From positions 1-56,426 of the forward strand of contig CACZIO010000013.1 of the NCBI GenBank assembly GCA_902781215.1: a stretch of DNA of 56,426 nt. Reading direction: 5' to 3'. The translations under genes and the position numbers were made by a program. Source of the DNA: an uncultured Lachnospiraceae bacterium (GTDB lineage: Bacteria; Bacillota; Clostridia; Lachnospirales; Lachnospiraceae). This document shows positions 1 through 56,426 of this stretch, piece after piece (within the stretch, counting starts at the first letter, position 1; each line of letters opens with the position of its first letter). Under the pieces are notes generated by a model, which did no database searches, was not told the DNA's origin, and saw nothing but the letters and a program-made list of their open reading frames with translations.

Positions 1-3000
1 TACTTTATTTTTAATAACCGTTGTATAACAGCCTATTACCCGGCGGGTTCGGAGAGTACGCCCGGAAAGACATGGGGAACAGCCAAGAATATTGACTGGA
101 TCGCTTATTCCACATGGAATTATGTAGACACCTCAGTAGGCACTGATGGTATTATGCTAGGCGACCAATCAATTGTTGAGGGGAGTACTGTCGTACGGCA
201 GATTGACATTTACGCTAAGACGGAGGATGCAACTGTACTTGCTGGAAGGGCGTCTGTTGTCTCGGGAGATACATCCATCCTAGAGGTAGTCCGAGAAGAC
301 GGACTTATAAAGGACGGGAGCACAGCATCAATTCTGGTAAGGTTGACTGGAAAGAAGGCTGGCTCAACCAGTCTGACAGTGAATTGCGGAAATGGCTTCA
401 CAAAAACCGTAAACGTCACGGTTCGTTTCGCACCGGCCATCAATGTGAACGCGGATGAGACAGAGATCAAATCCATTGCAGGGATCGATCCAAAGAGTTA
501 TGTTCCGAATTCGATCAATGTGGATGTTGGAAAGATTCAGGGTCCGGAAGTTAAGGTCGGGAAATACAGTTTCAATATCTTCGAGATGCAGGGAACCTTT
601 GCCTTGGGAATCAAGGAATCCAATACTTCGATGAAGGTCGACCCCGAAAAGAAAACAATCAAGATTATGATCGGCCTGAGTGACGATACTGTATCTAAAC
701 TCAATGATGTGGACGGATATGCAAAGAGTAATGGTGACACGGATGCTGTATGGGATAGGAACTGGGAAAAGTTCCGGGCTCTTTACAAAGATGTGATTCG
801 CGGAGAGAATATCCAGGACCTGTCCTCCCTATACCAGAAGTATTCTGATCTCAGTGATTTACTCAAAGAGCAGGATGCATCACTGGCTGTCGGAGTAAAG
901 GCAAAATACGCTTTCTTTACTGAACTTAGTTACGCGACGGGAAAGTGGGAGTGCATTGACTGCGGCGGAACTGTAATGCTCAGTTTAAACGGAGACGTAA
1001 AGGCGGATATTGCTTATCCTTGCTATCTCGCTTTTTCAGCGGAACTCTCTGCTCAGGGTGGGGTTTCTATGAAGAACTGGGCAGATCCCGATTCGAGGAC
1101 ATTAGAAATAAGCCTAACCCCAAAATTTGAAGTTGGTCTGGGCGTTGGAGTTGGAGATCGTGCCTTTACAAAAACCTATATTGAAGGTGGGCTGAAGGGA
1201 AGTCTGGAAGCCCCTACTACTTATCGTAGGACATCCTCAGACAGTTCTGTGACGATGAAAGTAAAATTAAAGGGAAAGATATACTTTAAAGCCTCGGCAC
1301 TGTGGGTGTTCTCCTATTCAAATGATAAAGATCTCGGAGATGGAGTAACGCTGCTTGAATACGGGAACGGGGGGAAGAAATCTGTCCGCAGGCAGACTGT
1401 TGCAGATATACAGGCAAGAGATTTTGTGCCGGAACCCAGGACAGCGAGCGCTTCCAAAAAACTTGGAGCGGCAAAGATTGCACGTTTCACTTCGAAAGGA
1501 GTATTCAGTAAGGATAACACGTTTGCGTACGCCAATCCGCAAATGGTAACACTTGACAACAATAATAAGGTACTGTTCTGGATGGAGGACGTTGCAACCA
1601 AGGCGGACGATGACAGGCTGACAATCTATTATAGCATTTACGATGCTGAAAGTGATGCCTGGAGTAGTGAACAAGCTCTGTTTGAGAATGAGGCATATAA
1701 TGGTGTACCTGCTATAGCCACGGATGGGATAAATATCGGTGTAGTCTGGCAGAGGGCGTCTAGAACATTGGGGACATCTGGTGAGATGGAAAAACTGATG
1801 GGATGCCTGGATCTGTGGTATACGGAGTTTGACGGAAAGTCTTTTTCAGATCCAGTCTGTGTATCTGAGCAAGGGAACGGTTTACACAAGGAGAACTATA
1901 CCCTTACTATGAAGGGTGGCAAGGCTGTAATTGCGTGGACTGAGAACTCTGAAAATGATATCTTTGGCCTTTCTGGAACAAACACGCTCTACCAAAGAAG
2001 CATCGAGAGCGGCTTGGAAGGGAATGTCAGGACTGTGGCAAACACAGAGAGCAGTATCGCGGATGTTACCCTAAAAACCGACAATGAGGGAACTAAACTC
2101 TCCTACCGCCTGACGAACGGAGATGAGTCGCAACTTTATATCGAAGATGATTATGGAACAGCTGATCAGGTAGTATCCGGGGAAGGTATCGCCTATTCTC
2201 AGTGGTGTGGAGGTGAATTATTCTACTTGAAGGATAACTCCCTGTATGTTAACAGGGACGGCGAGCCAGACGCTTTAGGAATCAGCGGGATCAACAACTT
2301 CCGAATCGTCCGGAACGGTGATGTTACTTCTCTGCTGACGAATGTCCGGGACGGAAACTACTCCGAGATTTACCGGAGTAATTATGATGCGGATACGGAC
2401 ACATGGGGAAAACTTGTCCAGATCACAGGGCTGGGAGGTTATATTCGAAGCTATGATGCTGAAATGGCGGATGACGGCACTGTTCAGTTGATCGTTAATT
2501 ATGTGCAGGTGACGGATAATAGTGAAAATCCTTACGGAACTGCCTCGGTAAAGGTTGTGGAGGATAATGACTATTTTGACCTGATTGTCGGAAGCAGTGC
2601 CGGATATGACTTAGATAAATTGACCACGGGCACGTCTCTCCCGATTACGGCGACCGTACATAACAATAGCAGTAAAACCCTTAACAGCTTCCAGCTCAGT
2701 CTCATGGATGAGACGGGAAAGGTGCTAAAGACGGAAACAGTCACCCGTGAAATGAACCCGGGGGATACAAAGGACCTGAGCATAGAGTATACGATTCCCT
2801 CTGGCTTTACACACCAGAAACTTACTGTCTCCGTTTCTGTCGATTACGAGGAGGCGGACACAGGAAATAATACAGCTTCTCTGGAAATCGGCCAGGCAGA
2901 TCTCTCTGTAAATGATCTTAATGCAGAGTTTAAAAATGGTGTGGCACAGCTTTCCGGGAATGTGACTAATGATGGCTTTGAGATGGCTGAGACGGTCCGG

Positions 3001-5103
3001 ATCGCTGTGCAGGATGTGACTTCAGGAGAATACATTCTGGAAGAGACGGTTCTTGCAGATAAGATCGGTGCCGGAGAGATGAAGGAATTCACCTATGGCC
3101 TCCCGGAGAAGTATTGGACACTGGTGGACGATTCAAAGAGGTACGAGCTGAATGTTATTGTATCATCGGATTCGGAAGAAAGCCGGCTGGATAACAATAC
3201 AGAGAGAATAGTTTTTGCAGATCTGCACCAAAAGGCGGAAATGAACCGTGTGGCGGCCATCATAATGGACCCTACCGAAGTTTATATGAATATAGGTGAG
3301 ACCAGAGACCTAACGGTGAAATATGCGCCTGCTGATGCAGTAGTCAGTAGTCTGACATGGTCCTCTGATAACGAAAAGGCGGTAACTGTCAAGGATGGAA
3401 AGATTACGGTAGTCGGGCATGGCGATGCAAAGATTATTGCGACGACAGAAGAAGGTGCTTCTGCTGCCTGCGCAGTACATGTTAGATCCTATTCCGATCC
3501 CCAGTTCATTTGGACAGAGAATCATAAGGGCTGTACAGTAACTTTCCGCAGTGGAGCAGACGGGCACGAAGAAAACGTGGAGGCATCTATTAAGGAGGCC
3601 CAGACAGATCCATCTTGCACAGAGGAGGGGGAAATAGTTTATACTGCCACAGCGATTTTTGAGGAGAAGACTTATACAGATACATATCGGGAGGCGCTTA
3701 CAAACAAAGGGCATACTGACGAAAATGGTGACAGGATCTGCGACATGTGTGGAGTAAGAACAGCATATAAGATATCACTGACATCAGGGATTGAAGGTGA
3801 TTCTAGCGGCACAACAGTTGCACCGCTACAAGGCGGTGGCATCTATGCGGCAAAGAGTGACGGAAAATCGGAGACAGTTAGAATCTCGGCTCCCGCTAAG
3901 GTAGGTTATGATTTTAAAGGATGGTATTCTGGAGACGGACAACTATTCGAGACAAAGCTCAGTGTTTCCTTTTCGACAGACTGCGATTTGTCCCTCAAGG
4001 CTTTGTATGTGCCTACTAATGACAAAGTAACACTCAGGGTAAGTGGAGGAGGTTTCAAGATCACTGGCAGCAGTAACACGCAGCAGAGTGTAACCAAAAG
4101 ATACACTCCGGGTAGCCTTGTATCGCTATCTTATGTAGATGAGTCCAGGGAATTTTTGCATTGGGTGAACGAGAGCGGGAGGATAGTCAGCAGGGAGAGA
4201 TCCTATGATTTTACCATTATCAGTGCCACTACGCTTGAGGCGGTCTCTGTTTCTTCAGAAGATTATTCTGGAGAGAAGATGGCCTTTGTGGAATTTTCTT
4301 CCTATTATGATCAGATCCTTTCGGCAGAGACTTATTCGTCTTTGGATGAGATTGAGTTTCCGACTGGGCCTTCCAGAAAGGGTTATGTGTTCTCTGGATG
4401 GGATCATACGCAGGAGGAGATCCGTTCGGCAATTGAAGCGGGCGAAACACATATAACTGTAAAACCGGTCTATGAAAAAACTGGCAACAAAGCAATGCTT
4501 ACTGTTCTTTATGAAGGTGCGGAGCGTGAGCCCGATACCTACGAGGCAGAGGAGGGTTCAATAATTACAGTGGAAGCGCCGGAGATCGACTCATGTAGCT
4601 TTTCGAATTGGCAGGCGGCGGATGGGACACTCCTGTCTACGAAGGAACAATACAGTATTTTAGTGCTAAAGGATGTAGAGATCCAGGCTGTATACACGGT
4701 TGCAGGTGTGCAGGGATTGAAAAAAACTCCTGTTATTGCCATGATCGGTGCCAGTGCATACACAGAGGGGGGAAAGAACAAGTTGTCCTTCACGGCGGTC
4801 AGAAGTCTTCCGGAAGGATATAGCATTGTGGAACACGGCATCCTAAGGAGCACAGACGCATCTTACGGGCAGGCTGATGCGCAGAACACCATGGTGATTG
4901 GAGCTGCAAATGTAAAGAAAATCGCCTCTGCGGATTTGTCAATGGACGGAAGCTACTCAATCAATATAACTGTTGGCTCTAAGACCGACACTGTTGTTTA
5001 TGCCAGGGGCTACCTTGTGGTAAGGGACCAGGATGGCGAACAGTCAACCGTATATTCAGAGAATATACTTGGTTATTCATTCAACAAATTGCATGGGCAG
5101 TAA
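1..5103 (+). CDS. Large modular surface protein, 5'-truncated by the window edge
   Basis: The reading frame is open from base 1, so the true start lies outside the window; about 1,700 residues are visible. The visible start (CITAYYPAG) resembles the end of a BspA-like leucine-rich-repeat region. Counting from base 1, residues about 500-860 look like a beta-propeller (repeated strands such as KVLFWMEDV and IGVVWQRAS). Residues about 870-1075 look like two CARDB-type adhesion domains (ITATVHNNS, LSGNVTNDG, each ending D..NN). Residues about 1085-1160 are a bacterial Ig-like Big_2 domain (LTWSSDNEKAVTV). A GHTDENGDRICDMCG segment follows near 1240, then several InlB/Flg_new beta-grasp repeats (YDFKGWYSGDG, YVFSGWDHT). 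The last 130 residues match a module also found in the 10081-16776 protein. No LPXTG-type sorting signal or C-terminal membrane segment is visible. It is probably a secreted or surface adhesin; the ligand cannot be read from sequence. Confidence 0.85.
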   Translation, partial: YFIFNNRCITAYYPAGSESTPGKTWGTAKNIDWIAYSTWNYVDTSVGTDGIMLGDQSIVEGSTVVRQIDIYAKTEDATVLAGRASVVSGDTSILEVVREDGLIKDGSTASILVRLTGKKAGSTSLTVNCGNGFTKTVNVTVRFAPAINVNADETEIKSIAGIDPKSYVPNSINVDVGKIQGPEVKVGKYSFNIFEMQGTFALGIKESNTSMKVDPEKKTIKIMIGLSDDTVSKLNDVDGYAKSNGDTDAVWDRNWEKFRALYKDVIRGENIQDLSSLYQKYSDLSDLLKEQDASLAVGVKAKYAFFTELSYATGKWECIDCGGTVMLSLNGDVKADIAYPCYLAFSAELSAQGGVSMKNWADPDSRTLEISLTPKFEVGLGVGVGDRAFTKTYIEGGLKGSLEAPTTYRRTSSDSSVTMKVKLKGKIYFKASALWVFSYSNDKDLGDGVTLLEYGNGGKKSVRRQTVADIQARDFVPEPRTASASKKLGAAKIARFTSKGVFSKDNTFAYANPQMVTLDNNNKVLFWMEDVATKADDDRLTIYYSIYDAESDAWSSEQALFENEAYNGVPAIATDGINIGVVWQRASRTLGTSGEMEKLMGCLDLWYTEFDGKSFSDPVCVSEQGNGLHKENYTLTMKGGKAVIAWTENSENDIFGLSGTNTLYQRSIESGLEGNVRTVANTESSIADVTLKTDNEGTKLSYRLTNGDESQLYIEDDYGTADQVVSGEGIAYSQWCGGELFYLKDNSLYVNRDGEPDALGISGINNFRIVRNGDVTSLLTNVRDGNYSEIYRSNYDADTDTWGKLVQITGLGGYIRSYDAEMADDGTVQLIVNYVQVTDNSENPYGTASVKVVEDNDYFDLIVGSSAGYDLDKLTTGTSLPITATVHNNSSKTLNSFQLSLMDETGKVLKTETVTREMNPGDTKDLSIEYTIPSGFTHQKLTVSVSVDYEEADTGNNTASLEIGQADLSVNDLNAEFKNGVAQLSGNVTNDGFEMAETVRIAVQDVTSGEYILEETVLADKIGAGEMKEFTYGLPEKYWTLVDDSKRYELNVIVSSDSEESRLDNNTERIVFADLHQKAEMNRVAAIIMDPTEVYMNIGETRDLTVKYAPADAVVSSLTWSSDNEKAVTVKDGKITVVGHGDAKIIATTEEGASAACAVHVRSYSDPQFIWTENHKGCTVTFRSGADGHEENVEASIKEAQTDPSCTEEGEIVYTATAIFEEKTYTDTYREALTNKGHTDENGDRICDMCGVRTAYKISLTSGIEGDSSGTTVAPLQGGGIYAAKSDGKSETVRISAPAKVGYDFKGWYSGDGQLFETKLSVSFSTDCDLSLKALYVPTNDKVTLRVSGGGFKITGSSNTQQSVTKRYTPGSLVSLSYVDESREFLHWVNESGRIVSRERSYDFTIISATTLEAVSVSSEDYSGEKMAFVEFSSYYDQILSAETYSSLDEIEFPTGPSRKGYVFSGWDHTQEEIRSAIEAGETHITVKPVYEKTGNKAMLTVLYEGAEREPDTYEAEEGSIITVEAPEIDSCSFSNWQAADGTLLSTKEQYSILVLKDVEIQAVYTVAGVQGLKKTPVIAMIGASAYTEGGKNKLSFTAVRSLPEGYSIVEHGILRSTDASYGQADAQNTMVIGAANVKKIASADLSMDGSYSINITVGSKTDTVVYARGYLVVRDQDGEQSTVYSENILGYSFNKLHGQ

Positions 5104-5187
5104 AACGCTTGAACCTGACATTTCAGTAAAAGGTGGTGTTTTATAAAAAAAGCATCCTGCATGCGTATGGAACCCAGCGATTAAGCA

Positions 5188-5238
5188 CATCGAATGTAAC
5201 GAGAAACCATTTGCGAGGTTTTCTCGTTACATTCGATG
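5188..5238. repeat. 19-bp perfect inverted repeat (hairpin) after the surface-protein gene
   Basis: Arms at 5188-5206 (CATCGAATGTAACGAGAAA) and 5220-5238 are perfectly complementary around a 13-base loop. It lies 85 bases after the stop codon. There is no T-tract on either side, so it is not a textbook intrinsic terminator; it could be a processed 3' hairpin or an old recombination or insertion site. The rest of the 5104-5472 gap shows nothing recognisable. Confidence 0.7.
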
Positions 5239-5472
5239 ATGCGGTAATAACATAAGTGGTAATCATAATAATCTTTCTGAACAACTATCCTTTTGAAATA
5301 TCGTCTGAAGAATTATTGACTGTCATAGAGGGTATTAATCGAGGATCCGTGGGTGAAAGAACTCAGGGAAGATTGTTGGAAAGCGAAGCGGGGAACAGTT
5401 CGCAGTATCATCTTTGAGTCTTATATCATATATACGTGGCCTTGCTTGACAACAAACATTGGTGATTTACTA

Positions 5473-6375
5473 ATGAAAAAAATACTGTTTTTATTTATAG
5501 CTTTGGGAATACTTATTTGTCCTTCGACAGCCATTTTTGCCAAGGGAAATGAATATACTGAGGGGGACCTTGTATATATAATTGAACGTGGAGGAATTAT
5601 TATTACAGGATATTTTGGAGACGAAAAAACTGTAGTTATTCCGAAGAGTATTGCCGGTATGCCTGTATCTGAAATAGGTGAGAAGGCTTTCACAGGTACC
5701 TATGTAACGAAGATAATACTTCCTGAAAGTATAATGAAGATATCTGAACAATCTATTCCATCTAATTGTCAAGTGGAATATGAAAGTAGGGGACAATCTG
5801 CCCTGGAAAAGAATAATCCGGATAAGGAACAGAGTGAAGAATCAGAAAATAGCATGAGTGAAAATGTGCCTCTTGAAGTGGATTCTGGAAACTTGACGCA
5901 AGAGGATACTAGAAAGGATACTGATTCAACAGCAGTACAAGATTCGAAAACATTGGGACTGTATAGTGGGGCTGATGATAAGTCAGGTCATAATAGTTCT
6001 GTTGATGATAAAAGCAAGATTAATAAAAACAATACGGAGCCTATAATAGGAAATACTTCTATTTACGATGCAAGTGAGAGCCATTTGGAAAGAGCAACTA
6101 TTGATGAATTTGAGGATGTACTGGAGGATAATCCAGAAGATTCAGTAGTACAGGCTATACCATCTGAAAAAACTAATCCTTTGAAATCTGCCCATGGGCA
6201 TGAATCTTCTTTAGAAAGTAGTACTGTCACAGAGGAGGGAGACCCAGAAACTGAGGGCGCAGTTCGAGGGGATAATAGGAAAAATGCCATTGATAAAGTG
6301 TTAAGTGTCATTATAATTAGTGGTCTTATCGTGTTTATTGTAAATATCATGAGAAATAAAAGAGGAAAAACGTAA
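5473..6375 (+). CDS. Small membrane-anchored BspA-like LRR protein
   Basis: This 300-residue protein starts at the ATG that begins a clear signal peptide (MKKILFLFIALGILICPSTA). The frame is open 120 bases further upstream, but those residues are not signal-like. Residues about 27-95 hold a partial LRR_5 (BspA-type) unit (VVIPKSIAGMPVSEIGEKAF, then KIILPESI). Residues about 100-270 are a low-complexity Ser/Asp/Glu-rich stretch, probably an extended stalk. A single hydrophobic segment (VLSVIIISGLIVFIVNIM) followed by RNKRGKT anchors the C-terminus with a short positive tail inside. The likely topology is an extracellular LRR displayed on a stalk. Codon use is AT-richer than in genes further right. 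Only about two LRR strands are present, far fewer than typical BspA proteins, so it may be a fragment-derived gene. Function unknown. Confidence 0.7.
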   Translation: MKKILFLFIALGILICPSTAIFAKGNEYTEGDLVYIIERGGIIITGYFGDEKTVVIPKSIAGMPVSEIGEKAFTGTYVTKIILPESIMKISEQSIPSNCQVEYESRGQSALEKNNPDKEQSEESENSMSENVPLEVDSGNLTQEDTRKDTDSTAVQDSKTLGLYSGADDKSGHNSSVDDKSKINKNNTEPIIGNTSIYDASESHLERATIDEFEDVLEDNPEDSVVQAIPSEKTNPLKSAHGHESSLESSTVTEEGDPETEGAVRGDNRKNAIDKVLSVIIISGLIVFIVNIMRNKRGKT

Positions 6376-6633
6376 TAATGCTTGCTAATGCAAATATTAC
6401 ATAACCAGCTGGAGGGAGTGAGCGTGGCCCGTGATTAAAAAGAACGGACTTATGCCTGTAAACATCGACAACTATATTATCATCAAGGCAGAGCGAGCAT
6501 GTAAATTCATCAACAAATTGTACCTGACGCGGGTTTTGAGAAGCAGGTCGGACAGTCTATTATCACATACTTGGTGCCCCTTCTAATTACCCGTGTCTAA
6601 CAGTTTCTGCGGTTCAGTGGAAAGAGCGTAGAG

Positions 6634-6742
6634 GAGAGCGTGGAAGAAATTGGCTTGGAATGTGGCTTATGACAAATCACTATCTTAGCCGCGTATTTAA
6701 AGGAGTTTAGGGGCGTTGAGTGTTGAGTATGTGGGCGGCAAG
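6634..6742 (+). pseudogene. Relic of an AraC-family regulator (C-terminal HTH)
   Basis: Three short frames read in order give the end of an AraC-type helix-turn-helix: ESVEEIGLECG (6634-6666), then after a frameshift MTNHYLSRVFKGV (6669-6707), then ALSVEYVGGK (6713-6742), matching the family pattern S.EEIA...G....YFSRVFK...G.SP.EYR. At least two frameshifts make it non-functional. The rest of the gap 6376-6979 has no intact gene; upstream words (from about 6430) may be more of the same decayed locus, but I cannot identify them. It may once have regulated the neighbouring cluster (inference). Confidence 0.6.
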
Positions 6743-6979
6743 ATGATTTTGCCACCACGGGGGGTGTGGAATTCACATAACCAATAATGGAATTACTTAT
6801 TCCAAATTAAGAATTAAGGGCTGTTACCTTGCATATATTTTACCAGATATGTACTTGTAACGCATTGTTCTCCTCATTTTTATGGGGATTTTAAGAACGG
6901 TTTTTTCGTTCAGCAAGCACTAATTAGCATAGTTGCTTTCCTAAAGTAGATAGCAACTCTAAATGACACAGGACATCAA

Positions 6980-8257
6980 ATGACCAACGAACAATCTACT
7001 CTCCTGGCTTTGCTTTCAAATGCCTTGTTTAATAAATCGATCGATCTTAAGCAAGACGATTATAACTGGGAAAAGATATATCAGGAGGCTAAGGAACAGG
7101 CTGTAGCCCCATTGGTATTTCATACACTGGATCAGGATCGTATTGACAGCATGCCTTCTGAGCTGTATGAAACCTGGAGAAAAAACGCTACCTTTACTCT
7201 TGTTAATAACGTCCGCATATCACATAACCATCTTCTTGTGCACCAGTGGATGACAGAGAATCAGATCCCGTATGTGATCTTGAAAGGGGTTGCCTCATCA
7301 CACTACTATCCGGTACCGGAGTACCGTGCCCTGGGGGATGTCGATTTTCTTATTCCAAGAGACTACATGCAGAAGGTCGACAGTATTATGAAAAAGCATG
7401 GTCTAACGCCCGCTGAAAACGGGCACGGATTCCATGTCGCTTATACTGGAAATAGAATGTGCATGGAAGCCCATTTTGATGTCACAGATGTTCCAAACGG
7501 TAAAACCGGTGATGCGATTCATATGTATCTTGAAGACATTTTTCAGATGTCCTCAATGCAGATGACGTCTGGCGGCGAGATGGTTTTGCCGTCTCCCTTC
7601 CACCACGGACTGGTTCTGCTTTTACACACTTGTCGGCACATGATGGAATCAGGAATAGGGCTGAGGCACCTCTGTGACTGGGCTGTGTTTGAGAATAGCT
7701 TTACAGATAATGAATTCAGAAATCTGTTCGAAGAGAAGCTTAGGGAAATGGGCCTCTGGCGCTTTGCCCAGGAGCTGACAAAAGTCTGTATTCTTTACCT
7801 CGGTGTGGAGGACAGGGAATGGGTTCGAAACGATGGATTAGATTCTGAGTCGTCAGCCATATCGCCTGATAAAGAAATACACGGAGAAAATGAGTTTGCT
7901 TTGACAGTAGAACTGATGGAGGACATTCTTTGCAGCGGCAATTTTGGAATGAAGGACACAAATCGGGGGATTGAAAGCTTGTTAATATCAAAATCAGGCA
8001 AGAACGATTTGCAATCGCCCGCGGATGTTCTTCTCCAATTCTACAGATCAGTTAATAACGTAGTGTATTATTACTGGCCATTTGTCAAAAAGGCAAGGAT
8101 TTTACTTCCGGTTGGATGGGTCTACTTTGGAGGCAGGAGAATCATAAGAGGTATTACCGGGAAGAGAAAACCGTTGAATGTAAAAAACATGATCGAGGGC
8201 GCATCAGAGAGAAGAAACATATACAAAGAACTGCACCTTTTTGAAACGGACTCGTGA
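6980..8257 (+). CDS. Nucleotidyltransferase family protein (NTP_transf_5 type)
   Basis: This 425-residue protein fits the uncharacterised nucleotidyltransferase family often annotated NTP_transf_5. The family pattern is visible: IPYVILKGVASSHYYP (about 96-111, with the invariant LKG), then YRALGDVDFLIP (about 115-126, with the G-D-x-D metal-binding motif), then MCMEAHFDV (about 158-166) and a helical His-rich part (HHGLVLLLHTCRHMM, about 210-224). From family knowledge, such proteins recur in peptide-modification loci beside HPr-kinase-like and PqqD genes, where they are thought to transfer a nucleotidyl group; the substrate is not established. It heads the same-strand series 6980-19444. Residues about 288-302 form a Ser/Asp-rich insertion. 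The start ATG has a weak AGGAC site in front. Fold confidence is good, role tentative. Confidence 0.8.
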   Translation: MTNEQSTLLALLSNALFNKSIDLKQDDYNWEKIYQEAKEQAVAPLVFHTLDQDRIDSMPSELYETWRKNATFTLVNNVRISHNHLLVHQWMTENQIPYVILKGVASSHYYPVPEYRALGDVDFLIPRDYMQKVDSIMKKHGLTPAENGHGFHVAYTGNRMCMEAHFDVTDVPNGKTGDAIHMYLEDIFQMSSMQMTSGGEMVLPSPFHHGLVLLLHTCRHMMESGIGLRHLCDWAVFENSFTDNEFRNLFEEKLREMGLWRFAQELTKVCILYLGVEDREWVRNDGLDSESSAISPDKEIHGENEFALTVELMEDILCSGNFGMKDTNRGIESLLISKSGKNDLQSPADVLLQFYRSVNNVVYYYWPFVKKARILLPVGWVYFGGRRIIRGITGKRKPLNVKNMIEGASERRNIYKELHLFETDS

Positions 8258-8447
8258 AGCTGCAGCCGTCAGAGGAATCACGACAGAAGAATGATTGATT
8301 ACTCTCGATTCATTTCATTAACTATATACTGAAAACTATTTCTGTGGCACATGCGACTTAAATCGATAAATGCTGGGAAATGAAATAATGTGTCCGGACT
8401 AAGTCTTCTCTATTGATAGCTCAACTTCTTAGAGTGACAGAAAGAAT

Positions 8448-9350
8448 ATGATACAAACCTACCGTTTTGCAGACAGAACCATTGAAATCCACCCGGTCTC
8501 GGACTACATTCATGAGTTCTGCAGAGAGTATCGGGTGGAGAAGGAAACGGATTCTCCTCAGATGATACCGGACTTTTCTGTCTCGACGACACAGGAGGAT
8601 ATTGATTATGAGCGGACAAGATCTGAACAGACAGCCATAAAGGAAGGCCACGCTCCCTATCATTATTCTGACGCATATTTGGAGACACTTGCGCTTTACC
8701 GCAAGATTGCCGAGAAGATGCCGGCCTATGACACCGTTCTGTTCCATGGATCTGTGATTGCGGTGGAGGAAGCGGGAGGCCCGCCTCTGTGCGAACCGAC
8801 GGAAGCATATGCTACAAGGGATGTATATGCTACGACAGAAAAACATGCCACAACGGATGCCGATCCCGACTGTATTCAAACTACCCGGCAGGCATACCTG
8901 TTCACCGCGAAGAGCGGAACCGGCAAGTCAACTCATGCCCGCCTGTGGCGGGAAATGCTGGGAGCTCGTGCGGTGATGGTCAATGATGATAAGCCGCTGA
9001 TACGTGTGACGAATCGTGGCGTCCTCGCCTACGGCACGCCCTGGGATGGCAAGCACCGGCTGAGCAGCAACATCTGCGTCCCCCTGAAGGCAGTCTGTAT
9101 TCTGGAGCAGTCCCCGGAAAACCACATCCGCCGGATCACCCCGACGGATGCCATGCCATTCCTGCTGCAGCAGGTTTACCGCCCGTCAGATCCGCGAATG
9201 CTTGCCAGGATCCTGGAGCTGATTGACAGAATGGCGCAGTCAGTAAGCTTCTATAAGCTGGCCTGCAACATGGATCCGGAGGCGGCACAATTATCTTACC
9301 ATACGATGGTGACAGATGAATCATCAATGCCTATAATAGAAAGGGTGTGA
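8448..9350 (+). CDS. HPr kinase/phosphorylase-like protein (peptide kinase candidate)
   Basis: This 300-residue protein is shorter than and distinct from true HprK, but has the kinase core: a P-loop AKSGTGKST (about 154-162), VNDDKPLIR (about 178-186), YGTPWDGKHRLSSN (about 195-208), and a C-terminal YKLACNMDPEAA. In lasso-peptide loci of the paeninodin type, homologues phosphorylate a Ser of the precursor; here the only visible short substrate is the 33-residue peptide at 9833. Residues about 115-135 are an insertion of degenerate repeats (AYATRDVYATTEKHATTDAD) just before the P-loop, so this linker has expanded by tandem duplication. The stop overlaps the longest possible frame of the next gene, arguing for co-translation. 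A decayed second copy of the C-terminus sits at 22630-22749. The substrate assignment is inference. Confidence 0.78.
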   Translation: MIQTYRFADRTIEIHPVSDYIHEFCREYRVEKETDSPQMIPDFSVSTTQEDIDYERTRSEQTAIKEGHAPYHYSDAYLETLALYRKIAEKMPAYDTVLFHGSVIAVEEAGGPPLCEPTEAYATRDVYATTEKHATTDADPDCIQTTRQAYLFTAKSGTGKSTHARLWREMLGARAVMVNDDKPLIRVTNRGVLAYGTPWDGKHRLSSNICVPLKAVCILEQSPENHIRRITPTDAMPFLLQQVYRPSDPRMLARILELIDRMAQSVSFYKLACNMDPEAAQLSYHTMVTDESSMPIIERV

Positions 9351-9385
9351 ACGGTAAGATGATTTTGCATAGAAAGGGTACCGGG

Positions 9386-9646
9386 ATGAAATTGAATAAA
9401 GACTTCCTGACACACAACATGTCGGAGGATTACTACCTCGTTCCCGTGGGAGGAACCGACTTTTCCGGCATTGTCAAGGGCAATAAGACCATGGGGGTCA
9501 TAATAGAACTCCTGAAAAATGAGACCACAGAGGATCAGATTATTTCCGCCATGAAAACGCGCTTTGACGCCCCGGAGGAAGTATTGACGAGGGACGTGGA
9601 GAAGGTCCTTGCTGAACTAAGGAAAATCGGAGCGTTGGATGAGTAA
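9386..9646 (+). CDS. PqqD-family peptide chaperone (RRE domain)
   Basis: This 86-residue protein starts at the ATG at 9386, preceded by AAGGGTACCGGG; a GTG in frame at 9347 overlapping the kinase stop is the alternative. The fold signature of PqqD/RiPP recognition elements is visible: YYLVPVGG, then GNKTMGVIIELLKN (G.....I...L), ETTEDQIISAMKTRFD and a final VEKVLAELRKIGAL helix. PqqD-type domains bind the leader part of a precursor peptide and present it to a modifying enzyme. Free-standing copies of this size are typical of lasso and related RiPP clusters. Its position between the kinase and the small peptide makes that peptide the obvious client (inference). Confidence 0.85.
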   Translation: MKLNKDFLTHNMSEDYYLVPVGGTDFSGIVKGNKTMGVIIELLKNETTEDQIISAMKTRFDAPEEVLTRDVEKVLAELRKIGALDE

Positions 9647-9758
9647 TGAGCCGGATGGGAGATGCGGCTTAAAACCCGGGGGTGAGCCAGAGACGTCGCC
9701 GGTGACCAATGGCGATGAGATAAAGCGGTATTACGATTGATATGGACTGGATAGTCCG

Positions 9759-9787
9759 TTGAAAACCTGTACACTGTACAAGATACT
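9759..9787 (+). promoter_or_regulatory. Promoter with embedded operator-like repeat before the 33-residue peptide
   Basis: TTGAAA (9759-9764), a 17-base spacer and GATACT (9782-9787) form a plausible sigma-A promoter. The spacer contains TGTACACTGTACA (9768-9780), two copies of the palindrome TGTACA one base apart, as expected for a dimeric regulator sitting between -35 and -10. It gives a leader of about 40 bases to the ATG at 9833. Seen by eye, not tested. Confidence 0.5.
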
Positions 9788-9832
9788 GAAGCAAAGAAAC
9801 GATTTAGGAAATGTTACCAGGAGGACAACAAG

Positions 9833-9934
9833 ATGAAAGAGAAATACGAAAACGTGGAGATGGAAGTGATCGAGTTCGAAGGGGAGGATATAGTGAGGAC
9901 TTCTCCTCTTATAGAAGGCGAGGGAGAAGATTGA
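9833..9934 (+). CDS. 33-residue acidic peptide, candidate RiPP-type precursor
   Basis: The peptide begins MKEKYENVEMEVIEFEGEDI and ends VRTSPLIEGEGED. It has an excellent ribosome binding site (AGGAGG, about 9 bases before ATG) and a candidate promoter of its own. A short charged N-terminus with a hydrophobic/acidic alternation (VEMEVIEFE) could be a leader that docks into the PqqD-type protein at 9386, leaving a tail containing Thr-Ser-Pro; the Ser or Thr could be the target of the adjacent HPr-kinase-like protein. From memory, short clostridial peptides with K-Y-E-x-P-x-M-E-V-x-E-F-type starts occur beside such genes, but I cannot verify this here. No Cys, and no Gly positioned as in lasso cores (Gly1...Asp/Glu8-9) is convincing. 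It is too short to be certain, but the context is strong. Confidence 0.6.
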   Translation: MKEKYENVEMEVIEFEGEDIVRTSPLIEGEGED

Positions 9935-10080
9935 TGTAAGTACTGAAATAATACAAGATCCAGAGTTGTTTCTATTGGTTTAAATACGGGGAACGATTCT
10001 TTTATCATAATCAAATAAGATATTCTCTGTATTGCTCTGGTAATTGTCGGATTTTACAGACCTGAAAGGAAGGGAGACTC

Positions 10081-13000
10081 ATGAACGGAAAACGCTTGAT
10101 TGCCTGTGCAATGGCCGGATTACTGTCCTTGCAGACAGCTTTGTCCATGCCGGGAATATATGCTGTGGCGGCAGAACCAACGACGGAAGTGACTGACAGT
10201 ACAGTTCTCTCTTCCGAAGATACTTCTCAGACAGAAGAGGATACGACATCCTCTGATTCAGGAAATGAAGGAGTTGACAATTCGTCATCATCAGATGAAT
10301 ACGATGTGTCATCCGAAGGTGGAGAAGGTCAGTCGATAGAAGAGGACCAGGGTAATACCAGTAACGAAGATTTTATCGAGAACGACACCGATATGCCCGA
10401 TGTAGAGAACGGAGAGGGTGTAGATGCTGAGACGCAGGTGCAGCCTGATTCCGGGAACCAGCAGGATGAGGGAAATGCGATCCAGGAAGATAAAACCGTG
10501 ACGGAGCTTCCCGAAGATGGTTCCCAGTCCGAAGTTGTGACAGAGATCCCTGTGGAGCAGACGGTTGAAACGGAAGTCCCTGTAGACATAGCACCTGTCG
10601 AGATCACAGAAGAACTTCCCGCGGTCGGCTCCGATGATAATGATGCTCTTTTTGAAGAGTATGTAGACGGTCTGTTCCATGGAGGCGCAGCGAAGAATCG
10701 TGGCAAACTGAAAGCAAAGAGAGTCCGGCAGTTTGATGGAGCAGCGGGGCTTGTTTATGATACGATTCAGGCTGGAGCCAAACAGATCGCAGTAGGAGAA
10801 AGAGCTTCTACGAAATTTGTTTTCACCAGGGAAGACCTGGGCTATGCATCGACCGCATGGTCAGCCTCTGATCTTGGCGTTTCTGAAATTGTGACGGATG
10901 GCGCCATATCGGAAACTGCGCAAGATGCAGCACTTCAGAAATTCAGGGAGGATGTTAACATATCCGATATTATAGATGCTCTCCTGGCATCCAATCCATA
11001 TGACTTTTACTGGTATGATAAGACGGCGGGGACACCTTCCGGTTATTCTGTGGGCGCAGAGTGGGATGGGAGCGAATATAGGATTTATATCAATCAATAC
11101 TCTGTGAGCTTCCCTGTTGCGCAGGAGTACGCCAAATCTGCTTATGAGATTGACACAGCGAAGGTCTCCGCACCATTGACGGCTGCGGAAAATGCGCGGG
11201 CGATTATTAACGAAAATGCAGGAGTGGATGATATTGCAAAACTGACTGCTTATAAAGATATTATCTGCGACTGGGTGGATTATAATCACAGTGCTGCAGA
11301 TAATGAGAATACTCCTTACGGGAATCCATGGCAGCTGATTTGGGTCTTTGATGGAAATCGTGATACAACCGTGGTCTGCGAGGGATATTCAAAGGCATTT
11401 CAATATCTGTGTGATGAATCGACCTTCACAGATTCAAAAATTTCCTGCCGAACCGTCACTGGTAACATGGCGGGAGGTACGGGGGCCGGGGGCCATATGT
11501 GGAACCTGGTTACCCTGAACGACGGGAAAACCTATCTGGCAGATATCACGAACTGTGATGAAGGCTCTGTTGGTGCGCCGGATCTCCTGTTCCTGGCATC
11601 CTGCGCTTCAGGAAATGTAAGCGAAGGATACCGGTTTTTCTGTGATGAGACATCAATTGATTACATTTATGACAGTGATACCACATCCTTGTACTCCGAG
11701 GAAGAACTGACTGTCTCCGGGACGGCATACGATCCGGCGAGTATTCCGGAGGAGATTGCGTATTCTGGCGATTGTGGGGAAAATGCGGTCTGGAGCCTCG
11801 AGGAAGGCGTCTTGACAATCTCGGGCTCTGGGACGATGACGGACTTCGATAGCCTTGATTCGGTCCCCTGGAGAAAATCCCTTGATGAGATTAATAAGGT
11901 CGTCATTGAGGATGGTGTGACTTCAATCGGTAGCTTTGCATTTGCAGGCTGTACGGCACTGACCAGTGTGACGATTCCGGTGAGTGTCGGAACGATTGGT
12001 GCTTCCGCCTTTGAGAATACGAGCCAGGAGAAGGATATCTATTATGCTTCTTCTCTTTCGGCGTGGAATCAAATCTCTTTAAACGAAACGGGAAATGACA
12101 GCCTGAGCAGTGCTGCCATGCATTATGTAGTTCAAATCCATATTTCTGCCGATGCGAATACAACGGTGCGAGTGAGAGTCGGATCTGCAGATGCTGTCGA
12201 GGAGGAATCGGATGAATCCCTTCTCTCAGACGGTGACTATGTGGACAGCGGGACGATTCTGACAGTCAGCAGGACGCCGGGAACCGGATATGAACTAATC
12301 GGTCAAGAGCAGGAGGAAATAACGGTTGGCGGTGATGATGTCGAGATAACAGCGTCATCGAAGATCCCCACATATACAGTGACGCTCCTTTACGAAAATG
12401 GAGAAGTACCGACCTACAGCGTATCTGATCTCACGGCTGTAGAGCGCGGTACTGCTATCACGGTGACAGCAGGTGCAGCCAAAGAAGGCTATGAGTTCGC
12501 CGGTTGGTATGAAACAAACGGAAAACTTCTGACAGCAGAGGATAGCTATACGATTTCTGTCTATACGGATGTTACCATCGAAGCCCGTTATCAGAAAACA
12601 AGTGGTTTGGTCCACTTTGTATCTAATGATCGAGTAATCAAATCTGTGGCTTGTTCTTCTATCTCGGAGCAGGATTTCCCTGTGCCACCGACACCCATGT
12701 TTGGCTTTGCTTTTGCCGGTTGGGATCAAAATGTCGAGCAGATTAATGCCGGCTTGAGTGAAGGGAAGAACGTGACCGTAAAGGCGCTTTTTTCACCCGC
12801 GCCCAGTGCAGAAGGATTTGCTGTTTCAATTTATAACGGGGAGAAGGAGACTCCCGACATTCGTACATTCCGGGAAAGCAGTATTGTATCAATTAAGGCT
12901 GAAACCGTCTCCGGAAAGAATTTCTCCCATTGGCTTCTGGATGGAGAACTTTTGTCTTATAACACAACGGCTGCATTCAGGGCTACGAAGGCGTGCACAT

Positions 13001-16000
13001 TAAAGGCAGTATATTCCACTGAGGAAGTTCAGGCACAGGGGACAGCGGTCCTGAGAACAGCAATCTATAACAATGCGACCAGGAAGTTGGTTATTAATTC
13101 ATATCTGACGGCTCCGGATGGTGCGGTGATTCGTAAAGCCGGGCTGGTTGCAGCATCGGAACAGAGTGCAAAATATAATCCCTCTGATGAACTCACCAAT
13201 GCTAATGCCGACTATGTTAAATCTCTGGCTGCAGCAGAGGGTAAAGGCGGGGCTGTATCCTATACGTGGACAAAGACAAAGGTCAACCCTGGAGATGTGT
13301 GGTATGCGCGCGCATATCTTAGCTATGAATTGGATGGAAGTGTAGAGACTATCTATGGGGATCTTCGCGAGATACATGCAGGAGATGACTTTGATACTGC
13401 TGAGAAAGGTACCGCAGAGATCAAATCCTATGAGTATTTAGATGACATAAAGAAAGCAAAATTCGTCGCTTATCTGACAGTCCCGGATCAAGGCGTGATT
13501 GAGAAGTCCGGACTGGTGGCAGCATCAGCTGACACCTTTGATCCCGCAGCGGATATCCTGACATCATCCAATGCAGCATATGCCAAATCTCTTGCAACAG
13601 CTGTAGGCAAAACCGGTGCAGTCTCCTACACCTGGACGAAGACCAAAGTCGAGCCCGGCGACATCTGGTACGCTCGTGCCTGGCTGGTCTATAAGGATGC
13701 GGATGGAAAGGAGCATACCGTATACGGGCCTCTGGAGACCCTGGATACCTCCGGTTTCATAAAGACATATGAAGCGCCGACTTCGGTCAGCCTGAATAAT
13801 CAGGGCATTGTCTCAATGCAGATCAGCGAGACCCAGCCCCACACAGTCATGCTGGGCCTTTACCGGCAGGCTGCGGCTGCGTCCGGAACGATGTCGACCA
13901 TGTCCGTGAAGGGCGCCAGTCTGCGCAATGCCCCCGCGGCGGATGCTGACGAGCTGGTCGCGGTTGTTCCTGCGCGAATCAACGGGGAGACGGAGTATTC
14001 GGTCAATGTCAGCAACCTGATCAGTGAAGCAGGGACCTACTATGTGACCGCAAAGGCGGTTGGCTCGGCGGACGAGAAAAACGCCCGCGATATGACTGTC
14101 GGAACGGATTCAGCGGTGTCGTCGGATCCGGTTCCCTTCACACGTCCCGACCAGTCACTTGCAGTTCCTGCAAATGTCACCTGGGATTCGGAGACCTACG
14201 GCAGGGCCCGCTGGAGCGAAGTGCCTGAAGCAGATTCCTACCAGGTCATGCTCTACAGCGGAGATGACATTGTCGCCTCCCGGAATATCAACACGACATA
14301 TTTCAACTTCAGTTCCGGCTGGATCGATTACAACAACATCGCCTCGAAACAGTATACCTTCACCGTGACGGCCATGAGCGGCAATATCTCTGAGATTTCG
14401 AATTCGGCGCAGTCAGATCGCTCTGCTGTGCTCGGTGAGCTCCCCAGCCGGGATCCTGTCGCGATCGTCACACAGCCGGCGGATAAGTACGGCTCTCTTG
14501 GGAGGACAGTGACGGCGAGCCTCGCCGCCTCCGGCATCGGTCTGACCTATGACTGGTACGTGGACGGGGAGAAGATCACGGACGGAGCAGATGATGCGAC
14601 GGTTAAGCTGGACAGCAGCAAAGCCCGGACCATGTCTGTATACTGCACGGTGCACGATGCCTTTGGCAACAACGTGACTTCCGAGCAGGCCCAGGTCACG
14701 ATCGTGGACGACTCTCCCATACAGGGATTCATTCAGGTCCAGCCCTCGGATGTGATGACAGATCCGGATCTCCAGTACAAGGAGTTTCGCATTGTGACGG
14801 CTTCTCTGCAGTCCGGGTTCAGAGCGACCTATAAGTGGTACGTCGACTATGGCAGCGGCTATACCTTCAACGGCAGTACGTCTACAGAGACCCTGATCAA
14901 GGCGACACCGTCCAATAATGGTGCCAAGGTCAAGTGCCATGTGATCGTGACAGCTCCGACCGGCAGGGTCGTCTTTGATGAGGATTCCGCCGAAGCCGTT
15001 CTCCATGTCAACGAGAAGCCAATCGTGATCGAGCAGGATCTTGACGACGACTATTACAGGGAGACGGAGCGGTTTGTATATCTCTATGCCGTGGGTGAGA
15101 ACCTCACCTATCAGTGGTATTTTGACGGTGAGCCTGTCAGCGGCGCGACGACTTCTGTATTCGACCTGACCCGGGTGACAAATACATTTTCATCGGTAGC
15201 ATCCCGGCTTTGCTGCAGTGTCAGCAACGGAACCATCAGTGTGGATTCCAAATCGGCACGGATCCATAATGGAGGAAATCCTGCGACAGCTGTTACCATC
15301 AGGCAGATCGGCAGCCTGGATACAGAACACCTGGCTGTGGGTGACGTTGTGAACCTGCAGGCAGTACTTACGCCGGCCAAGAGTACATCCGAAGTCCGGT
15401 GGCAGTCCACCGACCCGTCGGTCGCGACGGTCAATAACGGGACCGTGACGATCCTTGGCCAGGGCTCTTCTCTGATCACGGCTTTCGCGAATAACAAGAG
15501 GGCTGAACTTCTGCTTACTGCGGACAGCTACAGGATCGAATTCGACCCGGCTGGAGGCGTTTTTGCAGATGGCGAAACAGCCAATCGTGTCGTCAGAGCG
15601 GTTCAGGACAGCGATGTGGAATTCCCCTCCGTCTTCAGGGAGGACAATACCTTCCTGGGATGGACCCTGGACGGCTCGACGGTGGTGAATTCTCTGAAGG
15701 CGACGGACAATCTCCAGCTGTACGCAAAGTGGGAGAAGAGCACGGAGCAGGAGGACGCGGAACTTGCGATCAAACAGGATCTCGCGGAAAAACAGTACGC
15801 AAGGATCGGCACTGACGCCCTCTTTGAAGTGGTGACCAACGGCGCCAAGGTTAAAAAGTACCAGTGGTATGTCATGGACCGTTCCGGCTCTGGCTGGACG
15901 AAGGTCAATACCGGTGTCACCAATGACGGGGCCCGGACCAGCCTGACCGTCCCTGCCTCTGCATCCAACAATGGTTATACCTACAAGGTGATCGTAACAC

Positions 16001-16776
16001 CATTCAAAGGACAGCCGGTGGAGAGCAGATCGTCTGTCCTGCTCACAGGCAGTACGGAAGCGGAACCCCAGGACAACATGAAGCTCTTCTTCACGTCCAA
16101 CCCTGTCGATGTGAAAACCTATCCGGGAGAGACGGCAGTCTTTTCCGTTGCCGTGAACGTCGAGGATGCGGCATTCACATGGCAGTACACTGTGCACGGC
16201 GGGGAAGAATGGGTGACACTGGACGGTGAAACGGGCAGTACCATGACCCTGGAAAATGTCCAGGAAGATATGAACGGCAGACTCTTCCGCTGTATCGCCA
16301 CGTATGACGGAGAAACCAGGATTTCCGGCACTGCGACACTGGATCTCAACGCAGCAAAGGTCAAGTCGGTTACGATCTCTGCTTTAAACGAATATATTTC
16401 CGTGGACATAAGCCATCCTACCGAAGAACAGATTGAGATAACCGGTTATGTAGATAAGGAGGAGGGCGAAGGTGACGATAAGTACTTGATCTATGAGTGG
16501 CAGGAAAGCTTTGATGGCGGCACAACCTGGGGACCGGCCGAAAACGCATCTTATGATGATCCTTCTGTTTTCAGACGGGATGTTCCTCCTGGACTCACAG
16601 CAGAGACCACCATCTTTACATACCGCCTGGTTGTAAACGGTGTGAAATCAAATACTGTAGACATCATGGTAACGCAATACAATTCTGAACCGGAGTGCTC
16701 GTGCGGGTGTGCTATGCCTGGATGCAGTTGCGGCCCTGATTGCCCGGTTTGCGGCAGTGGTGAGGAAATGCCCTGA
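10081..16776 (+). CDS. Giant secreted modular protein with transglutaminase-like domain
   Basis: This 2,231-residue protein starts after AAGGAAGGGAGACTC and opens with a signal peptide ending near AVAAE (about residue 33). Residues 35-200 are acidic and Ser/Glu-rich. Residues about 340-500 form a transglutaminase-like cysteine-protease fold with the triad in order: Cys in VVCEGYSKAF (about 432), His in GGHMWNLV (about 470), Asp in TYLADITN (about 484). Then a BspA LRR part (VVIEDGVTSIGSFAFAGC, about 610-660), Flg_new repeats (YEFAGWYETNGKLL), two copies of a 120-residue module (about 985-1100 and 1110-1225), an Fn3-like region, Ig-like domains (LTYDWYVDGEKI, LTYQWYFDGEPV), a Big_2 domain (VRWQSTDPSVATV), and a tail with six Cys (CSCGCAMPGCSCGPDCPVCG). 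No LPXTG signal. It lies inside the peptide-modification cluster. Codon use turns GC-richer from about 13600, suggesting a mosaic. Confidence 0.85.
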   Translation: MNGKRLIACAMAGLLSLQTALSMPGIYAVAAEPTTEVTDSTVLSSEDTSQTEEDTTSSDSGNEGVDNSSSSDEYDVSSEGGEGQSIEEDQGNTSNEDFIENDTDMPDVENGEGVDAETQVQPDSGNQQDEGNAIQEDKTVTELPEDGSQSEVVTEIPVEQTVETEVPVDIAPVEITEELPAVGSDDNDALFEEYVDGLFHGGAAKNRGKLKAKRVRQFDGAAGLVYDTIQAGAKQIAVGERASTKFVFTREDLGYASTAWSASDLGVSEIVTDGAISETAQDAALQKFREDVNISDIIDALLASNPYDFYWYDKTAGTPSGYSVGAEWDGSEYRIYINQYSVSFPVAQEYAKSAYEIDTAKVSAPLTAAENARAIINENAGVDDIAKLTAYKDIICDWVDYNHSAADNENTPYGNPWQLIWVFDGNRDTTVVCEGYSKAFQYLCDESTFTDSKISCRTVTGNMAGGTGAGGHMWNLVTLNDGKTYLADITNCDEGSVGAPDLLFLASCASGNVSEGYRFFCDETSIDYIYDSDTTSLYSEEELTVSGTAYDPASIPEEIAYSGDCGENAVWSLEEGVLTISGSGTMTDFDSLDSVPWRKSLDEINKVVIEDGVTSIGSFAFAGCTALTSVTIPVSVGTIGASAFENTSQEKDIYYASSLSAWNQISLNETGNDSLSSAAMHYVVQIHISADANTTVRVRVGSADAVEEESDESLLSDGDYVDSGTILTVSRTPGTGYELIGQEQEEITVGGDDVEITASSKIPTYTVTLLYENGEVPTYSVSDLTAVERGTAITVTAGAAKEGYEFAGWYETNGKLLTAEDSYTISVYTDVTIEARYQKTSGLVHFVSNDRVIKSVACSSISEQDFPVPPTPMFGFAFAGWDQNVEQINAGLSEGKNVTVKALFSPAPSAEGFAVSIYNGEKETPDIRTFRESSIVSIKAETVSGKNFSHWLLDGELLSYNTTAAFRATKACTLKAVYSTEEVQAQGTAVLRTAIYNNATRKLVINSYLTAPDGAVIRKAGLVAASEQSAKYNPSDELTNANADYVKSLAAAEGKGGAVSYTWTKTKVNPGDVWYARAYLSYELDGSVETIYGDLREIHAGDDFDTAEKGTAEIKSYEYLDDIKKAKFVAYLTVPDQGVIEKSGLVAASADTFDPAADILTSSNAAYAKSLATAVGKTGAVSYTWTKTKVEPGDIWYARAWLVYKDADGKEHTVYGPLETLDTSGFIKTYEAPTSVSLNNQGIVSMQISETQPHTVMLGLYRQAAAASGTMSTMSVKGASLRNAPAADADELVAVVPARINGETEYSVNVSNLISEAGTYYVTAKAVGSADEKNARDMTVGTDSAVSSDPVPFTRPDQSLAVPANVTWDSETYGRARWSEVPEADSYQVMLYSGDDIVASRNINTTYFNFSSGWIDYNNIASKQYTFTVTAMSGNISEISNSAQSDRSAVLGELPSRDPVAIVTQPADKYGSLGRTVTASLAASGIGLTYDWYVDGEKITDGADDATVKLDSSKARTMSVYCTVHDAFGNNVTSEQAQVTIVDDSPIQGFIQVQPSDVMTDPDLQYKEFRIVTASLQSGFRATYKWYVDYGSGYTFNGSTSTETLIKATPSNNGAKVKCHVIVTAPTGRVVFDEDSAEAVLHVNEKPIVIEQDLDDDYYRETERFVYLYAVGENLTYQWYFDGEPVSGATTSVFDLTRVTNTFSSVASRLCCSVSNGTISVDSKSARIHNGGNPATAVTIRQIGSLDTEHLAVGDVVNLQAVLTPAKSTSEVRWQSTDPSVATVNNGTVTILGQGSSLITAFANNKRAELLLTADSYRIEFDPAGGVFADGETANRVVRAVQDSDVEFPSVFREDNTFLGWTLDGSTVVNSLKATDNLQLYAKWEKSTEQEDAELAIKQDLAEKQYARIGTDALFEVVTNGAKVKKYQWYVMDRSGSGWTKVNTGVTNDGARTSLTVPASASNNGYTYKVIVTPFKGQPVESRSSVLLTGSTEAEPQDNMKLFFTSNPVDVKTYPGETAVFSVAVNVEDAAFTWQYTVHGGEEWVTLDGETGSTMTLENVQEDMNGRLFRCIATYDGETRISGTATLDLNAAKVKSVTISALNEYISVDISHPTEEQIEITGYVDKEEGEGDDKYLIYEWQESFDGGTTWGPAENASYDDPSVFRRDVPPGLTAETTIFTYRLVVNGVKSNTVDIMVTQYNSEPECSCGCAMPGCSCGPDCPVCGSGEEMP

Positions 16777-16794
16777 AAATCCGGGCACAGGTCA

Positions 16795-16914
16795 TGTATA
16801 ACCGTCAAGCGCGCTCAGAATCTGAGGGCGGATCAAGTGAAACAGCCAAGTGATTTCAGAACCCGGGACGGATTCTGTATAACAGTCATCCGCTCTCAGA
16901 ACCTGAGAGCGGAT
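16795..16914. repeat. Two 39-bp direct repeats, each a hairpin, 81 bp apart
   Basis: Copies at 16795-16833 and 16876-16914 share the frame TGTATAAC.GTCA..CGC followed by CTCAGAA.CTGAG.GCGGAT. The second folds perfectly (CCGCTCTCAG-AAC-CTGAGAGCGG); the first keeps most pairs. They fill the gap between the giant protein and the signal peptidase and have no T-tract. They may stabilise or attenuate read-through mRNA (inference). Confidence 0.65.
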
Positions 16915-16956
16915 GTTACGAAACAGTGATAACCGGGATTAGTGATTCATAGTGAC

Positions 16957-17391
16957 ATGAGCACCGGATTTGAAGACATCCTTTCCAGAGATGGAAAGCT
17001 GGTCTATCGAACAAAAGGCATAAGTATGGAGCCCATGCTCCGGCAGAACAGGGACCTGGTGATCATCCGGGTTCCTGATTGTCGTTTGAAAAAATACGAT
17101 GTGGCGCTGTACCGGCGGGGCGGAAGTTACATTCTCCACAGGGTCATCCGCGTGTGTGACGACCACTACCTGATCCGCGGGGACAACACCTACGCCCTGG
17201 AGACGGTGCCGGATACAGCCGTGATCGGCGTGCTGGACAGCTTTCACAGAAAAGGAAAACAATACAGAACCACAGACCGGAGCTATCAATGGTATATCCG
17301 GCTGTGGAACTTCATTTATCCTCTCCGGGCCTTTTGCTTTCGCGTCAGGAGGTTTGCGGGCAGGATTGCCCGGAAACTCCATCTTCTGTAG
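16957..17391 (+). CDS. S24/S26-type signal peptidase-like protein
   Basis: This 144-residue protein has the S26 blocks: YRTKGISMEPML (about 21-32) with the nucleophile Ser in G-x-S-M-E-P, then KKYDVALYRRGGSYILHRVI (about 46-65) where a His follows the strand, as in Ser-His (SipW/archaeal-type) rather than Ser-Lys enzymes, and YLIRGDNT (about 74-81). The C-terminus (WNFIYPLRAFCFRVRRFAGR) is amphipathic and basic. There is no N-terminal membrane anchor, unusual for a classic leader peptidase but common for short members encoded beside PqqD and ABC-exporter genes. Start: the first in-frame ATG is chosen; GTG at 16942 would add five residues, and neither has a strong ribosome binding site. It may cleave the small peptide or process the secreted proteins nearby (inference). 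Confidence 0.75.
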   Translation: MSTGFEDILSRDGKLVYRTKGISMEPMLRQNRDLVIIRVPDCRLKKYDVALYRRGGSYILHRVIRVCDDHYLIRGDNTYALETVPDTAVIGVLDSFHRKGKQYRTTDRSYQWYIRLWNFIYPLRAFCFRVRRFAGRIARKLHLL

Positions 17392-17518
17392 GAGCGTGAG
17401 TCCGGCTGCGGCGGGGACGCTCTGCGCCCCCGGAAGGACACTTGTCTCGACGAGGAGTGAAAGTGAAGTTTACGCGGAGCAGGAATCATGGTAATTGTGA
17501 TGGAAATCGGTACACCGG

Positions 17519-19444
17519 ATGAAGAATCGGATGAACGAGGGAGGACCGGCAGGCGGAGAAGAGCACGTCTGTGATAATAATACGCCTGCCGACAGAAATA
17601 GACCAGGCAGTATGATCACCTGGCTGCTCTTTGTTGTCGGCGGCAGCAGGTGGCAGATCCTCCTGCTGGTCGTGGTGCAGGCCCTGCACGGGGCCTCAGG
17701 GGTGTTCTATGCATTGTGTCTGCGGAATATTGTGGATGCCGCTGTGGCACACCGGACAACTGCTTTCTGGAGAGAGATTCTGCTGGTCGTACTGCTGGTA
17801 GCCGCCCAGCTCCTCCTCCGCGCCATGATCCGGTGGCTGACGGAGCTCTCGAAGGCGTCCATTGAAAATGCGCTGAAGAGACGCCTGCTGGATACCCTCC
17901 TGCACAGGGATTACCTGCGTGTCAGCGCTGTCCATTCCGGCGAGTGGATGAACCGGCTGACGAGTGACACGGTGGTCGTTGCGAACAGCTGCGTGGAGAT
18001 CGTACCGGGCATGACGGGCATGGTTGTCAAGCTCATCAGTGCTCTTGCCATGATCTTGTTGCTGGAGCCCCGCTTTGCCGCGATCCTGATTCCGGGAGGG
18101 CTGGTGCTGGTCCTCTTCACATGGCTTTTTCGCAGAAAACTGAAGCGACTTCATAAGGACATGCAGGAGGCAGACGGTCGGGTACGGATCTTCCTGCAGG
18201 AGCACCTGACCAGCATGCTGATGATCCGCTCCTTTGCTGCTGAGGACCAGACCATGGATCGGGCGCGGGAGAGGATGCAGGAGCATAAGGATGTCAGGAT
18301 GCGTAGAAACCGCTTTTCCAACCTCTGCAACATTGGCTTCGGGGCTGCCATGAACGGAATGTACGTCCTGGGCGTCGGCTGGTGCGGATACGGAATCCTG
18401 AGGGGGACGATCACCTTCGGGACGCTCACGGCCATTACGCAGCTGATCACCCAGATTCAGACCCCCTTTGCCAACATCACAGGATACCTGCCCAGGTACT
18501 ACGCCATGCTGGCCAGTGCCGAGCGACTGCGGGAGGCTGAGCTCCTGCCGGATGACGCAGCTGCTGCCATTTCCGGCGATGACAGCAGGAAAGAGCCGAT
18601 AGATGTCTTTCCCGGAAGTCCATATAAGAGACTTCGGAAAGATCCACTCTTGCGGGAATCGGTATCGGCACAGGGAGAACCTTCATCACCCCTTTCACTT
18701 GCAGAGGCTGTTTCATTCTATCAGGATCAGCTGACGGCTTTTGGACTGCGGGATGTATCTTTTGCCTACCTGCCTGCGGGAAACGTGCCACAGTCGGATC
18801 TGCAATTACATCAAAGGGAGAAAATGCCCCTAGTTCTGGAACACCTGTCGCTGGAGATCCGGAAGGGTGAGCATGTCGCATTCTGTGGACAGAGCGGCTG
18901 CGGAAAATCTACGACGCTGAAGCTCCTGATGTGTGTGTACCGGCTGGATGAGGGTCAGAGATATTACCTGTCGCAGGACGGAAAAGAGCATGCCATGACG
19001 GCAGCATTCCGCCGCCTGTTTGCCTACGTGCCTCAGGGAAATGCTCTGATGAGCGGCAGTATCCGGGAGGTGGTCAGTTTCGCGGATCCCGGTGCGGCGC
19101 ATGATGAGCAGAGACTCCGACGCGCACTTTCCATTGCATGCGCGGAGGACTTTGTCGGGGATCTTGCCAACGGGATCGATACCATCCTGGGAGAGCGGGG
19201 CATGAGCCTGTCGGAGGGTCAGATGCAGCGGCTTGCCATCGCTCGCGCGGTCTTTTCCAACGCCCCGATTTTGCTTTTGGATGAGGTGACCAGCGCCCTC
19301 GATGTAGAGACCGAAAAGCGCCTTCTGGAGAACCTGCGAGGCCTTCCGGACCGCACGGTTATTACTGTCACCCACCGCCCTACAGTCCTCTCCATCTGCG
19401 ACCGCGTCCTGCGTTTTGAAGAGGACGGGCGGATCATAAGATAA
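17519..19444 (+). CDS. ABC exporter (membrane domain fused to ATPase)
   Basis: This 641-residue half-transporter has a six-helix ABC exporter domain (about 30-340; WLLFVVGGSRWQILLLVVVQ begins helix 1) and a nucleotide-binding domain with Walker A CGQSGCGKSTT (about 455-465), the Q-loop region FAYVPQGNALMSGSIRE, signature LSEGQMQRLAIARA (about 563-576), Walker B APILLLDEVTSALD (about 581-594) and H-loop VTHRP. It lacks an N-terminal C39 peptidase, so leader removal would need another enzyme, for example the S26-like protein upstream. Between the two domains lies an unusual 75-residue insertion (about 345-420, rich in Ser/Asp/Pro). Its place at the end of the NTP_transf-kinase-PqqD-peptide series suggests it exports the modified peptide; a general exporter role cannot be excluded. 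The N-terminal 30 residues are polar, and the Met at 17612 is an alternative start. Confidence 0.85.
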   Translation: MKNRMNEGGPAGGEEHVCDNNTPADRNRPGSMITWLLFVVGGSRWQILLLVVVQALHGASGVFYALCLRNIVDAAVAHRTTAFWREILLVVLLVAAQLLLRAMIRWLTELSKASIENALKRRLLDTLLHRDYLRVSAVHSGEWMNRLTSDTVVVANSCVEIVPGMTGMVVKLISALAMILLLEPRFAAILIPGGLVLVLFTWLFRRKLKRLHKDMQEADGRVRIFLQEHLTSMLMIRSFAAEDQTMDRARERMQEHKDVRMRRNRFSNLCNIGFGAAMNGMYVLGVGWCGYGILRGTITFGTLTAITQLITQIQTPFANITGYLPRYYAMLASAERLREAELLPDDAAAAISGDDSRKEPIDVFPGSPYKRLRKDPLLRESVSAQGEPSSPLSLAEAVSFYQDQLTAFGLRDVSFAYLPAGNVPQSDLQLHQREKMPLVLEHLSLEIRKGEHVAFCGQSGCGKSTTLKLLMCVYRLDEGQRYYLSQDGKEHAMTAAFRRLFAYVPQGNALMSGSIREVVSFADPGAAHDEQRLRRALSIACAEDFVGDLANGIDTILGERGMSLSEGQMQRLAIARAVFSNAPILLLDEVTSALDVETEKRLLENLRGLPDRTVITVTHRPTVLSICDRVLRFEEDGRIIR

Positions 19445-19563
19445 GAGAGATATCATTGTGCGACAGTATGCGGACTGGTCAGGAATATGAAAGTGAGGAT
19501 CAGGCGCAATAAAGATATGCGCTTGTGAAAACTTATATTGTTTTATTAACGGAGGATGTAACA

Positions 19564-22500
19564 ATGAGCCCTACAAATGAAAACAGAAACATGGAAGAGG
19601 ACCTGCTGAACAGCGGAGGAGTGCCCGTGGCAGACGAGGCGGCGGAGTCGCAGACCCAGCCACCGGTCGCCTCAGCGCCCACCCCGTCCCGTCCTGAGGG
19701 CAATAAGCTCCCTCAGTGGACGCCCCTGGTCGCCACGGCTCTGATCGCCGCCCTGGTCGGCGGCGCGATCGGATATACGGTCAAGCCCGTAGCCAAGACG
19801 GAGGATTTGATCGTCACCGAGAATGTTACAGACCAGATCAATGCGGCAAACGCGGCAAATGCTCCCGGCAGCGTTGCGGCGGATGCCCCTGTCAAGGAGT
19901 ACACCCAGATCACCGACATCATGGACAATGCCCGTCACGTCGTGGAGGAGCGCTTCTACGCGGCGGACGGTTCCATCGTCGCCTGCGAGGACGGCTATGC
20001 CATCGTGCGCAAGGACTACGATGACAAGGGCAACCTGGTCGGGACCTCCTATTTCGACACGGCGGACCAGCCCTTTTTTGTCGAGAAGCTGGGCTACGCG
20101 TCCATGGAGATGACCTATGACGACGCCGGCAATAAGACCGGTGAGACCTACTACGACGCGAAGGGCGCGGTCGTCACCCTTGAGAATAAGAACTACGCCG
20201 GTATCAAGTACACCTACGACGAGAACAAGAACATCACCTCGGAGGAGTATTTTGACACGGAGGGCAATCCCATCCTGTCCGCCGACGGCTACCACCGCAG
20301 CGCCTACACCTGGGACGAGGACAAGCACCGCCTGACCGAGCGCTACTATGACCTCGACGGGAACCTGGTCGTGATGAAGAAGGGCTATGCCGGCGTCGAC
20401 CACCAGTACGATGACTTCGGCAACGATAAGAAATGCATCTACTACGACGCCGCCGGCCAGATCGCTGCCAACAAGGACGGCACCGTCATCGTCAAGCGCA
20501 CCTACAATAAGAAAAAGCAGGTCGTCCGCGAGGAGTATCGGAACGCCGACAACAAGCGCGCCATCCACTCCAAGCTCGGCTACTGCATCGTCGAAAAGGA
20601 ATACGACGACGCCGGAAACGTCACCTACCAGGCCTACTACGGCACCGACAAGAAGCCCCTTCGGCTCAAGGACGGCTACAATGCCCTCCGCCAGGAATAT
20701 GACGGCAACAAGCATGTCATCAGGGAGGCCTACTACATCGCCTCCATCCGGGACGAGGAAGATGCGGATGAGGAGACCAGCGATTCTGAGAGCCGGAATG
20801 GTCAGGAAAATCTGGATTCGCAGGGCCAAGATGGTCAGGAGAATCGGAAGGATCAGGATCAGAAAGACAAGGATTCGGAGGATGGAGAGATCACCGAAGT
20901 TCCCTACACCCTCAGCAAGGGCTACGCGTCCCTGACCCGGACCTACGATGAAAACGGCAACGTCCTCGAGGAGGCCTACTACGACGCCGACGGCCAGGAG
21001 ACTGTCTGCAAGGAAGGCTACAGCCGCTGGGTCCGCACCTACAACGAGGACAAGAAGGTGACCAGCGAGGCCTTCCTCAATACCGCTCAGGAGCCTGTCC
21101 TGAAAAAGTCAACCGGCTATGCGAAGGTGGAGTACACCTACGATGACAACGGCAACAAGCTGACCGAGTCCTATTTTGACACCGACGGCAATCCCGCGCC
21201 GGGCAGCAAGGGCTATGCCGGTGTCCAGTACACCTACAATGACATCAACAAGTGCACCAAGGAGGTCTACGTGGACGTGGACGGCAAGACCGTCGCGCCC
21301 GAGGCTCTGGGCTATGCCGGGATCTCCCGCGAATACAATGAGAACGGAGACCTGATCAGCACTGTGAACCTGGATGCCAACGGCCACGCGGTCGAGGCGG
21401 CCGCCGGCTACGAGGGCATGCAGACCACCTACGACGATGCCGGCCGCAAGACCGAGGAGTACTACACCGACAGCAAGGGCGACCTGGTCGACAGCGAGAA
21501 GGGCTACGCCAAGATGACCCACGCCTACGACGAGGCGACCGGCCTGGAGACCGAGGCCCGCTACTACAACGCCGCCGGTGATCCCGTCATGGTCAAAGGC
21601 GTCGCCCGCATGGAGTACGAATATGACCCCGCCGGCAACAAGACCGTCACCCGCAATTATGACATCGAGGACAACCTGATCGTCGACAAGGACGGCGTTG
21701 CTTATACACAGATGGAATACGACGACTGGAAGCGCGTCGTGAAGGAGACCTTCATCGGCGAGGACGGCCAGCCCCTCTTTGTCGAGTCCAAGGGCTATGC
21801 GGTCACGACCAAGGGCTATGACCACGGGACCAACGTCATCGACCAGGCCTATTTTGACACGGCGGACAATCCGGTCACCATTCCGGCAGGCTATGCCGCT
21901 ATGCACACGGATTACGACGCCAACAACAAGTCCGTCCGGGTCGACTACCTGGACCAGAACGGCAGCCCCGCCAGCCCCGCCAACGTCAAGTCTGGCTACT
22001 CCTCCGTCACCTACGAGCGCGATGACCGCGGCAACGCCCTCCTCGAGTCCTACCTAGATCAGGCCGGCGATCCCATCGTGGCGGCCTCCGGCTGCGCCGC
22101 TGTCCGCAAGGAGTACAATGACCTCAACAAGGTGACCAAGACCGAATACCTGGGCACGGACGGCAATCCGGTCGCCATCAAGAACGGCACCGCCGTCGTC
22201 CTCAACACCTATGACGACAAGGGCAACATGCTGACCGAGTCCTATCAGGACGTGGACGGTGACACCCACGCCATCACGAGCGACCCCAAGGCCAAGCCCG
22301 ACAAATACTACTCCTACACCGAGATCCGCAAGACCTACAATGACCAGAACAAGCTGACCGAGCAGGCCTACTACGACGCAGACGGCGACCGCGCCAAGTG
22401 CGCCCAGCAGTACTCCATCCAGCGATACGAATATGACAAGCTGGGCCGCCAGACCCTGACCTCCTGGTTCAACGTCAACGAGGAGCCCTACGTCAACGAC

Positions 22501-22599
22501 AAGGGCTACGCCTCCATGGCCTCCACCTACGCCGAGGACGGCACCCAGACGGACACCTACTACGACGCGGAGGGGAACGAAGTGTACGTGGAGCAGTAA
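19564..22599 (+). CDS. Membrane-anchored protein with 25 YD-like repeats
   Basis: The start is the ATG at 19564, which has GGAGG ten bases upstream; an upstream in-frame start lacks one. The 1,011-residue protein has a short cytoplasmic Pro/Ala-rich start, one membrane segment (LVATALIAALVGGAIGYTV, about 52-70) and then, from about residue 110 to the end, some 25 repeats of about 32 residues with the pattern GYA....YDD.GN....YYD.DG..V. The design resembles YD/RHS-type beta repeats but is shorter and more regular, with no RHS core or toxin tip. Repeat 8 carries a 50-residue Asp/Glu/Gln-rich insertion (GQENLDSQGQDGQENRKDQD). The DNA is strongly GC-biased and repetitive, so copy number may vary between strains. 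Type II topology puts the repeats outside the cell. Function unknown; it follows the ABC exporter closely and may belong to the same surface or export system. Confidence 0.8.
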   Translation: MSPTNENRNMEEDLLNSGGVPVADEAAESQTQPPVASAPTPSRPEGNKLPQWTPLVATALIAALVGGAIGYTVKPVAKTEDLIVTENVTDQINAANAANAPGSVAADAPVKEYTQITDIMDNARHVVEERFYAADGSIVACEDGYAIVRKDYDDKGNLVGTSYFDTADQPFFVEKLGYASMEMTYDDAGNKTGETYYDAKGAVVTLENKNYAGIKYTYDENKNITSEEYFDTEGNPILSADGYHRSAYTWDEDKHRLTERYYDLDGNLVVMKKGYAGVDHQYDDFGNDKKCIYYDAAGQIAANKDGTVIVKRTYNKKKQVVREEYRNADNKRAIHSKLGYCIVEKEYDDAGNVTYQAYYGTDKKPLRLKDGYNALRQEYDGNKHVIREAYYIASIRDEEDADEETSDSESRNGQENLDSQGQDGQENRKDQDQKDKDSEDGEITEVPYTLSKGYASLTRTYDENGNVLEEAYYDADGQETVCKEGYSRWVRTYNEDKKVTSEAFLNTAQEPVLKKSTGYAKVEYTYDDNGNKLTESYFDTDGNPAPGSKGYAGVQYTYNDINKCTKEVYVDVDGKTVAPEALGYAGISREYNENGDLISTVNLDANGHAVEAAAGYEGMQTTYDDAGRKTEEYYTDSKGDLVDSEKGYAKMTHAYDEATGLETEARYYNAAGDPVMVKGVARMEYEYDPAGNKTVTRNYDIEDNLIVDKDGVAYTQMEYDDWKRVVKETFIGEDGQPLFVESKGYAVTTKGYDHGTNVIDQAYFDTADNPVTIPAGYAAMHTDYDANNKSVRVDYLDQNGSPASPANVKSGYSSVTYERDDRGNALLESYLDQAGDPIVAASGCAAVRKEYNDLNKVTKTEYLGTDGNPVAIKNGTAVVLNTYDDKGNMLTESYQDVDGDTHAITSDPKAKPDKYYSYTEIRKTYNDQNKLTEQAYYDADGDRAKCAQQYSIQRYEYDKLGRQTLTSWFNVNEEPYVNDKGYASMASTYAEDGTQTDTYYDAEGNEVYVEQ

Positions 22600-22629
22600 T
22601 GGAGGCCCACCTGCGGGCCATCGTCCGCC

Positions 22630-22749
22630 TGCCTGCTGGCCCGCATCGTAGAGCAGGTACCCTGCTACCGCCTCTCCTGCACCATGGATCCCGAGGCGGC
22701 GGACACTGCCCTGGCCGGGCTGGCCGAGGCGCTGGGAGCAGGGGATTGA
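22630..22749 (+). pseudogene. C-terminal relic of a second HPr-kinase-like gene
   Basis: Reading the frame that ends at TGA 22747-22749 gives LLARIVEQVPCYRLSCTMDP, then EAADTALAGLAEALGAGD. This matches the end of the intact kinase at 8448-9350 (MLARILELID...FYKLACNMDPEAA). No start, P-loop or upstream body remains: it follows directly on the stop codon of the repeat protein. It shows that a second modification-cluster copy, or a longer ancestral cluster, once extended here and was cut by a deletion. Confidence 0.7.
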
Positions 22750-22893
22750 CAGATATGGTATAATATTGAAATTAATTCGAAAAAGGATATCGGCACTCAT
22801 GACCGTCGGGTTTATATGATGCACAGATAGTTGCATCAAGTGAAAGCCTGCTATATCGGCCGGTGTCTGTGAAAAACGGTGGAGGGAATACGG

Positions 22894-23091
22894 TTGTTCT
22901 TTAAGAGAGATTCGCAGCCGCGCAAAGTCGTAAACGGATTCTACATAAGGGAGAAAAGGCACAGCGATCTGCAGATCGGTATGCAGAATCTGGATGCGGA
23001 CAAGGTATACATTTACCGCTATAATCCAACCACCGGAAGACACGAAGGTCAATGGTGTTCTCCCAGCGAGCTGCTGAATAAAAGACGATAA
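22894..23091 (+). CDS. Small conserved hypothetical protein
   Basis: This 65-residue protein probably starts at TTG 22894, which has GGAGGG seven bases upstream; the GTG at 22879 in the same frame overlaps that site and is less likely. The sequence is basic and polar (FFKRDSQPRKVVNGFYIREK ... KVYIYRYNPTTGRHEGQWCS) with no membrane segment or signal peptide. The central beta-strand pattern (KVYIYRYNP) suggests a compact fold. It has its own intrinsic terminator immediately after, so it looks like a single-gene unit. I recognise no family and give no function. Confidence 0.6.
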   Translation: MFFKRDSQPRKVVNGFYIREKRHSDLQIGMQNLDADKVYIYRYNPTTGRHEGQWCSPSELLNKRR

Positions 23092-23094
23092 GAC

Positions 23095-23147
23095 AAAACA
23101 AGCCTCTTATTCCTGATTTGTTGGGAGTAAGGGGCTTGTTTTCTTTT
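23095..23147 (+). terminator. Intrinsic terminator
   Basis: AAAACAAGCCTCTTATTCC (23095-23113) pairs with GGGAGTAAGGGGCTTGTTTT (23123-23142), followed by a T-rich tract (TTCTTTTTG). It ends the small gene at 22894-23091. A TATAAT box at 23161-23166 just beyond it may belong to the vanZ promoter, but no -35 with good spacing is visible. Confidence 0.8.
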
Positions 23148-23277
23148 TGCCGATTGCCTCTATAATATCTTTATAAAAACCGTTTATAAGAGGAGACCAC
23201 AGATGCGTTATAAGCCATGGGATTTACGAGAAGATTTGTATACCCGGAACTGGAACAGGTGAAATACAGGTTTGAAC

Positions 23278-23901
23278 ATGTATAAGACGTTTAATAAGAC
23301 GAGCTGCCGTTTCCTGCGCAGTCTTCTCCTCACCGTCCTCACCCTCCTATGGATGCTCCTGATCTTCCATATGTCATCTGCGGTAAAGGACGATTCCAAT
23401 GCTCAGAGCGGTGTGATCTGCGGTTTTCTCTGCGAGATATTTGTGGAGGGCTACGAAGAGATGCCGCCGGCGCAGCAGCTGCAGATGCAGGAGCGCTTCT
23501 CCTTCCCGGTCCGGAAGGGTGCCCACCTGACGGAATATACGATCCTGGGGATCCTGCTGACTATGACTGCAGCGTCCTATCGGGCAGACGATGTAGGATT
23601 CTTTTGGTCAGCACATACGGCAGCCAATAGGGCATCTGAAACAGGACCATATAGGTCATCCGAAACGGCACCCGATAGGAAATTCGATGCGAACCCTTAT
23701 GGGTCATTCGATACTTTGCCCGGTATGATATCCTGTAAAGGGCTGATCCCGCTCCTCATCGGCTTTCTCTACGCTGTCAGCGATGAGATCCATCAGCACT
23801 TCGTCCCCGGCCGTGCCATGCAGGCGCGGGACGTCCTGATCGACACAGCGGGTGTTTTGCTGGGAATCTGGATCTCGCGAGGGATCATCCGAAGGTACTA
23901 G
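23278..23901 (+). CDS. VanZ-family membrane protein
   Basis: This 207-residue protein has the VanZ pattern: a first helix (LLLTVLTLLWMLLIFHMSSA), FPVRKGAHLTEYTILGILLT (about 82-101, with the conserved K-x-x-H...E-Y/F), and IPLLIGFLYAVSDEIHQHFVPGR (about 160-182, with the D-E-x-H-Q-x-F-x-P-G-R motif), then a last helix (VLIDTAGVLLGIWI). VanZ proteins are small membrane proteins of uncertain biochemistry; the founding member gives low-level teicoplanin resistance. Between helices 2 and 3, at about 120-150, is a hydrophilic insertion made of degenerate nine-residue repeats (NRASETGPY, RSSETAPD). Start: the ATG at 23278 is chosen; a TTG two codons earlier is possible. It precedes the recombination scar at 23936. 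Confidence 0.85.
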   Translation: MYKTFNKTSCRFLRSLLLTVLTLLWMLLIFHMSSAVKDDSNAQSGVICGFLCEIFVEGYEEMPPAQQLQMQERFSFPVRKGAHLTEYTILGILLTMTAASYRADDVGFFWSAHTAANRASETGPYRSSETAPDRKFDANPYGSFDTLPGMISCKGLIPLLIGFLYAVSDEIHQHFVPGRAMQARDVLIDTAGVLLGIWISRGIIRRY

Positions 23902-23935
23902 GGGCCGGAACCCTGCCCGGAAGCGGGCTGTCTGG

Positions 23936-24048
23936 GATTATACGTTCCGGGGATGAAAAATCCACTCTGATAGTCTATAATGACATGGAGCAGACCCGGA
24001 GAGTCGAACGTGACACAATGTGGCGTTCTGCTCTCCGGGTCTGTCTGC
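23936..24048 (+). repeat. 113-bp promoter/hairpin element, copy 1
   Basis: Nearly identical (about four differences) to 27051-27163. It contains TATAAT (23976-23981) with a poor -35, then a long hairpin: CAGACCCGGAGAG (23991-24003) pairs with 24031-24043, with inner stems GAACG/CGTTC and CAC/GTG. One difference between copies (CAC to CGC opposite GTG) keeps a pair as G-U. It stands before the ATPase gene pair, and copy 2 before tmk, so it could act as a mobile promoter with a structured leader. Confidence 0.75.
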
Positions 24049-24131
24049 AAGATTTCACGAGCCGGCACGATGTGTTCTTTGCTCTGAATATGCTGGGGAC
24101 CATGAGAAAATGGCAGAAGGCACACAAGTAA
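24049..24131 (+). pseudogene. Scrap of a GT2 glycosyltransferase C-terminus
   Basis: Directly after the 113-bp element, the frame ending at TAA 24129-24131 reads SRHDVFFALNMLGTMRKWQK-AHK, which matches the last residues of the glycosyltransferase at 27883-28914 (RHDMFFALNMLGAMRKWQK-AHK). The element and the scrap together mirror the two ends of 27051-28914 with everything between removed. An ATG at 23985 is in frame with it, giving a 48-codon frame, but I regard this as a deletion scar, not a gene. Confidence 0.75.
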
Positions 24132-24235
24132 GGTGACCGATCGGGTATGCCTGGTAGTACGCAAACTACAAGTGCCAGTGACTGGTGGCAGAAGGCAAAC
24201 ACAGGATGCTTTTACAAAGTTCGAGGAAAACGTTT

Positions 24236-25273
24236 ATGATTATCAGGAATATTAAGCTTGAAAACATTACTGTATTTGAGGATATCTCCATCTCATTCAA
24301 GGAAGGAATCAATGTACTGATTGGAGAGAACGCTACTGGTAAAACACATTTGTTGAAGGTGCTGTATGCAGCTTGTATGGCCAGTCGGAAGGATACTGAT
24401 TTTGGATACAAGATCGTGCGTTGCATGCTGCCAGATGAATTCCGGCTTTCGCGTCTTGTGACAAGGAAGCCGGGGAACCACAATGCGAGTATATATGTGA
24501 CGGCATATGATGACTTGTCTGAGCAATCGAAATCCTTAGCGATTGTATTTGATAACAAGACAAAACGCTGGGAAGGCGAGGTCAGAGGAAAAGGAGTCTG
24601 GGAGAAAGCTTTTGAGGGAAGTGTCAGCAACTTTATTCCGGCAAAAGAGATGCTTTCTCACAGTTATCAGTTAACGGCAGCCGCCAGTGTAGGAAATGTA
24701 CGTTTTGACGATACATACATAGATATCATTAACTCTGCAAAGGTTGATATTTCAATGGGGAAAAACAGTGCATCCAAAAATGCACTCCTGAAAAGGATTG
24801 AGAAAATCACCAGTGGAAAAGTCAAATATGATTCTGGTAAAGATGAATTTTATTTGAGAAAGGGCAACAGTAATCTGGAGTTTAATCTGGTTGCAGAGGG
24901 GATAAAAAAGGCCGGCCTATTATGGCTCCTTGCCAAAAACGGAACCCTGGGAAGGGGATCGATCCTGTTTTGGGATGAGCCTGAGGCGAATCTGAACCCT
25001 TCCTATATATCAACGATTGCCGAGATCCTTCTTGAGCTGCAACGGGGAGGAGTACAGATTTTTGTAGCTACACACGATTATTTCCTGGCAAAATATCTGG
25101 ATATTCTCAGTAAAAAGCGAGATGAGGCGGATCGTGTGACATACTATTCTCTTTATCGGTCTCCCGGGGATGGCACGACAGTTTGCGAGGTTGCTGATGA
25201 ATTCACTCTTCTGAGCAATAATCCGATTGTACAGACATATCTGCAGATTTATCGTGATGAGGTGCTGATGTGA
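24236..25273 (+). CDS. AAA/ABC-type ATPase (defence-system candidate)
   Basis: This 345-residue protein starts at the ATG with GAGGAAAA upstream, opening MIIRNIKLENITVFEDISIS, the typical beginning of SMC/OLD/RecF-like AAA ATPases. Walker A is IGENATGKT (about 29-37). A signature-like region precedes Walker B, SILFWDEPEANLNP (about 241-254), and a switch His appears in FVATHDYFLAKYLDIL (about 277-292). The coiled middle of larger SMC-type proteins is missing, so it is a compact AAA_15/AAA_21-type protein. ATPases of this kind with a short overlapping partner are common in phage-defence modules. It overlaps the next gene by four bases (GTGA). Base composition is clearly AT-richer than either flank, and it sits at a deletion scar between two copies of a repeat, which suggests acquisition. 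Defence is inference. Confidence 0.75.
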   Translation: MIIRNIKLENITVFEDISISFKEGINVLIGENATGKTHLLKVLYAACMASRKDTDFGYKIVRCMLPDEFRLSRLVTRKPGNHNASIYVTAYDDLSEQSKSLAIVFDNKTKRWEGEVRGKGVWEKAFEGSVSNFIPAKEMLSHSYQLTAAASVGNVRFDDTYIDIINSAKVDISMGKNSASKNALLKRIEKITSGKVKYDSGKDEFYLRKGNSNLEFNLVAEGIKKAGLLWLLAKNGTLGRGSILFWDEPEANLNPSYISTIAEILLELQRGGVQIFVATHDYFLAKYLDILSKKRDEADRVTYYSLYRSPGDGTTVCEVADEFTLLSNNPIVQTYLQIYRDEVLM

Positions 25274-25788
25274 CAATAATTACAGAGTCTGGGATGGATT
25301 TTGTTATCTCTGACAGATCAAGGCTTTTTTATATAGAAAATTCCGGTCTGTATGAAAAATTAAAAGGCGGCATACGTACGACCGAATATATATATCTGGG
25401 GAAGAAAGATGTTCTCCAGTTTGTAGAAGCCAAGACGACTTGCCCGAATTCGAATAATAAAGAAGAGAGTAAAGAAAAGGAAATTAAATATAACCGGTAT
25501 TATCGAGAACTATGTCAAAAATATACAGATTCCTTCAATATTTTGACTGCTTCCTTACTGGGAAAGAATGGGATAGAAGATATTGGAGAGAAGATTTCCG
25601 CCATTCGTTCCATGGAGAATATTCAAATACGATTTCTGCTGGTCATTAAAAATGCAGAAGAAACCTGGCTGAGCGGGGTAAAAGCCGAGTTGGAATACAG
25701 ACTTTTCTCTCTTCGGAAAATCTGGAAGATTGATGTCCAGGTATTAAATGAAGAATTAGCGTATAAAAAAGGAATTATCAAAGTATAG
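25270..25788 (+). CDS. Partner of the ATPase, possible PD-(D/E)XK-like nuclease
   Basis: This 172-residue protein starts at a GTG inside the ATPase stop (four-base overlap), so the two are translationally coupled. I do not recognise the family. The segment KKDVLQFVEAKTTCPN (about 44-59) has an Asp, then Glu-x-Lys on a predicted strand followed by Thr-Thr, as in PD-(D/E)XK nucleases. A helix-rich middle (KYNRYYRELCQKYTDSFNIL), then IQIRFLLVIKN and a final strand (WKIDVQVLNEEL) could complete an alpha/beta core. The nuclease idea rests on this motif and on the operon pairing with an ATPase. It is AT-rich like its partner. It could instead be a regulatory or toxin/antitoxin subunit. Confidence 0.55.
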   Translation: MTIITESGMDFVISDRSRLFYIENSGLYEKLKGGIRTTEYIYLGKKDVLQFVEAKTTCPNSNNKEESKEKEIKYNRYYRELCQKYTDSFNILTASLLGKNGIEDIGEKISAIRSMENIQIRFLLVIKNAEETWLSGVKAELEYRLFSLRKIWKIDVQVLNEELAYKKGIIKV

Positions 25789-25800
25789 TTGAATACTGGA

Positions 25801-25903
25801 CCACGGGGACGGTTCTCCGGTCCTTTCCCTTCGGACGGAATCAGATCAGAGGAACCACGGGGACGGTTCTCCGGCCCCTTCCCTTCGGACGGAATCAGAT
25901 CAG
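25801..25903 (+). repeat. GGGGACGG repeat cluster A (two 49-bp tandem units)
   Basis: Units at 25801-25849 and 25855-25903 (period 54) share CCACGGGGACGGTTCTCCGG, a TTTCCCTTCGGACGGAATCA-like middle and a GATCAG end, with about two differences. They lie between the ATPase pair and sortase B. The core GGGGACGGTTCTCCGG also occurs in clusters near 26.9, 38.4 and 56.1 kb. Confidence 0.85.
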
Positions 25904-25950
25904 GAAACCATGTGGACGGCGCGTCGGCCTGTTTTCAGAGAGGTTTAGCA

Positions 25951-26913
25951 ATGACTGAGAAGCATAAAGGAAATAAGACAGGGAAATTTGCTGACCGCAA
26001 TATAACCCGCAGCGATGCAAAAAAATCTGTTGAGCGCATTTTCATCCGCAATCTTCTGGCGTCGGCCGTTGTCATCTGTGTGGTCGGCGGGGGCGTTCTG
26101 TGGTACAGGTCACAGGCAGCCGGCCCGGCAGATGACAGGATGCAGGCGGAAACTGCCGCTGCCGCAGTGACGGTTCCGGAGGCAGGTACCGGCACGGCTG
26201 AAGTGGCTTCTACAGCCGCGACCGCCGCAGCTTCGGCAGCGGATACCGCTGCGACCGCCGCGACGGCAGCTCCGGCCGTTCCCCTGGCGGAGATCCCCAT
26301 CGATTTCAAGACCCTGCATGAGACCTGCCCGGATGCCTATGCCTGGATCCGCATTCCGGACACGAACATCGACTATCCGGTCTGCCAGATGGTGGAGGGG
26401 GACCAGCTCTTTTATCTTTACCACCGCCCCGACAAGACGGATGAGTTCGCGGGCTCCATCTATTCCGAAAACTATAACAAGAGGGACTTCTCCGACCCCG
26501 TCACGGTCCTCTACGGACACGATATGTCCAACGGCAGCATGTTCCAGAACCTCCATTTCTACGAGGGCAGGGACTTTTTTGACAACAACAAAAACGTCAC
26601 GGTCTATACCCCTGACAAGGTCCTGCACTACCGTGTCTTCGCCGCCTACAACACCAACGATGACCACCTGCTGCTCAACAACGACAACTTCCGCGATCCG
26701 GAGGTCTTCGAGGCCTTCGAGAAGAGTATCCTGGCCGGGGATTTCTACAGCGGCTACGTTAACGAGGATGCACCTCTGGACCGCAACAGCCGGATCCTGA
26801 CCCTGTCCACCTGCAACGCCTACGACGACCAGCGATACCTGGTCCAGTGCCTGCTGGTCGAGAGCGAGGACGGGGTGTATACGCCGGAGCAGGCGGAGGA
26901 AACGGAGGAGTGA
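25951..26913 (+). CDS. srtB: Class B sortase
   Basis: This 320-residue membrane transpeptidase cleaves a sorting signal and links the protein to the cell wall or a partner. The start is the ATG with AGAGAGG upstream; the longer frame runs into the tandem repeats. Residues about 34-51 are the N-terminal membrane anchor (NLLASAVVICVVGGGVLW). Residues 66-110 are an Ala/Thr-rich linker (AATAATAAPAV type). The catalytic domain begins at CPDAYAWIRIPDTNIDYPV, with His in VLYGHDMSNGSMF (about 190), Cys in LTLSTCNA (about 288) and Arg in DDQRYLVQ (about 295). The long insert between the His and Cys strands, with a helix (EVFEAFEKSI), marks class B rather than A. No protein in the window carries an obvious LPXTG- or NPQTN-like signal, so its substrates lie elsewhere. 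Confidence 0.9.
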   Translation: MTEKHKGNKTGKFADRNITRSDAKKSVERIFIRNLLASAVVICVVGGGVLWYRSQAAGPADDRMQAETAAAAVTVPEAGTGTAEVASTAATAAASAADTAATAATAAPAVPLAEIPIDFKTLHETCPDAYAWIRIPDTNIDYPVCQMVEGDQLFYLYHRPDKTDEFAGSIYSENYNKRDFSDPVTVLYGHDMSNGSMFQNLHFYEGRDFFDNNKNVTVYTPDKVLHYRVFAAYNTNDDHLLLNNDNFRDPEVFEAFEKSILAGDFYSGYVNEDAPLDRNSRILTLSTCNAYDDQRYLVQCLLVESEDGVYTPEQAEETEE

Positions 26914-26938
26914 CGGTACATGACCTCTGAGTCCGAGG

Positions 26939-27045
26939 CCCACGGGGACGGTTCTCCTGGGGGGACCAGGGGGACGGTTCTCCGGTCCCTCCTCATCTCA
27001 CAGGTGGATCATAAGGGACCATAGAACCGTCCCCGTGGTCCCTCC
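26939..27045. repeat. GGGGACGG repeat cluster B (two forward, one inverted copy)
   Basis: Forward cores at 26943 and 26970 (GGGGACGGTTCTCC), then an inverted copy at 27014-27043 (AGGGACCATAGAACCGTCCC followed by CGTGGTCCCT). Forward and inverted copies can pair into a long stem between sortase B and tmk. No T-tract is visible. Confidence 0.8.
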
Positions 27046-27050
27046 TGGCG

Positions 27051-27163
27051 GATTATGTGTTCCGGGGATGAAAAATCCACCCTGATAGTCTATAATGACA
27101 TGGAGCAGACCCGGAGAGTCGAACGTGACGCAATGTGGCGTTCTGCTCTCCGGGTCTGTCTGC
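27051..27163 (+). repeat. 113-bp promoter/hairpin element, copy 2
   Basis: Second copy of the element at 23936-24048. It has the same TATAAT box (27091-27096) and the hairpin CAGACCCGGAGAG...CTCTCCGGGTCTG. It ends 32 bases before the tmk start and probably provides its promoter and leader. The frame through the hairpin happens to run into tmk, but the AGG before ATG 27196 and the family start favour that ATG. Confidence 0.75.
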
Positions 27164-27195
27164 GTAGAATACACATAAAGGAAATAACCACTACT

Positions 27196-27867
27196 ATGGA
27201 TAAAAAAGGGAAACTCATCGTGATCGAGGGCCTGGACGGGTCCGGCAAGGCGACACAGGCGCAGCGCCTGTTCGAGACGCTGCAGGCGGAAGGGGTGTCC
27301 GTCCGAAAGATTTCCTTCCCCAATTATGAGTCTGACTCCTCGGCGCTGGTGCGCATGTACCTGCGGGGGGATTTCGGGTCGGATCCGTCGGATGTGAACG
27401 CCTACGCGGCGTCCAGCTTCTATGCGGCGGACCGCTACGCGGGATATAAGGCGGACTGGGGCCGCTTCTACGAGGAGGGTGGCGTCCTGATCGCGGACCG
27501 CTACACGACCTCCAATGCGGTGCATCAATGCTCCAAGCTGCCGGAGTCGGAGTGGGACAGCTACCTGGAGTGGCTCTTTCACTATGAGTATGAGCTCCTG
27601 GGGATCCCTGCACCGGATGTGGTGATCTATCTCAAGGTGGATCCGGAGGTCTCCCAGCGCCTGATGACCGGCCGCTACGAGGGCGAGGAGAGCAAAAAGG
27701 ATATCCACGAGCGCAATGTCGCCTACCTGGAGCGGTCCGCCGCGGCGGCGGCCTACTGCAGCAGTAAGCTGGGCTGGACAGTCGTGGACTGCGCCCGGGA
27801 CGGGCAGATGCGGAGCGTGGAGGAGATCGGTGACAAGATCCGAAAAATCATTTGCAGCATAGAGTGA
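27196..27867 (+). CDS. tmk: Thymidylate kinase
   Basis: This 223-residue enzyme phosphorylates dTMP to dTDP in the cytoplasm. It starts MDKKGKLIVIEGLDGSGKAT, with the P-loop G-L-D-G-S-G-K-A-T (about 12-20) opening the family pattern. The dTMP-binding part shows SFYAADRYAGYK (about 75-86) and the DR(Y/H) motif in LIADRYTTSNAVHQ (about 101-114). YLKVDPEVSQRLMTGRYEGE (about 142-161) covers the LID approach with basic residues. Length is normal (200-225). The frame is open further upstream through the 113-bp element, but the start chosen matches the family. It is followed 15 bases later by a glycosyltransferase and seems to lead the glycan operon, an unusual partner for tmk. Confidence 0.9.
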   Translation: MDKKGKLIVIEGLDGSGKATQAQRLFETLQAEGVSVRKISFPNYESDSSALVRMYLRGDFGSDPSDVNAYAASSFYAADRYAGYKADWGRFYEEGGVLIADRYTTSNAVHQCSKLPESEWDSYLEWLFHYEYELLGIPAPDVVIYLKVDPEVSQRLMTGRYEGEESKKDIHERNVAYLERSAAAAAYCSSKLGWTVVDCARDGQMRSVEEIGDKIRKIICSIE

Positions 27868-27882
27868 CATCAGGAGAAGAAG

Positions 27883-28914
27883 ATGGGAACCCCCCTTGTC
27901 AGTATAATCGTGCCCGTCTACCGGGTGCCGGAACAATATCTCAGAGCCTGCATTGAGAGCTGTCAGCGACAGACCCTGCAGGAGGTGGAGATCCTTCTCG
28001 TCGACGACGGTTCGCCGGACCAGTGCGGCAGGATCTGTGACGAATATGCCGCCGGAGATCCCCGGATCCGGGTCATCCACAAAGAAAACGGAGGTCTTTC
28101 CGCCGCCCGCAATACAGGCTTTCTGGCGGCAGAGGGCGACTGGGTCATGTTTGTGGACGGCGACGACTGGATCGATCCGGACATGTGCGCCTGCATGTAT
28201 GAGACCGCCTGCCGGGAGGATGTAGAGCTGGTCATGTGCGGGATCACCAAGGAGTACGGGCACACGTCGGAGGTCTATCATTTTTATATTGAGGAGAAGA
28301 CTTACCGCGGCAGGGAGTGCAGGTGGCTCCAGCAGCAGCTTCTGGTCTATAACGGCAACATCGCCGTCGCCTATTCCAAGCTGATCAGCAGGAAATATCT
28401 ACTGGACAATCAGGTCCTCCACGATGAGCAGCTGCGCCAGGGCGCGGAGGGCCTCGAATTCAACCTGCGGATGTTTGAAAAGCTGCAGGCGGCGGCCTTT
28501 GTGAACAGGCCTTTTTATCATTATATTTATAACGACAAATCCATCTCCGCCTCCCACGATGAGCGCAATCACCGCTATGTGCTCGACTGCTTCGCCAAGA
28601 TCCGGGACTTTATCGACACCAGTGAGAACAGGAAGGCCCTGCTGGACTGGTTTGACAACCGGCTCCTGTATGTTATCATAACGACTGCCATCAGCGGTTA
28701 TTTCAGCCCCTCCAATCAGGAACCCTACAGGGAAAAGAAACGCAAATTCGGCATCTATCTGCAGGATCCCATGATCGTCCGCGCCCTGAAGACACAGAAC
28801 CTGCAGGGCCTGTCCCGGCAGCGGCGGGTCGTCCTGTTTATGATCCGGCACGATATGTTCTTTGCCCTGAATATGCTGGGTGCCATGAGAAAATGGCAGA
28901 AGGCGCACAAGTGA
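27883..28914 (+). CDS. GT2 family glycosyltransferase
   Basis: This 343-residue GT-A enzyme starts after AGGAGAAGAAG. The N-terminal catalytic domain shows VSIIVPVYRVPEQYLRACIE (about 5-24), EILLVDDGSPDQCGRICDEY (about 36-55), NGGLSAARNTGF (about 70-81) and the metal-binding DxD in VMFVDGDDWIDPDM (about 89-102). The C-terminal 150 residues are helical and basic, ending in MRKWQKAHK, without a membrane segment. It probably adds a sugar to a lipid-linked glycan on the cytoplasmic face; donor and acceptor cannot be told from sequence. Part of its C-terminus is duplicated as a scrap at 24049-24131. Confidence 0.87.
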   Translation: MGTPLVSIIVPVYRVPEQYLRACIESCQRQTLQEVEILLVDDGSPDQCGRICDEYAAGDPRIRVIHKENGGLSAARNTGFLAAEGDWVMFVDGDDWIDPDMCACMYETACREDVELVMCGITKEYGHTSEVYHFYIEEKTYRGRECRWLQQQLLVYNGNIAVAYSKLISRKYLLDNQVLHDEQLRQGAEGLEFNLRMFEKLQAAAFVNRPFYHYIYNDKSISASHDERNHRYVLDCFAKIRDFIDTSENRKALLDWFDNRLLYVIITTAISGYFSPSNQEPYREKKRKFGIYLQDPMIVRALKTQNLQGLSRQRRVVLFMIRHDMFFALNMLGAMRKWQKAHK

Positions 28915-29034
28915 GGTGCGGCTGCGCTGGGCGTACCGGTCTGCCCGGGCTTTGGGAGGCGCCGGTACAAGTGGCAGAAGACGCACAAAAGAGTAGAGTT
29001 TTGAGCGTGACGGAGCACAGAAGGAGTCAGCAAA

Positions 29035-29910
29035 GTGAGAGTTCTGGCGGGAATCGTATTATATAATCCGGATTTGCAGCGCCTGCGGCAGAATGTTTCC
29101 GCAATCCTTCCCCAGGTGGATGGTATCGTCCTGGTGGACAACGGATCCATGCGGATCGGGGAAATCAGGGACGATCTGACCCGGCAGGGACTGGATCCGC
29201 AAGCCTGTCTTGTGGAGAACGGGCGAAACCTGGGAATCGCGGCAGCGCTGAACCGGATCCTGGATTATGCTGAGCGGAACGGTTTTGACTGGTTTATCAC
29301 GCTGGATCATGATTCCGTGTGCGAGCGGGGGCTGGTGGATCAGTATCGGACCTGGGCGGAACAGACAGACGAGCTGCCTGACGCGGGGATCCTGACCTGC
29401 AGGATCCTGGATCGCAATTTTGTGGCGAAGCCCAGATATGCGGCGGTCGACCGGCCCGTCGAGATCGACAGCTGCATCACCTCCGCTGCCTTCTGTAATA
29501 CGCGGGCTGTCAGGGCCGTGGGCGGCTTCGATGAGAAAATGTTTATCGACTCCGTTGATTTCGAAATCTGCGCGAACCTCCGCCGGCACGGCTATAAGAT
29601 CTACAGGATCCCCTTCACAGGCCTGCTCCATGAGGTCGGGCACGGGAAAAATGTCCGCCTGTTGTGGCGGAGGAAGGTTGTCTACAATCATTCCGCTCTC
29701 CGCAATTACTATATGGCGAGAAACAAGTTCTACATGGCCCGGAAATACCCCCGCGAGTATCCCATGTGGAAGGTCTCTTTAAAGGAACTGGAGGCGAGGC
29801 TTCTGATCCTGCTGTACGAGGCCGATAAGGGCAAAAAACTCTCGGCGAGAATGCGGGGGGCCCGCGATGCCCGGACAGGAAAAATGGGGGAGTGCAGTTC
29901 TCATTTTTAA
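29035..29910 (+). CDS. Glycosyltransferase, rhamnosyltransferase-like (GT2)
   Basis: This 291-residue protein starts at GTG 29035 with AAGGAG about 10 bases upstream. The motifs are those of GT2 rhamnosyltransferases: VLAGIVLYNPDLQRLRQNVS (about 2-21), GIVLVDNGS (about 30-38), NGRNLGIAAALNRILDYA (about 62-79), WFITLDHDSVCERG (about 85-98, the DxD site as D-H-D), and GGFDEKMFIDSVDFEICANL (about 162-181), where E/D..D.E is typical of the acceptor/base region. The end is basic. It belongs to the surface-glycan operon. Rhamnose as donor is a guess from family resemblance. Confidence 0.85.
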   Translation: MRVLAGIVLYNPDLQRLRQNVSAILPQVDGIVLVDNGSMRIGEIRDDLTRQGLDPQACLVENGRNLGIAAALNRILDYAERNGFDWFITLDHDSVCERGLVDQYRTWAEQTDELPDAGILTCRILDRNFVAKPRYAAVDRPVEIDSCITSAAFCNTRAVRAVGGFDEKMFIDSVDFEICANLRRHGYKIYRIPFTGLLHEVGHGKNVRLLWRRKVVYNHSALRNYYMARNKFYMARKYPREYPMWKVSLKELEARLLILLYEADKGKKLSARMRGARDARTGKMGECSSHF

Positions 29911-29974
29911 TAGACGTCTATCATGTAAAGTGACCTGTTATTTGAAATGAATCGATGATATTCTGGACGAAAAT

Positions 29975-31393
29975 ATGCCAAATCAGATAAATTCCAACGA
30001 AAATCTCAAGCGTGGGATCGCGCTTGTGTTTATTGCGAATGCCATTAACCTTTGCATCAGTCTCGTCAATGGCTTTGTCATGCCCAAATACCTGTCCCTG
30101 GGCGCATATGCAGACATCAAGACCTATCATCTGTATGCCAATTATATCGGAGTCCTGGCCTTTGGTTACTCTGACGGCCTGTACCTGATGTATGGAGGAA
30201 AGCATATTTCCGAGGTCGGGTCGACGGGGATCAACACCTGCCGCTCCAACCTGATCCTGACGCAGATCATGATGACGGCGGCCGGTGTCCTGACTGGACT
30301 TGCATTCGGAAATGATATCCTGCTCATCACAGCGGTGAGCATTCTGCCGGTCAACCTGGTATCGGCATACAAAAATATTTTTCAGGCGACAGGGGAATTC
30401 GGTTCCTACAGCCGGATCCTGAACTATTCATCGATCATGGTCTTTGCCGGTTCCATGATTCTTCTGTTCGGCTTCAGGACAGATAACAGTCACCTGTATG
30501 TCGCATGGATGGTCACAGTTACCTTTATCACATGGCTTCTGGTGGAGCGGAAGATGATCGTCGGATACGGACAGCGGCCCGGCTGGAGTCCCGATTTCAG
30601 GAGCCTGCTGGACAATATCCGGTCTGGCATCATCCTGATGCTGGGTAATTTTTCCTCCATTCTGATGACAAGTGTGGACAGGTGGTTTGTCAAAGGGCTG
30701 CTCACGGTACAGGATTTTGCCTACTACTCCTTTGTTGTCAGCGTGGAGAACCTGATCGCCATCTTTATTTCACCGATTGTCACGACCATGTATAACTATA
30801 TCTGCGTCACGCCGGATATGGGCGCGATTCGGCGGATCCGGAGAATGTGCATGGTCTTTGCCCTCTTTCTGATCTCGGCCGCCTTTCCTGCCAAATTCAT
30901 CCTGGAGTTTTATCTGCAGAAGTATCTGGCATCCAAATATGTGCTCTTCATTCTGTTCTCCACAGAGGTCTTCTACATGATCATCAAGGGCATCTATGTC
31001 AATATCTACAAGGCGCGCAAGCAGCAGTCGACCTACCTGGCCCAGCTGATCGGGGTGATCATCATCGGCGTGATCTTGAATACCATCTTCTACTACTTCA
31101 CCCGCTCCAACGAGGGCATCGCATTTGCGACCCTCCTCTCGGTGATCATCTGGTACCTGATCTGCAGCCTGTCCGTTCCGGAGATCCGCCCGGACTGGAG
31201 GGAACTCCTCCTGGCGGCGGCCGCCATTCCGCTCTTTATCCTGGCGGGTTTCTATCTGGAGGCGATCGCGGGATTTCTGGTGTACGGAGCCGGCGTTCTG
31301 ATCCTGTCCTTCCTGCTCATGAGGGACAGCCTCCTGGGCCTTTGGAATATGGCGTTTGGAATGATCCTGAAAAAACTTGGAAAGAACCGCTGA
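29975..31393 (+). CDS. Polysaccharide flippase (Wzx/MATE-like)
   Basis: This 472-residue polytopic membrane protein has about 12-14 hydrophobic segments, beginning GIALVFIANAINLCISLVNG and ending near FLVYGAGVLILSFLLM. Early polar features (MPKYLSLGAYADIKTYHLYA) and the loop TSVDRWFVKGLLTVQDFAYY (about 230-250) match the PST/Wzx oligosaccharide flippase group, which moves lipid-linked repeat units across the membrane. The context, between glycosyltransferases and LicD/TagD, supports this. The start ATG lacks a strong ribosome binding site. The downstream gap (31394-31591) holds decayed GGGACC-like words. Confidence 0.85.
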   Translation: MPNQINSNENLKRGIALVFIANAINLCISLVNGFVMPKYLSLGAYADIKTYHLYANYIGVLAFGYSDGLYLMYGGKHISEVGSTGINTCRSNLILTQIMMTAAGVLTGLAFGNDILLITAVSILPVNLVSAYKNIFQATGEFGSYSRILNYSSIMVFAGSMILLFGFRTDNSHLYVAWMVTVTFITWLLVERKMIVGYGQRPGWSPDFRSLLDNIRSGIILMLGNFSSILMTSVDRWFVKGLLTVQDFAYYSFVVSVENLIAIFISPIVTTMYNYICVTPDMGAIRRIRRMCMVFALFLISAAFPAKFILEFYLQKYLASKYVLFILFSTEVFYMIIKGIYVNIYKARKQQSTYLAQLIGVIIIGVILNTIFYYFTRSNEGIAFATLLSVIIWYLICSLSVPEIRPDWRELLLAAAAIPLFILAGFYLEAIAGFLVYGAGVLILSFLLMRDSLLGLWNMAFGMILKKLGKNR

Positions 31394-31591
31394 GAATTAC
31401 CTGGGATGGTTCTAAGCGGTACATCAGGCAGCCCGGTACTCCGGGCGATCCGCCGAGTGATTCAAAATGAATCATGGGAACCGTCCGGGAGGTCCCGGAC
31501 CATAAGATCCATCCCGGGCGGACGTCCCGGGCGGTGCCGGAGATGGATTAAACAGTAGGAAAATAAAGAAGGCAGAGGAGCGGAATCATCC

Positions 31592-32641
31592 ATGAATCAG
31601 AATAAGACGGCGGTCAGTGTGATCATGCCGGTCTACAACAGCGAAAAATATCTGTCAGCCTGTGTAGAGAGTATCCTGGCGCAGGAGTTTGAGGATTATG
31701 AACTCCTGCTGATCGACGACGGGTCGTCGGACGGCAGCCCTGCCATCTGCGATGCCTTCGCGCGGAGGGATACCCGCGTGAAGGCATTTCATAAAGCAAA
31801 CGGCGGGATCTGCGAAGCCAGAAACTATGGTATGGCGCGGGCGTCGGGGGAATACATTGCTTTCTCGGATCACGACGACATTGTCCTGCCCGGTTTTCTG
31901 TCGGAAAACTACCGGGCGGCCGTGGAAAACCATGCCGATCTTGTGAAATTCGGCAGAAAGGGCCTGCTGATCCGGGATGAGAAGGTCATCTCCTGCAGCG
32001 ACCGCCGCTTTGCGGACCAGGCGCTGACACATGCGGAGCTCGCGGAGTCCTTTTTTGACCTGCGTCTCAACGGGACCATGAACTGTGTCTGGGACGGCTT
32101 TTTCCGCAGAGAGTTTCTGGAAAAAAACGACATCCGCTTTGACACCAGGTACCGCAAGGGCGGCGAGGACATCGATTTCTGCAGCCGCTGCATGATTCGC
32201 GCGGACCGGATCCTGCTCCGTTCTCCTGTCTACTACGAACATTACATCAGGATCGGGATCAGCACCTCTACGGTCGAGGATCCGGAGAAGATGCTCAAGT
32301 ATAAATACCTGGCGGACAATCTGCAGGCCTGCGCGCAGGCAGCGGGGATCAGCCCGGACCGGCATGAGGCGGAGTACCTGACCTGCATCGTCAGGGAGCA
32401 GGTCTATCCGTCTGTCAAATATCTGTTGCAGACGGGAAAATCGAGCGCGGAGATCCGCGCCTGTCTCCGTGAGATCGCTGATACACGGGAGATTCCCGAG
32501 GTTTCCCCGGCGAAGCTCAGGCGTGTGCCGCGCAAGTGGGGCATCTTTGCCCGAATGTTCTGCAGGCGGCAATACAGGCGGCTGATCCTGCTGGTCCGGA
32601 TCAACCTGCTCAGAAAGAAGGCCGCAGGCGATACGACCTGA
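31592..32641 (+). CDS. GT2 family glycosyltransferase
   Basis: This 349-residue enzyme is similar in layout to the one at 27883. Motifs: VSVIMPVYNSEKYLSACVES (about 8-27), YELLLIDDGSSDGSPAICDA (about 36-55), NGGICEARNYGM (about 70-81) and the D-H-D-D metal site in YIAFSDHDDIVLPGF (about 88-102). The acceptor-side motif GGEDIDFCSRCMI (about 190-202) has the expected E-D. The tail is basic (YRRLILLVRINLLRKK) and probably membrane-associated. It works in surface-glycan assembly; the sugar is unknown. Confidence 0.87.
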   Translation: MNQNKTAVSVIMPVYNSEKYLSACVESILAQEFEDYELLLIDDGSSDGSPAICDAFARRDTRVKAFHKANGGICEARNYGMARASGEYIAFSDHDDIVLPGFLSENYRAAVENHADLVKFGRKGLLIRDEKVISCSDRRFADQALTHAELAESFFDLRLNGTMNCVWDGFFRREFLEKNDIRFDTRYRKGGEDIDFCSRCMIRADRILLRSPVYYEHYIRIGISTSTVEDPEKMLKYKYLADNLQACAQAAGISPDRHEAEYLTCIVREQVYPSVKYLLQTGKSSAEIRACLREIADTREIPEVSPAKLRRVPRKWGIFARMFCRRQYRRLILLVRINLLRKKAAGDTT

Positions 32642-32703
32642 GCCGCTCTGGCGAGCGGCATGGTCGGAAGTACTGATTTAATGGCGAGGAGGAAGAACCT
32701 GAG

Positions 32704-33594
32704 ATGCAGATGTCAGAAGAGTTGAGACGGGAGGTACAGATGATGGAGCTGGATATCCTGAAGGAGTTCCAGCGGATCTGCGCCGACCATGACCTGCGCT
32801 ATTTCGCGATCGGCGGGACATGCCTGGGGGCGGTCAGACACAAGGGGTTTATTCCCTGGGACGATGATATCGATGTCGCCATGCCCTTCGAGGACTACAG
32901 CCGCTTTCAGAAGATCGCGGGGCGCGAACTTCAGGAGCCCTATGAGATCATAAACCCTGTGGAGCACAGAGCATGCACCTTCCCGTTTATCAAGATGTAC
33001 CGCTCGGATACAGCCTTCATTGAAAAGGCCAGAGAGAACAGGCCGGAGAGCTATTTCGGAATCTTCATTGATATCATGCCGATTTTCGGCCTGCCTGTGG
33101 ATAAAAAGGAGCGGGACAGGGTATATCGGGAGTCGAGCCTGTATATCCGCCAGAACAGGTTCAACCGCCTGTCCTTTGCGGAGACGAAATCCGTCCCGCA
33201 GAAGCTCATGTGGATGACCTGTGTCCGCGGACGTGCTTCCGGGGATCCCTGCTATTATCTGAAGAAGCTCAATGCTCTGGGACAGAGATGCGATTTCGAC
33301 GCAGCGCAGGAGATCCTTTTTGCATGGCGGTCCATCTATTACAATAAAAAGAAGACCTACAAGCGGGAATTTGATAAGTATGTATTCAGGGACTACTGTG
33401 AGCTCCCTTTTGAAGACACCGTGATCAGGGTCCCGGTCGAGTACGACAGCTATCTGACCAGGGACTTCGGAGACTACATGAAGCTCCCGCCGGAGGAAAA
33501 GAGGGTGACGGTGCATCCGGCCGCCATCATTGACCTGCACAAATCCTGCCGCGCGTATGCGGAGGAGTACCGGCAGCACAAAAAGAAGGCGTGA
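32704..33594 (+). CDS. licD: LicD-family phosphotransferase
   Basis: This 296-residue protein has the LicD signature: a helix ELDILKEFQRICADHDLRYF (about 15-34), AIGGTCLGAVRHKGFIPWDD (about 35-54) and DIDVAMPFEDYSRF (about 55-68). The G-G-T...G-x-x-R-H...P-W-D-D-D-x-D pattern is the nucleotidyltransferase-like active site that transfers phosphocholine or similar phospho-alcohols from a CDP carrier to a glycan. The following gene makes a CDP-alcohol, so glycerol-3-phosphate or a related group is a likely donor moiety here. The C-terminal half varies among LicD proteins, and the ribosome binding site GAGGAGG is somewhat distant. Phosphocholine itself is not supported, since no choline uptake or kinase gene is in the window. 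Confidence 0.88.
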   Translation: MQMSEELRREVQMMELDILKEFQRICADHDLRYFAIGGTCLGAVRHKGFIPWDDDIDVAMPFEDYSRFQKIAGRELQEPYEIINPVEHRACTFPFIKMYRSDTAFIEKARENRPESYFGIFIDIMPIFGLPVDKKERDRVYRESSLYIRQNRFNRLSFAETKSVPQKLMWMTCVRGRASGDPCYYLKKLNALGQRCDFDAAQEILFAWRSIYYNKKKTYKREFDKYVFRDYCELPFEDTVIRVPVEYDSYLTRDFGDYMKLPPEEKRVTVHPAAIIDLHKSCRAYAEEYRQHKKKA

Positions 33595-33675
33595 TGCTGT
33601 CTCAAAGAAAAAGAAGGCGGGTTTTAAAAAAGCGGTTATAAAAAAGCGAGTTCTAAATTCGAGAGGTGACGAAAG

Positions 33676-34110
33676 ATGGTAATCGGCTATACGACGGGGG
33701 TCTATGATCTGTTTCACATCGGGCATCTGAATCTGTTGAAAAATGCAAAAGGAATGTGCGATAAGCTGATCGTGGGCGTGACTGTGGACGAGCTGGTCCG
33801 CTACAAGGGGAAAAATGCGATGATCCCCTTTGAGGACAGGATCGAGATCGTGCGCTCCTGCAGATATGTGGATGCTGCCGTCCCCCAGTATGATATGGAC
33901 AAGCTCAAGGCCTGCAAGGAGCTCGGTGCGTCCTATCTCTTCGTCGGGGATGACTGGTACGGGACGGAGAAGTGGAAAAAATACGAGGAGGAATTCGCGA
34001 AGGAGGGAATCAAGATCATTTATTTCCCCTACACGAAGGGAATCTCGACCACCAGGATCACAGAGGCGCTGAACTCAGTCAGAAAACATGATCTGACGGA
34101 CGTGAAATAA
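33676..34110 (+). CDS. tagD: Glycerol-3-phosphate cytidylyltransferase (TagD-like)
   Basis: This 144-residue enzyme makes CDP-glycerol from CTP and glycerol-3-phosphate. Length and motifs match TagD: VIGYTTGVYDLFHIGHLNLL (about 2-21) with the H-x-G-H site, then LIVGVTVDELV, MIPFEDRIEIVRSCRYVD (about 50-67) and the C-terminal GISTTRITE (about 126-134), the R-x-S-T-x-x-I-like nucleotide-binding motif. GAGAGGTGACGAAAG precedes the ATG. CDP-glycerol would feed glycerol-phosphate decoration of the surface polymer by the neighbouring LicD or a polymerase elsewhere. Some homologues use other CDP-alcohols, so the exact substrate stays open. Confidence 0.9.
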   Translation: MVIGYTTGVYDLFHIGHLNLLKNAKGMCDKLIVGVTVDELVRYKGKNAMIPFEDRIEIVRSCRYVDAAVPQYDMDKLKACKELGASYLFVGDDWYGTEKWKKYEEEFAKEGIKIIYFPYTKGISTTRITEALNSVRKHDLTDVK

Positions 34111-34229
34111 CGCAGGCGGACGCAAGTGATCCGCGTGATACAAGTGTTGCATGCGGGCTTGAGTGACGGCGGAGGATGGTGCGCATGCGTACCTGGCAAA
34201 ATGAGCAGGAAGAAGTCGGGAGAAAAGAG

Positions 34230-35270
34230 ATGATTGTAGATAACAGATACTGTGCCAGTTCTTTTTTGATGTTCCGGTCGATCGAGGATCCGGCAAGGAT
34301 GTTTCGCGGAGGGATCCGGCCTGCCCTGTTTCGGGATTATGCGTACAGGACGCCGGTTCATGACAGCGAGGAGTTGGCGGCGCACCTTCAGGAGACGATT
34401 CAGAAAGAGGCGAAGGGCAGGCGGCTTGCGCTCGCACTGAGCGGCGGAATCGACTCCGCGATCCTGGCCCGGTACATGCCCGAAGGATCCATCGCCTACA
34501 CCTTTAAATGCGTGGTGCCGGGGATGGAAGTGACGGATGAATCGGGCGCGGCGGCCGTCTACGCGAAGGAATGCGGCCTGGAACACCGGATCGTAGAGGT
34601 GTACTGGGAGGACTTTGAAGCGCTTTCGGAGACTCTGATGAAGCACAAGGGAGCCCCGATCCATTCGATTGAGGTGCAGATCTACAAGGCGGCCCTGCAG
34701 GCCAAAAAGGACGGCATCGAGACACTGGTCTTCGGTGAGAATGCGGATGTCATTTATGGCGGTATGAACGGCCTGCTGTCACAGGACTGGCTGATCGGTG
34801 ATTTCATCAACCGCTATTCCTATGTCCTGCCCTACATGGTCCTCAGGGACTATGAGCTGGTCCTGGAGCCCTTCCGGAGATTTGAAAAGGAGGGCCACAT
34901 TGACGGGCATGAGTTTGTATCCGAGATTTTCCGGATGGAGGCGATGGGAACCTACTCCAACGCCACAGCCACGGCGGGCATGAAGCTCCTGTGCCCCTAT
35001 GCGGACACGGTCATGGCCATCCCCATGGACTATCAGAGGATCAGAAGCGGAGACACCAAATATCTGGTCAGAGAGGTGTTCAGAAAGCTCTATCCAGGAT
35101 TCACTGTCCCGCCCAAAACGCCTATGCCCCGTCCCATGGACGAATGGCTAAAAAACTGGGGGGGACCCGTGCGGGAGGAATTCTGGCCCCACTGCACAGA
35201 TACGATGACAGGCGATCAGAAGTGGCTCGTGTGGATCCTTGAGAAGTATTTCGATATGGTTTCGAAATGA
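34230..35270 (+). CDS. Asparagine-synthase-like ATP-pyrophosphatase
   Basis: This 346-residue protein starts at the ATG after GGGAGAAAAGAG. It carries the PP-loop LALALSGGIDSAILARYMPE (about 72-91) and other synthetase-domain motifs (VFGENADVIYGGMNG, about 173-187; PPKTPMPRPMDEWLKNW near 293-309). The N-terminal glutaminase domain of AsnB is absent, so ammonia or another amine must come from elsewhere or a different acyl-adenylate chemistry is used. Proteins of this reduced type act in amide-forming steps, including glycan amidation and lasso-peptide cyclisation. Its place right after LicD and TagD points to modification of a surface polymer. A link to the peptide cluster 15 kb upstream is possible but weak. 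Confidence 0.75.
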   Translation: MIVDNRYCASSFLMFRSIEDPARMFRGGIRPALFRDYAYRTPVHDSEELAAHLQETIQKEAKGRRLALALSGGIDSAILARYMPEGSIAYTFKCVVPGMEVTDESGAAAVYAKECGLEHRIVEVYWEDFEALSETLMKHKGAPIHSIEVQIYKAALQAKKDGIETLVFGENADVIYGGMNGLLSQDWLIGDFINRYSYVLPYMVLRDYELVLEPFRRFEKEGHIDGHEFVSEIFRMEAMGTYSNATATAGMKLLCPYADTVMAIPMDYQRIRSGDTKYLVREVFRKLYPGFTVPPKTPMPRPMDEWLKNWGGPVREEFWPHCTDTMTGDQKWLVWILEKYFDMVSK

Positions 35271-35383
35271 TATGGCATCAAAATAAGGAAGAGAGAGGGA
35301 CGATGCTCGGTTTTCCCGGCGCGCGCCGTTTCCGATACGCTTTGCGCACGCCTCGCGCTGCAGAACTCGATTTTTCGCAAAAA

Positions 35384-35401
35384 ACACCTGAAATATCAGG
35401 T
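35384..35401. promoter_or_regulatory. Operator-like palindrome before the amino acid transporter
   Basis: CACCTGA-AATA-TCAGGTG has perfect seven-base arms and lies about 55 bases upstream of the promoter at 35455. It may bind a regulator. The remainder of the gap 35271-35667 shows no gene. Confidence 0.4.
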
Positions 35402-35454
35402 GGGCCAATACTGTAATACAATAACAACAAATAATACAAATCGTCATTATTGAC

Positions 35455-35483
35455 TTGTTTTGTCAGCTGTGATTCAGTATAAT
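35455..35483 (+). promoter_or_regulatory. Promoter of the amino acid ABC transporter
   Basis: TTGTTT (35455-35460), exactly 17 bases, then TATAAT (35478-35483). A long leader of about 180 bases runs to the ATG at 35668. Confidence 0.65.
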
Positions 35484-35667
35484 ATCACTGCGCTGTGATA
35501 AATCGCTAAATTCAAACGGCGCAGCTGAGATGCACAGGAAGAAGCCTGTATAGACAAGGGACATATGTTTATATCAGACGGACGCTGACGCATAGCAGAT
35601 CCGGTACTGATGTCTGTGCGTTATTCAGCATACATAACACTGGTACAACAAACGGGAGGAATCATTT

Positions 35668-36627
35668 ATGAAAAAGACCATTGCAATGCTGCTGGCAGGC
35701 ATGATGCTGGCGGGCGCGCTGACAGCCTGCGGCGGATCCTCAGGATCCTCCGCCTCCAATGCGGAGCCGGCCAAGGAAGAGACCACGGAAGCGGCTGCTG
35801 ATACCGATGCGGCTGGAACTGCGGAAGCTGCTGTTGCTGCAGATGCGGCTTCTACGACCGAGGCTGCTGCTCCTGCAGAGGATGCAGGCAGGACCTTTAC
35901 CGTCGGTTTCGACGCGGAATATCCGCCCTACGGCTTCAAGGATGAAGAGTCCGGCGATTACACCGGTTTTGATCTGGAGCTGGCTGAGGAGCTCTGCAAG
36001 CGCCGCGGCTGGACCCTGAAGAAGCAGCCCATCGACTGGGATTCCAAGGATATGGAGATCAACTCCGGCACCATCGACTGCCTCTGGAACGGCATGACCT
36101 ACACCGGCCGTGAGGAGGACTACACCTGGAGTGAGCCCTATGTCGACAACTCCATCGTCATCGCTGTCAACGCGGATTCCGATATCCAGACCAAGGCAGA
36201 CCTGGCCGGCAAGAACGTCGTCGCACAGGCGGCTTCCTCCGCGGACACAGCTCTGGTCAACGATCCCGGCGACGGCTCCAACGATGAGAACCTCAAGCTC
36301 AGAGAGAGCTTTGCCAGCTACGAGACGATCAAGGACTACAACGATGCCTTCATGAACATGAACGCGGGCGTCTACGATGCCATCGCCGTCGATATCGGCG
36401 TTGCCCAGTACCAGCTGGCCGCCAACGAAGGCAAGTACAGGATCCTGGACGAGCCCCTCTCCACCGAGCAGTACGCCATCGCTTTTGCCAAGGGCAACAC
36501 CGAGCTGCGCGACATGGTTCAGGAGACTCTGAACGAGATGGCAGCGGACGGAACGGTCGACGAGATCGTCGCCGGCTATGCCGAGTACAACCTGCCCGAG
36601 ATGCTGATCATCGGAAAGGACAAGTGA
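35668..36627 (+). CDS. Polar amino acid ABC transporter, substrate-binding lipoprotein
   Basis: This 319-residue lipoprotein has a signal ending in LTAC (lipobox, Cys at about 21), then a low-complexity Ala/Glu/Thr linker (about 25-72) that spaces the domain from the membrane. The binding domain is the SBP_bac_3 family: FTVGFDAEYPPYGFKDEESG (about 76-95), DYTGFDLELAEELCKRRGWT, INSGTIDCLWNGMTYTGRE, a hinge near VAQAASSADTALV, and the final VDEIVAGYAEYNLPEM. These motifs suit polar amino acids such as glutamine, histidine or cystine. GGGAGGA lies before the ATG. It is followed by a terminator and the two other transporter genes, so it can be made in excess over them. Confidence 0.92.
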   Translation: MKKTIAMLLAGMMLAGALTACGGSSGSSASNAEPAKEETTEAAADTDAAGTAEAAVAADAASTTEAAAPAEDAGRTFTVGFDAEYPPYGFKDEESGDYTGFDLELAEELCKRRGWTLKKQPIDWDSKDMEINSGTIDCLWNGMTYTGREEDYTWSEPYVDNSIVIAVNADSDIQTKADLAGKNVVAQAASSADTALVNDPGDGSNDENLKLRESFASYETIKDYNDAFMNMNAGVYDAIAVDIGVAQYQLAANEGKYRILDEPLSTEQYAIAFAKGNTELRDMVQETLNEMAADGTVDEIVAGYAEYNLPEMLIIGKDK

Positions 36628-36750
36628 TCTGAAACAATCCTGCGAAGGCAGATGGATCCACAGTGATCTGCGGATGTGGATGGATTCACTGAACAAGTGA
36701 TTCAGAGTGATCCCGCGGAAACAGACGGATCCAAACGGATGTTAAAACGG

Positions 36751-36804
36751 ACGCCTGCAGGTGGGCACCATGCTGTAAACGCAGGTCCCCCTGCAGGCGT
36801 TTTT
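36751..36804 (+). terminator. Intrinsic terminator/attenuator between transporter genes
   Basis: ACGCCTGCAGG (36751-36761) pairs with CCTGCAGGCGT (36790-36800), followed by TTTTTG. It lies between the binding-protein gene and the permease gene; partial read-through would give the usual excess of binding protein. Confidence 0.8.
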
Positions 36805-36827
36805 GTAAAACAAAGAGGAAATATCAA

Positions 36828-37478
36828 ATGGGCTTTATGTCAATTGTACAGCAGATTATCGGCGGATTCGGAACGACGCTCTTCATCTTTTTCTTCACAC
36901 TTCTGTTCTCGCTGCCGCTGGGCATCCTGTTTGCGCTGGCCAGAATGAGTAAGTTCAAGCCGCTCAACTGGTTCATGCAGGTATGCATCTCCATCCTGCG
37001 CGGCACACCGCTGATGCTGCAGCTGATCGTCGTCTTTTTCATGCCTTTTTATGTGTTCGGAATCAAGTTGTCCGCCGGATGGCGTGTCTACGCTGCCCTG
37101 ATCGGTTTTTCCATCAACTATGCGGCCTATTTCGGAGAGATTTTCCGCGCCGGCATCGAGGGCGTTCCCGTCGGCCAGCATGAGGCGGCAGAGGTGCTCG
37201 GATTTACCAGGGCGCAGACCTTCTGGAAGATCGTTTTCCCGCAGATGGTCAAGCGTGTCATTCCGCCTGTGACCAACGAAGTGATCACGCTCGTCAAGGA
37301 CACGTCCATGGCTTTCGCGATCGCCTATGTCGAGATGTTTACCCTGGCCAAGCAGGTCGCCGCGCAGCAGTCCAGCATCACGCCGCTCTTTGTCGCCGGC
37401 CTGTTCTACTATGTGTTCAATTTCGTTGTCGCATGGGCAATGGGACGCCTGGAGAAGAGACTGTCCTACTTTGAATGA
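36828..37478 (+). CDS. Polar amino acid ABC transporter, permease
   Basis: This 216-residue permease of the HisM/GlnP type has about five membrane segments (FGTTLFIFFFTLLFSLPLGI at the start, VIGFSINYAAYFG-like in the middle). The EAA loop that contacts the ATPase is seen as GQHEAAEVLGFTRAQTFWKI (about 118-137), followed by VFPQMVKRVIPPVTNE. CISILRGTPLMLQLI (about 50-64) is the family's R-G-T-P motif. AAAGAGGA precedes the ATG. One permease type only, so it probably acts as a homodimer. Confidence 0.92.
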   Translation: MGFMSIVQQIIGGFGTTLFIFFFTLLFSLPLGILFALARMSKFKPLNWFMQVCISILRGTPLMLQLIVVFFMPFYVFGIKLSAGWRVYAALIGFSINYAAYFGEIFRAGIEGVPVGQHEAAEVLGFTRAQTFWKIVFPQMVKRVIPPVTNEVITLVKDTSMAFAIAYVEMFTLAKQVAAQQSSITPLFVAGLFYYVFNFVVAWAMGRLEKRLSYFE

Positions 37479-37616
37479 ATTAATTCTTTGATATACGCGA
37501 GCGCCCGGCGGATTCAGGATCGGGATATGCCGGGCGTGCCTGGCGGGCATTTCCCGTTTCCGGGCGGATGTTCCCGGATCCTGTCTGTGTACCCTGCGCC
37601 ATAAAGAGGAAAAAAC

Positions 37617-38396
37617 ATGAGCCTGTTTGAGATTAATAACGTAAGTAAATCTTTCGGAGATCTGACGGTCCTCCACGATATATCCGTCAAGGTAGAGGAG
37701 GGCGAGGTCGTCGCCATCATCGGCCCCTCCGGCAGCGGCAAGTCGACCCTGCTGCGCTGCGCGACCATGCTGGAGACCATGGACAAGGGGTCCCTGCTCT
37801 ACCTGGGTGAGACGGCAGCCCACAATAACGCGGAGGGCAATACCGTGTATGCCTCCGCCGCCGACCTGCGCCGGATCAAGGGATATTTCGGCCTGGTCTT
37901 CCAGAATTTCAACCTCTTCCCGCACTTCTCCGTCCTCCGCAACCTGACGGAGGCTCCCATCCATGTGCAGAAGCGCGGCCGCGAGGAGGTCGAGGCCGAG
38001 GCGCGCGAGATGCTGCGCAAAATGGGCCTGGAGGGCAAGGAGGACAATTATCCCCAGCAGCTCTCCGGCGGCCAGCAGCAGCGTGTGGCGATCGCCCGCG
38101 CCCTGACCATGAACCCCAGGATGCTCTTTTTCGATGAGCCCACATCCGCCCTTGACCCCGAGCTGACCGGCGAGATCCTCAAGGTCATCCGCCAGCTTGC
38201 CCAGGAGAAGATGACCATGGTCATCGTCACCCACGAAATGGCCTTCGCCCGCGACGTCGCGGACCGCGTCATCTTCATGGACGGCGGTTACATCGTCGAG
38301 GAGGGCCGCCCTGAGGATGTCATCACCAATCCCAGGGAGGAGCGCACAAAGCAGTTCCTCGCCCGCTTCGCCGGACAGGGCTCGATCGACGAATAA
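37617..38396 (+). CDS. Polar amino acid ABC transporter, ATP-binding protein (GlnQ-like)
   Basis: This 259-residue ATPase shows Walker [15 protein letters not shown] (about 36-49), Q-loop [16 protein letters not shown] (about 90-105), signature [15 protein letters not shown] (about 144-158), Walker [16 protein letters not shown] (about 163-177) and H-loop VIVTHEM (about 197-203). It ends [23 protein letters not shown] precedes the ATG. It powers the permease at 36828. Confidence 0.93.
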
Positions 38397-38428
38397 CATC
38401 GACGGCCGGATTTTACGAATCGCGAGGA

Positions 38429-38596
38429 GCCGGGGGACGTTTCTCCGGCTCCTTTTTTGGCACCATGCGGACGGTTCTCCGGCTTCTTTTGGGAACCATG
38501 GGGACGGTTCTCCGGCTCCTTTTTTGGCACCCCGGCATCTCTGAGGAACCATGGGGACGGTTCTCCGGCTCCTTTTTTGGCACCCCGGCATCTCTG
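38429..38596 (+). repeat. GGGGACGG repeat cluster C (four forward copies)
   Basis: Four copies start near 38432, 38466, 38497 and 38550, each with GGACGGTTCTCCGG (the first has GTTTCTCC) followed by a CTCCTTTTTTGG-type tract. The last two are in a near-perfect tandem unit of period 53 (38492-38544 and 38545-38596). The hairpin-less T-rich tails could weakly pause transcription. They fill the gap between the transporter and the racemase-like gene. Confidence 0.85.
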
Positions 38597-38615
38597 ATGG
38601 AAGGAAGGCATCTAC

Positions 38616-39488
38616 ATGAAAATAAAACTCATCATGGCGGACCCGGCAGGAAACCGCACGGCCATTGTGCGTACCCCGGTTCCGGCGGCGCAGCGGGCGC
38701 AGATCGCCGCCAGGCTTCTCGAGATCCCGGACCTGCGCGCGGAGCAGGCGGGATTTGAGACCGCGCCGCAGATGGGCGGCGCAGGCCGCCTGGAGATGAT
38801 GGGCGGTGAATTCTGCGGCAACGCGGCCAGAAGTTATGGCTACCTGCTCTGGCAGGAGCAAAACAGAGCCGCCGGCCCGCAGCCCGCGGGCAGCCTCCGG
38901 ATCGAGATCTCCGGCAGCGCGCAGCCCCTTGAGGTGGACTGCGACCTGGCGGAAGGGACTTCGTTTGCGCAGATGCCCCTGCCGGAGGTCGTTCTGTATA
39001 CGCCTGAGCGCTGTCCCATGGTCGTCGGCGAGGGGATCACCCACGTGATCCTGCAGGACGTGGATCCGGATGAGGACCTGGTCCGGCGCCTAGTAGAGGA
39101 GTACGGTGACCGGTGGGACGCCTTCGGGATGATGTTCCTGAAGGGGGACTGCCTGACGCCGGTCGTCTATGTGCGCGGCGCGGGCTCCCTGGTCTATGAA
39201 TCCTCCTGCGGCAGCGGTTCCCTTGCCTGTGCCTGGTATCTGGACCGGGCAGAGCGGGAAAAAGAATCCGTGCCTGCTGATGTGAACGCGGCGGATAAAG
39301 CTTGCGGAACCGGCAGCCCGTCCCGAATGAATACAGGCGGGTCTGAGGCACCTGCCGTCTATCGCTTTCGGGAGCCGGGCGGAGAGATCACCGTCCGGAT
39401 CAGCCATGAGACGGGCGGCGCCGTTATTGCGCGCATGGGGGGACGGATCTCACTGGAGCAGGAGCTGGAAGTGGAGATTATGCTGTGA
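38616..39488 (+). CDS. DapF-fold racemase/epimerase (CntK-like)
   Basis: This 290-residue protein has the two half-sites of diaminopimelate epimerase-fold enzymes: MMGGEFCGNAARSYGYLL (about 61-78, catalytic Cys 67) and YESSCGSGSLACAWYL (about 194-209, catalytic Cys 198). Both Cys are present, so a two-base racemase reaction is feasible. The first motif (GGEFCGNAxRS rather than the DapF GNGxR form) and its place beside an amino acid transporter fit the DapF relatives such as histidine racemase CntK better than true DapF of lysine synthesis. There are no staphylopine-type CntL/CntM genes nearby. Residues about 217-248 are a low-complexity insertion. GGAAGG precedes the ATG. The substrate is unknown; a D-amino acid made or used with the transporter is plausible. 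Confidence 0.7.
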   Translation: MKIKLIMADPAGNRTAIVRTPVPAAQRAQIAARLLEIPDLRAEQAGFETAPQMGGAGRLEMMGGEFCGNAARSYGYLLWQEQNRAAGPQPAGSLRIEISGSAQPLEVDCDLAEGTSFAQMPLPEVVLYTPERCPMVVGEGITHVILQDVDPDEDLVRRLVEEYGDRWDAFGMMFLKGDCLTPVVYVRGAGSLVYESSCGSGSLACAWYLDRAEREKESVPADVNAADKACGTGSPSRMNTGGSEAPAVYRFREPGGEITVRISHETGGAVIARMGGRISLEQELEVEIML

Positions 39489-39777
39489 CCGGGTCCGGCT
39501 TTCGGAAAGGCTTTCGCAAAGGTCTTCAGAAGGGGCTTCTGTAAGCCTGCGGCTTTACCGGTGGACAGCCCGGCCGGATCGCGGCTCTCTGCGGTCGGAC
39601 GAAGCGGCCGGAAAAAAACCGCCGAGATCCGTCCCAGGCGGTACCCTCTGCACGGATACGTCAAAAGCGGCAGGGAAGTCAAGTTAATTTATTGTTAAAT
39701 GTCACAAAATTAACGGGGCGGCGGTGACGCACAGACGACAATTTGCACATTTTGTTTATCGAATTTTTAGAATTGTA

Positions 39778-39806
39778 TTGCAATTTACACAGAATAATGT
39801 TATTCT
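39778..39806 (+). promoter_or_regulatory. Promoter with overlapping palindrome, glycerol regulon
   Basis: TTGCAA (39778-39783), 17 bases, TATTCT (39801-39806). AGAATAATGTTATTCT (39791-39806), with perfect seven-base arms, overlaps the -10, as for a repressor operator. The rest of 39489-39950 shows no gene. Confidence 0.55.
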
Positions 39807-39913
39807 GTTTACAAGTTAATGATCGTGCCTGGAGAAAAGAGTGTATGGCGATGCAGGGTTGGGAAAACCTGTATATTCGCGTGTATTCTTTTTTTTGTGC
39901 CTGTTGGATTTAA

Positions 39914-39923
39914 GAAACGTTTC
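39914..39923. promoter_or_regulatory. cre-like palindrome in the glpP leader
   Basis: GAAACGTTTC lies within TTAAGAAACGTTTCCAACC, close to CcpA cre sites (consensus TGNAANCGNWNNCA, with T-to-A at the first base). GTTGGA...TCCAAC around it can also form a stem in the leader. Catabolite control of glycerol use is well known; the site here is only a candidate. Confidence 0.4.
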
Positions 39924-39950
39924 CAACCAAAAAGAACAGAAAGGTCCTGA

Positions 39951-40529
39951 ATGGGAAGAGAATTTCTTGAAAAGATAGAGGCTTCGCCGATCATTGCGGC
40001 AGTCAAGGACGATCGGGAGCTGGCCAGAGCGCTGCAGTCGGATGTGGACGTCGTATTCATCCTCTACGGGGATGTCTGCACGATCCCGATGATCGTGGAC
40101 AGGATCAAGGAGACGGGCCGGACCGCCATGGTGCACCTGGATCTCGTATCCGGGCTGAGTCCCAAGGAGATCTCGATCGACTATATCCGGATGCGGACCA
40201 GGGCAGACGGGATCATCACGACCAGGGCCAACCTGATCCGCCACGCGAGGGAGAGCGGGCTGGCCACGATCCTGCGGTATTTTGTCCTCGACAGCCTGGC
40301 CCTGATCAATATTGAAAAACAGTCCCAGCAGCGTCATGCGTCGCAGCCGGATCTGATTGAGATCCTGCCGGGGGTCATTTCCCCCAAGGTCCTGTCCCGC
40401 ATCTGTCAGATGAGCCGGGTACCGGTCATCGCGGGCGGCCTGATCCACGACCGGGACGACGTGATGAATGCCCTGAATGCGGGCGCCATCGCCATCTCGA
40501 CCAGCACCCCGGATGTATGGGAGATGTAA
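39951..40529 (+). CDS. glpP: Glycerol-3-phosphate-responsive antiterminator GlpP
   Basis: This 192-residue RNA-binding regulator matches GlpP throughout: FLEKIEASPIIAAVKDDREL (about 5-24), VVFILYGDVCTIPMIVDRIK (about 34-53), MVHLDLVSGLSPKEISIDYI (about 60-79), ADGIITTRANLIRHARE and a TIM-barrel-like end (VPVIAGGLIHDRDDV, about 158-172; AGAIAISTSTPDVWE). In Bacillus, GlpP with glycerol-3-phosphate prevents termination in glycerol-gene leaders and stabilises glpD mRNA. Here it precedes glpK by 250 bases with GC-rich stems (for example GCCGCGCGCCGTCGACAGCG, near 40638), and glpF has a stem-loop just before it (42522-42552), so the leader targets could be there (inference). Confidence 0.9.
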   Translation: MGREFLEKIEASPIIAAVKDDRELARALQSDVDVVFILYGDVCTIPMIVDRIKETGRTAMVHLDLVSGLSPKEISIDYIRMRTRADGIITTRANLIRHARESGLATILRYFVLDSLALINIEKQSQQRHASQPDLIEILPGVISPKVLSRICQMSRVPVIAGGLIHDRDDVMNALNAGAIAISTSTPDVWEM

Positions 40530-40706
40530 AAACAGCGAGGAAAAGCCGGACATTTGCTGTGCCGGCACGGGCAAAGGGGAGGATTTGACGAGCGTCCCGT
40601 TTCCCGCACGCCGGCCTTCACGATTAAGTACACAAATGCCGCGCGCCGTCGACAGCGGTGCGCCCGGCAGTGTAGATAAAACTGTCACAAAAAATCTTTT
40701 ACATAA

Positions 40707-42281
<1,575 letters not shown>

Positions 42282-42296
42282 GCACCTGAGCGAGAG

Positions 42297-42375
42297 CCCG
42301 TCTGAAGGATCAAGAGCAAAGGACCGGGCTTGCCTTCCGGAAGCCTGTCTGAAGAATCAAGGGCAAAACGGCCGG
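42297..42375 (+). repeat. Direct repeat between glpK and glpF
   Basis: GCCCGTCTGAAGGATCAAGA (42297-42316) and GCCTGTCTGAAGAATCAAGG (42351-42370) plus GCAAA after each form a 25-bp direct repeat with a 54-bp period. Both lie inside the 290-base leader before glpF. Further on, a GC-rich inverted repeat (42522-42552, CAGCGGCGCCGGG...CCCGGCGCTG) precedes the ribosome binding site and could be a leader terminator acted on by GlpP (inference). Confidence 0.6.
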
Positions 42376-42574
42376 ATCGCTGTGCGGGGAAACACAGCGA
42401 CCCAGTGAAGGCCATTTGCATAGAGGATCAGAGATGATCCTGCAGCGATCACATTTTCTTTTTTGTAACTGCCTGATGTGTACAGCACACAGGCGCATGA
42501 AACACATGTAATACATTTAACACAGCGGCGCCGGGTCCACCGGCCCGGCGCTGAACCTGAAAAGGGGGTTTAAC

Positions 42575-43291
42575 ATGAGTTATCTGATTAATGAACTGTT
42601 CGGCACAATGCTTCTGGTTCTCCTGGGCGACGGCGTCTGCATGAACCTGAATCTGAACAAGTCCGGCCAGAAGGGCGGCACGAGCACACACGGCGGCATC
42701 GGCTGGGGCCTCGCGGTCATGGTTCCCGCGTTTATTTTCGGCAAGGCGACCGGCGCTCACTTCAATCCTTCCGTCACCATCGCTCTGGCAGTTCAGGGCA
42801 GCCTGTCCTGGGGCCTTGTTCCCTTCTATGTGATCGGCCAGATGATCGGCGGCTTCCTCGGCGCAGCGATCCTGACGGTCATGTATCATGATCACCTCGC
42901 GGCAACTCCCGAGAACGATGTCAAGCGCGGCTGCTACTGCACAGCTCCTTCCATCCGCAACACCGGCCTGAACTTCCTCTCCGAGTTTGTTGACACCTTC
43001 GTCCTGATGTTCGCGATCTGCGGCATCGGCCAGACTGTGGCAGGCGACAGCGGCCTGAACTATGTCTTCGTATTCGGCATCATCACAGCCATCGGCATGT
43101 CCTTCGGCGGCGTGACCGGATATGCAATGAACGCAGCCAGAGACTTCAGCCCCCGCCTTTGCTTCGCACTTCTGTGCCCCGGCGACAACAAGGATCCCGA
43201 CTGGGGTTATTCCTGGATCCCCGTCGTAGCTCCCATCTGCGGCGCGGTCGTGGCAGTGCTCGTTTATGGCGCACTTCCTTTCCCGGCATAA
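42575..43291 (+). CDS. glpF: Glycerol facilitator, MIP family
   Basis: This 238-residue channel has six membrane segments and both half-helix loops of aquaglyceroporins. The NPA boxes are altered: AHFNPSVTIALA (about 66-77) carries N-P-S and GYAMNAARDFSPRL (about 187-200) carries N-A-A. Asp and Arg after the second box (RDF) are kept, as in glycerol-conducting members. AAAAGGGGG precedes the ATG. It lets glycerol in for GlpK. Altered boxes occur in some Firmicutes channels, so it is likely functional. Confidence 0.92.
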   Translation: MSYLINELFGTMLLVLLGDGVCMNLNLNKSGQKGGTSTHGGIGWGLAVMVPAFIFGKATGAHFNPSVTIALAVQGSLSWGLVPFYVIGQMIGGFLGAAILTVMYHDHLAATPENDVKRGCYCTAPSIRNTGLNFLSEFVDTFVLMFAICGIGQTVAGDSGLNYVFVFGIITAIGMSFGGVTGYAMNAARDFSPRLCFALLCPGDNKDPDWGYSWIPVVAPICGAVVAVLVYGALPFPA

Positions 43292-43533
43292 TCGGATAAG
43301 AACAGTCATATCATTCGTCCAAACACCTGTCCGGGCAGAAACAGGAGCTTTGTTTTGTTAAAAGCCTGGTTGATGAACGGATACAGTCAGTGTTGAGTGA
43401 AAACTGTCAGCGATGGCAGATACAGGAATTGACAGATGATTTCTGCCTGACAGTGCATGATCAGAACAGCAAATAGAGATTTGATCTGATTCTGCCTGTG
43501 CTTCCATTGTATTAAGTGAATGACATTGCGGAG

Positions 43534-43595
43534 ATGGAGTCAGGCAATCATGGAAACCTTGTGAAAGAAGGTATCGGTTGCCTGACTCCATTTTT
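43534..43595 (+). terminator. Intrinsic terminator after glpF
   Basis: ATGGAGTCAGGCAA (43534-43547) pairs perfectly over 14 bases with TTGCCTGACTCCAT (43578-43591), followed by TTTTTG. It separates glpKF from the dehydrogenase genes, unless antiterminated. In the rest of the gap 43292-43739, TAAACAA...TTGTTTA (about 43616-43642) is an operator-like inverted repeat before the next gene. Confidence 0.85.
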
Positions 43596-43739
43596 GTACT
43601 CTTTTTTGAAAAAAATAAACAAGATTCGATATTTTTGTTTACGTAATAGTCATTCCACAGCAACCGTGAAACCGGGATCAGGTTATTCCGGAGACATGCT
43701 TTGCGGAAAGCTGGCGGAATGACGAGGAGGAACCAATTT

Positions 43740-45194
43740 ATGTATGATGTAATTATCATCGGCGCAGGCGTGACGGGGAGCGCGGTCGCGCGTGAGCTCT
43801 CCCGCTACAAACTCAGCGTCTGTGTTCTGGAGAAGGAAGAGGATGTTTGCTGCGGCACTTCTAAGGCCAACAGCGCGATCATCCACGCGGGCTTTGACGC
43901 GGCGACAGGATCCCTGATGGCCCGCTTCAATGTGCGCGGCAACGAGATGATGGACGACCTGGCCAGGGATCTGGATATCCCCTTCAAGCGCAACGGCGCT
44001 ATGGTCGTCTGCATCCACGAGTCAGAGAAGGACGGTCTCAAGGAACTGTATGACCGCGGCATCGCCAACGGCGTCAAGGGCCTGGAGATCCTGGACCGCG
44101 AGCAGGCGCTGGAGAAGGAGCCCAACCTGTCCGAGAATGTGGTCGCAGCCCTCTACGCGCCGACCAGCGGCATTATCTGTCCTTTCATGCTCAACATCGC
44201 CATGGCGGAGAACGCCAACGTCAACGGCGTCGATTTCTTCTTTAACACAGAGGTCGAGGAGCTGATCCCCGCCACCTGCAAAAAGCACGGCAATCCCATC
44301 TGGAAGATCCGCACCAACAACGGCATGTACAAGGCAAAATATGTCATCAACGCGGCCGGCGTCTACGCGGACAAGTTCCACAACATGGTCAGCGCAAAGA
44401 AGATCCACATCACGCCCAGGCGCGGCGACTACTGCCTGCTGGACAAGACCGTCGGCAATCATGTCAGCCACACCATCTTCCCGCAGCCCACAAAGCTGGG
44501 CAAGGGCGTCCTGGTCTCCCCGACCATCCACGGCAACCTCATCGTCGGCCCGACTGCGGTTGATATCGAGGACAAGGAAGGCAACAACACGACGGCGGCC
44601 GGCATCAATGACCTGATCGCCAAGGCCGGCGACCATGTCCGCAACCTTCCCATCCGCCAGGTCATCACCTCCTTCGCGGGCCTGCGCGCCCATGAGGACC
44701 ACCACGAGTTCATCATCGGCGAGGTCGAGGACGCGCCTCACTTCATCGACTGCGCGGGCATCGAATCCCCCGGCCTGACATCCTCCCCTGCGATCGGCGA
44801 GTACGTCGGCCAGATGATGAAGGAAAAAATGGGCCTTGAGGAGAAGGAGGACTGGGTCGGCACCCGCAAGGGCATCCTCAACCCCGCGGACCTCTCCCTG
44901 GAAGAGCGCAATGAACTGATCAAAAAAGAGCCCGCCTACGGCCGGATCATCTGCCGCTGCGAGTCCGTCACGGAGGGCGAGATCATCGACGCCATCCACA
45001 GGCCTCTCGGCGCCCGCTCCCTCGACGGCGTTAAGCGCAGAACACGCGCCGGTATGGGCCGCTGCCAGGCAGGCTTCTGCTCACCCCGTACCATGGAGAT
45101 CATCAACCGTGAGCTCGGGATCCCGATGGAGAAGATCACCAAATCCGGCGGCGATTCGAAACTGGTGCTGGAGAGGACGAAAGGGAACAATTAA
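43740..45194 (+). CDS. FAD-dependent glycerol-3-phosphate dehydrogenase-like protein (GlpA type)
   Basis: This 484-residue flavoprotein starts with GACGAGGAGG upstream and MYDVIIIGAGVTGSAVAREL, a Rossmann FAD site (G-x-G-x-x-G). The DAO-fold substrate region has CCGTSKANSAIIHAGFDAAT (about 37-56), LNIAMAENANVNGVDFFFNT, and VINAAGVYADKFHNM. The C-terminus is a BFD-like [2Fe-2S]-binding domain: GRIICRCESVTEGEIIDAIH (about 401-420) followed by GMGRCQAGFCSPR (about 438-450), giving four Cys. The layout matches the clostridial GlpA/GlpO-like protein encoded with the next two genes. It probably oxidises glycerol-3-phosphate to dihydroxyacetone phosphate, passing electrons to the partner flavoprotein. 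Confidence 0.88.
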   Translation: MYDVIIIGAGVTGSAVARELSRYKLSVCVLEKEEDVCCGTSKANSAIIHAGFDAATGSLMARFNVRGNEMMDDLARDLDIPFKRNGAMVVCIHESEKDGLKELYDRGIANGVKGLEILDREQALEKEPNLSENVVAALYAPTSGIICPFMLNIAMAENANVNGVDFFFNTEVEELIPATCKKHGNPIWKIRTNNGMYKAKYVINAAGVYADKFHNMVSAKKIHITPRRGDYCLLDKTVGNHVSHTIFPQPTKLGKGVLVSPTIHGNLIVGPTAVDIEDKEGNNTTAAGINDLIAKAGDHVRNLPIRQVITSFAGLRAHEDHHEFIIGEVEDAPHFIDCAGIESPGLTSSPAIGEYVGQMMKEKMGLEEKEDWVGTRKGILNPADLSLEERNELIKKEPAYGRIICRCESVTEGEIIDAIHRPLGARSLDGVKRRTRAGMGRCQAGFCSPRTMEIINRELGIPMEKITKSGGDSKLVLERTKGNN

Positions 45195-45283
45195 CAAATC
45201 CGCGTTGATGCAGCAAATCCGCGCTGATGCGCCGGGTTTGTTAATACGAGGCGTCCCGCCTCGAGATCCCGGTAAGGAAAGGA

Positions 45284-46561
45284 ATGGCAAACATGACTTC
45301 ATATGATATTGTTATCGTCGGCGGAGGTCCCGCCGGCCTGGCTGCTGCCGTCGCCGCGAAAAAGGCCGGCACGGACAGCATCCTCATCATCGAGCGCGAC
45401 AAGGAGCTCGGCGGCATCCTGAACCAGTGCATCCACAATGGTTTCGGACTGCACACCTTCAAGGAGGAGCTGACCGGCCCCGAGTACGCCTACAGATTTA
45501 TCGAGCAGGTCTATGACCTGGGCATTGAATATAAACTCGACACCATGGTCATGGACATCTCCCACGAGAAGGTCGTCACCGCGATGAACCGGACCGAGGG
45601 AATGTTCCAGATCCAGGCAGGTGCCGTCATCCTGGCCATGGGCTGCCGCGAGCGCCCCAGAGGGGCCCTTAACATCCCCGGCTACCGCCCGGCGGGCATC
45701 TACAGCGCCGGCACCGCCCAGCGCCTGGTCAACATGGAGGGCTACATGCCCGGACGCGAGGTCGTCATCCTGGGTTCCGGTGATATCGGCCTGATCATGG
45801 CCCGCCGCATGACCTTTGAGGGCGCCATCGTCAAGGTCGTCGCCGAGCTCATGCCCTTCTCCGGCGGCTTGAAGAGAAATATCGTCCAGTGTCTGGACGA
45901 CTACGGCATCCCGCTCAAGCTCTCCCACACCGTCGTGGACATCGAGGGCAAGGAGCGCGTCACGGCCGTCACCATCGCCGAGGTCGGCCCCGACATGAAG
46001 CCCATCCCCGGCACCGAGGAGCGCTACACCTGCGACACCCTCCTGCTCTCCACCGGCCTGATCCCGGAGAATGAACTCTCCCGCGGCGCCGGCGTCGAGA
46101 TGAACCCCGTCACCAGCGGCCCTGCCGTCAACGAGATCCTCGAGACCAGCATTCCCGGCGTCTTTGCCTGCGGCAATGTCCTCCACGTCCACGACCTGGT
46201 CGACTATGTCTCCGAGGAAGCGACCCGCGCCGGTGAGAACGCGGCCAAATACGTCCAGAATGGCTGCAAAGACGAAAAGGAAGGCGCCGACATCAAGCTC
46301 GTCGCCACCGAGGGCGCCCGCTACACCGTGCCCGGCACCATCAATGTCGCCCGCATGGATGACCTCCTGACTGTCCGCTTCCGCGTCGGTGCCGTCTTCA
46401 AGGACAGCTATGTCAGCGTCTATTTCGACGACGAGCGCGTCCAGCACCTCAAGAAGAGGATCATGGCTCCCGGCGAGATGGAGCAGGTCATCCTCCAGAA
46501 GAAGAAACTCCAGGAGTACCCTGACCTCAAGACCATCACCATCAAGATTGAAGCGGAATAA
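45284..46561 (+). CDS. FAD/NAD-dependent oxidoreductase, partner of the GlpA-like protein
   Basis: This 425-residue protein starts after AAGGAAAGG; a second Met three codons on is possible. It has an FAD site YDIVIVGGGPAGLAAAVAAK (about 7-26), GGILNQCIHNGFGLHTFKEE (about 45-64), a second nucleotide site REVVILGSGDIGLIMARRMT (about 164-183) for NAD, and the C-terminal FAD-ribityl motif VFACGNVLHVHDLVDYVSEE (about 295-314). A Cys sits near the isoalloxazine region (NQCIHNG), but no thioredoxin-type CxxC is present. It is a pyridine nucleotide-disulfide-reductase-fold flavoprotein that likely couples the dehydrogenase upstream to NAD. It is followed 46 bases later by DUF1667. Confidence 0.87.
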   Translation: MANMTSYDIVIVGGGPAGLAAAVAAKKAGTDSILIIERDKELGGILNQCIHNGFGLHTFKEELTGPEYAYRFIEQVYDLGIEYKLDTMVMDISHEKVVTAMNRTEGMFQIQAGAVILAMGCRERPRGALNIPGYRPAGIYSAGTAQRLVNMEGYMPGREVVILGSGDIGLIMARRMTFEGAIVKVVAELMPFSGGLKRNIVQCLDDYGIPLKLSHTVVDIEGKERVTAVTIAEVGPDMKPIPGTEERYTCDTLLLSTGLIPENELSRGAGVEMNPVTSGPAVNEILETSIPGVFACGNVLHVHDLVDYVSEEATRAGENAAKYVQNGCKDEKEGADIKLVATEGARYTVPGTINVARMDDLLTVRFRVGAVFKDSYVSVYFDDERVQHLKKRIMAPGEMEQVILQKKKLQEYPDLKTITIKIEAE

Positions 46562-46607
46562 GTCGTCCCAAGTGGTTCAGGTATAAGCGCAACAGGAGAT
46601 AGATATT

Positions 46608-46973
46608 ATGGAAAAAAGAAATCTGACGTGCATCGGCTGCCCCATGGGCTGCCAGATCACAGTGGAATTTGAGGGCGAGGAGATCCACAGCGTCACGGGC
46701 AATACCTGCGCGATCGGAGACAAGTACGCCCGTCAGGAGGTCACGCACCCTGAGCGCACCGTGACCTCGACCGTCATCGTCACCGGTGGTGAGAAGGAGC
46801 GCTGCAGTGTCAAGACCAAGGGCAACATCCCCAAGGAAAAGATCTTTGCCTGCATGGATGCCATCAATCATGTGAAGGTCGCAGCCCCGGTCCATATCGG
46901 CGACGTCGTGATCGAGAATGTCTGCGGCACCGGCGTCAACGTCGTGGCCACCAGGAATGTCGATGCGGCGTAA
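46608..46973 (+). CDS. DUF1667 iron-sulfur-like protein
   Basis: This 121-residue protein has the DUF1667 start RNLTCIGCPMGCQITVEF (about 4-21), with C-x-x-C-x-x-x-C, and another Cys in GNTCAIGDKYARQE (about 31-44); four close Cys could hold an Fe-S cluster. The rest (VHIGDVVIENVCGTGVNVVA) resembles the end domain of molybdopterin-type enzymes. Family members are regularly encoded after the GlpA-like and FAD/NAD oxidoreductases, so it is probably the electron-transfer or assembly subunit of the glycerol-3-phosphate oxidising complex. AACAGGAG precedes the ATG. The terminator at 47091 closes the operon. Confidence 0.88.
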   Translation: MEKRNLTCIGCPMGCQITVEFEGEEIHSVTGNTCAIGDKYARQEVTHPERTVTSTVIVTGGEKERCSVKTKGNIPKEKIFACMDAINHVKVAAPVHIGDVVIENVCGTGVNVVATRNVDAA

Positions 46974-47090
46974 GCCGCCGGGTCTCTTACAGCGGACGGA
47001 TTCCGGAAAGAGACATGAGAGAGACATGTGAGAGACATGAAAGAGATTTGAAACAGACATCCGGATAAAGAAATACTGAAAACAGCAAAA

Positions 47091-47150
47091 AAAGGCCTGT
47101 CACGTGCATATCACCTTTGAAACGGGTGTGCAGTGACAGGCCTTCTTTTG
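47091..47150. terminator. Bidirectional intrinsic terminator
   Basis: AAAGGCCTGTCAC (47091-47103) pairs with GTGACAGGCCTT (47133-47144), flanked by a T-tract on the right and an A-tract on the left. It serves both the glycerol genes and the minus-strand gene ending at 47169. Confidence 0.85.
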
Positions 47151-47168
47151 TATCATTGGTCAGGGACA

Positions 47169-47885
47169 TCATTCAACAGTGACCAGGAGGTCTTTGGAAG
47201 TGGTCTCTCCACTCAACGGACTTGTGATCTGGTAGACGATCAGATAGTCCCCGGGGATATATGTGTTGACATTCCCGGTCAAATGAATATAATGGCTCAG
47301 ATCCGAACCGTCCCGGTCGCGCATGGTCTCGATGTAGTCATAGAAATTGAAAAAGTCTCCGACGTGCAGCGTCACGTGATCGTCCGTGAGGACCAGAACA
47401 GGGGCCGTGGCAGATGTCCGCTCGTTGTCAGAAGAATATTCCGATGTCATGCCCGTCCCGGCAGTATCGGCGGATTCCGATTCATCTCCGACATTGAATC
47501 GGCCGGTGCCGGCATAGGCGCTGTCCCTGTCATCGCCGCCGTTGAAATTCTCCCCGTCATTCATGTCTTCTCTGTCTACCCTGTCATCGCTGAAGGGGAG
47601 GGTGCGGTCTGATGACGCACGGGAGCTGCCTTCGTCTGATCTGCTGCCCTGATGTTCATCATCGTCGTCATAAGGATCCAGATGCTCGTTTCCGGGTTCC
47701 ACATTCACCGTGACCAGTGTGGAATCGCTCGAGGCAGCTTCATTTCCTCCGGATCCGGCTGCGAACAGGCGGTCCGGCCCGAATACGAGGATGGCCAGCA
47801 CGACGGCATTGAGGGCGATGAAGACTGCGATGCAGATCTTCAATACGGGTTTGTTTTCAAGATTGGATGAAAAAAAGATATTCAT
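47169..47885 (-). CDS. Membrane-anchored protein with Ig-like C-terminal domain
   Basis: This 238-residue protein begins MNIFFSSNLENKPVLKICIA and has one N-terminal hydrophobic segment (about 14-35, CIAVFIALNAVVLAILVFG), probably an uncleaved anchor. A low-complexity Asp/Ser-rich stretch (about 50-155) follows, then an Ig-like domain of the DUF5011/Big_3 type (VLTDDHVTLHVGDFFNFYDY ... PGDYLIVYQITSPLSG, about 160-238). A TTG six codons earlier is an alternative start with AAGGA in front. The topology places the domain outside. Function unknown; the convergent terminator at 47091 ends it. Confidence 0.7.
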   Translation of the reverse strand: MNIFFSSNLENKPVLKICIAVFIALNAVVLAILVFGPDRLFAAGSGGNEAASSDSTLVTVNVEPGNEHLDPYDDDDEHQGSRSDEGSSRASSDRTLPFSDDRVDREDMNDGENFNGGDDRDSAYAGTGRFNVGDESESADTAGTGMTSEYSSDNERTSATAPVLVLTDDHVTLHVGDFFNFYDYIETMRDRDGSDLSHYIHLTGNVNTYIPGDYLIVYQITSPLSGETTSKDLLVTVE

Positions 47886-47937
47886 GGTTCGTTTTCCGCT
47901 CAAATGATTCCTTAAGTTATCTGTTTTACGGAGGGCT

Positions 47938-47966
47938 TTGACCCTGTTGACAAAATATTATACAAT
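47938..47966 (+). promoter_or_regulatory. Promoter of the dinB pseudogene
   Basis: TTGACC (47938-47943), 17 bases, TACAAT (47961-47966). Any real start codon must lie after about 47973; a GTG at 48085 (GTGGGAGAGAAG) is in frame with the DinB N-terminus. Confidence 0.55.
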
Positions 47967-49058
47967 GATGAGAACATTGAATCAAGCAGACAGCGGAAAA
48001 CGAAAAGCGAAATCCGGACGTCAGAGAGCCGGAAAGACAGGGAGTCCGAAAAGTCCGGAAATCAGAAAAGCAGGAAATCAGGACGTGGGAGAGAAGGCAA
48101 AGGCAGACAGCAGGATTATTTTTCATATCGATGTCAATTCCGCCTTTCTGTCCTGGTCTGCGGTCAGGCGTCTGCGGCAGAGATCCGTGAAAAAATACGG
48201 ACACAACTGGGATTCACTGTCAACGTTGGGATCTCCTCCAACCGCCTGCTCGCCAAGATGGCAAGCGATTTTGAGAAGCCCGATAAGACCCACACCCTGT
48301 TTCCGGAGGAGGTGCCTGCCAAGCTCTGGCCCCTCCCGATCGGCGATCTGTACGGCTGCGGCAAAAGGACCGCGGAGCGCCTGCGGTCGCTGGGCATTCA
48401 GACGATCGGGGACGCCGCGCACACGCCTGCCGGTGTCCTCATGGATCACCTGGGAGACAAGGCGGGAAAATACATTTATCAATCCTCGCGCGGGATCAGC
48501 CGTTCGGCGGTGATCTCTGTCCGCGAGGACGCCAAGAGCTATTCCAATGAGTACACGACCTCCAGCGATATTACCGAGGGAACCTATGAGGCGGAGTACC
48601 TGCCCCTCCTGCAGCACCTGTGTGACAAGGTGGCGGGCCGCCTGCAGCGCGACGGGGTCTACGGAAAAACGGTTTTCGTGACGGTCAAGACGGATGATTT
48701 CCGCCGCCGCTCGGCCCAGCGCAGGATCAATGATCCGTCCAACGACGCCGGGATCCTTTTTCAGGCGGCAGCCGCTCTCTCTGACAAGCTCCTGCTGGGG
48801 GAAAAGGGACTCTTCGCGGAAGGCGCGGGCATCCGGCTCGTGGGCGCAGGCGTCTCAGACCTGGACGACGGCAGCTTCCGGCAGGTGAGCCTTTTTGACT
48901 GGATGGCCGAAACCTCCGCAACTGATCAGGGCGGGGAAACTCCGGAGGCAGAGGCCCCGGTCCTGGATCAGGACGGGGAGAGCCCGGCGGCCGAAGCCTT
49001 AGCTTTGAAAAGGAACACAGAAAAAACAGAAGGACCGACAACAGCTGATTTGTATTGA
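47965..49058 (+). pseudogene. dinB: DNA polymerase IV gene with internal deletion
   Basis: The beginning reads RIIFHIDVNSAFLSWSAV (from 48112), the conserved N-terminus of Y-family polymerases (D of the first metal site). The next conserved block, AAEIREKIRTQLGFTVNVGI then SSNRLLAKMASDFEKPDKTH, follows directly from about 48174 in another frame. Roughly 90 codons are missing between, including the palm with the S-I-D-E catalytic motif. From there the thumb and little-finger domains are intact (GCGKRTAERLRSLGIQTIGD; VYGKTVFVTVKTDDF; ending in FRQVSLFDW), plus an acidic tail. The frame from 48258 could still be translated but cannot be a polymerase. A single deletion that also shifts the frame explains everything seen. 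Confidence 0.85.
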
Positions 49059-49068
49059 AGAGGCAAGC

Positions 49069-50352
49069 ATGAAAAAAGGAATGAAAAAAACGGCCATGAA
49101 GAAAATGATCAGTCCCTGGCAGAAGAGAAGAGTGAGCAGGGGTTTTTCGGGTGTTCTGGCGCCTGCCTACGCGACATCCGGCCGGGGCTCTGCCCCGCGG
49201 GCAAAACGCTCGGCGCGCAGCAGGACCTTTAAGAGAGCGACCTTCAATTTCATGGATACCCGGTATCCGGGCGACAAGAAGGGACGCGGGCCGCTGCCCA
49301 CCGGGACATCGAAGAGCAGACCGGAGAGATCCGGCGGCAGTTCTTTTTACGGGAGTGAGAGGAACGGCGGCAGTTCCTTTTTGAACAGGGACAGCTTCGG
49401 CCGCCATCACCGCGGTCCGGTCAGACACAGAGACTTCCCCTGGCTGCCTGCGATCGCCATTTATGTCTGCATCCTCCTGCTGGGGGCCTTTCTCCCCGGA
49501 TTCCTGGGAGGAAGAATGAAGAGTGGCAGTAACAGCGGCACGTCGGCAGCTCCCATCGCCGGCAACGATGTCACGGATGTGAGCGCAGCGGCCGGAAACG
49601 TGGCGGCGGACGACGGGGTAATCGTGACCCGCACGCCCGGACCCGGCGCGCAGAATGTGCAGAACGCGGACGGAACCGTCTATGCCCCTCAGGCGGCAGG
49701 ACTGCAGGGTCAGAATGTTCCGCTGGCAGAGCCTGTGCAGGCCGGCGGGGTACCTGTGATCGATGTGGAATCCGTCACACTGGCCGCGGACACCTCCTGG
49801 ATGCGGCAGGGGGAGATGGTCCAGATGTATGCGGACGTCGTTCCCTCGAACGCCACCTACCCGGCGCTCACCTGGAGCTCCAGCAATGAAAACGTCGCGA
49901 GGGTTTCACAGAGCGGCGCAGTCACCTCCTACGGAGGCGGTAATGTGATCATCTCCGCGACCACTACCAACGGCCTCACTGTCGGCTATCCGATCACGGT
50001 CTCCGACAGCGAGAAGAGGATGCGCCTGCACGTGTCCCGCGTGGTCGTCGACAACGACTTCGTCGGAGATGACTGGACCTTTGAATACTCGGTGAACGGG
50101 ATTCCTGTCAGCAGAAACGAGGAGATGATCGTCGCATTGGACGACATCGTCGATGTCGTCACGACAGTCACTGAAAACGACGAAAATCCCGATACCGCGA
50201 CGGTTGAGGGAAGCTTTATCGTCGATGACGAGGGATTTGCCGACGGCTTTGAGATGGAGCAGGAGATCGAGGTCGTAGAGAACGAAGGAGAATACGCCGG
50301 AAATACGGCCCATTACATCGTGACATATTCCTTCACCAATGTCGTTGAATGA
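49069..50352 (+). CDS. Membrane protein with Big_2 Ig-like domain
   Basis: This 427-residue protein has a long basic cytoplasmic start (about 1-125, with direct repeats around GGSSFYGSERNGGSSFLNRD), one membrane segment (WLPAIAIYVCILLLGAFLPG, about 125-144), a Gly/Ala/Asn linker, and then a Big_2 domain (about 225-310): VESVTLAADTSWMRQGE and LTWSSSNENVARVSQSGAV are typical strands. A second beta-rich domain follows (LHVSRVVVDNDFVGDDWTF ... AHYIVTYSFTNVVE). The type II topology puts the Ig-like part outside. GAAGAGG precedes the ATG, 10 bases after the dinB relic. Function unknown; it could bind a surface partner. Confidence 0.75.
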   Translation: MKKGMKKTAMKKMISPWQKRRVSRGFSGVLAPAYATSGRGSAPRAKRSARSRTFKRATFNFMDTRYPGDKKGRGPLPTGTSKSRPERSGGSSFYGSERNGGSSFLNRDSFGRHHRGPVRHRDFPWLPAIAIYVCILLLGAFLPGFLGGRMKSGSNSGTSAAPIAGNDVTDVSAAAGNVAADDGVIVTRTPGPGAQNVQNADGTVYAPQAAGLQGQNVPLAEPVQAGGVPVIDVESVTLAADTSWMRQGEMVQMYADVVPSNATYPALTWSSSNENVARVSQSGAVTSYGGGNVIISATTTNGLTVGYPITVSDSEKRMRLHVSRVVVDNDFVGDDWTFEYSVNGIPVSRNEEMIVALDDIVDVVTTVTENDENPDTATVEGSFIVDDEGFADGFEMEQEIEVVENEGEYAGNTAHYIVTYSFTNVVE

Positions 50353-50472
50353 GGTATTTGAAGGTATTTGACGCGGACGGACCGGCTGCCGGGAAAACAC
50401 AGCCATTTCGCAAATGCGGAACAAAGTCACAGACCGGAAGCTGGTATGATAGAAACAGGAGAGCAGAAAAGA

Positions 50473-50925
50473 ATGGCGGAAAAAAACATCGCGATCGATC
50501 TGGATAATCCCAACATTGCCTTTTCCATGAAGATGGTGGAGACCAATCCCTTTATGCAGTGGAACGGGATCGCGGTCGAGGAGCTCGATGAGGACCACTG
50601 CGTCTGCGCCATGGAGCTGCGGCCCGAGCAGACCAACCCCAACGGCTATGCTCACGGCGGGGTTCTGTTCACTATCGCGGATGTCACCGCTTCGGCCCTC
50701 GCGAGGGCGGACGGCCGTAACTATTCCACTCTGGACTCGGATGTGCATTTTCTGCGAAATGTTAAAGAAGGCAGGATCGTCGGAGAGGCCTCCATCATCC
50801 GCCGGGGAAAGACCTCGGTCGTCGTGGAGACCGTCATCCGCGCGGAGGACGGCAAAGAACTGGTCCGTGTGACCGTGACCATGTTCTGTATCAGCCAGGG
50901 AATCCACAGTCAGACAAATCAGTGA
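50473..50925 (+). CDS. PaaI-type hotdog thioesterase
   Basis: This 150-residue protein has the hotdog-fold signature of PaaI/YbdB-like thioesterases: MELRPEQTNPNGYAHGGVLF (about 48-67), with the N-x-x-G-x-x-H-G-G loop, then TIADVTASALARA (the D/T on the central helix), LDSDVHFLRNVKEGRIVGEA and SIIRRGKTSVVVETVI. Members hydrolyse acyl- or aryl-CoA. AGGAG lies upstream of ATG 50473; an ATG nine codons earlier is less likely. The substrate is not predictable here. Confidence 0.88.
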   Translation: MAEKNIAIDLDNPNIAFSMKMVETNPFMQWNGIAVEELDEDHCVCAMELRPEQTNPNGYAHGGVLFTIADVTASALARADGRNYSTLDSDVHFLRNVKEGRIVGEASIIRRGKTSVVVETVIRAEDGKELVRVTVTMFCISQGIHSQTNQ

Positions 50926-51017
50926 ATGAGTAAGGGGCTGCCATGAGATACTCAACACCTTCCCGATACAGCTTCGCCCGGATATTCATGCGTGCGAGGG
51001 GCTGCAGGCAGGTCATG

Positions 51018-51908
51018 TCACATTCTCACCGCTTCACAGAACGCCCGGTTAAACTCCAGCCGGAGCGCCTTTGGAACCAGCTCCAGCTCGAAGCGGTCGG
51101 AAAGGAGGGGCTCCCCGTCCAGGTTTGCCCGGAAGGGCTCTTTACAGGACAGGACCAGTTTCCGGGTCCTGAACATATGCAGCGCGGGATGCCTGAGGTG
51201 TCCCGCTTTTTTCATGGAGAGAATGATCGAAGCCATTTTCGGCTTGCTGAGCATGTCGACCAGGTAGACCTCCATGATCCCGTCGCCGGGCCGGCTGTCA
51301 GGGGAAACCTTGTATCCGCCGCCGTAGTACTGGCTGTTGGCGGCGACCACGGTCGTAAATTCCTGCTCGAAGGTCCGGCCTTCGCACTCGACCCTCAGGT
51401 GTCTGCCCTCCCGGAAGGTCAGGAAATAGTAGAGAACACTGGCGTGGTAGCGGAGCGGACGCGGGATCAGGCGATTGTGGATAAAGGTGTCGTTGTTGGC
51501 GATATCCGCATCGATCCCGAAGCAGGCGTTGTTGACGCACCAGAAGTCGTTCACCCGGATCAGATCGATCTCGTGTGTTCCGTCCGGCATCTGTTCCGCA
51601 CAGCTCCGGTAGAAATCGTTTCCCGTTCCGATCGGGATGAAGGCCATTGTGTGCCCGGTGCCTGCCAGCACGTTCGCCAGCTGATGGATGGAGCCGTCCC
51701 CGCCGATCGCAGTGATGACATATTCCACATTTTCGCTGCTGCCGGATTTTCCGATCCGCTCCAGGACCTGGTCCGCCTCTGCCATTGTCTCATTGAGAAT
51801 AATCTTGTATTCCCGGCCGAACCGGGCTGACGCCTGCCGGAGCCGGTCTATGACCGCTTCGGTTTTTCCCTTGAGGGTAAAGCGGTTGACGATATAGATA
51901 TATTTCAT
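51018..51908 (-). CDS. Diacylglycerol kinase-family lipid kinase
   Basis: This 296-residue protein starts MKYIYIVNRFTLKGKTEAVI and carries the catalytic-domain motifs of the DAGK/LCB5 family: VITAIGGDGSIHQLANVLAG (about 56-75, ATP site G-G-D-G-S) and AFIPIGTGNDFYRSC (about 80-94). The C-terminal half shows the lid (CFGIDADIANN; VVAANSQYYGGGYKVSPDSR; DGIMEVYLVDMLSKPK). It phosphorylates diacylglycerol or a related lipid in the membrane, recycling lipid headgroup-donor products such as those of lipoteichoic acid synthesis (family knowledge). It is separated by 92 bases from the methyltransferase upstream on the same strand, so the two may be co-transcribed. Confidence 0.9.
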   Translation of the reverse strand: MKYIYIVNRFTLKGKTEAVIDRLRQASARFGREYKIILNETMAEADQVLERIGKSGSSENVEYVITAIGGDGSIHQLANVLAGTGHTMAFIPIGTGNDFYRSCAEQMPDGTHEIDLIRVNDFWCVNNACFGIDADIANNDTFIHNRLIPRPLRYHASVLYYFLTFREGRHLRVECEGRTFEQEFTTVVAANSQYYGGGYKVSPDSRPGDGIMEVYLVDMLSKPKMASIILSMKKAGHLRHPALHMFRTRKLVLSCKEPFRANLDGEPLLSDRFELELVPKALRLEFNRAFCEAVRM

Positions 51909-52000
51909 GTCTTTTCTTCCCTGTGACTGCCGGGTATGTCTTTCCTCTGATTTGAAAGAACTTCGGGACAAGTCATTTACGCGTCTGCAAGCTGCAGATT

Positions 52001-53365
52001 TCACCTCTCCTCAACGACCTGGAAGATGTAGAACTTCAGATAATAGGACTCGTCAGAGGCCCACAGGATCGGATGGTCGGGCGCCTGGGTGCGGAATTCC
52101 ACCTGGCGGAGGCGCTTATGGGCGTCCCTGGCCGCCTGGGCAATGGTGTCGCGGAAGAGATCCGGGTCCATGAAGTGGGAGCAGGAGCAGGTGGCGAGGA
52201 AGCCGCCGTCTTTGACAAGACGGAGCCCGCGTTGGTTGATTTCACGGTAGCCGCGCACAGCTGCCTTGATGGAATTGCGGGATTTGGTGAAGGCGGGCGG
52301 ATCCAGGATGACGACATCGTACAGTTCCCCTTCCCTGTGGAGGGCGGGGAGCAGGTCGAAAATATCCGCGCACTGGTAGCGGAGGCGGGTGCCTGCGGCA
52401 TTGACCAGCCAGTCAGCCTGCCCGGCGGGGGCGGCAAACCCGTTCAGGGCGGCGTTTTCCGCAGCCTGCGCGATGGCAAGATCCGACGCGTCGACGCTGG
52501 TGACCTCGGCGGCGCCGGCCAGGGCCGCGTTCAGCCCGAATGACCCGGTGTGGGTGAAGCAGTCCAGGACGCGGGTGCCCGGGCAGAGCCTGGCGATGGC
52601 GCGCCGGTTTTCCTTCTGATCCAGGAAAAAGCCGGTCTTCTGGCCGTTTTCCACATCGACGATATAGCGGACGCCATTTTCCGTGATCGGGACCCGGGTG
52701 TCGAAGGGCTCTCCGATAAAGCCCTTAAAGCGCGGCAGACCCTCTTTTTCACGGACCTTGGCGTCGCTCCGCTCATAGATCCCCCGGATCACGATCCCAT
52801 CCTCCGCCAGGATCTGCACCAGGGAGGAGAGCAGGAAGGGCTTGAGCCGGTCGATGCCCAGGGCCAGGGACTCCACGACCAGAACATCCTCGTACTTGTC
52901 CACGGTCAGCCCCGGCAGGAAGTCCGCCTCGCCGAAGATCAGGCGGCATGACGACGTGTCGATCACTTTTTTTCGATATTCCCATGCAGCCCGCACACGC
53001 CCTGCCAGGAAAGCCGGTGTGATGGACTGGTCCTTCCGGCGGCTCAGCATGCGGATGCAGAGCCTGGACGCGCGGTTGACAAAGCCCCGGCCGAGCACGA
53101 ATCCGTCGAAATCGTGGACTTCGAGAATGTCCCCGTCTTCAAAGTCCCCTTCAAAATGGTCGATCTCGTTGTCGTAGATCCACTGGCCGCCCGCTTTCAG
53201 GGCCCGCGCGCCGCCCTTTCTGACCCAGGCGGACGAGCCGCAGGACAGGTCCCGCGTGTCATTCATATCCATTTCCCTGTCAAAAAAAGAATTCCGGCTT
53301 TCAATTAAAGAATTCTGATTTTCCAAAAAAGAATCCCGGCCGGCTGTATGTGTGTCTTTTGTCAT
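52001..53365 (-). CDS. 23S rRNA (cytosine-5)-methyltransferase-like protein (RlmI family)
   Basis: This 454-residue protein starts at the ATG with TTGGAGGACATA in front. After an N-terminal linker (about 8-36) made of short repeats (FLENQNSLIESRNSFFDRE), it has a PUA domain (about 45-105: WVRKGGARALKAGGQWIYDN, FVLGRGFVNRASRLCIRMLS). A central domain follows, then the SAM-binding fold (DCFTHTGSFGLNAALAG, about 278-294; VDASDLAIAQAAENAALNGF) and the catalytic YDVVILDPPAFTKSRNSI (about 358-375; D-P-P-A-F). TCSCSHFMD holds the Cys near the active site. The layout fits RlmI/YccW. Methylation of 23S rRNA is inferred from the family. Confidence 0.88.
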   Translation of the reverse strand: MTKDTHTAGRDSFLENQNSLIESRNSFFDREMDMNDTRDLSCGSSAWVRKGGARALKAGGQWIYDNEIDHFEGDFEDGDILEVHDFDGFVLGRGFVNRASRLCIRMLSRRKDQSITPAFLAGRVRAAWEYRKKVIDTSSCRLIFGEADFLPGLTVDKYEDVLVVESLALGIDRLKPFLLSSLVQILAEDGIVIRGIYERSDAKVREKEGLPRFKGFIGEPFDTRVPITENGVRYIVDVENGQKTGFFLDQKENRRAIARLCPGTRVLDCFTHTGSFGLNAALAGAAEVTSVDASDLAIAQAAENAALNGFAAPAGQADWLVNAAGTRLRYQCADIFDLLPALHREGELYDVVILDPPAFTKSRNSIKAAVRGYREINQRGLRLVKDGGFLATCSCSHFMDPDLFRDTIAQAARDAHKRLRQVEFRTQAPDHPILWASDESYYLKFYIFQVVEER

Positions 53366-53446
53366 TATGTCCTCCAAATCTGAGCTTAATCCCCATAAAA
53401 GAGGTTCAGGGAAACAGCAGGCCGTTCCGGTATGGTTGGGGGCAGT

Positions 53447-53460
53447 CACTCATGTGAGTG
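53447..53460. promoter_or_regulatory. Palindrome in the divergent gap before the methyltransferase and degV genes
   Basis: CACTCATGTGAGTG has perfect six-base arms, with two direct copies of GGCCGTTCCGG on either side (about 53420 and 53463). The gap 53366-53862 separates divergent genes and probably holds both promoters; TATACT on the minus strand (53513-53518) and TATGAT on the plus strand (53684-53689) are possible -10 boxes without good -35 partners. Confidence 0.35.
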
Positions 53461-53862
53461 CCGGCCGTTCCGGAATGAGCGGGGAGCTGCCGTTTCTATA
53501 AGTGTATTCTTCAGTATAGCATATTTCCGGGCGCGGGCACAGCTGACCACGCGGGCTGCGTAACCCCTCGAATTTCGTGGCGGTCTGAGCAGTAACAACG
53601 GGCGTCAATAGATACGCTCCGGATGCCTCCGGATACGCACTCCGGATACACACAGATAAACGGGACTGCACACGCAGACGAAATATGATAAGATGTATTA
53701 ATGAAAACCACGTCAGGACGTTTTGGAAACAGATTTTTTTTAGACAGAAGTCTATGAAATGACAGACGCGGGAACGCGGCAGACTTTACACACCTTCCGT
53801 GCACAGAACGATGTGCTTTCTTCACCGGACATGTCTGAAAACAGGAGGTCATCACCACTGAT

Positions 53863-54750
53863 ATGAATACACAGATCATAGAGAATGCAAACAACAATGG
53901 CGAGCGGATCGCGGTACTGGTGGATTCCGGCTGTGATATTGCCCAGGAGTGCATCGACAAGTATAATCTCTGGCTTCTTCCCCTGCACATCGATTATCCG
54001 GAGAAGGCCTATCTGGACGGCGTGGATATCGACCCGCAGATGGTCTATGACCGCTATCCGCAGGACTACCCCAAGACATCGACGCCCTCCCTCCAGGAGG
54101 TCCTGGACAAGCTGAACGAGATCGCGGATGCCGGCTTCAACAAGGTCATTGCGGTCTGTATCTCCAGCGGCCTGAGCGGGACCTGGAATGCCGTCCGCGT
54201 CGCGTCCCTTCAGCAGGACAGGGTCGAGGTCTTTGTTTTTGACACCAAAAACATCTCGGTCGCCTCCGGGCTTCTCGGCATCTGGGCATCCTATAAGGTC
54301 TCGCAGGGACTCTCCTTTGCGGAGGTATGTCAGGCGCTGGAGGACAAGATCTACGATTCCAAAGTCATGTTCTACATGGATTCTCTGGAGTATCTTCAGC
54401 GGGGCGGACGCATCGGCACTGTCACATCCATGATCGGCCAGGCCCTGAAGATCAAACCCATCATCGCCTGCAATAAAGAGGGCATCTACTACACGGTCTC
54501 CCTCATCCGGGGGAGCCGCCAGGGCAAAAACAAGCTCCTCAAGGAGATGGTCAAGTTCTGCAGGGGCCACCATGTCTGGCTGGGCCTTGGGCATGGGGCC
54601 GCCGCGGCGGAGCTGCAGGAGATGGAGAAGATGGTGACCGCCGAGCTCGGCGACAGCGGGGAGATCCTCTACCGCAAGCAGATCGCCGCGACCCTGGCCC
54701 TCAACACGGGCCCCGGCCTCATCGGGGTCGCCGCCATCCTGGATCCGTGA
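53863..54750 (+). CDS. DegV family fatty-acid-binding protein
   Basis: This 295-residue protein shows the DegV pattern: IAVLVDSGCDIAQECIDKYN (about 15-34), LWLLPLHIDYPEKAYLDGVD (about 35-54), YPKTSTPSLQEVLDKLNE (the T-S-x-P-S loop, about 69-86), IAVCISSGLSGTWNAVRVAS (about 97-116) and the C-terminal Y-L-x-R-G-G-R-I loop (LEYLQRGGRIGTVTSMIGQA, about 179-198; KIKPII). DegV/FakB proteins bind a fatty acid and present it to the kinase FakA; no FakA is in the window. AGGAGG lies about 15 bases before ATG, farther than usual. The ending NTGPGLIGV is typical. Confidence 0.92.
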   Translation: MNTQIIENANNNGERIAVLVDSGCDIAQECIDKYNLWLLPLHIDYPEKAYLDGVDIDPQMVYDRYPQDYPKTSTPSLQEVLDKLNEIADAGFNKVIAVCISSGLSGTWNAVRVASLQQDRVEVFVFDTKNISVASGLLGIWASYKVSQGLSFAEVCQALEDKIYDSKVMFYMDSLEYLQRGGRIGTVTSMIGQALKIKPIIACNKEGIYYTVSLIRGSRQGKNKLLKEMVKFCRGHHVWLGLGHGAAAAELQEMEKMVTAELGDSGEILYRKQIAATLALNTGPGLIGVAAILDP

Positions 54751-54873
54751 AGATTCCCGGGCCCCGGCTCCTGTTTTCGCTTTCAGCTGCTCCGCATACC
54801 GGCAAAGAATGGCCGATTCTGCATGATTTTTGTATACATGTATATTTTTATTCTGTTTTTCCGCTCTTTGGAC

Positions 54874-54902
54874 TGGAAAAATCTTACTATGCGCTTTATA
54901 AT
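54874..54902 (+). promoter_or_regulatory. Probable ilvE promoter
   Basis: TGGAAA (54874-54879), 17 bases, TATAAT (54897-54902). About 145 bases of leader separate it from the ATG at 55053. I looked for T-box leader features and saw none; no other feature is clear in 54751-55052. Confidence 0.5.
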
Positions 54903-55052
54903 AAGTTAATTGTCCGACCGGACTTATGAAACCGGTGGATATCCACGTACTGATGGTACAATACAGACCGCATTGACAGATGCGGATCGTATCTCGACGG
55001 AAGCCGGAGTAACTGGAAGCTGAAAGAAACACTGCAGCTGGAGGAAGCAAGT

Positions 55053-56084
55053 ATGGAAAAGAAAAACATCGATTGGAGTAACCTGGGGTTTGGATATATC
55101 GTGACGGACAAGCGTTACGTATCCATGTTCAAGGACGGCGCATGGGATGAGGGCGCGCTGATCAGCGACGACAAGATCGTGATGAGCGAGGACGCCGGTG
55201 TCCTGCACTATTCGCAGTCCATTTTTGAGGGACTCAAGGCCTATACGACCGAAGACGGCCGCATTGTCTGTTTCCGCCCCGACCTCAATGCAGAGCGCAT
55301 GGTCAATTCCGCACTCCGCATGGAAATGCCTCCCTTCCCGGCTGATCGATTTATTGATTCCGTCGTACAGACTGTCCGCGCGAACGCGGCCTGGGTACCG
55401 CCCTATGGAACCGGCGCGACGCTCTATGTCCGCCCCCTCATGTTCGGTATCAGCCCCGTCATCGGCGTCAAGCCCGCGGAAGAATATATGTACCGTGTCT
55501 TCGTGACACCTGTCGGCCCTTACTTCAAGGGCGGCGCGACCCCGATCGCCATCAAGGTCAGTGACTACGACCGCGCGGCACCCCGGGGAACCGGCCACAT
55601 TAAGGCGGGCCTGAACTACGCCATGAGCCTGCTGCCCGTCATGGAGGCTCACAGGGAGGGCTTTGCGGAGAACCTCTACCTGGATCCCGCGACCCGCACC
55701 AAGATCGAAGAGACCGGCGGCGCCAACATCATTTTTGTCGACGAGGACGGCAACCTGGTCATCCCCACTTCCGACAGCATCCTGCCCTCCATCACCCGCC
55801 GCAGCATCCACTATGTCGCGGAGCACTACCTGGGTCTCAAGGTCACCGAGCGTGTCGTCACTCTCAAGGAGGTCGAGGACGGCCACTTCAGAGAGGCCGG
55901 CCTGTGCGGCACCGCGGCGGTCATTTCCCCGCTCGGCTGCATCAACGACCACGGCAAGGAGATCATGTTCTCCAACGGCATGGAGCACGTCGGCCCCGTG
56001 ATCCAGAAGCTGTACGATACCCTGACCGGCATCCAGGCCGGCCGCATCGAGGCCCCCGAAGGCTGGATCGTCGAGATCTGCTGA
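55053..56084 (+). CDS. ilvE: Branched-chain amino acid aminotransferase
   Basis: This 343-residue class IV PLP aminotransferase interconverts Val, Leu and Ile with their keto acids. Family motifs: VLHYSQSIFEGLKAY (about 50-64), RPDLNAERMVNSALRMEMP (about 75-93), LYVRPLMFGISPVIGVKPAE, the PLP-lysine region GTGHIKAGLNYAMSLLPVME (about 179-198, Lys 184), the TGGANIIFVDED loop, SILPSITRRSIHYVA (about 245-259) and CGTAAVISPLG (about 286-296). The length fits the bacterial BCAT type of about 340 residues. GGAGG lies nine bases upstream of the ATG. It is followed by repeat cluster D. Confidence 0.95.
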   Translation: MEKKNIDWSNLGFGYIVTDKRYVSMFKDGAWDEGALISDDKIVMSEDAGVLHYSQSIFEGLKAYTTEDGRIVCFRPDLNAERMVNSALRMEMPPFPADRFIDSVVQTVRANAAWVPPYGTGATLYVRPLMFGISPVIGVKPAEEYMYRVFVTPVGPYFKGGATPIAIKVSDYDRAAPRGTGHIKAGLNYAMSLLPVMEAHREGFAENLYLDPATRTKIEETGGANIIFVDEDGNLVIPTSDSILPSITRRSIHYVAEHYLGLKVTERVVTLKEVEDGHFREAGLCGTAAVISPLGCINDHGKEIMFSNGMEHVGPVIQKLYDTLTGIQAGRIEAPEGWIVEIC

Positions 56085-56116
56085 GAATCTCCCGAAAGGA
56101 GCCGCAGGAAGGAGCC

Positions 56117-56275
56117 GCAGGGACGGTTCTCCGGCCCCTTTTCCGGGAATCACAGGAAAGGTGTCACGGGGACGGTTCTCCGGTTCATTTCCTCCGGGAA
56201 CCATGATGGGACCAGAGAACCGTCCCCTTGGTCCCGAAGCCACGGTGGGACCAGAGAACCGTCCCCATGGTTCCC
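56117..56275. repeat. GGGGACGG repeat cluster D (two forward, two inverted copies)
   Basis: Forward cores near 56119 and 56168 (GGGACGGTTCTCCGG), then two inverted copies in GGGACCAGAGAACCGTCCCC (56208-56227 and 56247-56266). Forward and inverted copies can pair, and the inverted ones carry short GGGACC/GGTCCC arms of their own. Confidence 0.85.
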
Positions 56276-56340
56276 ATCGCAGAAATCGGACAGGGGCTGC
56301 CGCAGACGGGCTGCCCCTGCCGCTGTTTTGTGTCACAGTC

Positions 56341-56368
56341 AAAAATAAACCCCCTGCTCTGCAGGGGG
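56341..56368 (-). terminator. Intrinsic terminator for a minus-strand gene beyond the window
   Basis: CCCCCTGC-TCT-GCAGGGGG (56350-56368) is a perfect eight-base stem. On the minus strand it is followed by TTTATTTTT, so it would end a transcript entering from the right edge. No gene is recognisable in 56369-56426. Confidence 0.6.
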
Positions 56369-56426
56369 AGGGCAGATCTTTAGATACAAGTAAACTCCCG
56401 TGATAAGATAAATGTGGGTCTGGAAA

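Follow-up and report, generated by a model that had tools for sequence, protein, structure and literature searches.

The stretch of DNA analysed here (the window; 56,426 nucleotides from an uncultured Lachnospiraceae bacterium) carries a gene cluster that probably phosphorylates a tiny peptide and then exports the product. Taken as a whole, the observations are best, and we think likely, explained by a Clostridial RiPP of the linear polyphosphorylated peptide (LPP) type, a phosphopeptide that may act with a neighbouring secreted protein. LPP RiPPs were described from the lppAKBSDN genes of Paenibacillus alginolyticus (Popov et al. 2026; PMC13381572).

The cluster is real: every gene named in the earlier note is present, and all lie in one orientation on the + strand. 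They encode a nucleotidyltransferase of the NTP_transf_5 family (LppN-like; 6980..8257; PF14907, 6e-40), a predicted HprK-like peptide kinase with the P-loop SGTGKST (LppK-like; 8448..9350), a discrete RRE/PqqD-like protein (LppB-like; 9347..9646; PF05402, 9e-11), a 33-aa precursor peptide (9833..9934), a secreted "giant" protein of 2231 aa (10081..16776), a putative S26 (SipW/archaeal-type) leader peptidase (LppS-like; 16942..17391), and an MsbA-type ABC exporter (LppD-like; 17519..19444; PF00664, PF00005) for which no C39 domain was listed, as the earlier note had said. The lack of radical SAM, LanM and YcaO genes that it reported also holds for the Pfam matches of the large ORFs between 6980 and 19444. 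A promoter/terminator scan of 5050-10200 returned 17 promoter-like sites where 11.1 were expected, and no terminator-like site where 3.9 were.

Pfam gave no kinase match for 8448-9350. The AlphaFold2 model of this protein (mean pLDDT 84) matched PEPCK and HPr kinase structures at E ≤ 1e-3 in Foldseek, with the best HPr kinase at rank 8 (1.5e-4); a low-confidence insert at aa 112-142 is specific to the window protein in an alignment of 10, and the relative in L105 gave an NCBIfam HPr(Ser) kinase match of 7e-6, below the cut-off. The LKG motif and D120xD122 of NTP_transf_5 are invariant among 6 aligned sequences. The peptidase matched both PF00717 and an NCBIfam archaeal-type signal peptidase (8e-5) only below their cut-offs, and the Ser-His chemistry proposed for it would rest on Ser28 and His66, invariant in 10/10 aligned sequences. 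Asp81 is invariant in the same alignment, and Asp91, which we equate by spacing with Asp93 of LppS, is present in 8/10, with Lys in L074 and L075.

Judged by homology, the five-gene set matches LPP gene by gene (P. alginolyticus LppA, LppB and LppS were compared by description). Both have an SpI/SipW-like S26 leader peptidase with Ser/His/Asp residues, a discrete RRE, an HprK-like kinase, an NTP transferase and an MsbA-like exporter, and neither has a macrolactam cyclase in the pathway; in both, a short precursor has a leader headed by Y, with a Ser close to where that leader ends. Because of this match, the phosphorylated, uncyclised and exported peptide envisaged in the earlier note resembles known chemistry: its reading of RiPP-like modification and export without a cyclase, with phosphorylation as the likely main chemistry, gains support, and the locus, rather than being a lasso-type remnant of unknown kind, falls in with a published family defined by the same genes. 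We consider LPP-like chemistry at this locus highly likely, each enzymatic step being assigned by homology. PDB searches with the RRE, S26 and kinase profiles returned no LPP entry, and the RRE profile found no LppB entry at E ≤ 1.

The Clostridial loci depart from the published family in several respects. The hosts are Clostridia rather than the Bacilli of the LPP study, the precursors have short acidic tails unlike those of LPP, and the leader carries Px6F...EDVITTS instead of the published YxxPxVLxHQxIxFETxxS / Px9Fx[T/A] motif (PMC13381572), which the leaders here do not match. Furthermore, the precursors are dispersed and frequently neighbour secreted adhesin-like proteins; the LPP paper reports capsule loci. 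The different leader and the dispersed family go beyond the main text of PMC13381572, which makes no mention of Clostridi-, Lachnospir-, surface protein, secreted protein, adhesin or orphan; neither the leader string nor the surface-protein combination had a match in the literature searched (open-licence PMC papers).

The 33-residue precursor is encoded at 9833-9934, preceded by an AGGAGG Shine-Dalgarno sequence; a second 33-codon ORF lies at 9639-9740, overlapping the pqqD end. Only 9833-9934 scored with the precursor profile (47 bits, E 3e-12; best match on the reversed sequence, 8.4 bits), a score that is not independent because the window peptide is among the profile's 23 seeds. ORF 9639-9740 had neither a profile score nor an NCBIfam match and was rejected as a precursor; 9833-9934 likewise had no NCBIfam match. 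The leader consensus is YxxPxMEVIxFExEDVITTS (Px6F), with F15, D19 and S24 invariant among 20 aligned precursors; the window peptide has Val in the usual Pro position and a very short tail. Its sole Ser, Ser24, is the predicted phospho-acceptor. A Ser stands in register in 76/79 precursors (71 by pattern, 5 by eye) and is off by one residue in L280, L282 and one precursor of L181. The tails are short and acidic (median 14 residues after the Ser in 71 precursors).

The kinase, PqqD/RRE protein, S26 peptidase, ABC exporter and NTP_transf_5 enzyme recur together across Clostridia. Among the 80 kinase-centred loci kept from GTDB species (many on short contigs), an RRE relative was found in 66, S26 in 60, ABC in 45 and NTP_transf_5 in 38. 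Counting the kinase, 51 loci have four or more of the five genes (all five in 22), and the other 29 have fewer. In L282 one ORF matches both S26 and ABC, and in L093 one matches both S26 and NTP_transf_5. Other genomes likewise have homologous peptides next to the cluster genes; the earlier note had named their absence as a refutation of its reading. We detected 51 precursors at E ≤ 1e-3 in 42/121 sequences (23 are profile seeds, and L184 repeats L067). Precursors occur in 23/397 genomes of the family, at up to 11 per genome, with only one in the window's own genome. The kinase is present in 22 of these 23 genomes versus 52/397 overall (P=8e-21, phylogeny ignored), and in 12/13 after removal of the 10 genomes that had supplied loci for the kinase profile (P=7e-12, phylogeny likewise ignored; there is some overlap between the named contigs and the numbered genomes, as for L183 and L184). 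The precursors form a dispersed gene family: for 36/55 copies, the stretch read contained no pathway gene. Cultured carriers include Kandleria vitulina DSM 20405 (L178) and Faecalibacterium prausnitzii APC923/51-1 (L163).

Many precursors adjoin co-oriented secreted adhesin-like proteins. The giant, listed in the earlier note as one gene among others, is of this class, whose members recur as genetic partners of precursors. The window giant combines a signal peptide, LRR_5, Flg_new and Big_2 matches and a Cys-rich C-terminus without LPxTG; its gene sits downstream of the precursor rather than upstream. Pfam misses its transglutaminase-like domain; a profile of three neighbours' domains finds it at aa 374-491 (E 1.4e-15 with the giant as the only protein searched), with Cys433, His472 and Asp488 as placed by us. 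By a home-made rule, signal peptides were called in 43/58 upstream partners versus 76/431 background ORFs (P=8e-18, phylogeny ignored), leaving 15/58 without one. For 22/93 precursors there was no same-strand ORF of at least 250 aa within 400 bp, and some neighbours of the other 71 are pathway enzymes (e.g. L075). A wall or membrane anchor on the partners was rejected: none of the 43 signal-peptide-bearing upstream partners has LPxTG or a C-terminal hydrophobic stretch, a weak contrast because the background is also low (0/76 and 7/76, respectively), and a cruder anchor rule flags one partner, L119.

A group of partner proteins shares an undescribed C-terminal domain (for example aa 580-853 in L148), absent from the window giant (no G000 match). 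The domain's model is confident (pLDDT 93). Nothing in the PDB matched it at E ≤ 1e-3, and the 50 chains listed were mostly antibody or other Ig-fold chains of low TM-score. Searching from the domain gave 30 loci, 5 of which had built the query. Among the 25 independent loci, 7 have a precursor (E ≤ 1e-3) beside the domain protein (L199, L203, L206, L207, L214, L219, L222), 3 have weak look-alikes at E 0.2-2 (L205, L209, L213) and 15 have none. With query genomes left out, 2/5 domain genomes carry precursors (P=0.01, phylogeny ignored).

The locus could encode a plain LPP natural product, a signal or competition peptide whose secreted neighbours are incidental, such as variable accessory genes of the same islands. 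The published core genes alone give phosphorylation and leader removal (PMC13381572), and the distribution is patchy, with no RRE, C-terminal domain, precursor or kinase match in the same-genus genome G267 at the thresholds used. We nevertheless regard incidental neighbours as somewhat unlikely: of 40 precursors in regions retrieved solely on the precursor match, 27 have an upstream partner, 19 of these with a signal peptide; core similarity tracks partner similarity in G259 (n=10 pairs, r=0.75, Mantel P=0.0012); and the domain-first search returned precursors as given above. A secreted pheromone controlling expression of the adjacent surface-protein gene would suit a peptide that is short, probably exported and present once per target gene, and dispersed pairs would then imply gene-specific control; this seems improbable, since the arrangements inspected showed no conspicuous receptor or regulator gene dedicated to the pairs and next to them.

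A further alternative, a phosphorylated lasso peptide with a cyclase and B2 protease supplied from another place in the genome, is suggested by the accessory set, which is common to paeninodin-type clusters (kinase, PqqD-like B1, NTP transferase and exporter; PMC13381572), by a T-x-G-like junction in many precursors, and by the solved chains nearest the RRE profile, the lasso B1 proteins TbiB1 (E 0.0035) and TfuB1 (E 0.0046). Unlike paeninodin-type loci, the cluster has no cyclase C or B2 protease, and the leader has Y, not W. The absence noted earlier extends to the genomes and loci searched: B2 family PF13471 had no match over the cut-off in the 23 precursor genomes (below it in G120 and G130), and searches of the 80 kinase-centred loci with two AsnC queries returned nothing related to Asn synthetase at E ≤ 1e-4. 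The window's Asn_synthase protein at 34176 belongs to a LicD/TagD-like locus at a distance of 15 kb, and other contigs carry the genome's remaining matches. In a subset of precursors inspected by eye, Asp/Glu at ring positions 7-9 of the core did not appear conserved, several having none and a few having one. PMC7533575 describes ruminal lasso clusters, likewise in Lachnospiraceae, in which some precursors have HPr kinase, PqqD and nucleotidyltransferase genes nearby; these have lasB/lasC and leaders such as MKTWTKPELEVLAIEETAQ, unlike the window locus. We therefore rejected a lasso peptide with a distant cyclase as very improbable.

Under the LPP-type reading that we prefer, the RRE (9347-9646) would bind the 33-aa precursor at its aromatic-led N-terminal half and present it, the HprK-like kinase would add one or more phosphates to Ser24, and the S26 Ser/His peptidase would remove the leader somewhere near E-D-I-V-R-T-S. 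The NTP_transf_5 enzyme may attach a further group to the phosphate; nucleotidylation of the peptide, raised in the earlier note, would be a possible step, and in the published system loss of lppN had no effect in the heterologous host (PMC13381572). Export of the short acidic product would fall to the MsbA-type ABC protein. The Clostridial pathway would serve precursors that often adjoin secreted adhesin-like proteins, many of them distant from the enzymes. Since precursor genes of gut and rumen Clostridia so often lie beside such proteins, we suggest that the phosphopeptide, once exported, acts on the adjacent protein or together with it, as a ligand, anchor or maturation factor, a tentative proposal from linkage to which we give slightly less than an even chance. 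A bolder and rather unlikely reading is that families of secreted adhesin-like proteins without a sortase or membrane anchor each have their own short phosphopeptide, modified in trans by one LPP-type enzyme set and serving as anchor or obligate ligand; the exported peptide would possibly be glycosylated or envelope-linked, and would be read by partner C-terminal domains, the new two-repeat Ig-plus-helix domain among them.

The published LPP survey limited its search for precursors to 5 kb around the enzymes (PMC13381572), and the dispersal seen here suggests that many precursors of these genomes would escape such a search. LPP peptides were first reported in 2026, with no known role; the dispersed pairing of precursors with secreted proteins offers a concrete and directly testable lead to that role in rumen and gut Clostridia.

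Gene and domain calls on the window agreed with the gene list of the earlier note: an NTP_transf_5 nucleotidyltransferase (6980-8257), an HprK-like kinase (8448-9350), an RRE/PqqD protein (9347-9646), a secreted giant protein (10081-16776), an S26 peptidase (16942-17391) and an ABC exporter (17519-19444). Two 33-codon ORFs lie downstream of pqqD, one at 9639 and one at 9833-9934; the latter has a Shine-Dalgarno AGGAGG 8 nt ahead of its ATG and belongs to the precursor family by profile search, and the ORF at 9639 gave no score with this profile and was ruled out as the precursor. Ser24 is the sole serine of the window peptide. In the window's own genome, a single PqqD exceeds the family cut-off, NTP_transf_5 and the family precursor each occur once, and the B2-type protease search gave two matches below the cut-off and none over it. 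Residues 112-142 of the window kinase form an insert without counterpart in nine aligned relatives, modeled at low confidence.

Relatives of the window PqqD (E ≤ 1e-5) occur in 40 of 397 same-family genomes, the window's own included. We fetched loci of up to 20 kb around 20 such places and 20 further PqqD-family places, and the order kinase, RRE, S26, ABC and NTP_transf_5 recurs near the closest PqqD relatives (e.g. loci L067, L069, L071 and L077). The remaining loci carry smaller gene subsets, L066 only an RRE in unrelated surroundings. A GTDB species scan with the kinase alignment yielded at least 585 confirmed relatives; among the best 80 of these, relatives were present anywhere in the locus for RRE in 66, S26 in 60, ABC in 45 (which may not be the exporter) and NTP_transf_5 in 38, with all five genes in 22 loci and at least four in 51; as the contigs are short, these are minimum counts. 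No Asn-synthetase relative was found in these best 80 loci. Single ORFs match both S26 and ABC (L282, 906, minus strand) or both S26 and NTP_transf_5 (L093, 14796, plus strand); judged from these matches, they appear to be the S26 counterpart of peptidase-containing exporters, and tie those pathway steps together. Kinase matches in L305 (9710, plus strand) and in genomes G285 and G039 lie within open frames of 621-628 aa, hence probably fusions to another domain. Elsewhere in the window, a 364-aa Asn_synthase-domain protein without an evident glutaminase domain (34176-35270) adjoins LicD and a cytidylyltransferase-like protein, in what is probably a cell-surface polymer locus rather than the site of a lasso cyclase.

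The precursor profile, built on 23 seeds and searched against 121 sequences (the window and L065-L184), detected 51 precursors at E ≤ 1e-3 in 42 sequences (23 of the 51 being seeds, and L184 duplicating L067); the top match in the reversed-sequence control scored 8.4 bits. Their consensus is [M]K-x-Y-x-x-P-x-M-E-V-I-x-F-E-x-E-D-V-I-T-T-S-G, followed by a variable acidic tail. Adding the loci fetched later brings the family to 93 precursors at E ≤ 0.05, of which 79 reach E ≤ 1e-3. A Ser-centered pattern fits 71 of these 79; read by eye, the other eight have the serine in register (five) or one residue off (three: L280, L282 and one in L181). In the 71, the median tail length after the serine is 14 residues, and the tails together (1205 residues) contain 270 Asp/Glu vs 34 Lys/Arg. 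A Shine-Dalgarno of ≥4 nt precedes 63 of 73 precursors with a definable start vs 227 of 1460 random positions, a comparison biased towards precursors by picking the start with the best site; 25 of the 73 contain a single serine. Five precursors stand in tandem directly ahead of the kinase gene in L181 (685-1333), a contig labeled as a Synergistaceae MAG, possibly by binning error.

The window enzyme set matches, gene by gene, that of the linear polyphosphorylated peptides (LPPs) (Popov et al. 2026, PMC13381572). There, LPPs are defined by five enzymes, counterparts of the window set, and the pathway has no cyclase; LppK phosphorylates core Ser3, LppS is a Ser/His/Asp peptidase whose cleavage is RRE-dependent, lppN deletion had no effect, and the biological role is given as unknown. 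The Tyr-to-Ser distance is also similar by hand count (19 residues here vs 18 published), whereas the published precursor motif (YxxPxVLxHQxIxFETxxS; Px9Fx[T/A]) does not fit the Clostridial family. Given both the match and the mismatch, the window system may be regarded as an LPP-like variant, which would work like an LPP, rather than as a proven member.

Searching with the precursor alignment alone revealed 55 places in 23 of the 397 genomes (E ≤ 0.01), including scattered copies in G259 (eleven), G266 (five), and G007, G240 and G282 (four each). At E ≤ 1e-30, the kinase profile had matches in 52 of the 397 genomes, among them 22 of the 23 precursor genomes (P = 8e-21, genomes being treated as independent here and in all genome-level tests); the missing one, G291, carries a weaker kinase match. 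Leaving out the ten genomes behind the kinase profile, the kinase was present in 12 of 13 precursor genomes (P = 7e-12). The 39 precursor-fetched regions hold 40 of the 55 copies; the other 15 are in or beside enzyme-fetched loci. A kinase, RRE or S26 gene accompanies four of the 40 (L270, L277 twice, L282), and none was found for the other 36 within regions of 3.8-12 kb, some contig-limited. In the single-contig genome G282, a kinase-S26-RRE set lies near 255 kb, in 19 kb of sequence that showed neither an ABC nor an NTP_transf_5 relative, and precursors lie at 244, 439, 846 and 1296 kb; in G259, kinase, RRE, S26 and ABC are on contig 14, which holds none of the eleven precursors. Gene content, linkage and dispersal are seen directly in these genomes.

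A same-strand ORF of ≥250 aa lies within 400 bp of 71 of the 93 precursors (58 upstream, 13 downstream), some neighbors being pathway genes. Signal peptides, called by a simple home-made rule, were found in 43 of 58 upstream partners vs 76 of 431 other same-size ORFs in the same loci (P = 8e-18), and in 6 of 13 downstream neighbors; in the precursor-fetched subset (n = 40), 27 have an upstream partner, 19 of these with a signal peptide. Among 22 partners scanned, some carry Pfam domains (transglutaminase-like, LRR, CAP, PKD, laminin-G, F5/8, GLUG), the rest none. Within G259, core similarity correlates with partner similarity (r = 0.75, P = 0.0012; 10 of 11 pairs usable), related cores being more alike than the corresponding partners. 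A YD/MORN-like repeat protein (19525-22599) and a separate VanZ-family protein (23272-23901) follow the window cluster and are possibly extra members; in L075, a single ORF (5700-6923) that combines similar repeats with a VanZ domain immediately precedes a precursor.

The largest single-linkage cluster of neighbors (25 of 71) is marked by a C-terminal domain of ~280 residues, with no Pfam match over cut-off in eleven proteins and no NCBIfam match in three, and predicted to fold as two Ig-like-plus-helix repeats. It occurs in 13 of 397 genomes, and ten of these 13 also have precursors (P = 1e-11); with the query genomes left out, two of five do (P = 0.01). Starting from the domain, a precursor adjoins the protein in 7 of 25 independent loci, and none was found in 15. 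The window is an atypical case: a single pair, with the giant after its precursor and without this domain. A second giant repeat protein in the window (154-5103; Big_2, Flg_new, CARDB), possibly truncated by the contig start, ends by eye like the YVRxYLxYxDxxG-type partners in L107, L116 and L118; no precursor beside it scored in the profile search.

By homology, the leader would be recognized and removed, Ser24 is predicted to be phosphorylated, and the product would be exported. PsmN-type nucleotidyltransferases of phosphorylated lasso peptides attach sugar to the phosphate. The pairing of precursors with secreted neighbors is best explained by a function on or with the neighbor, which may be anchoring, a ligand role or maturation.
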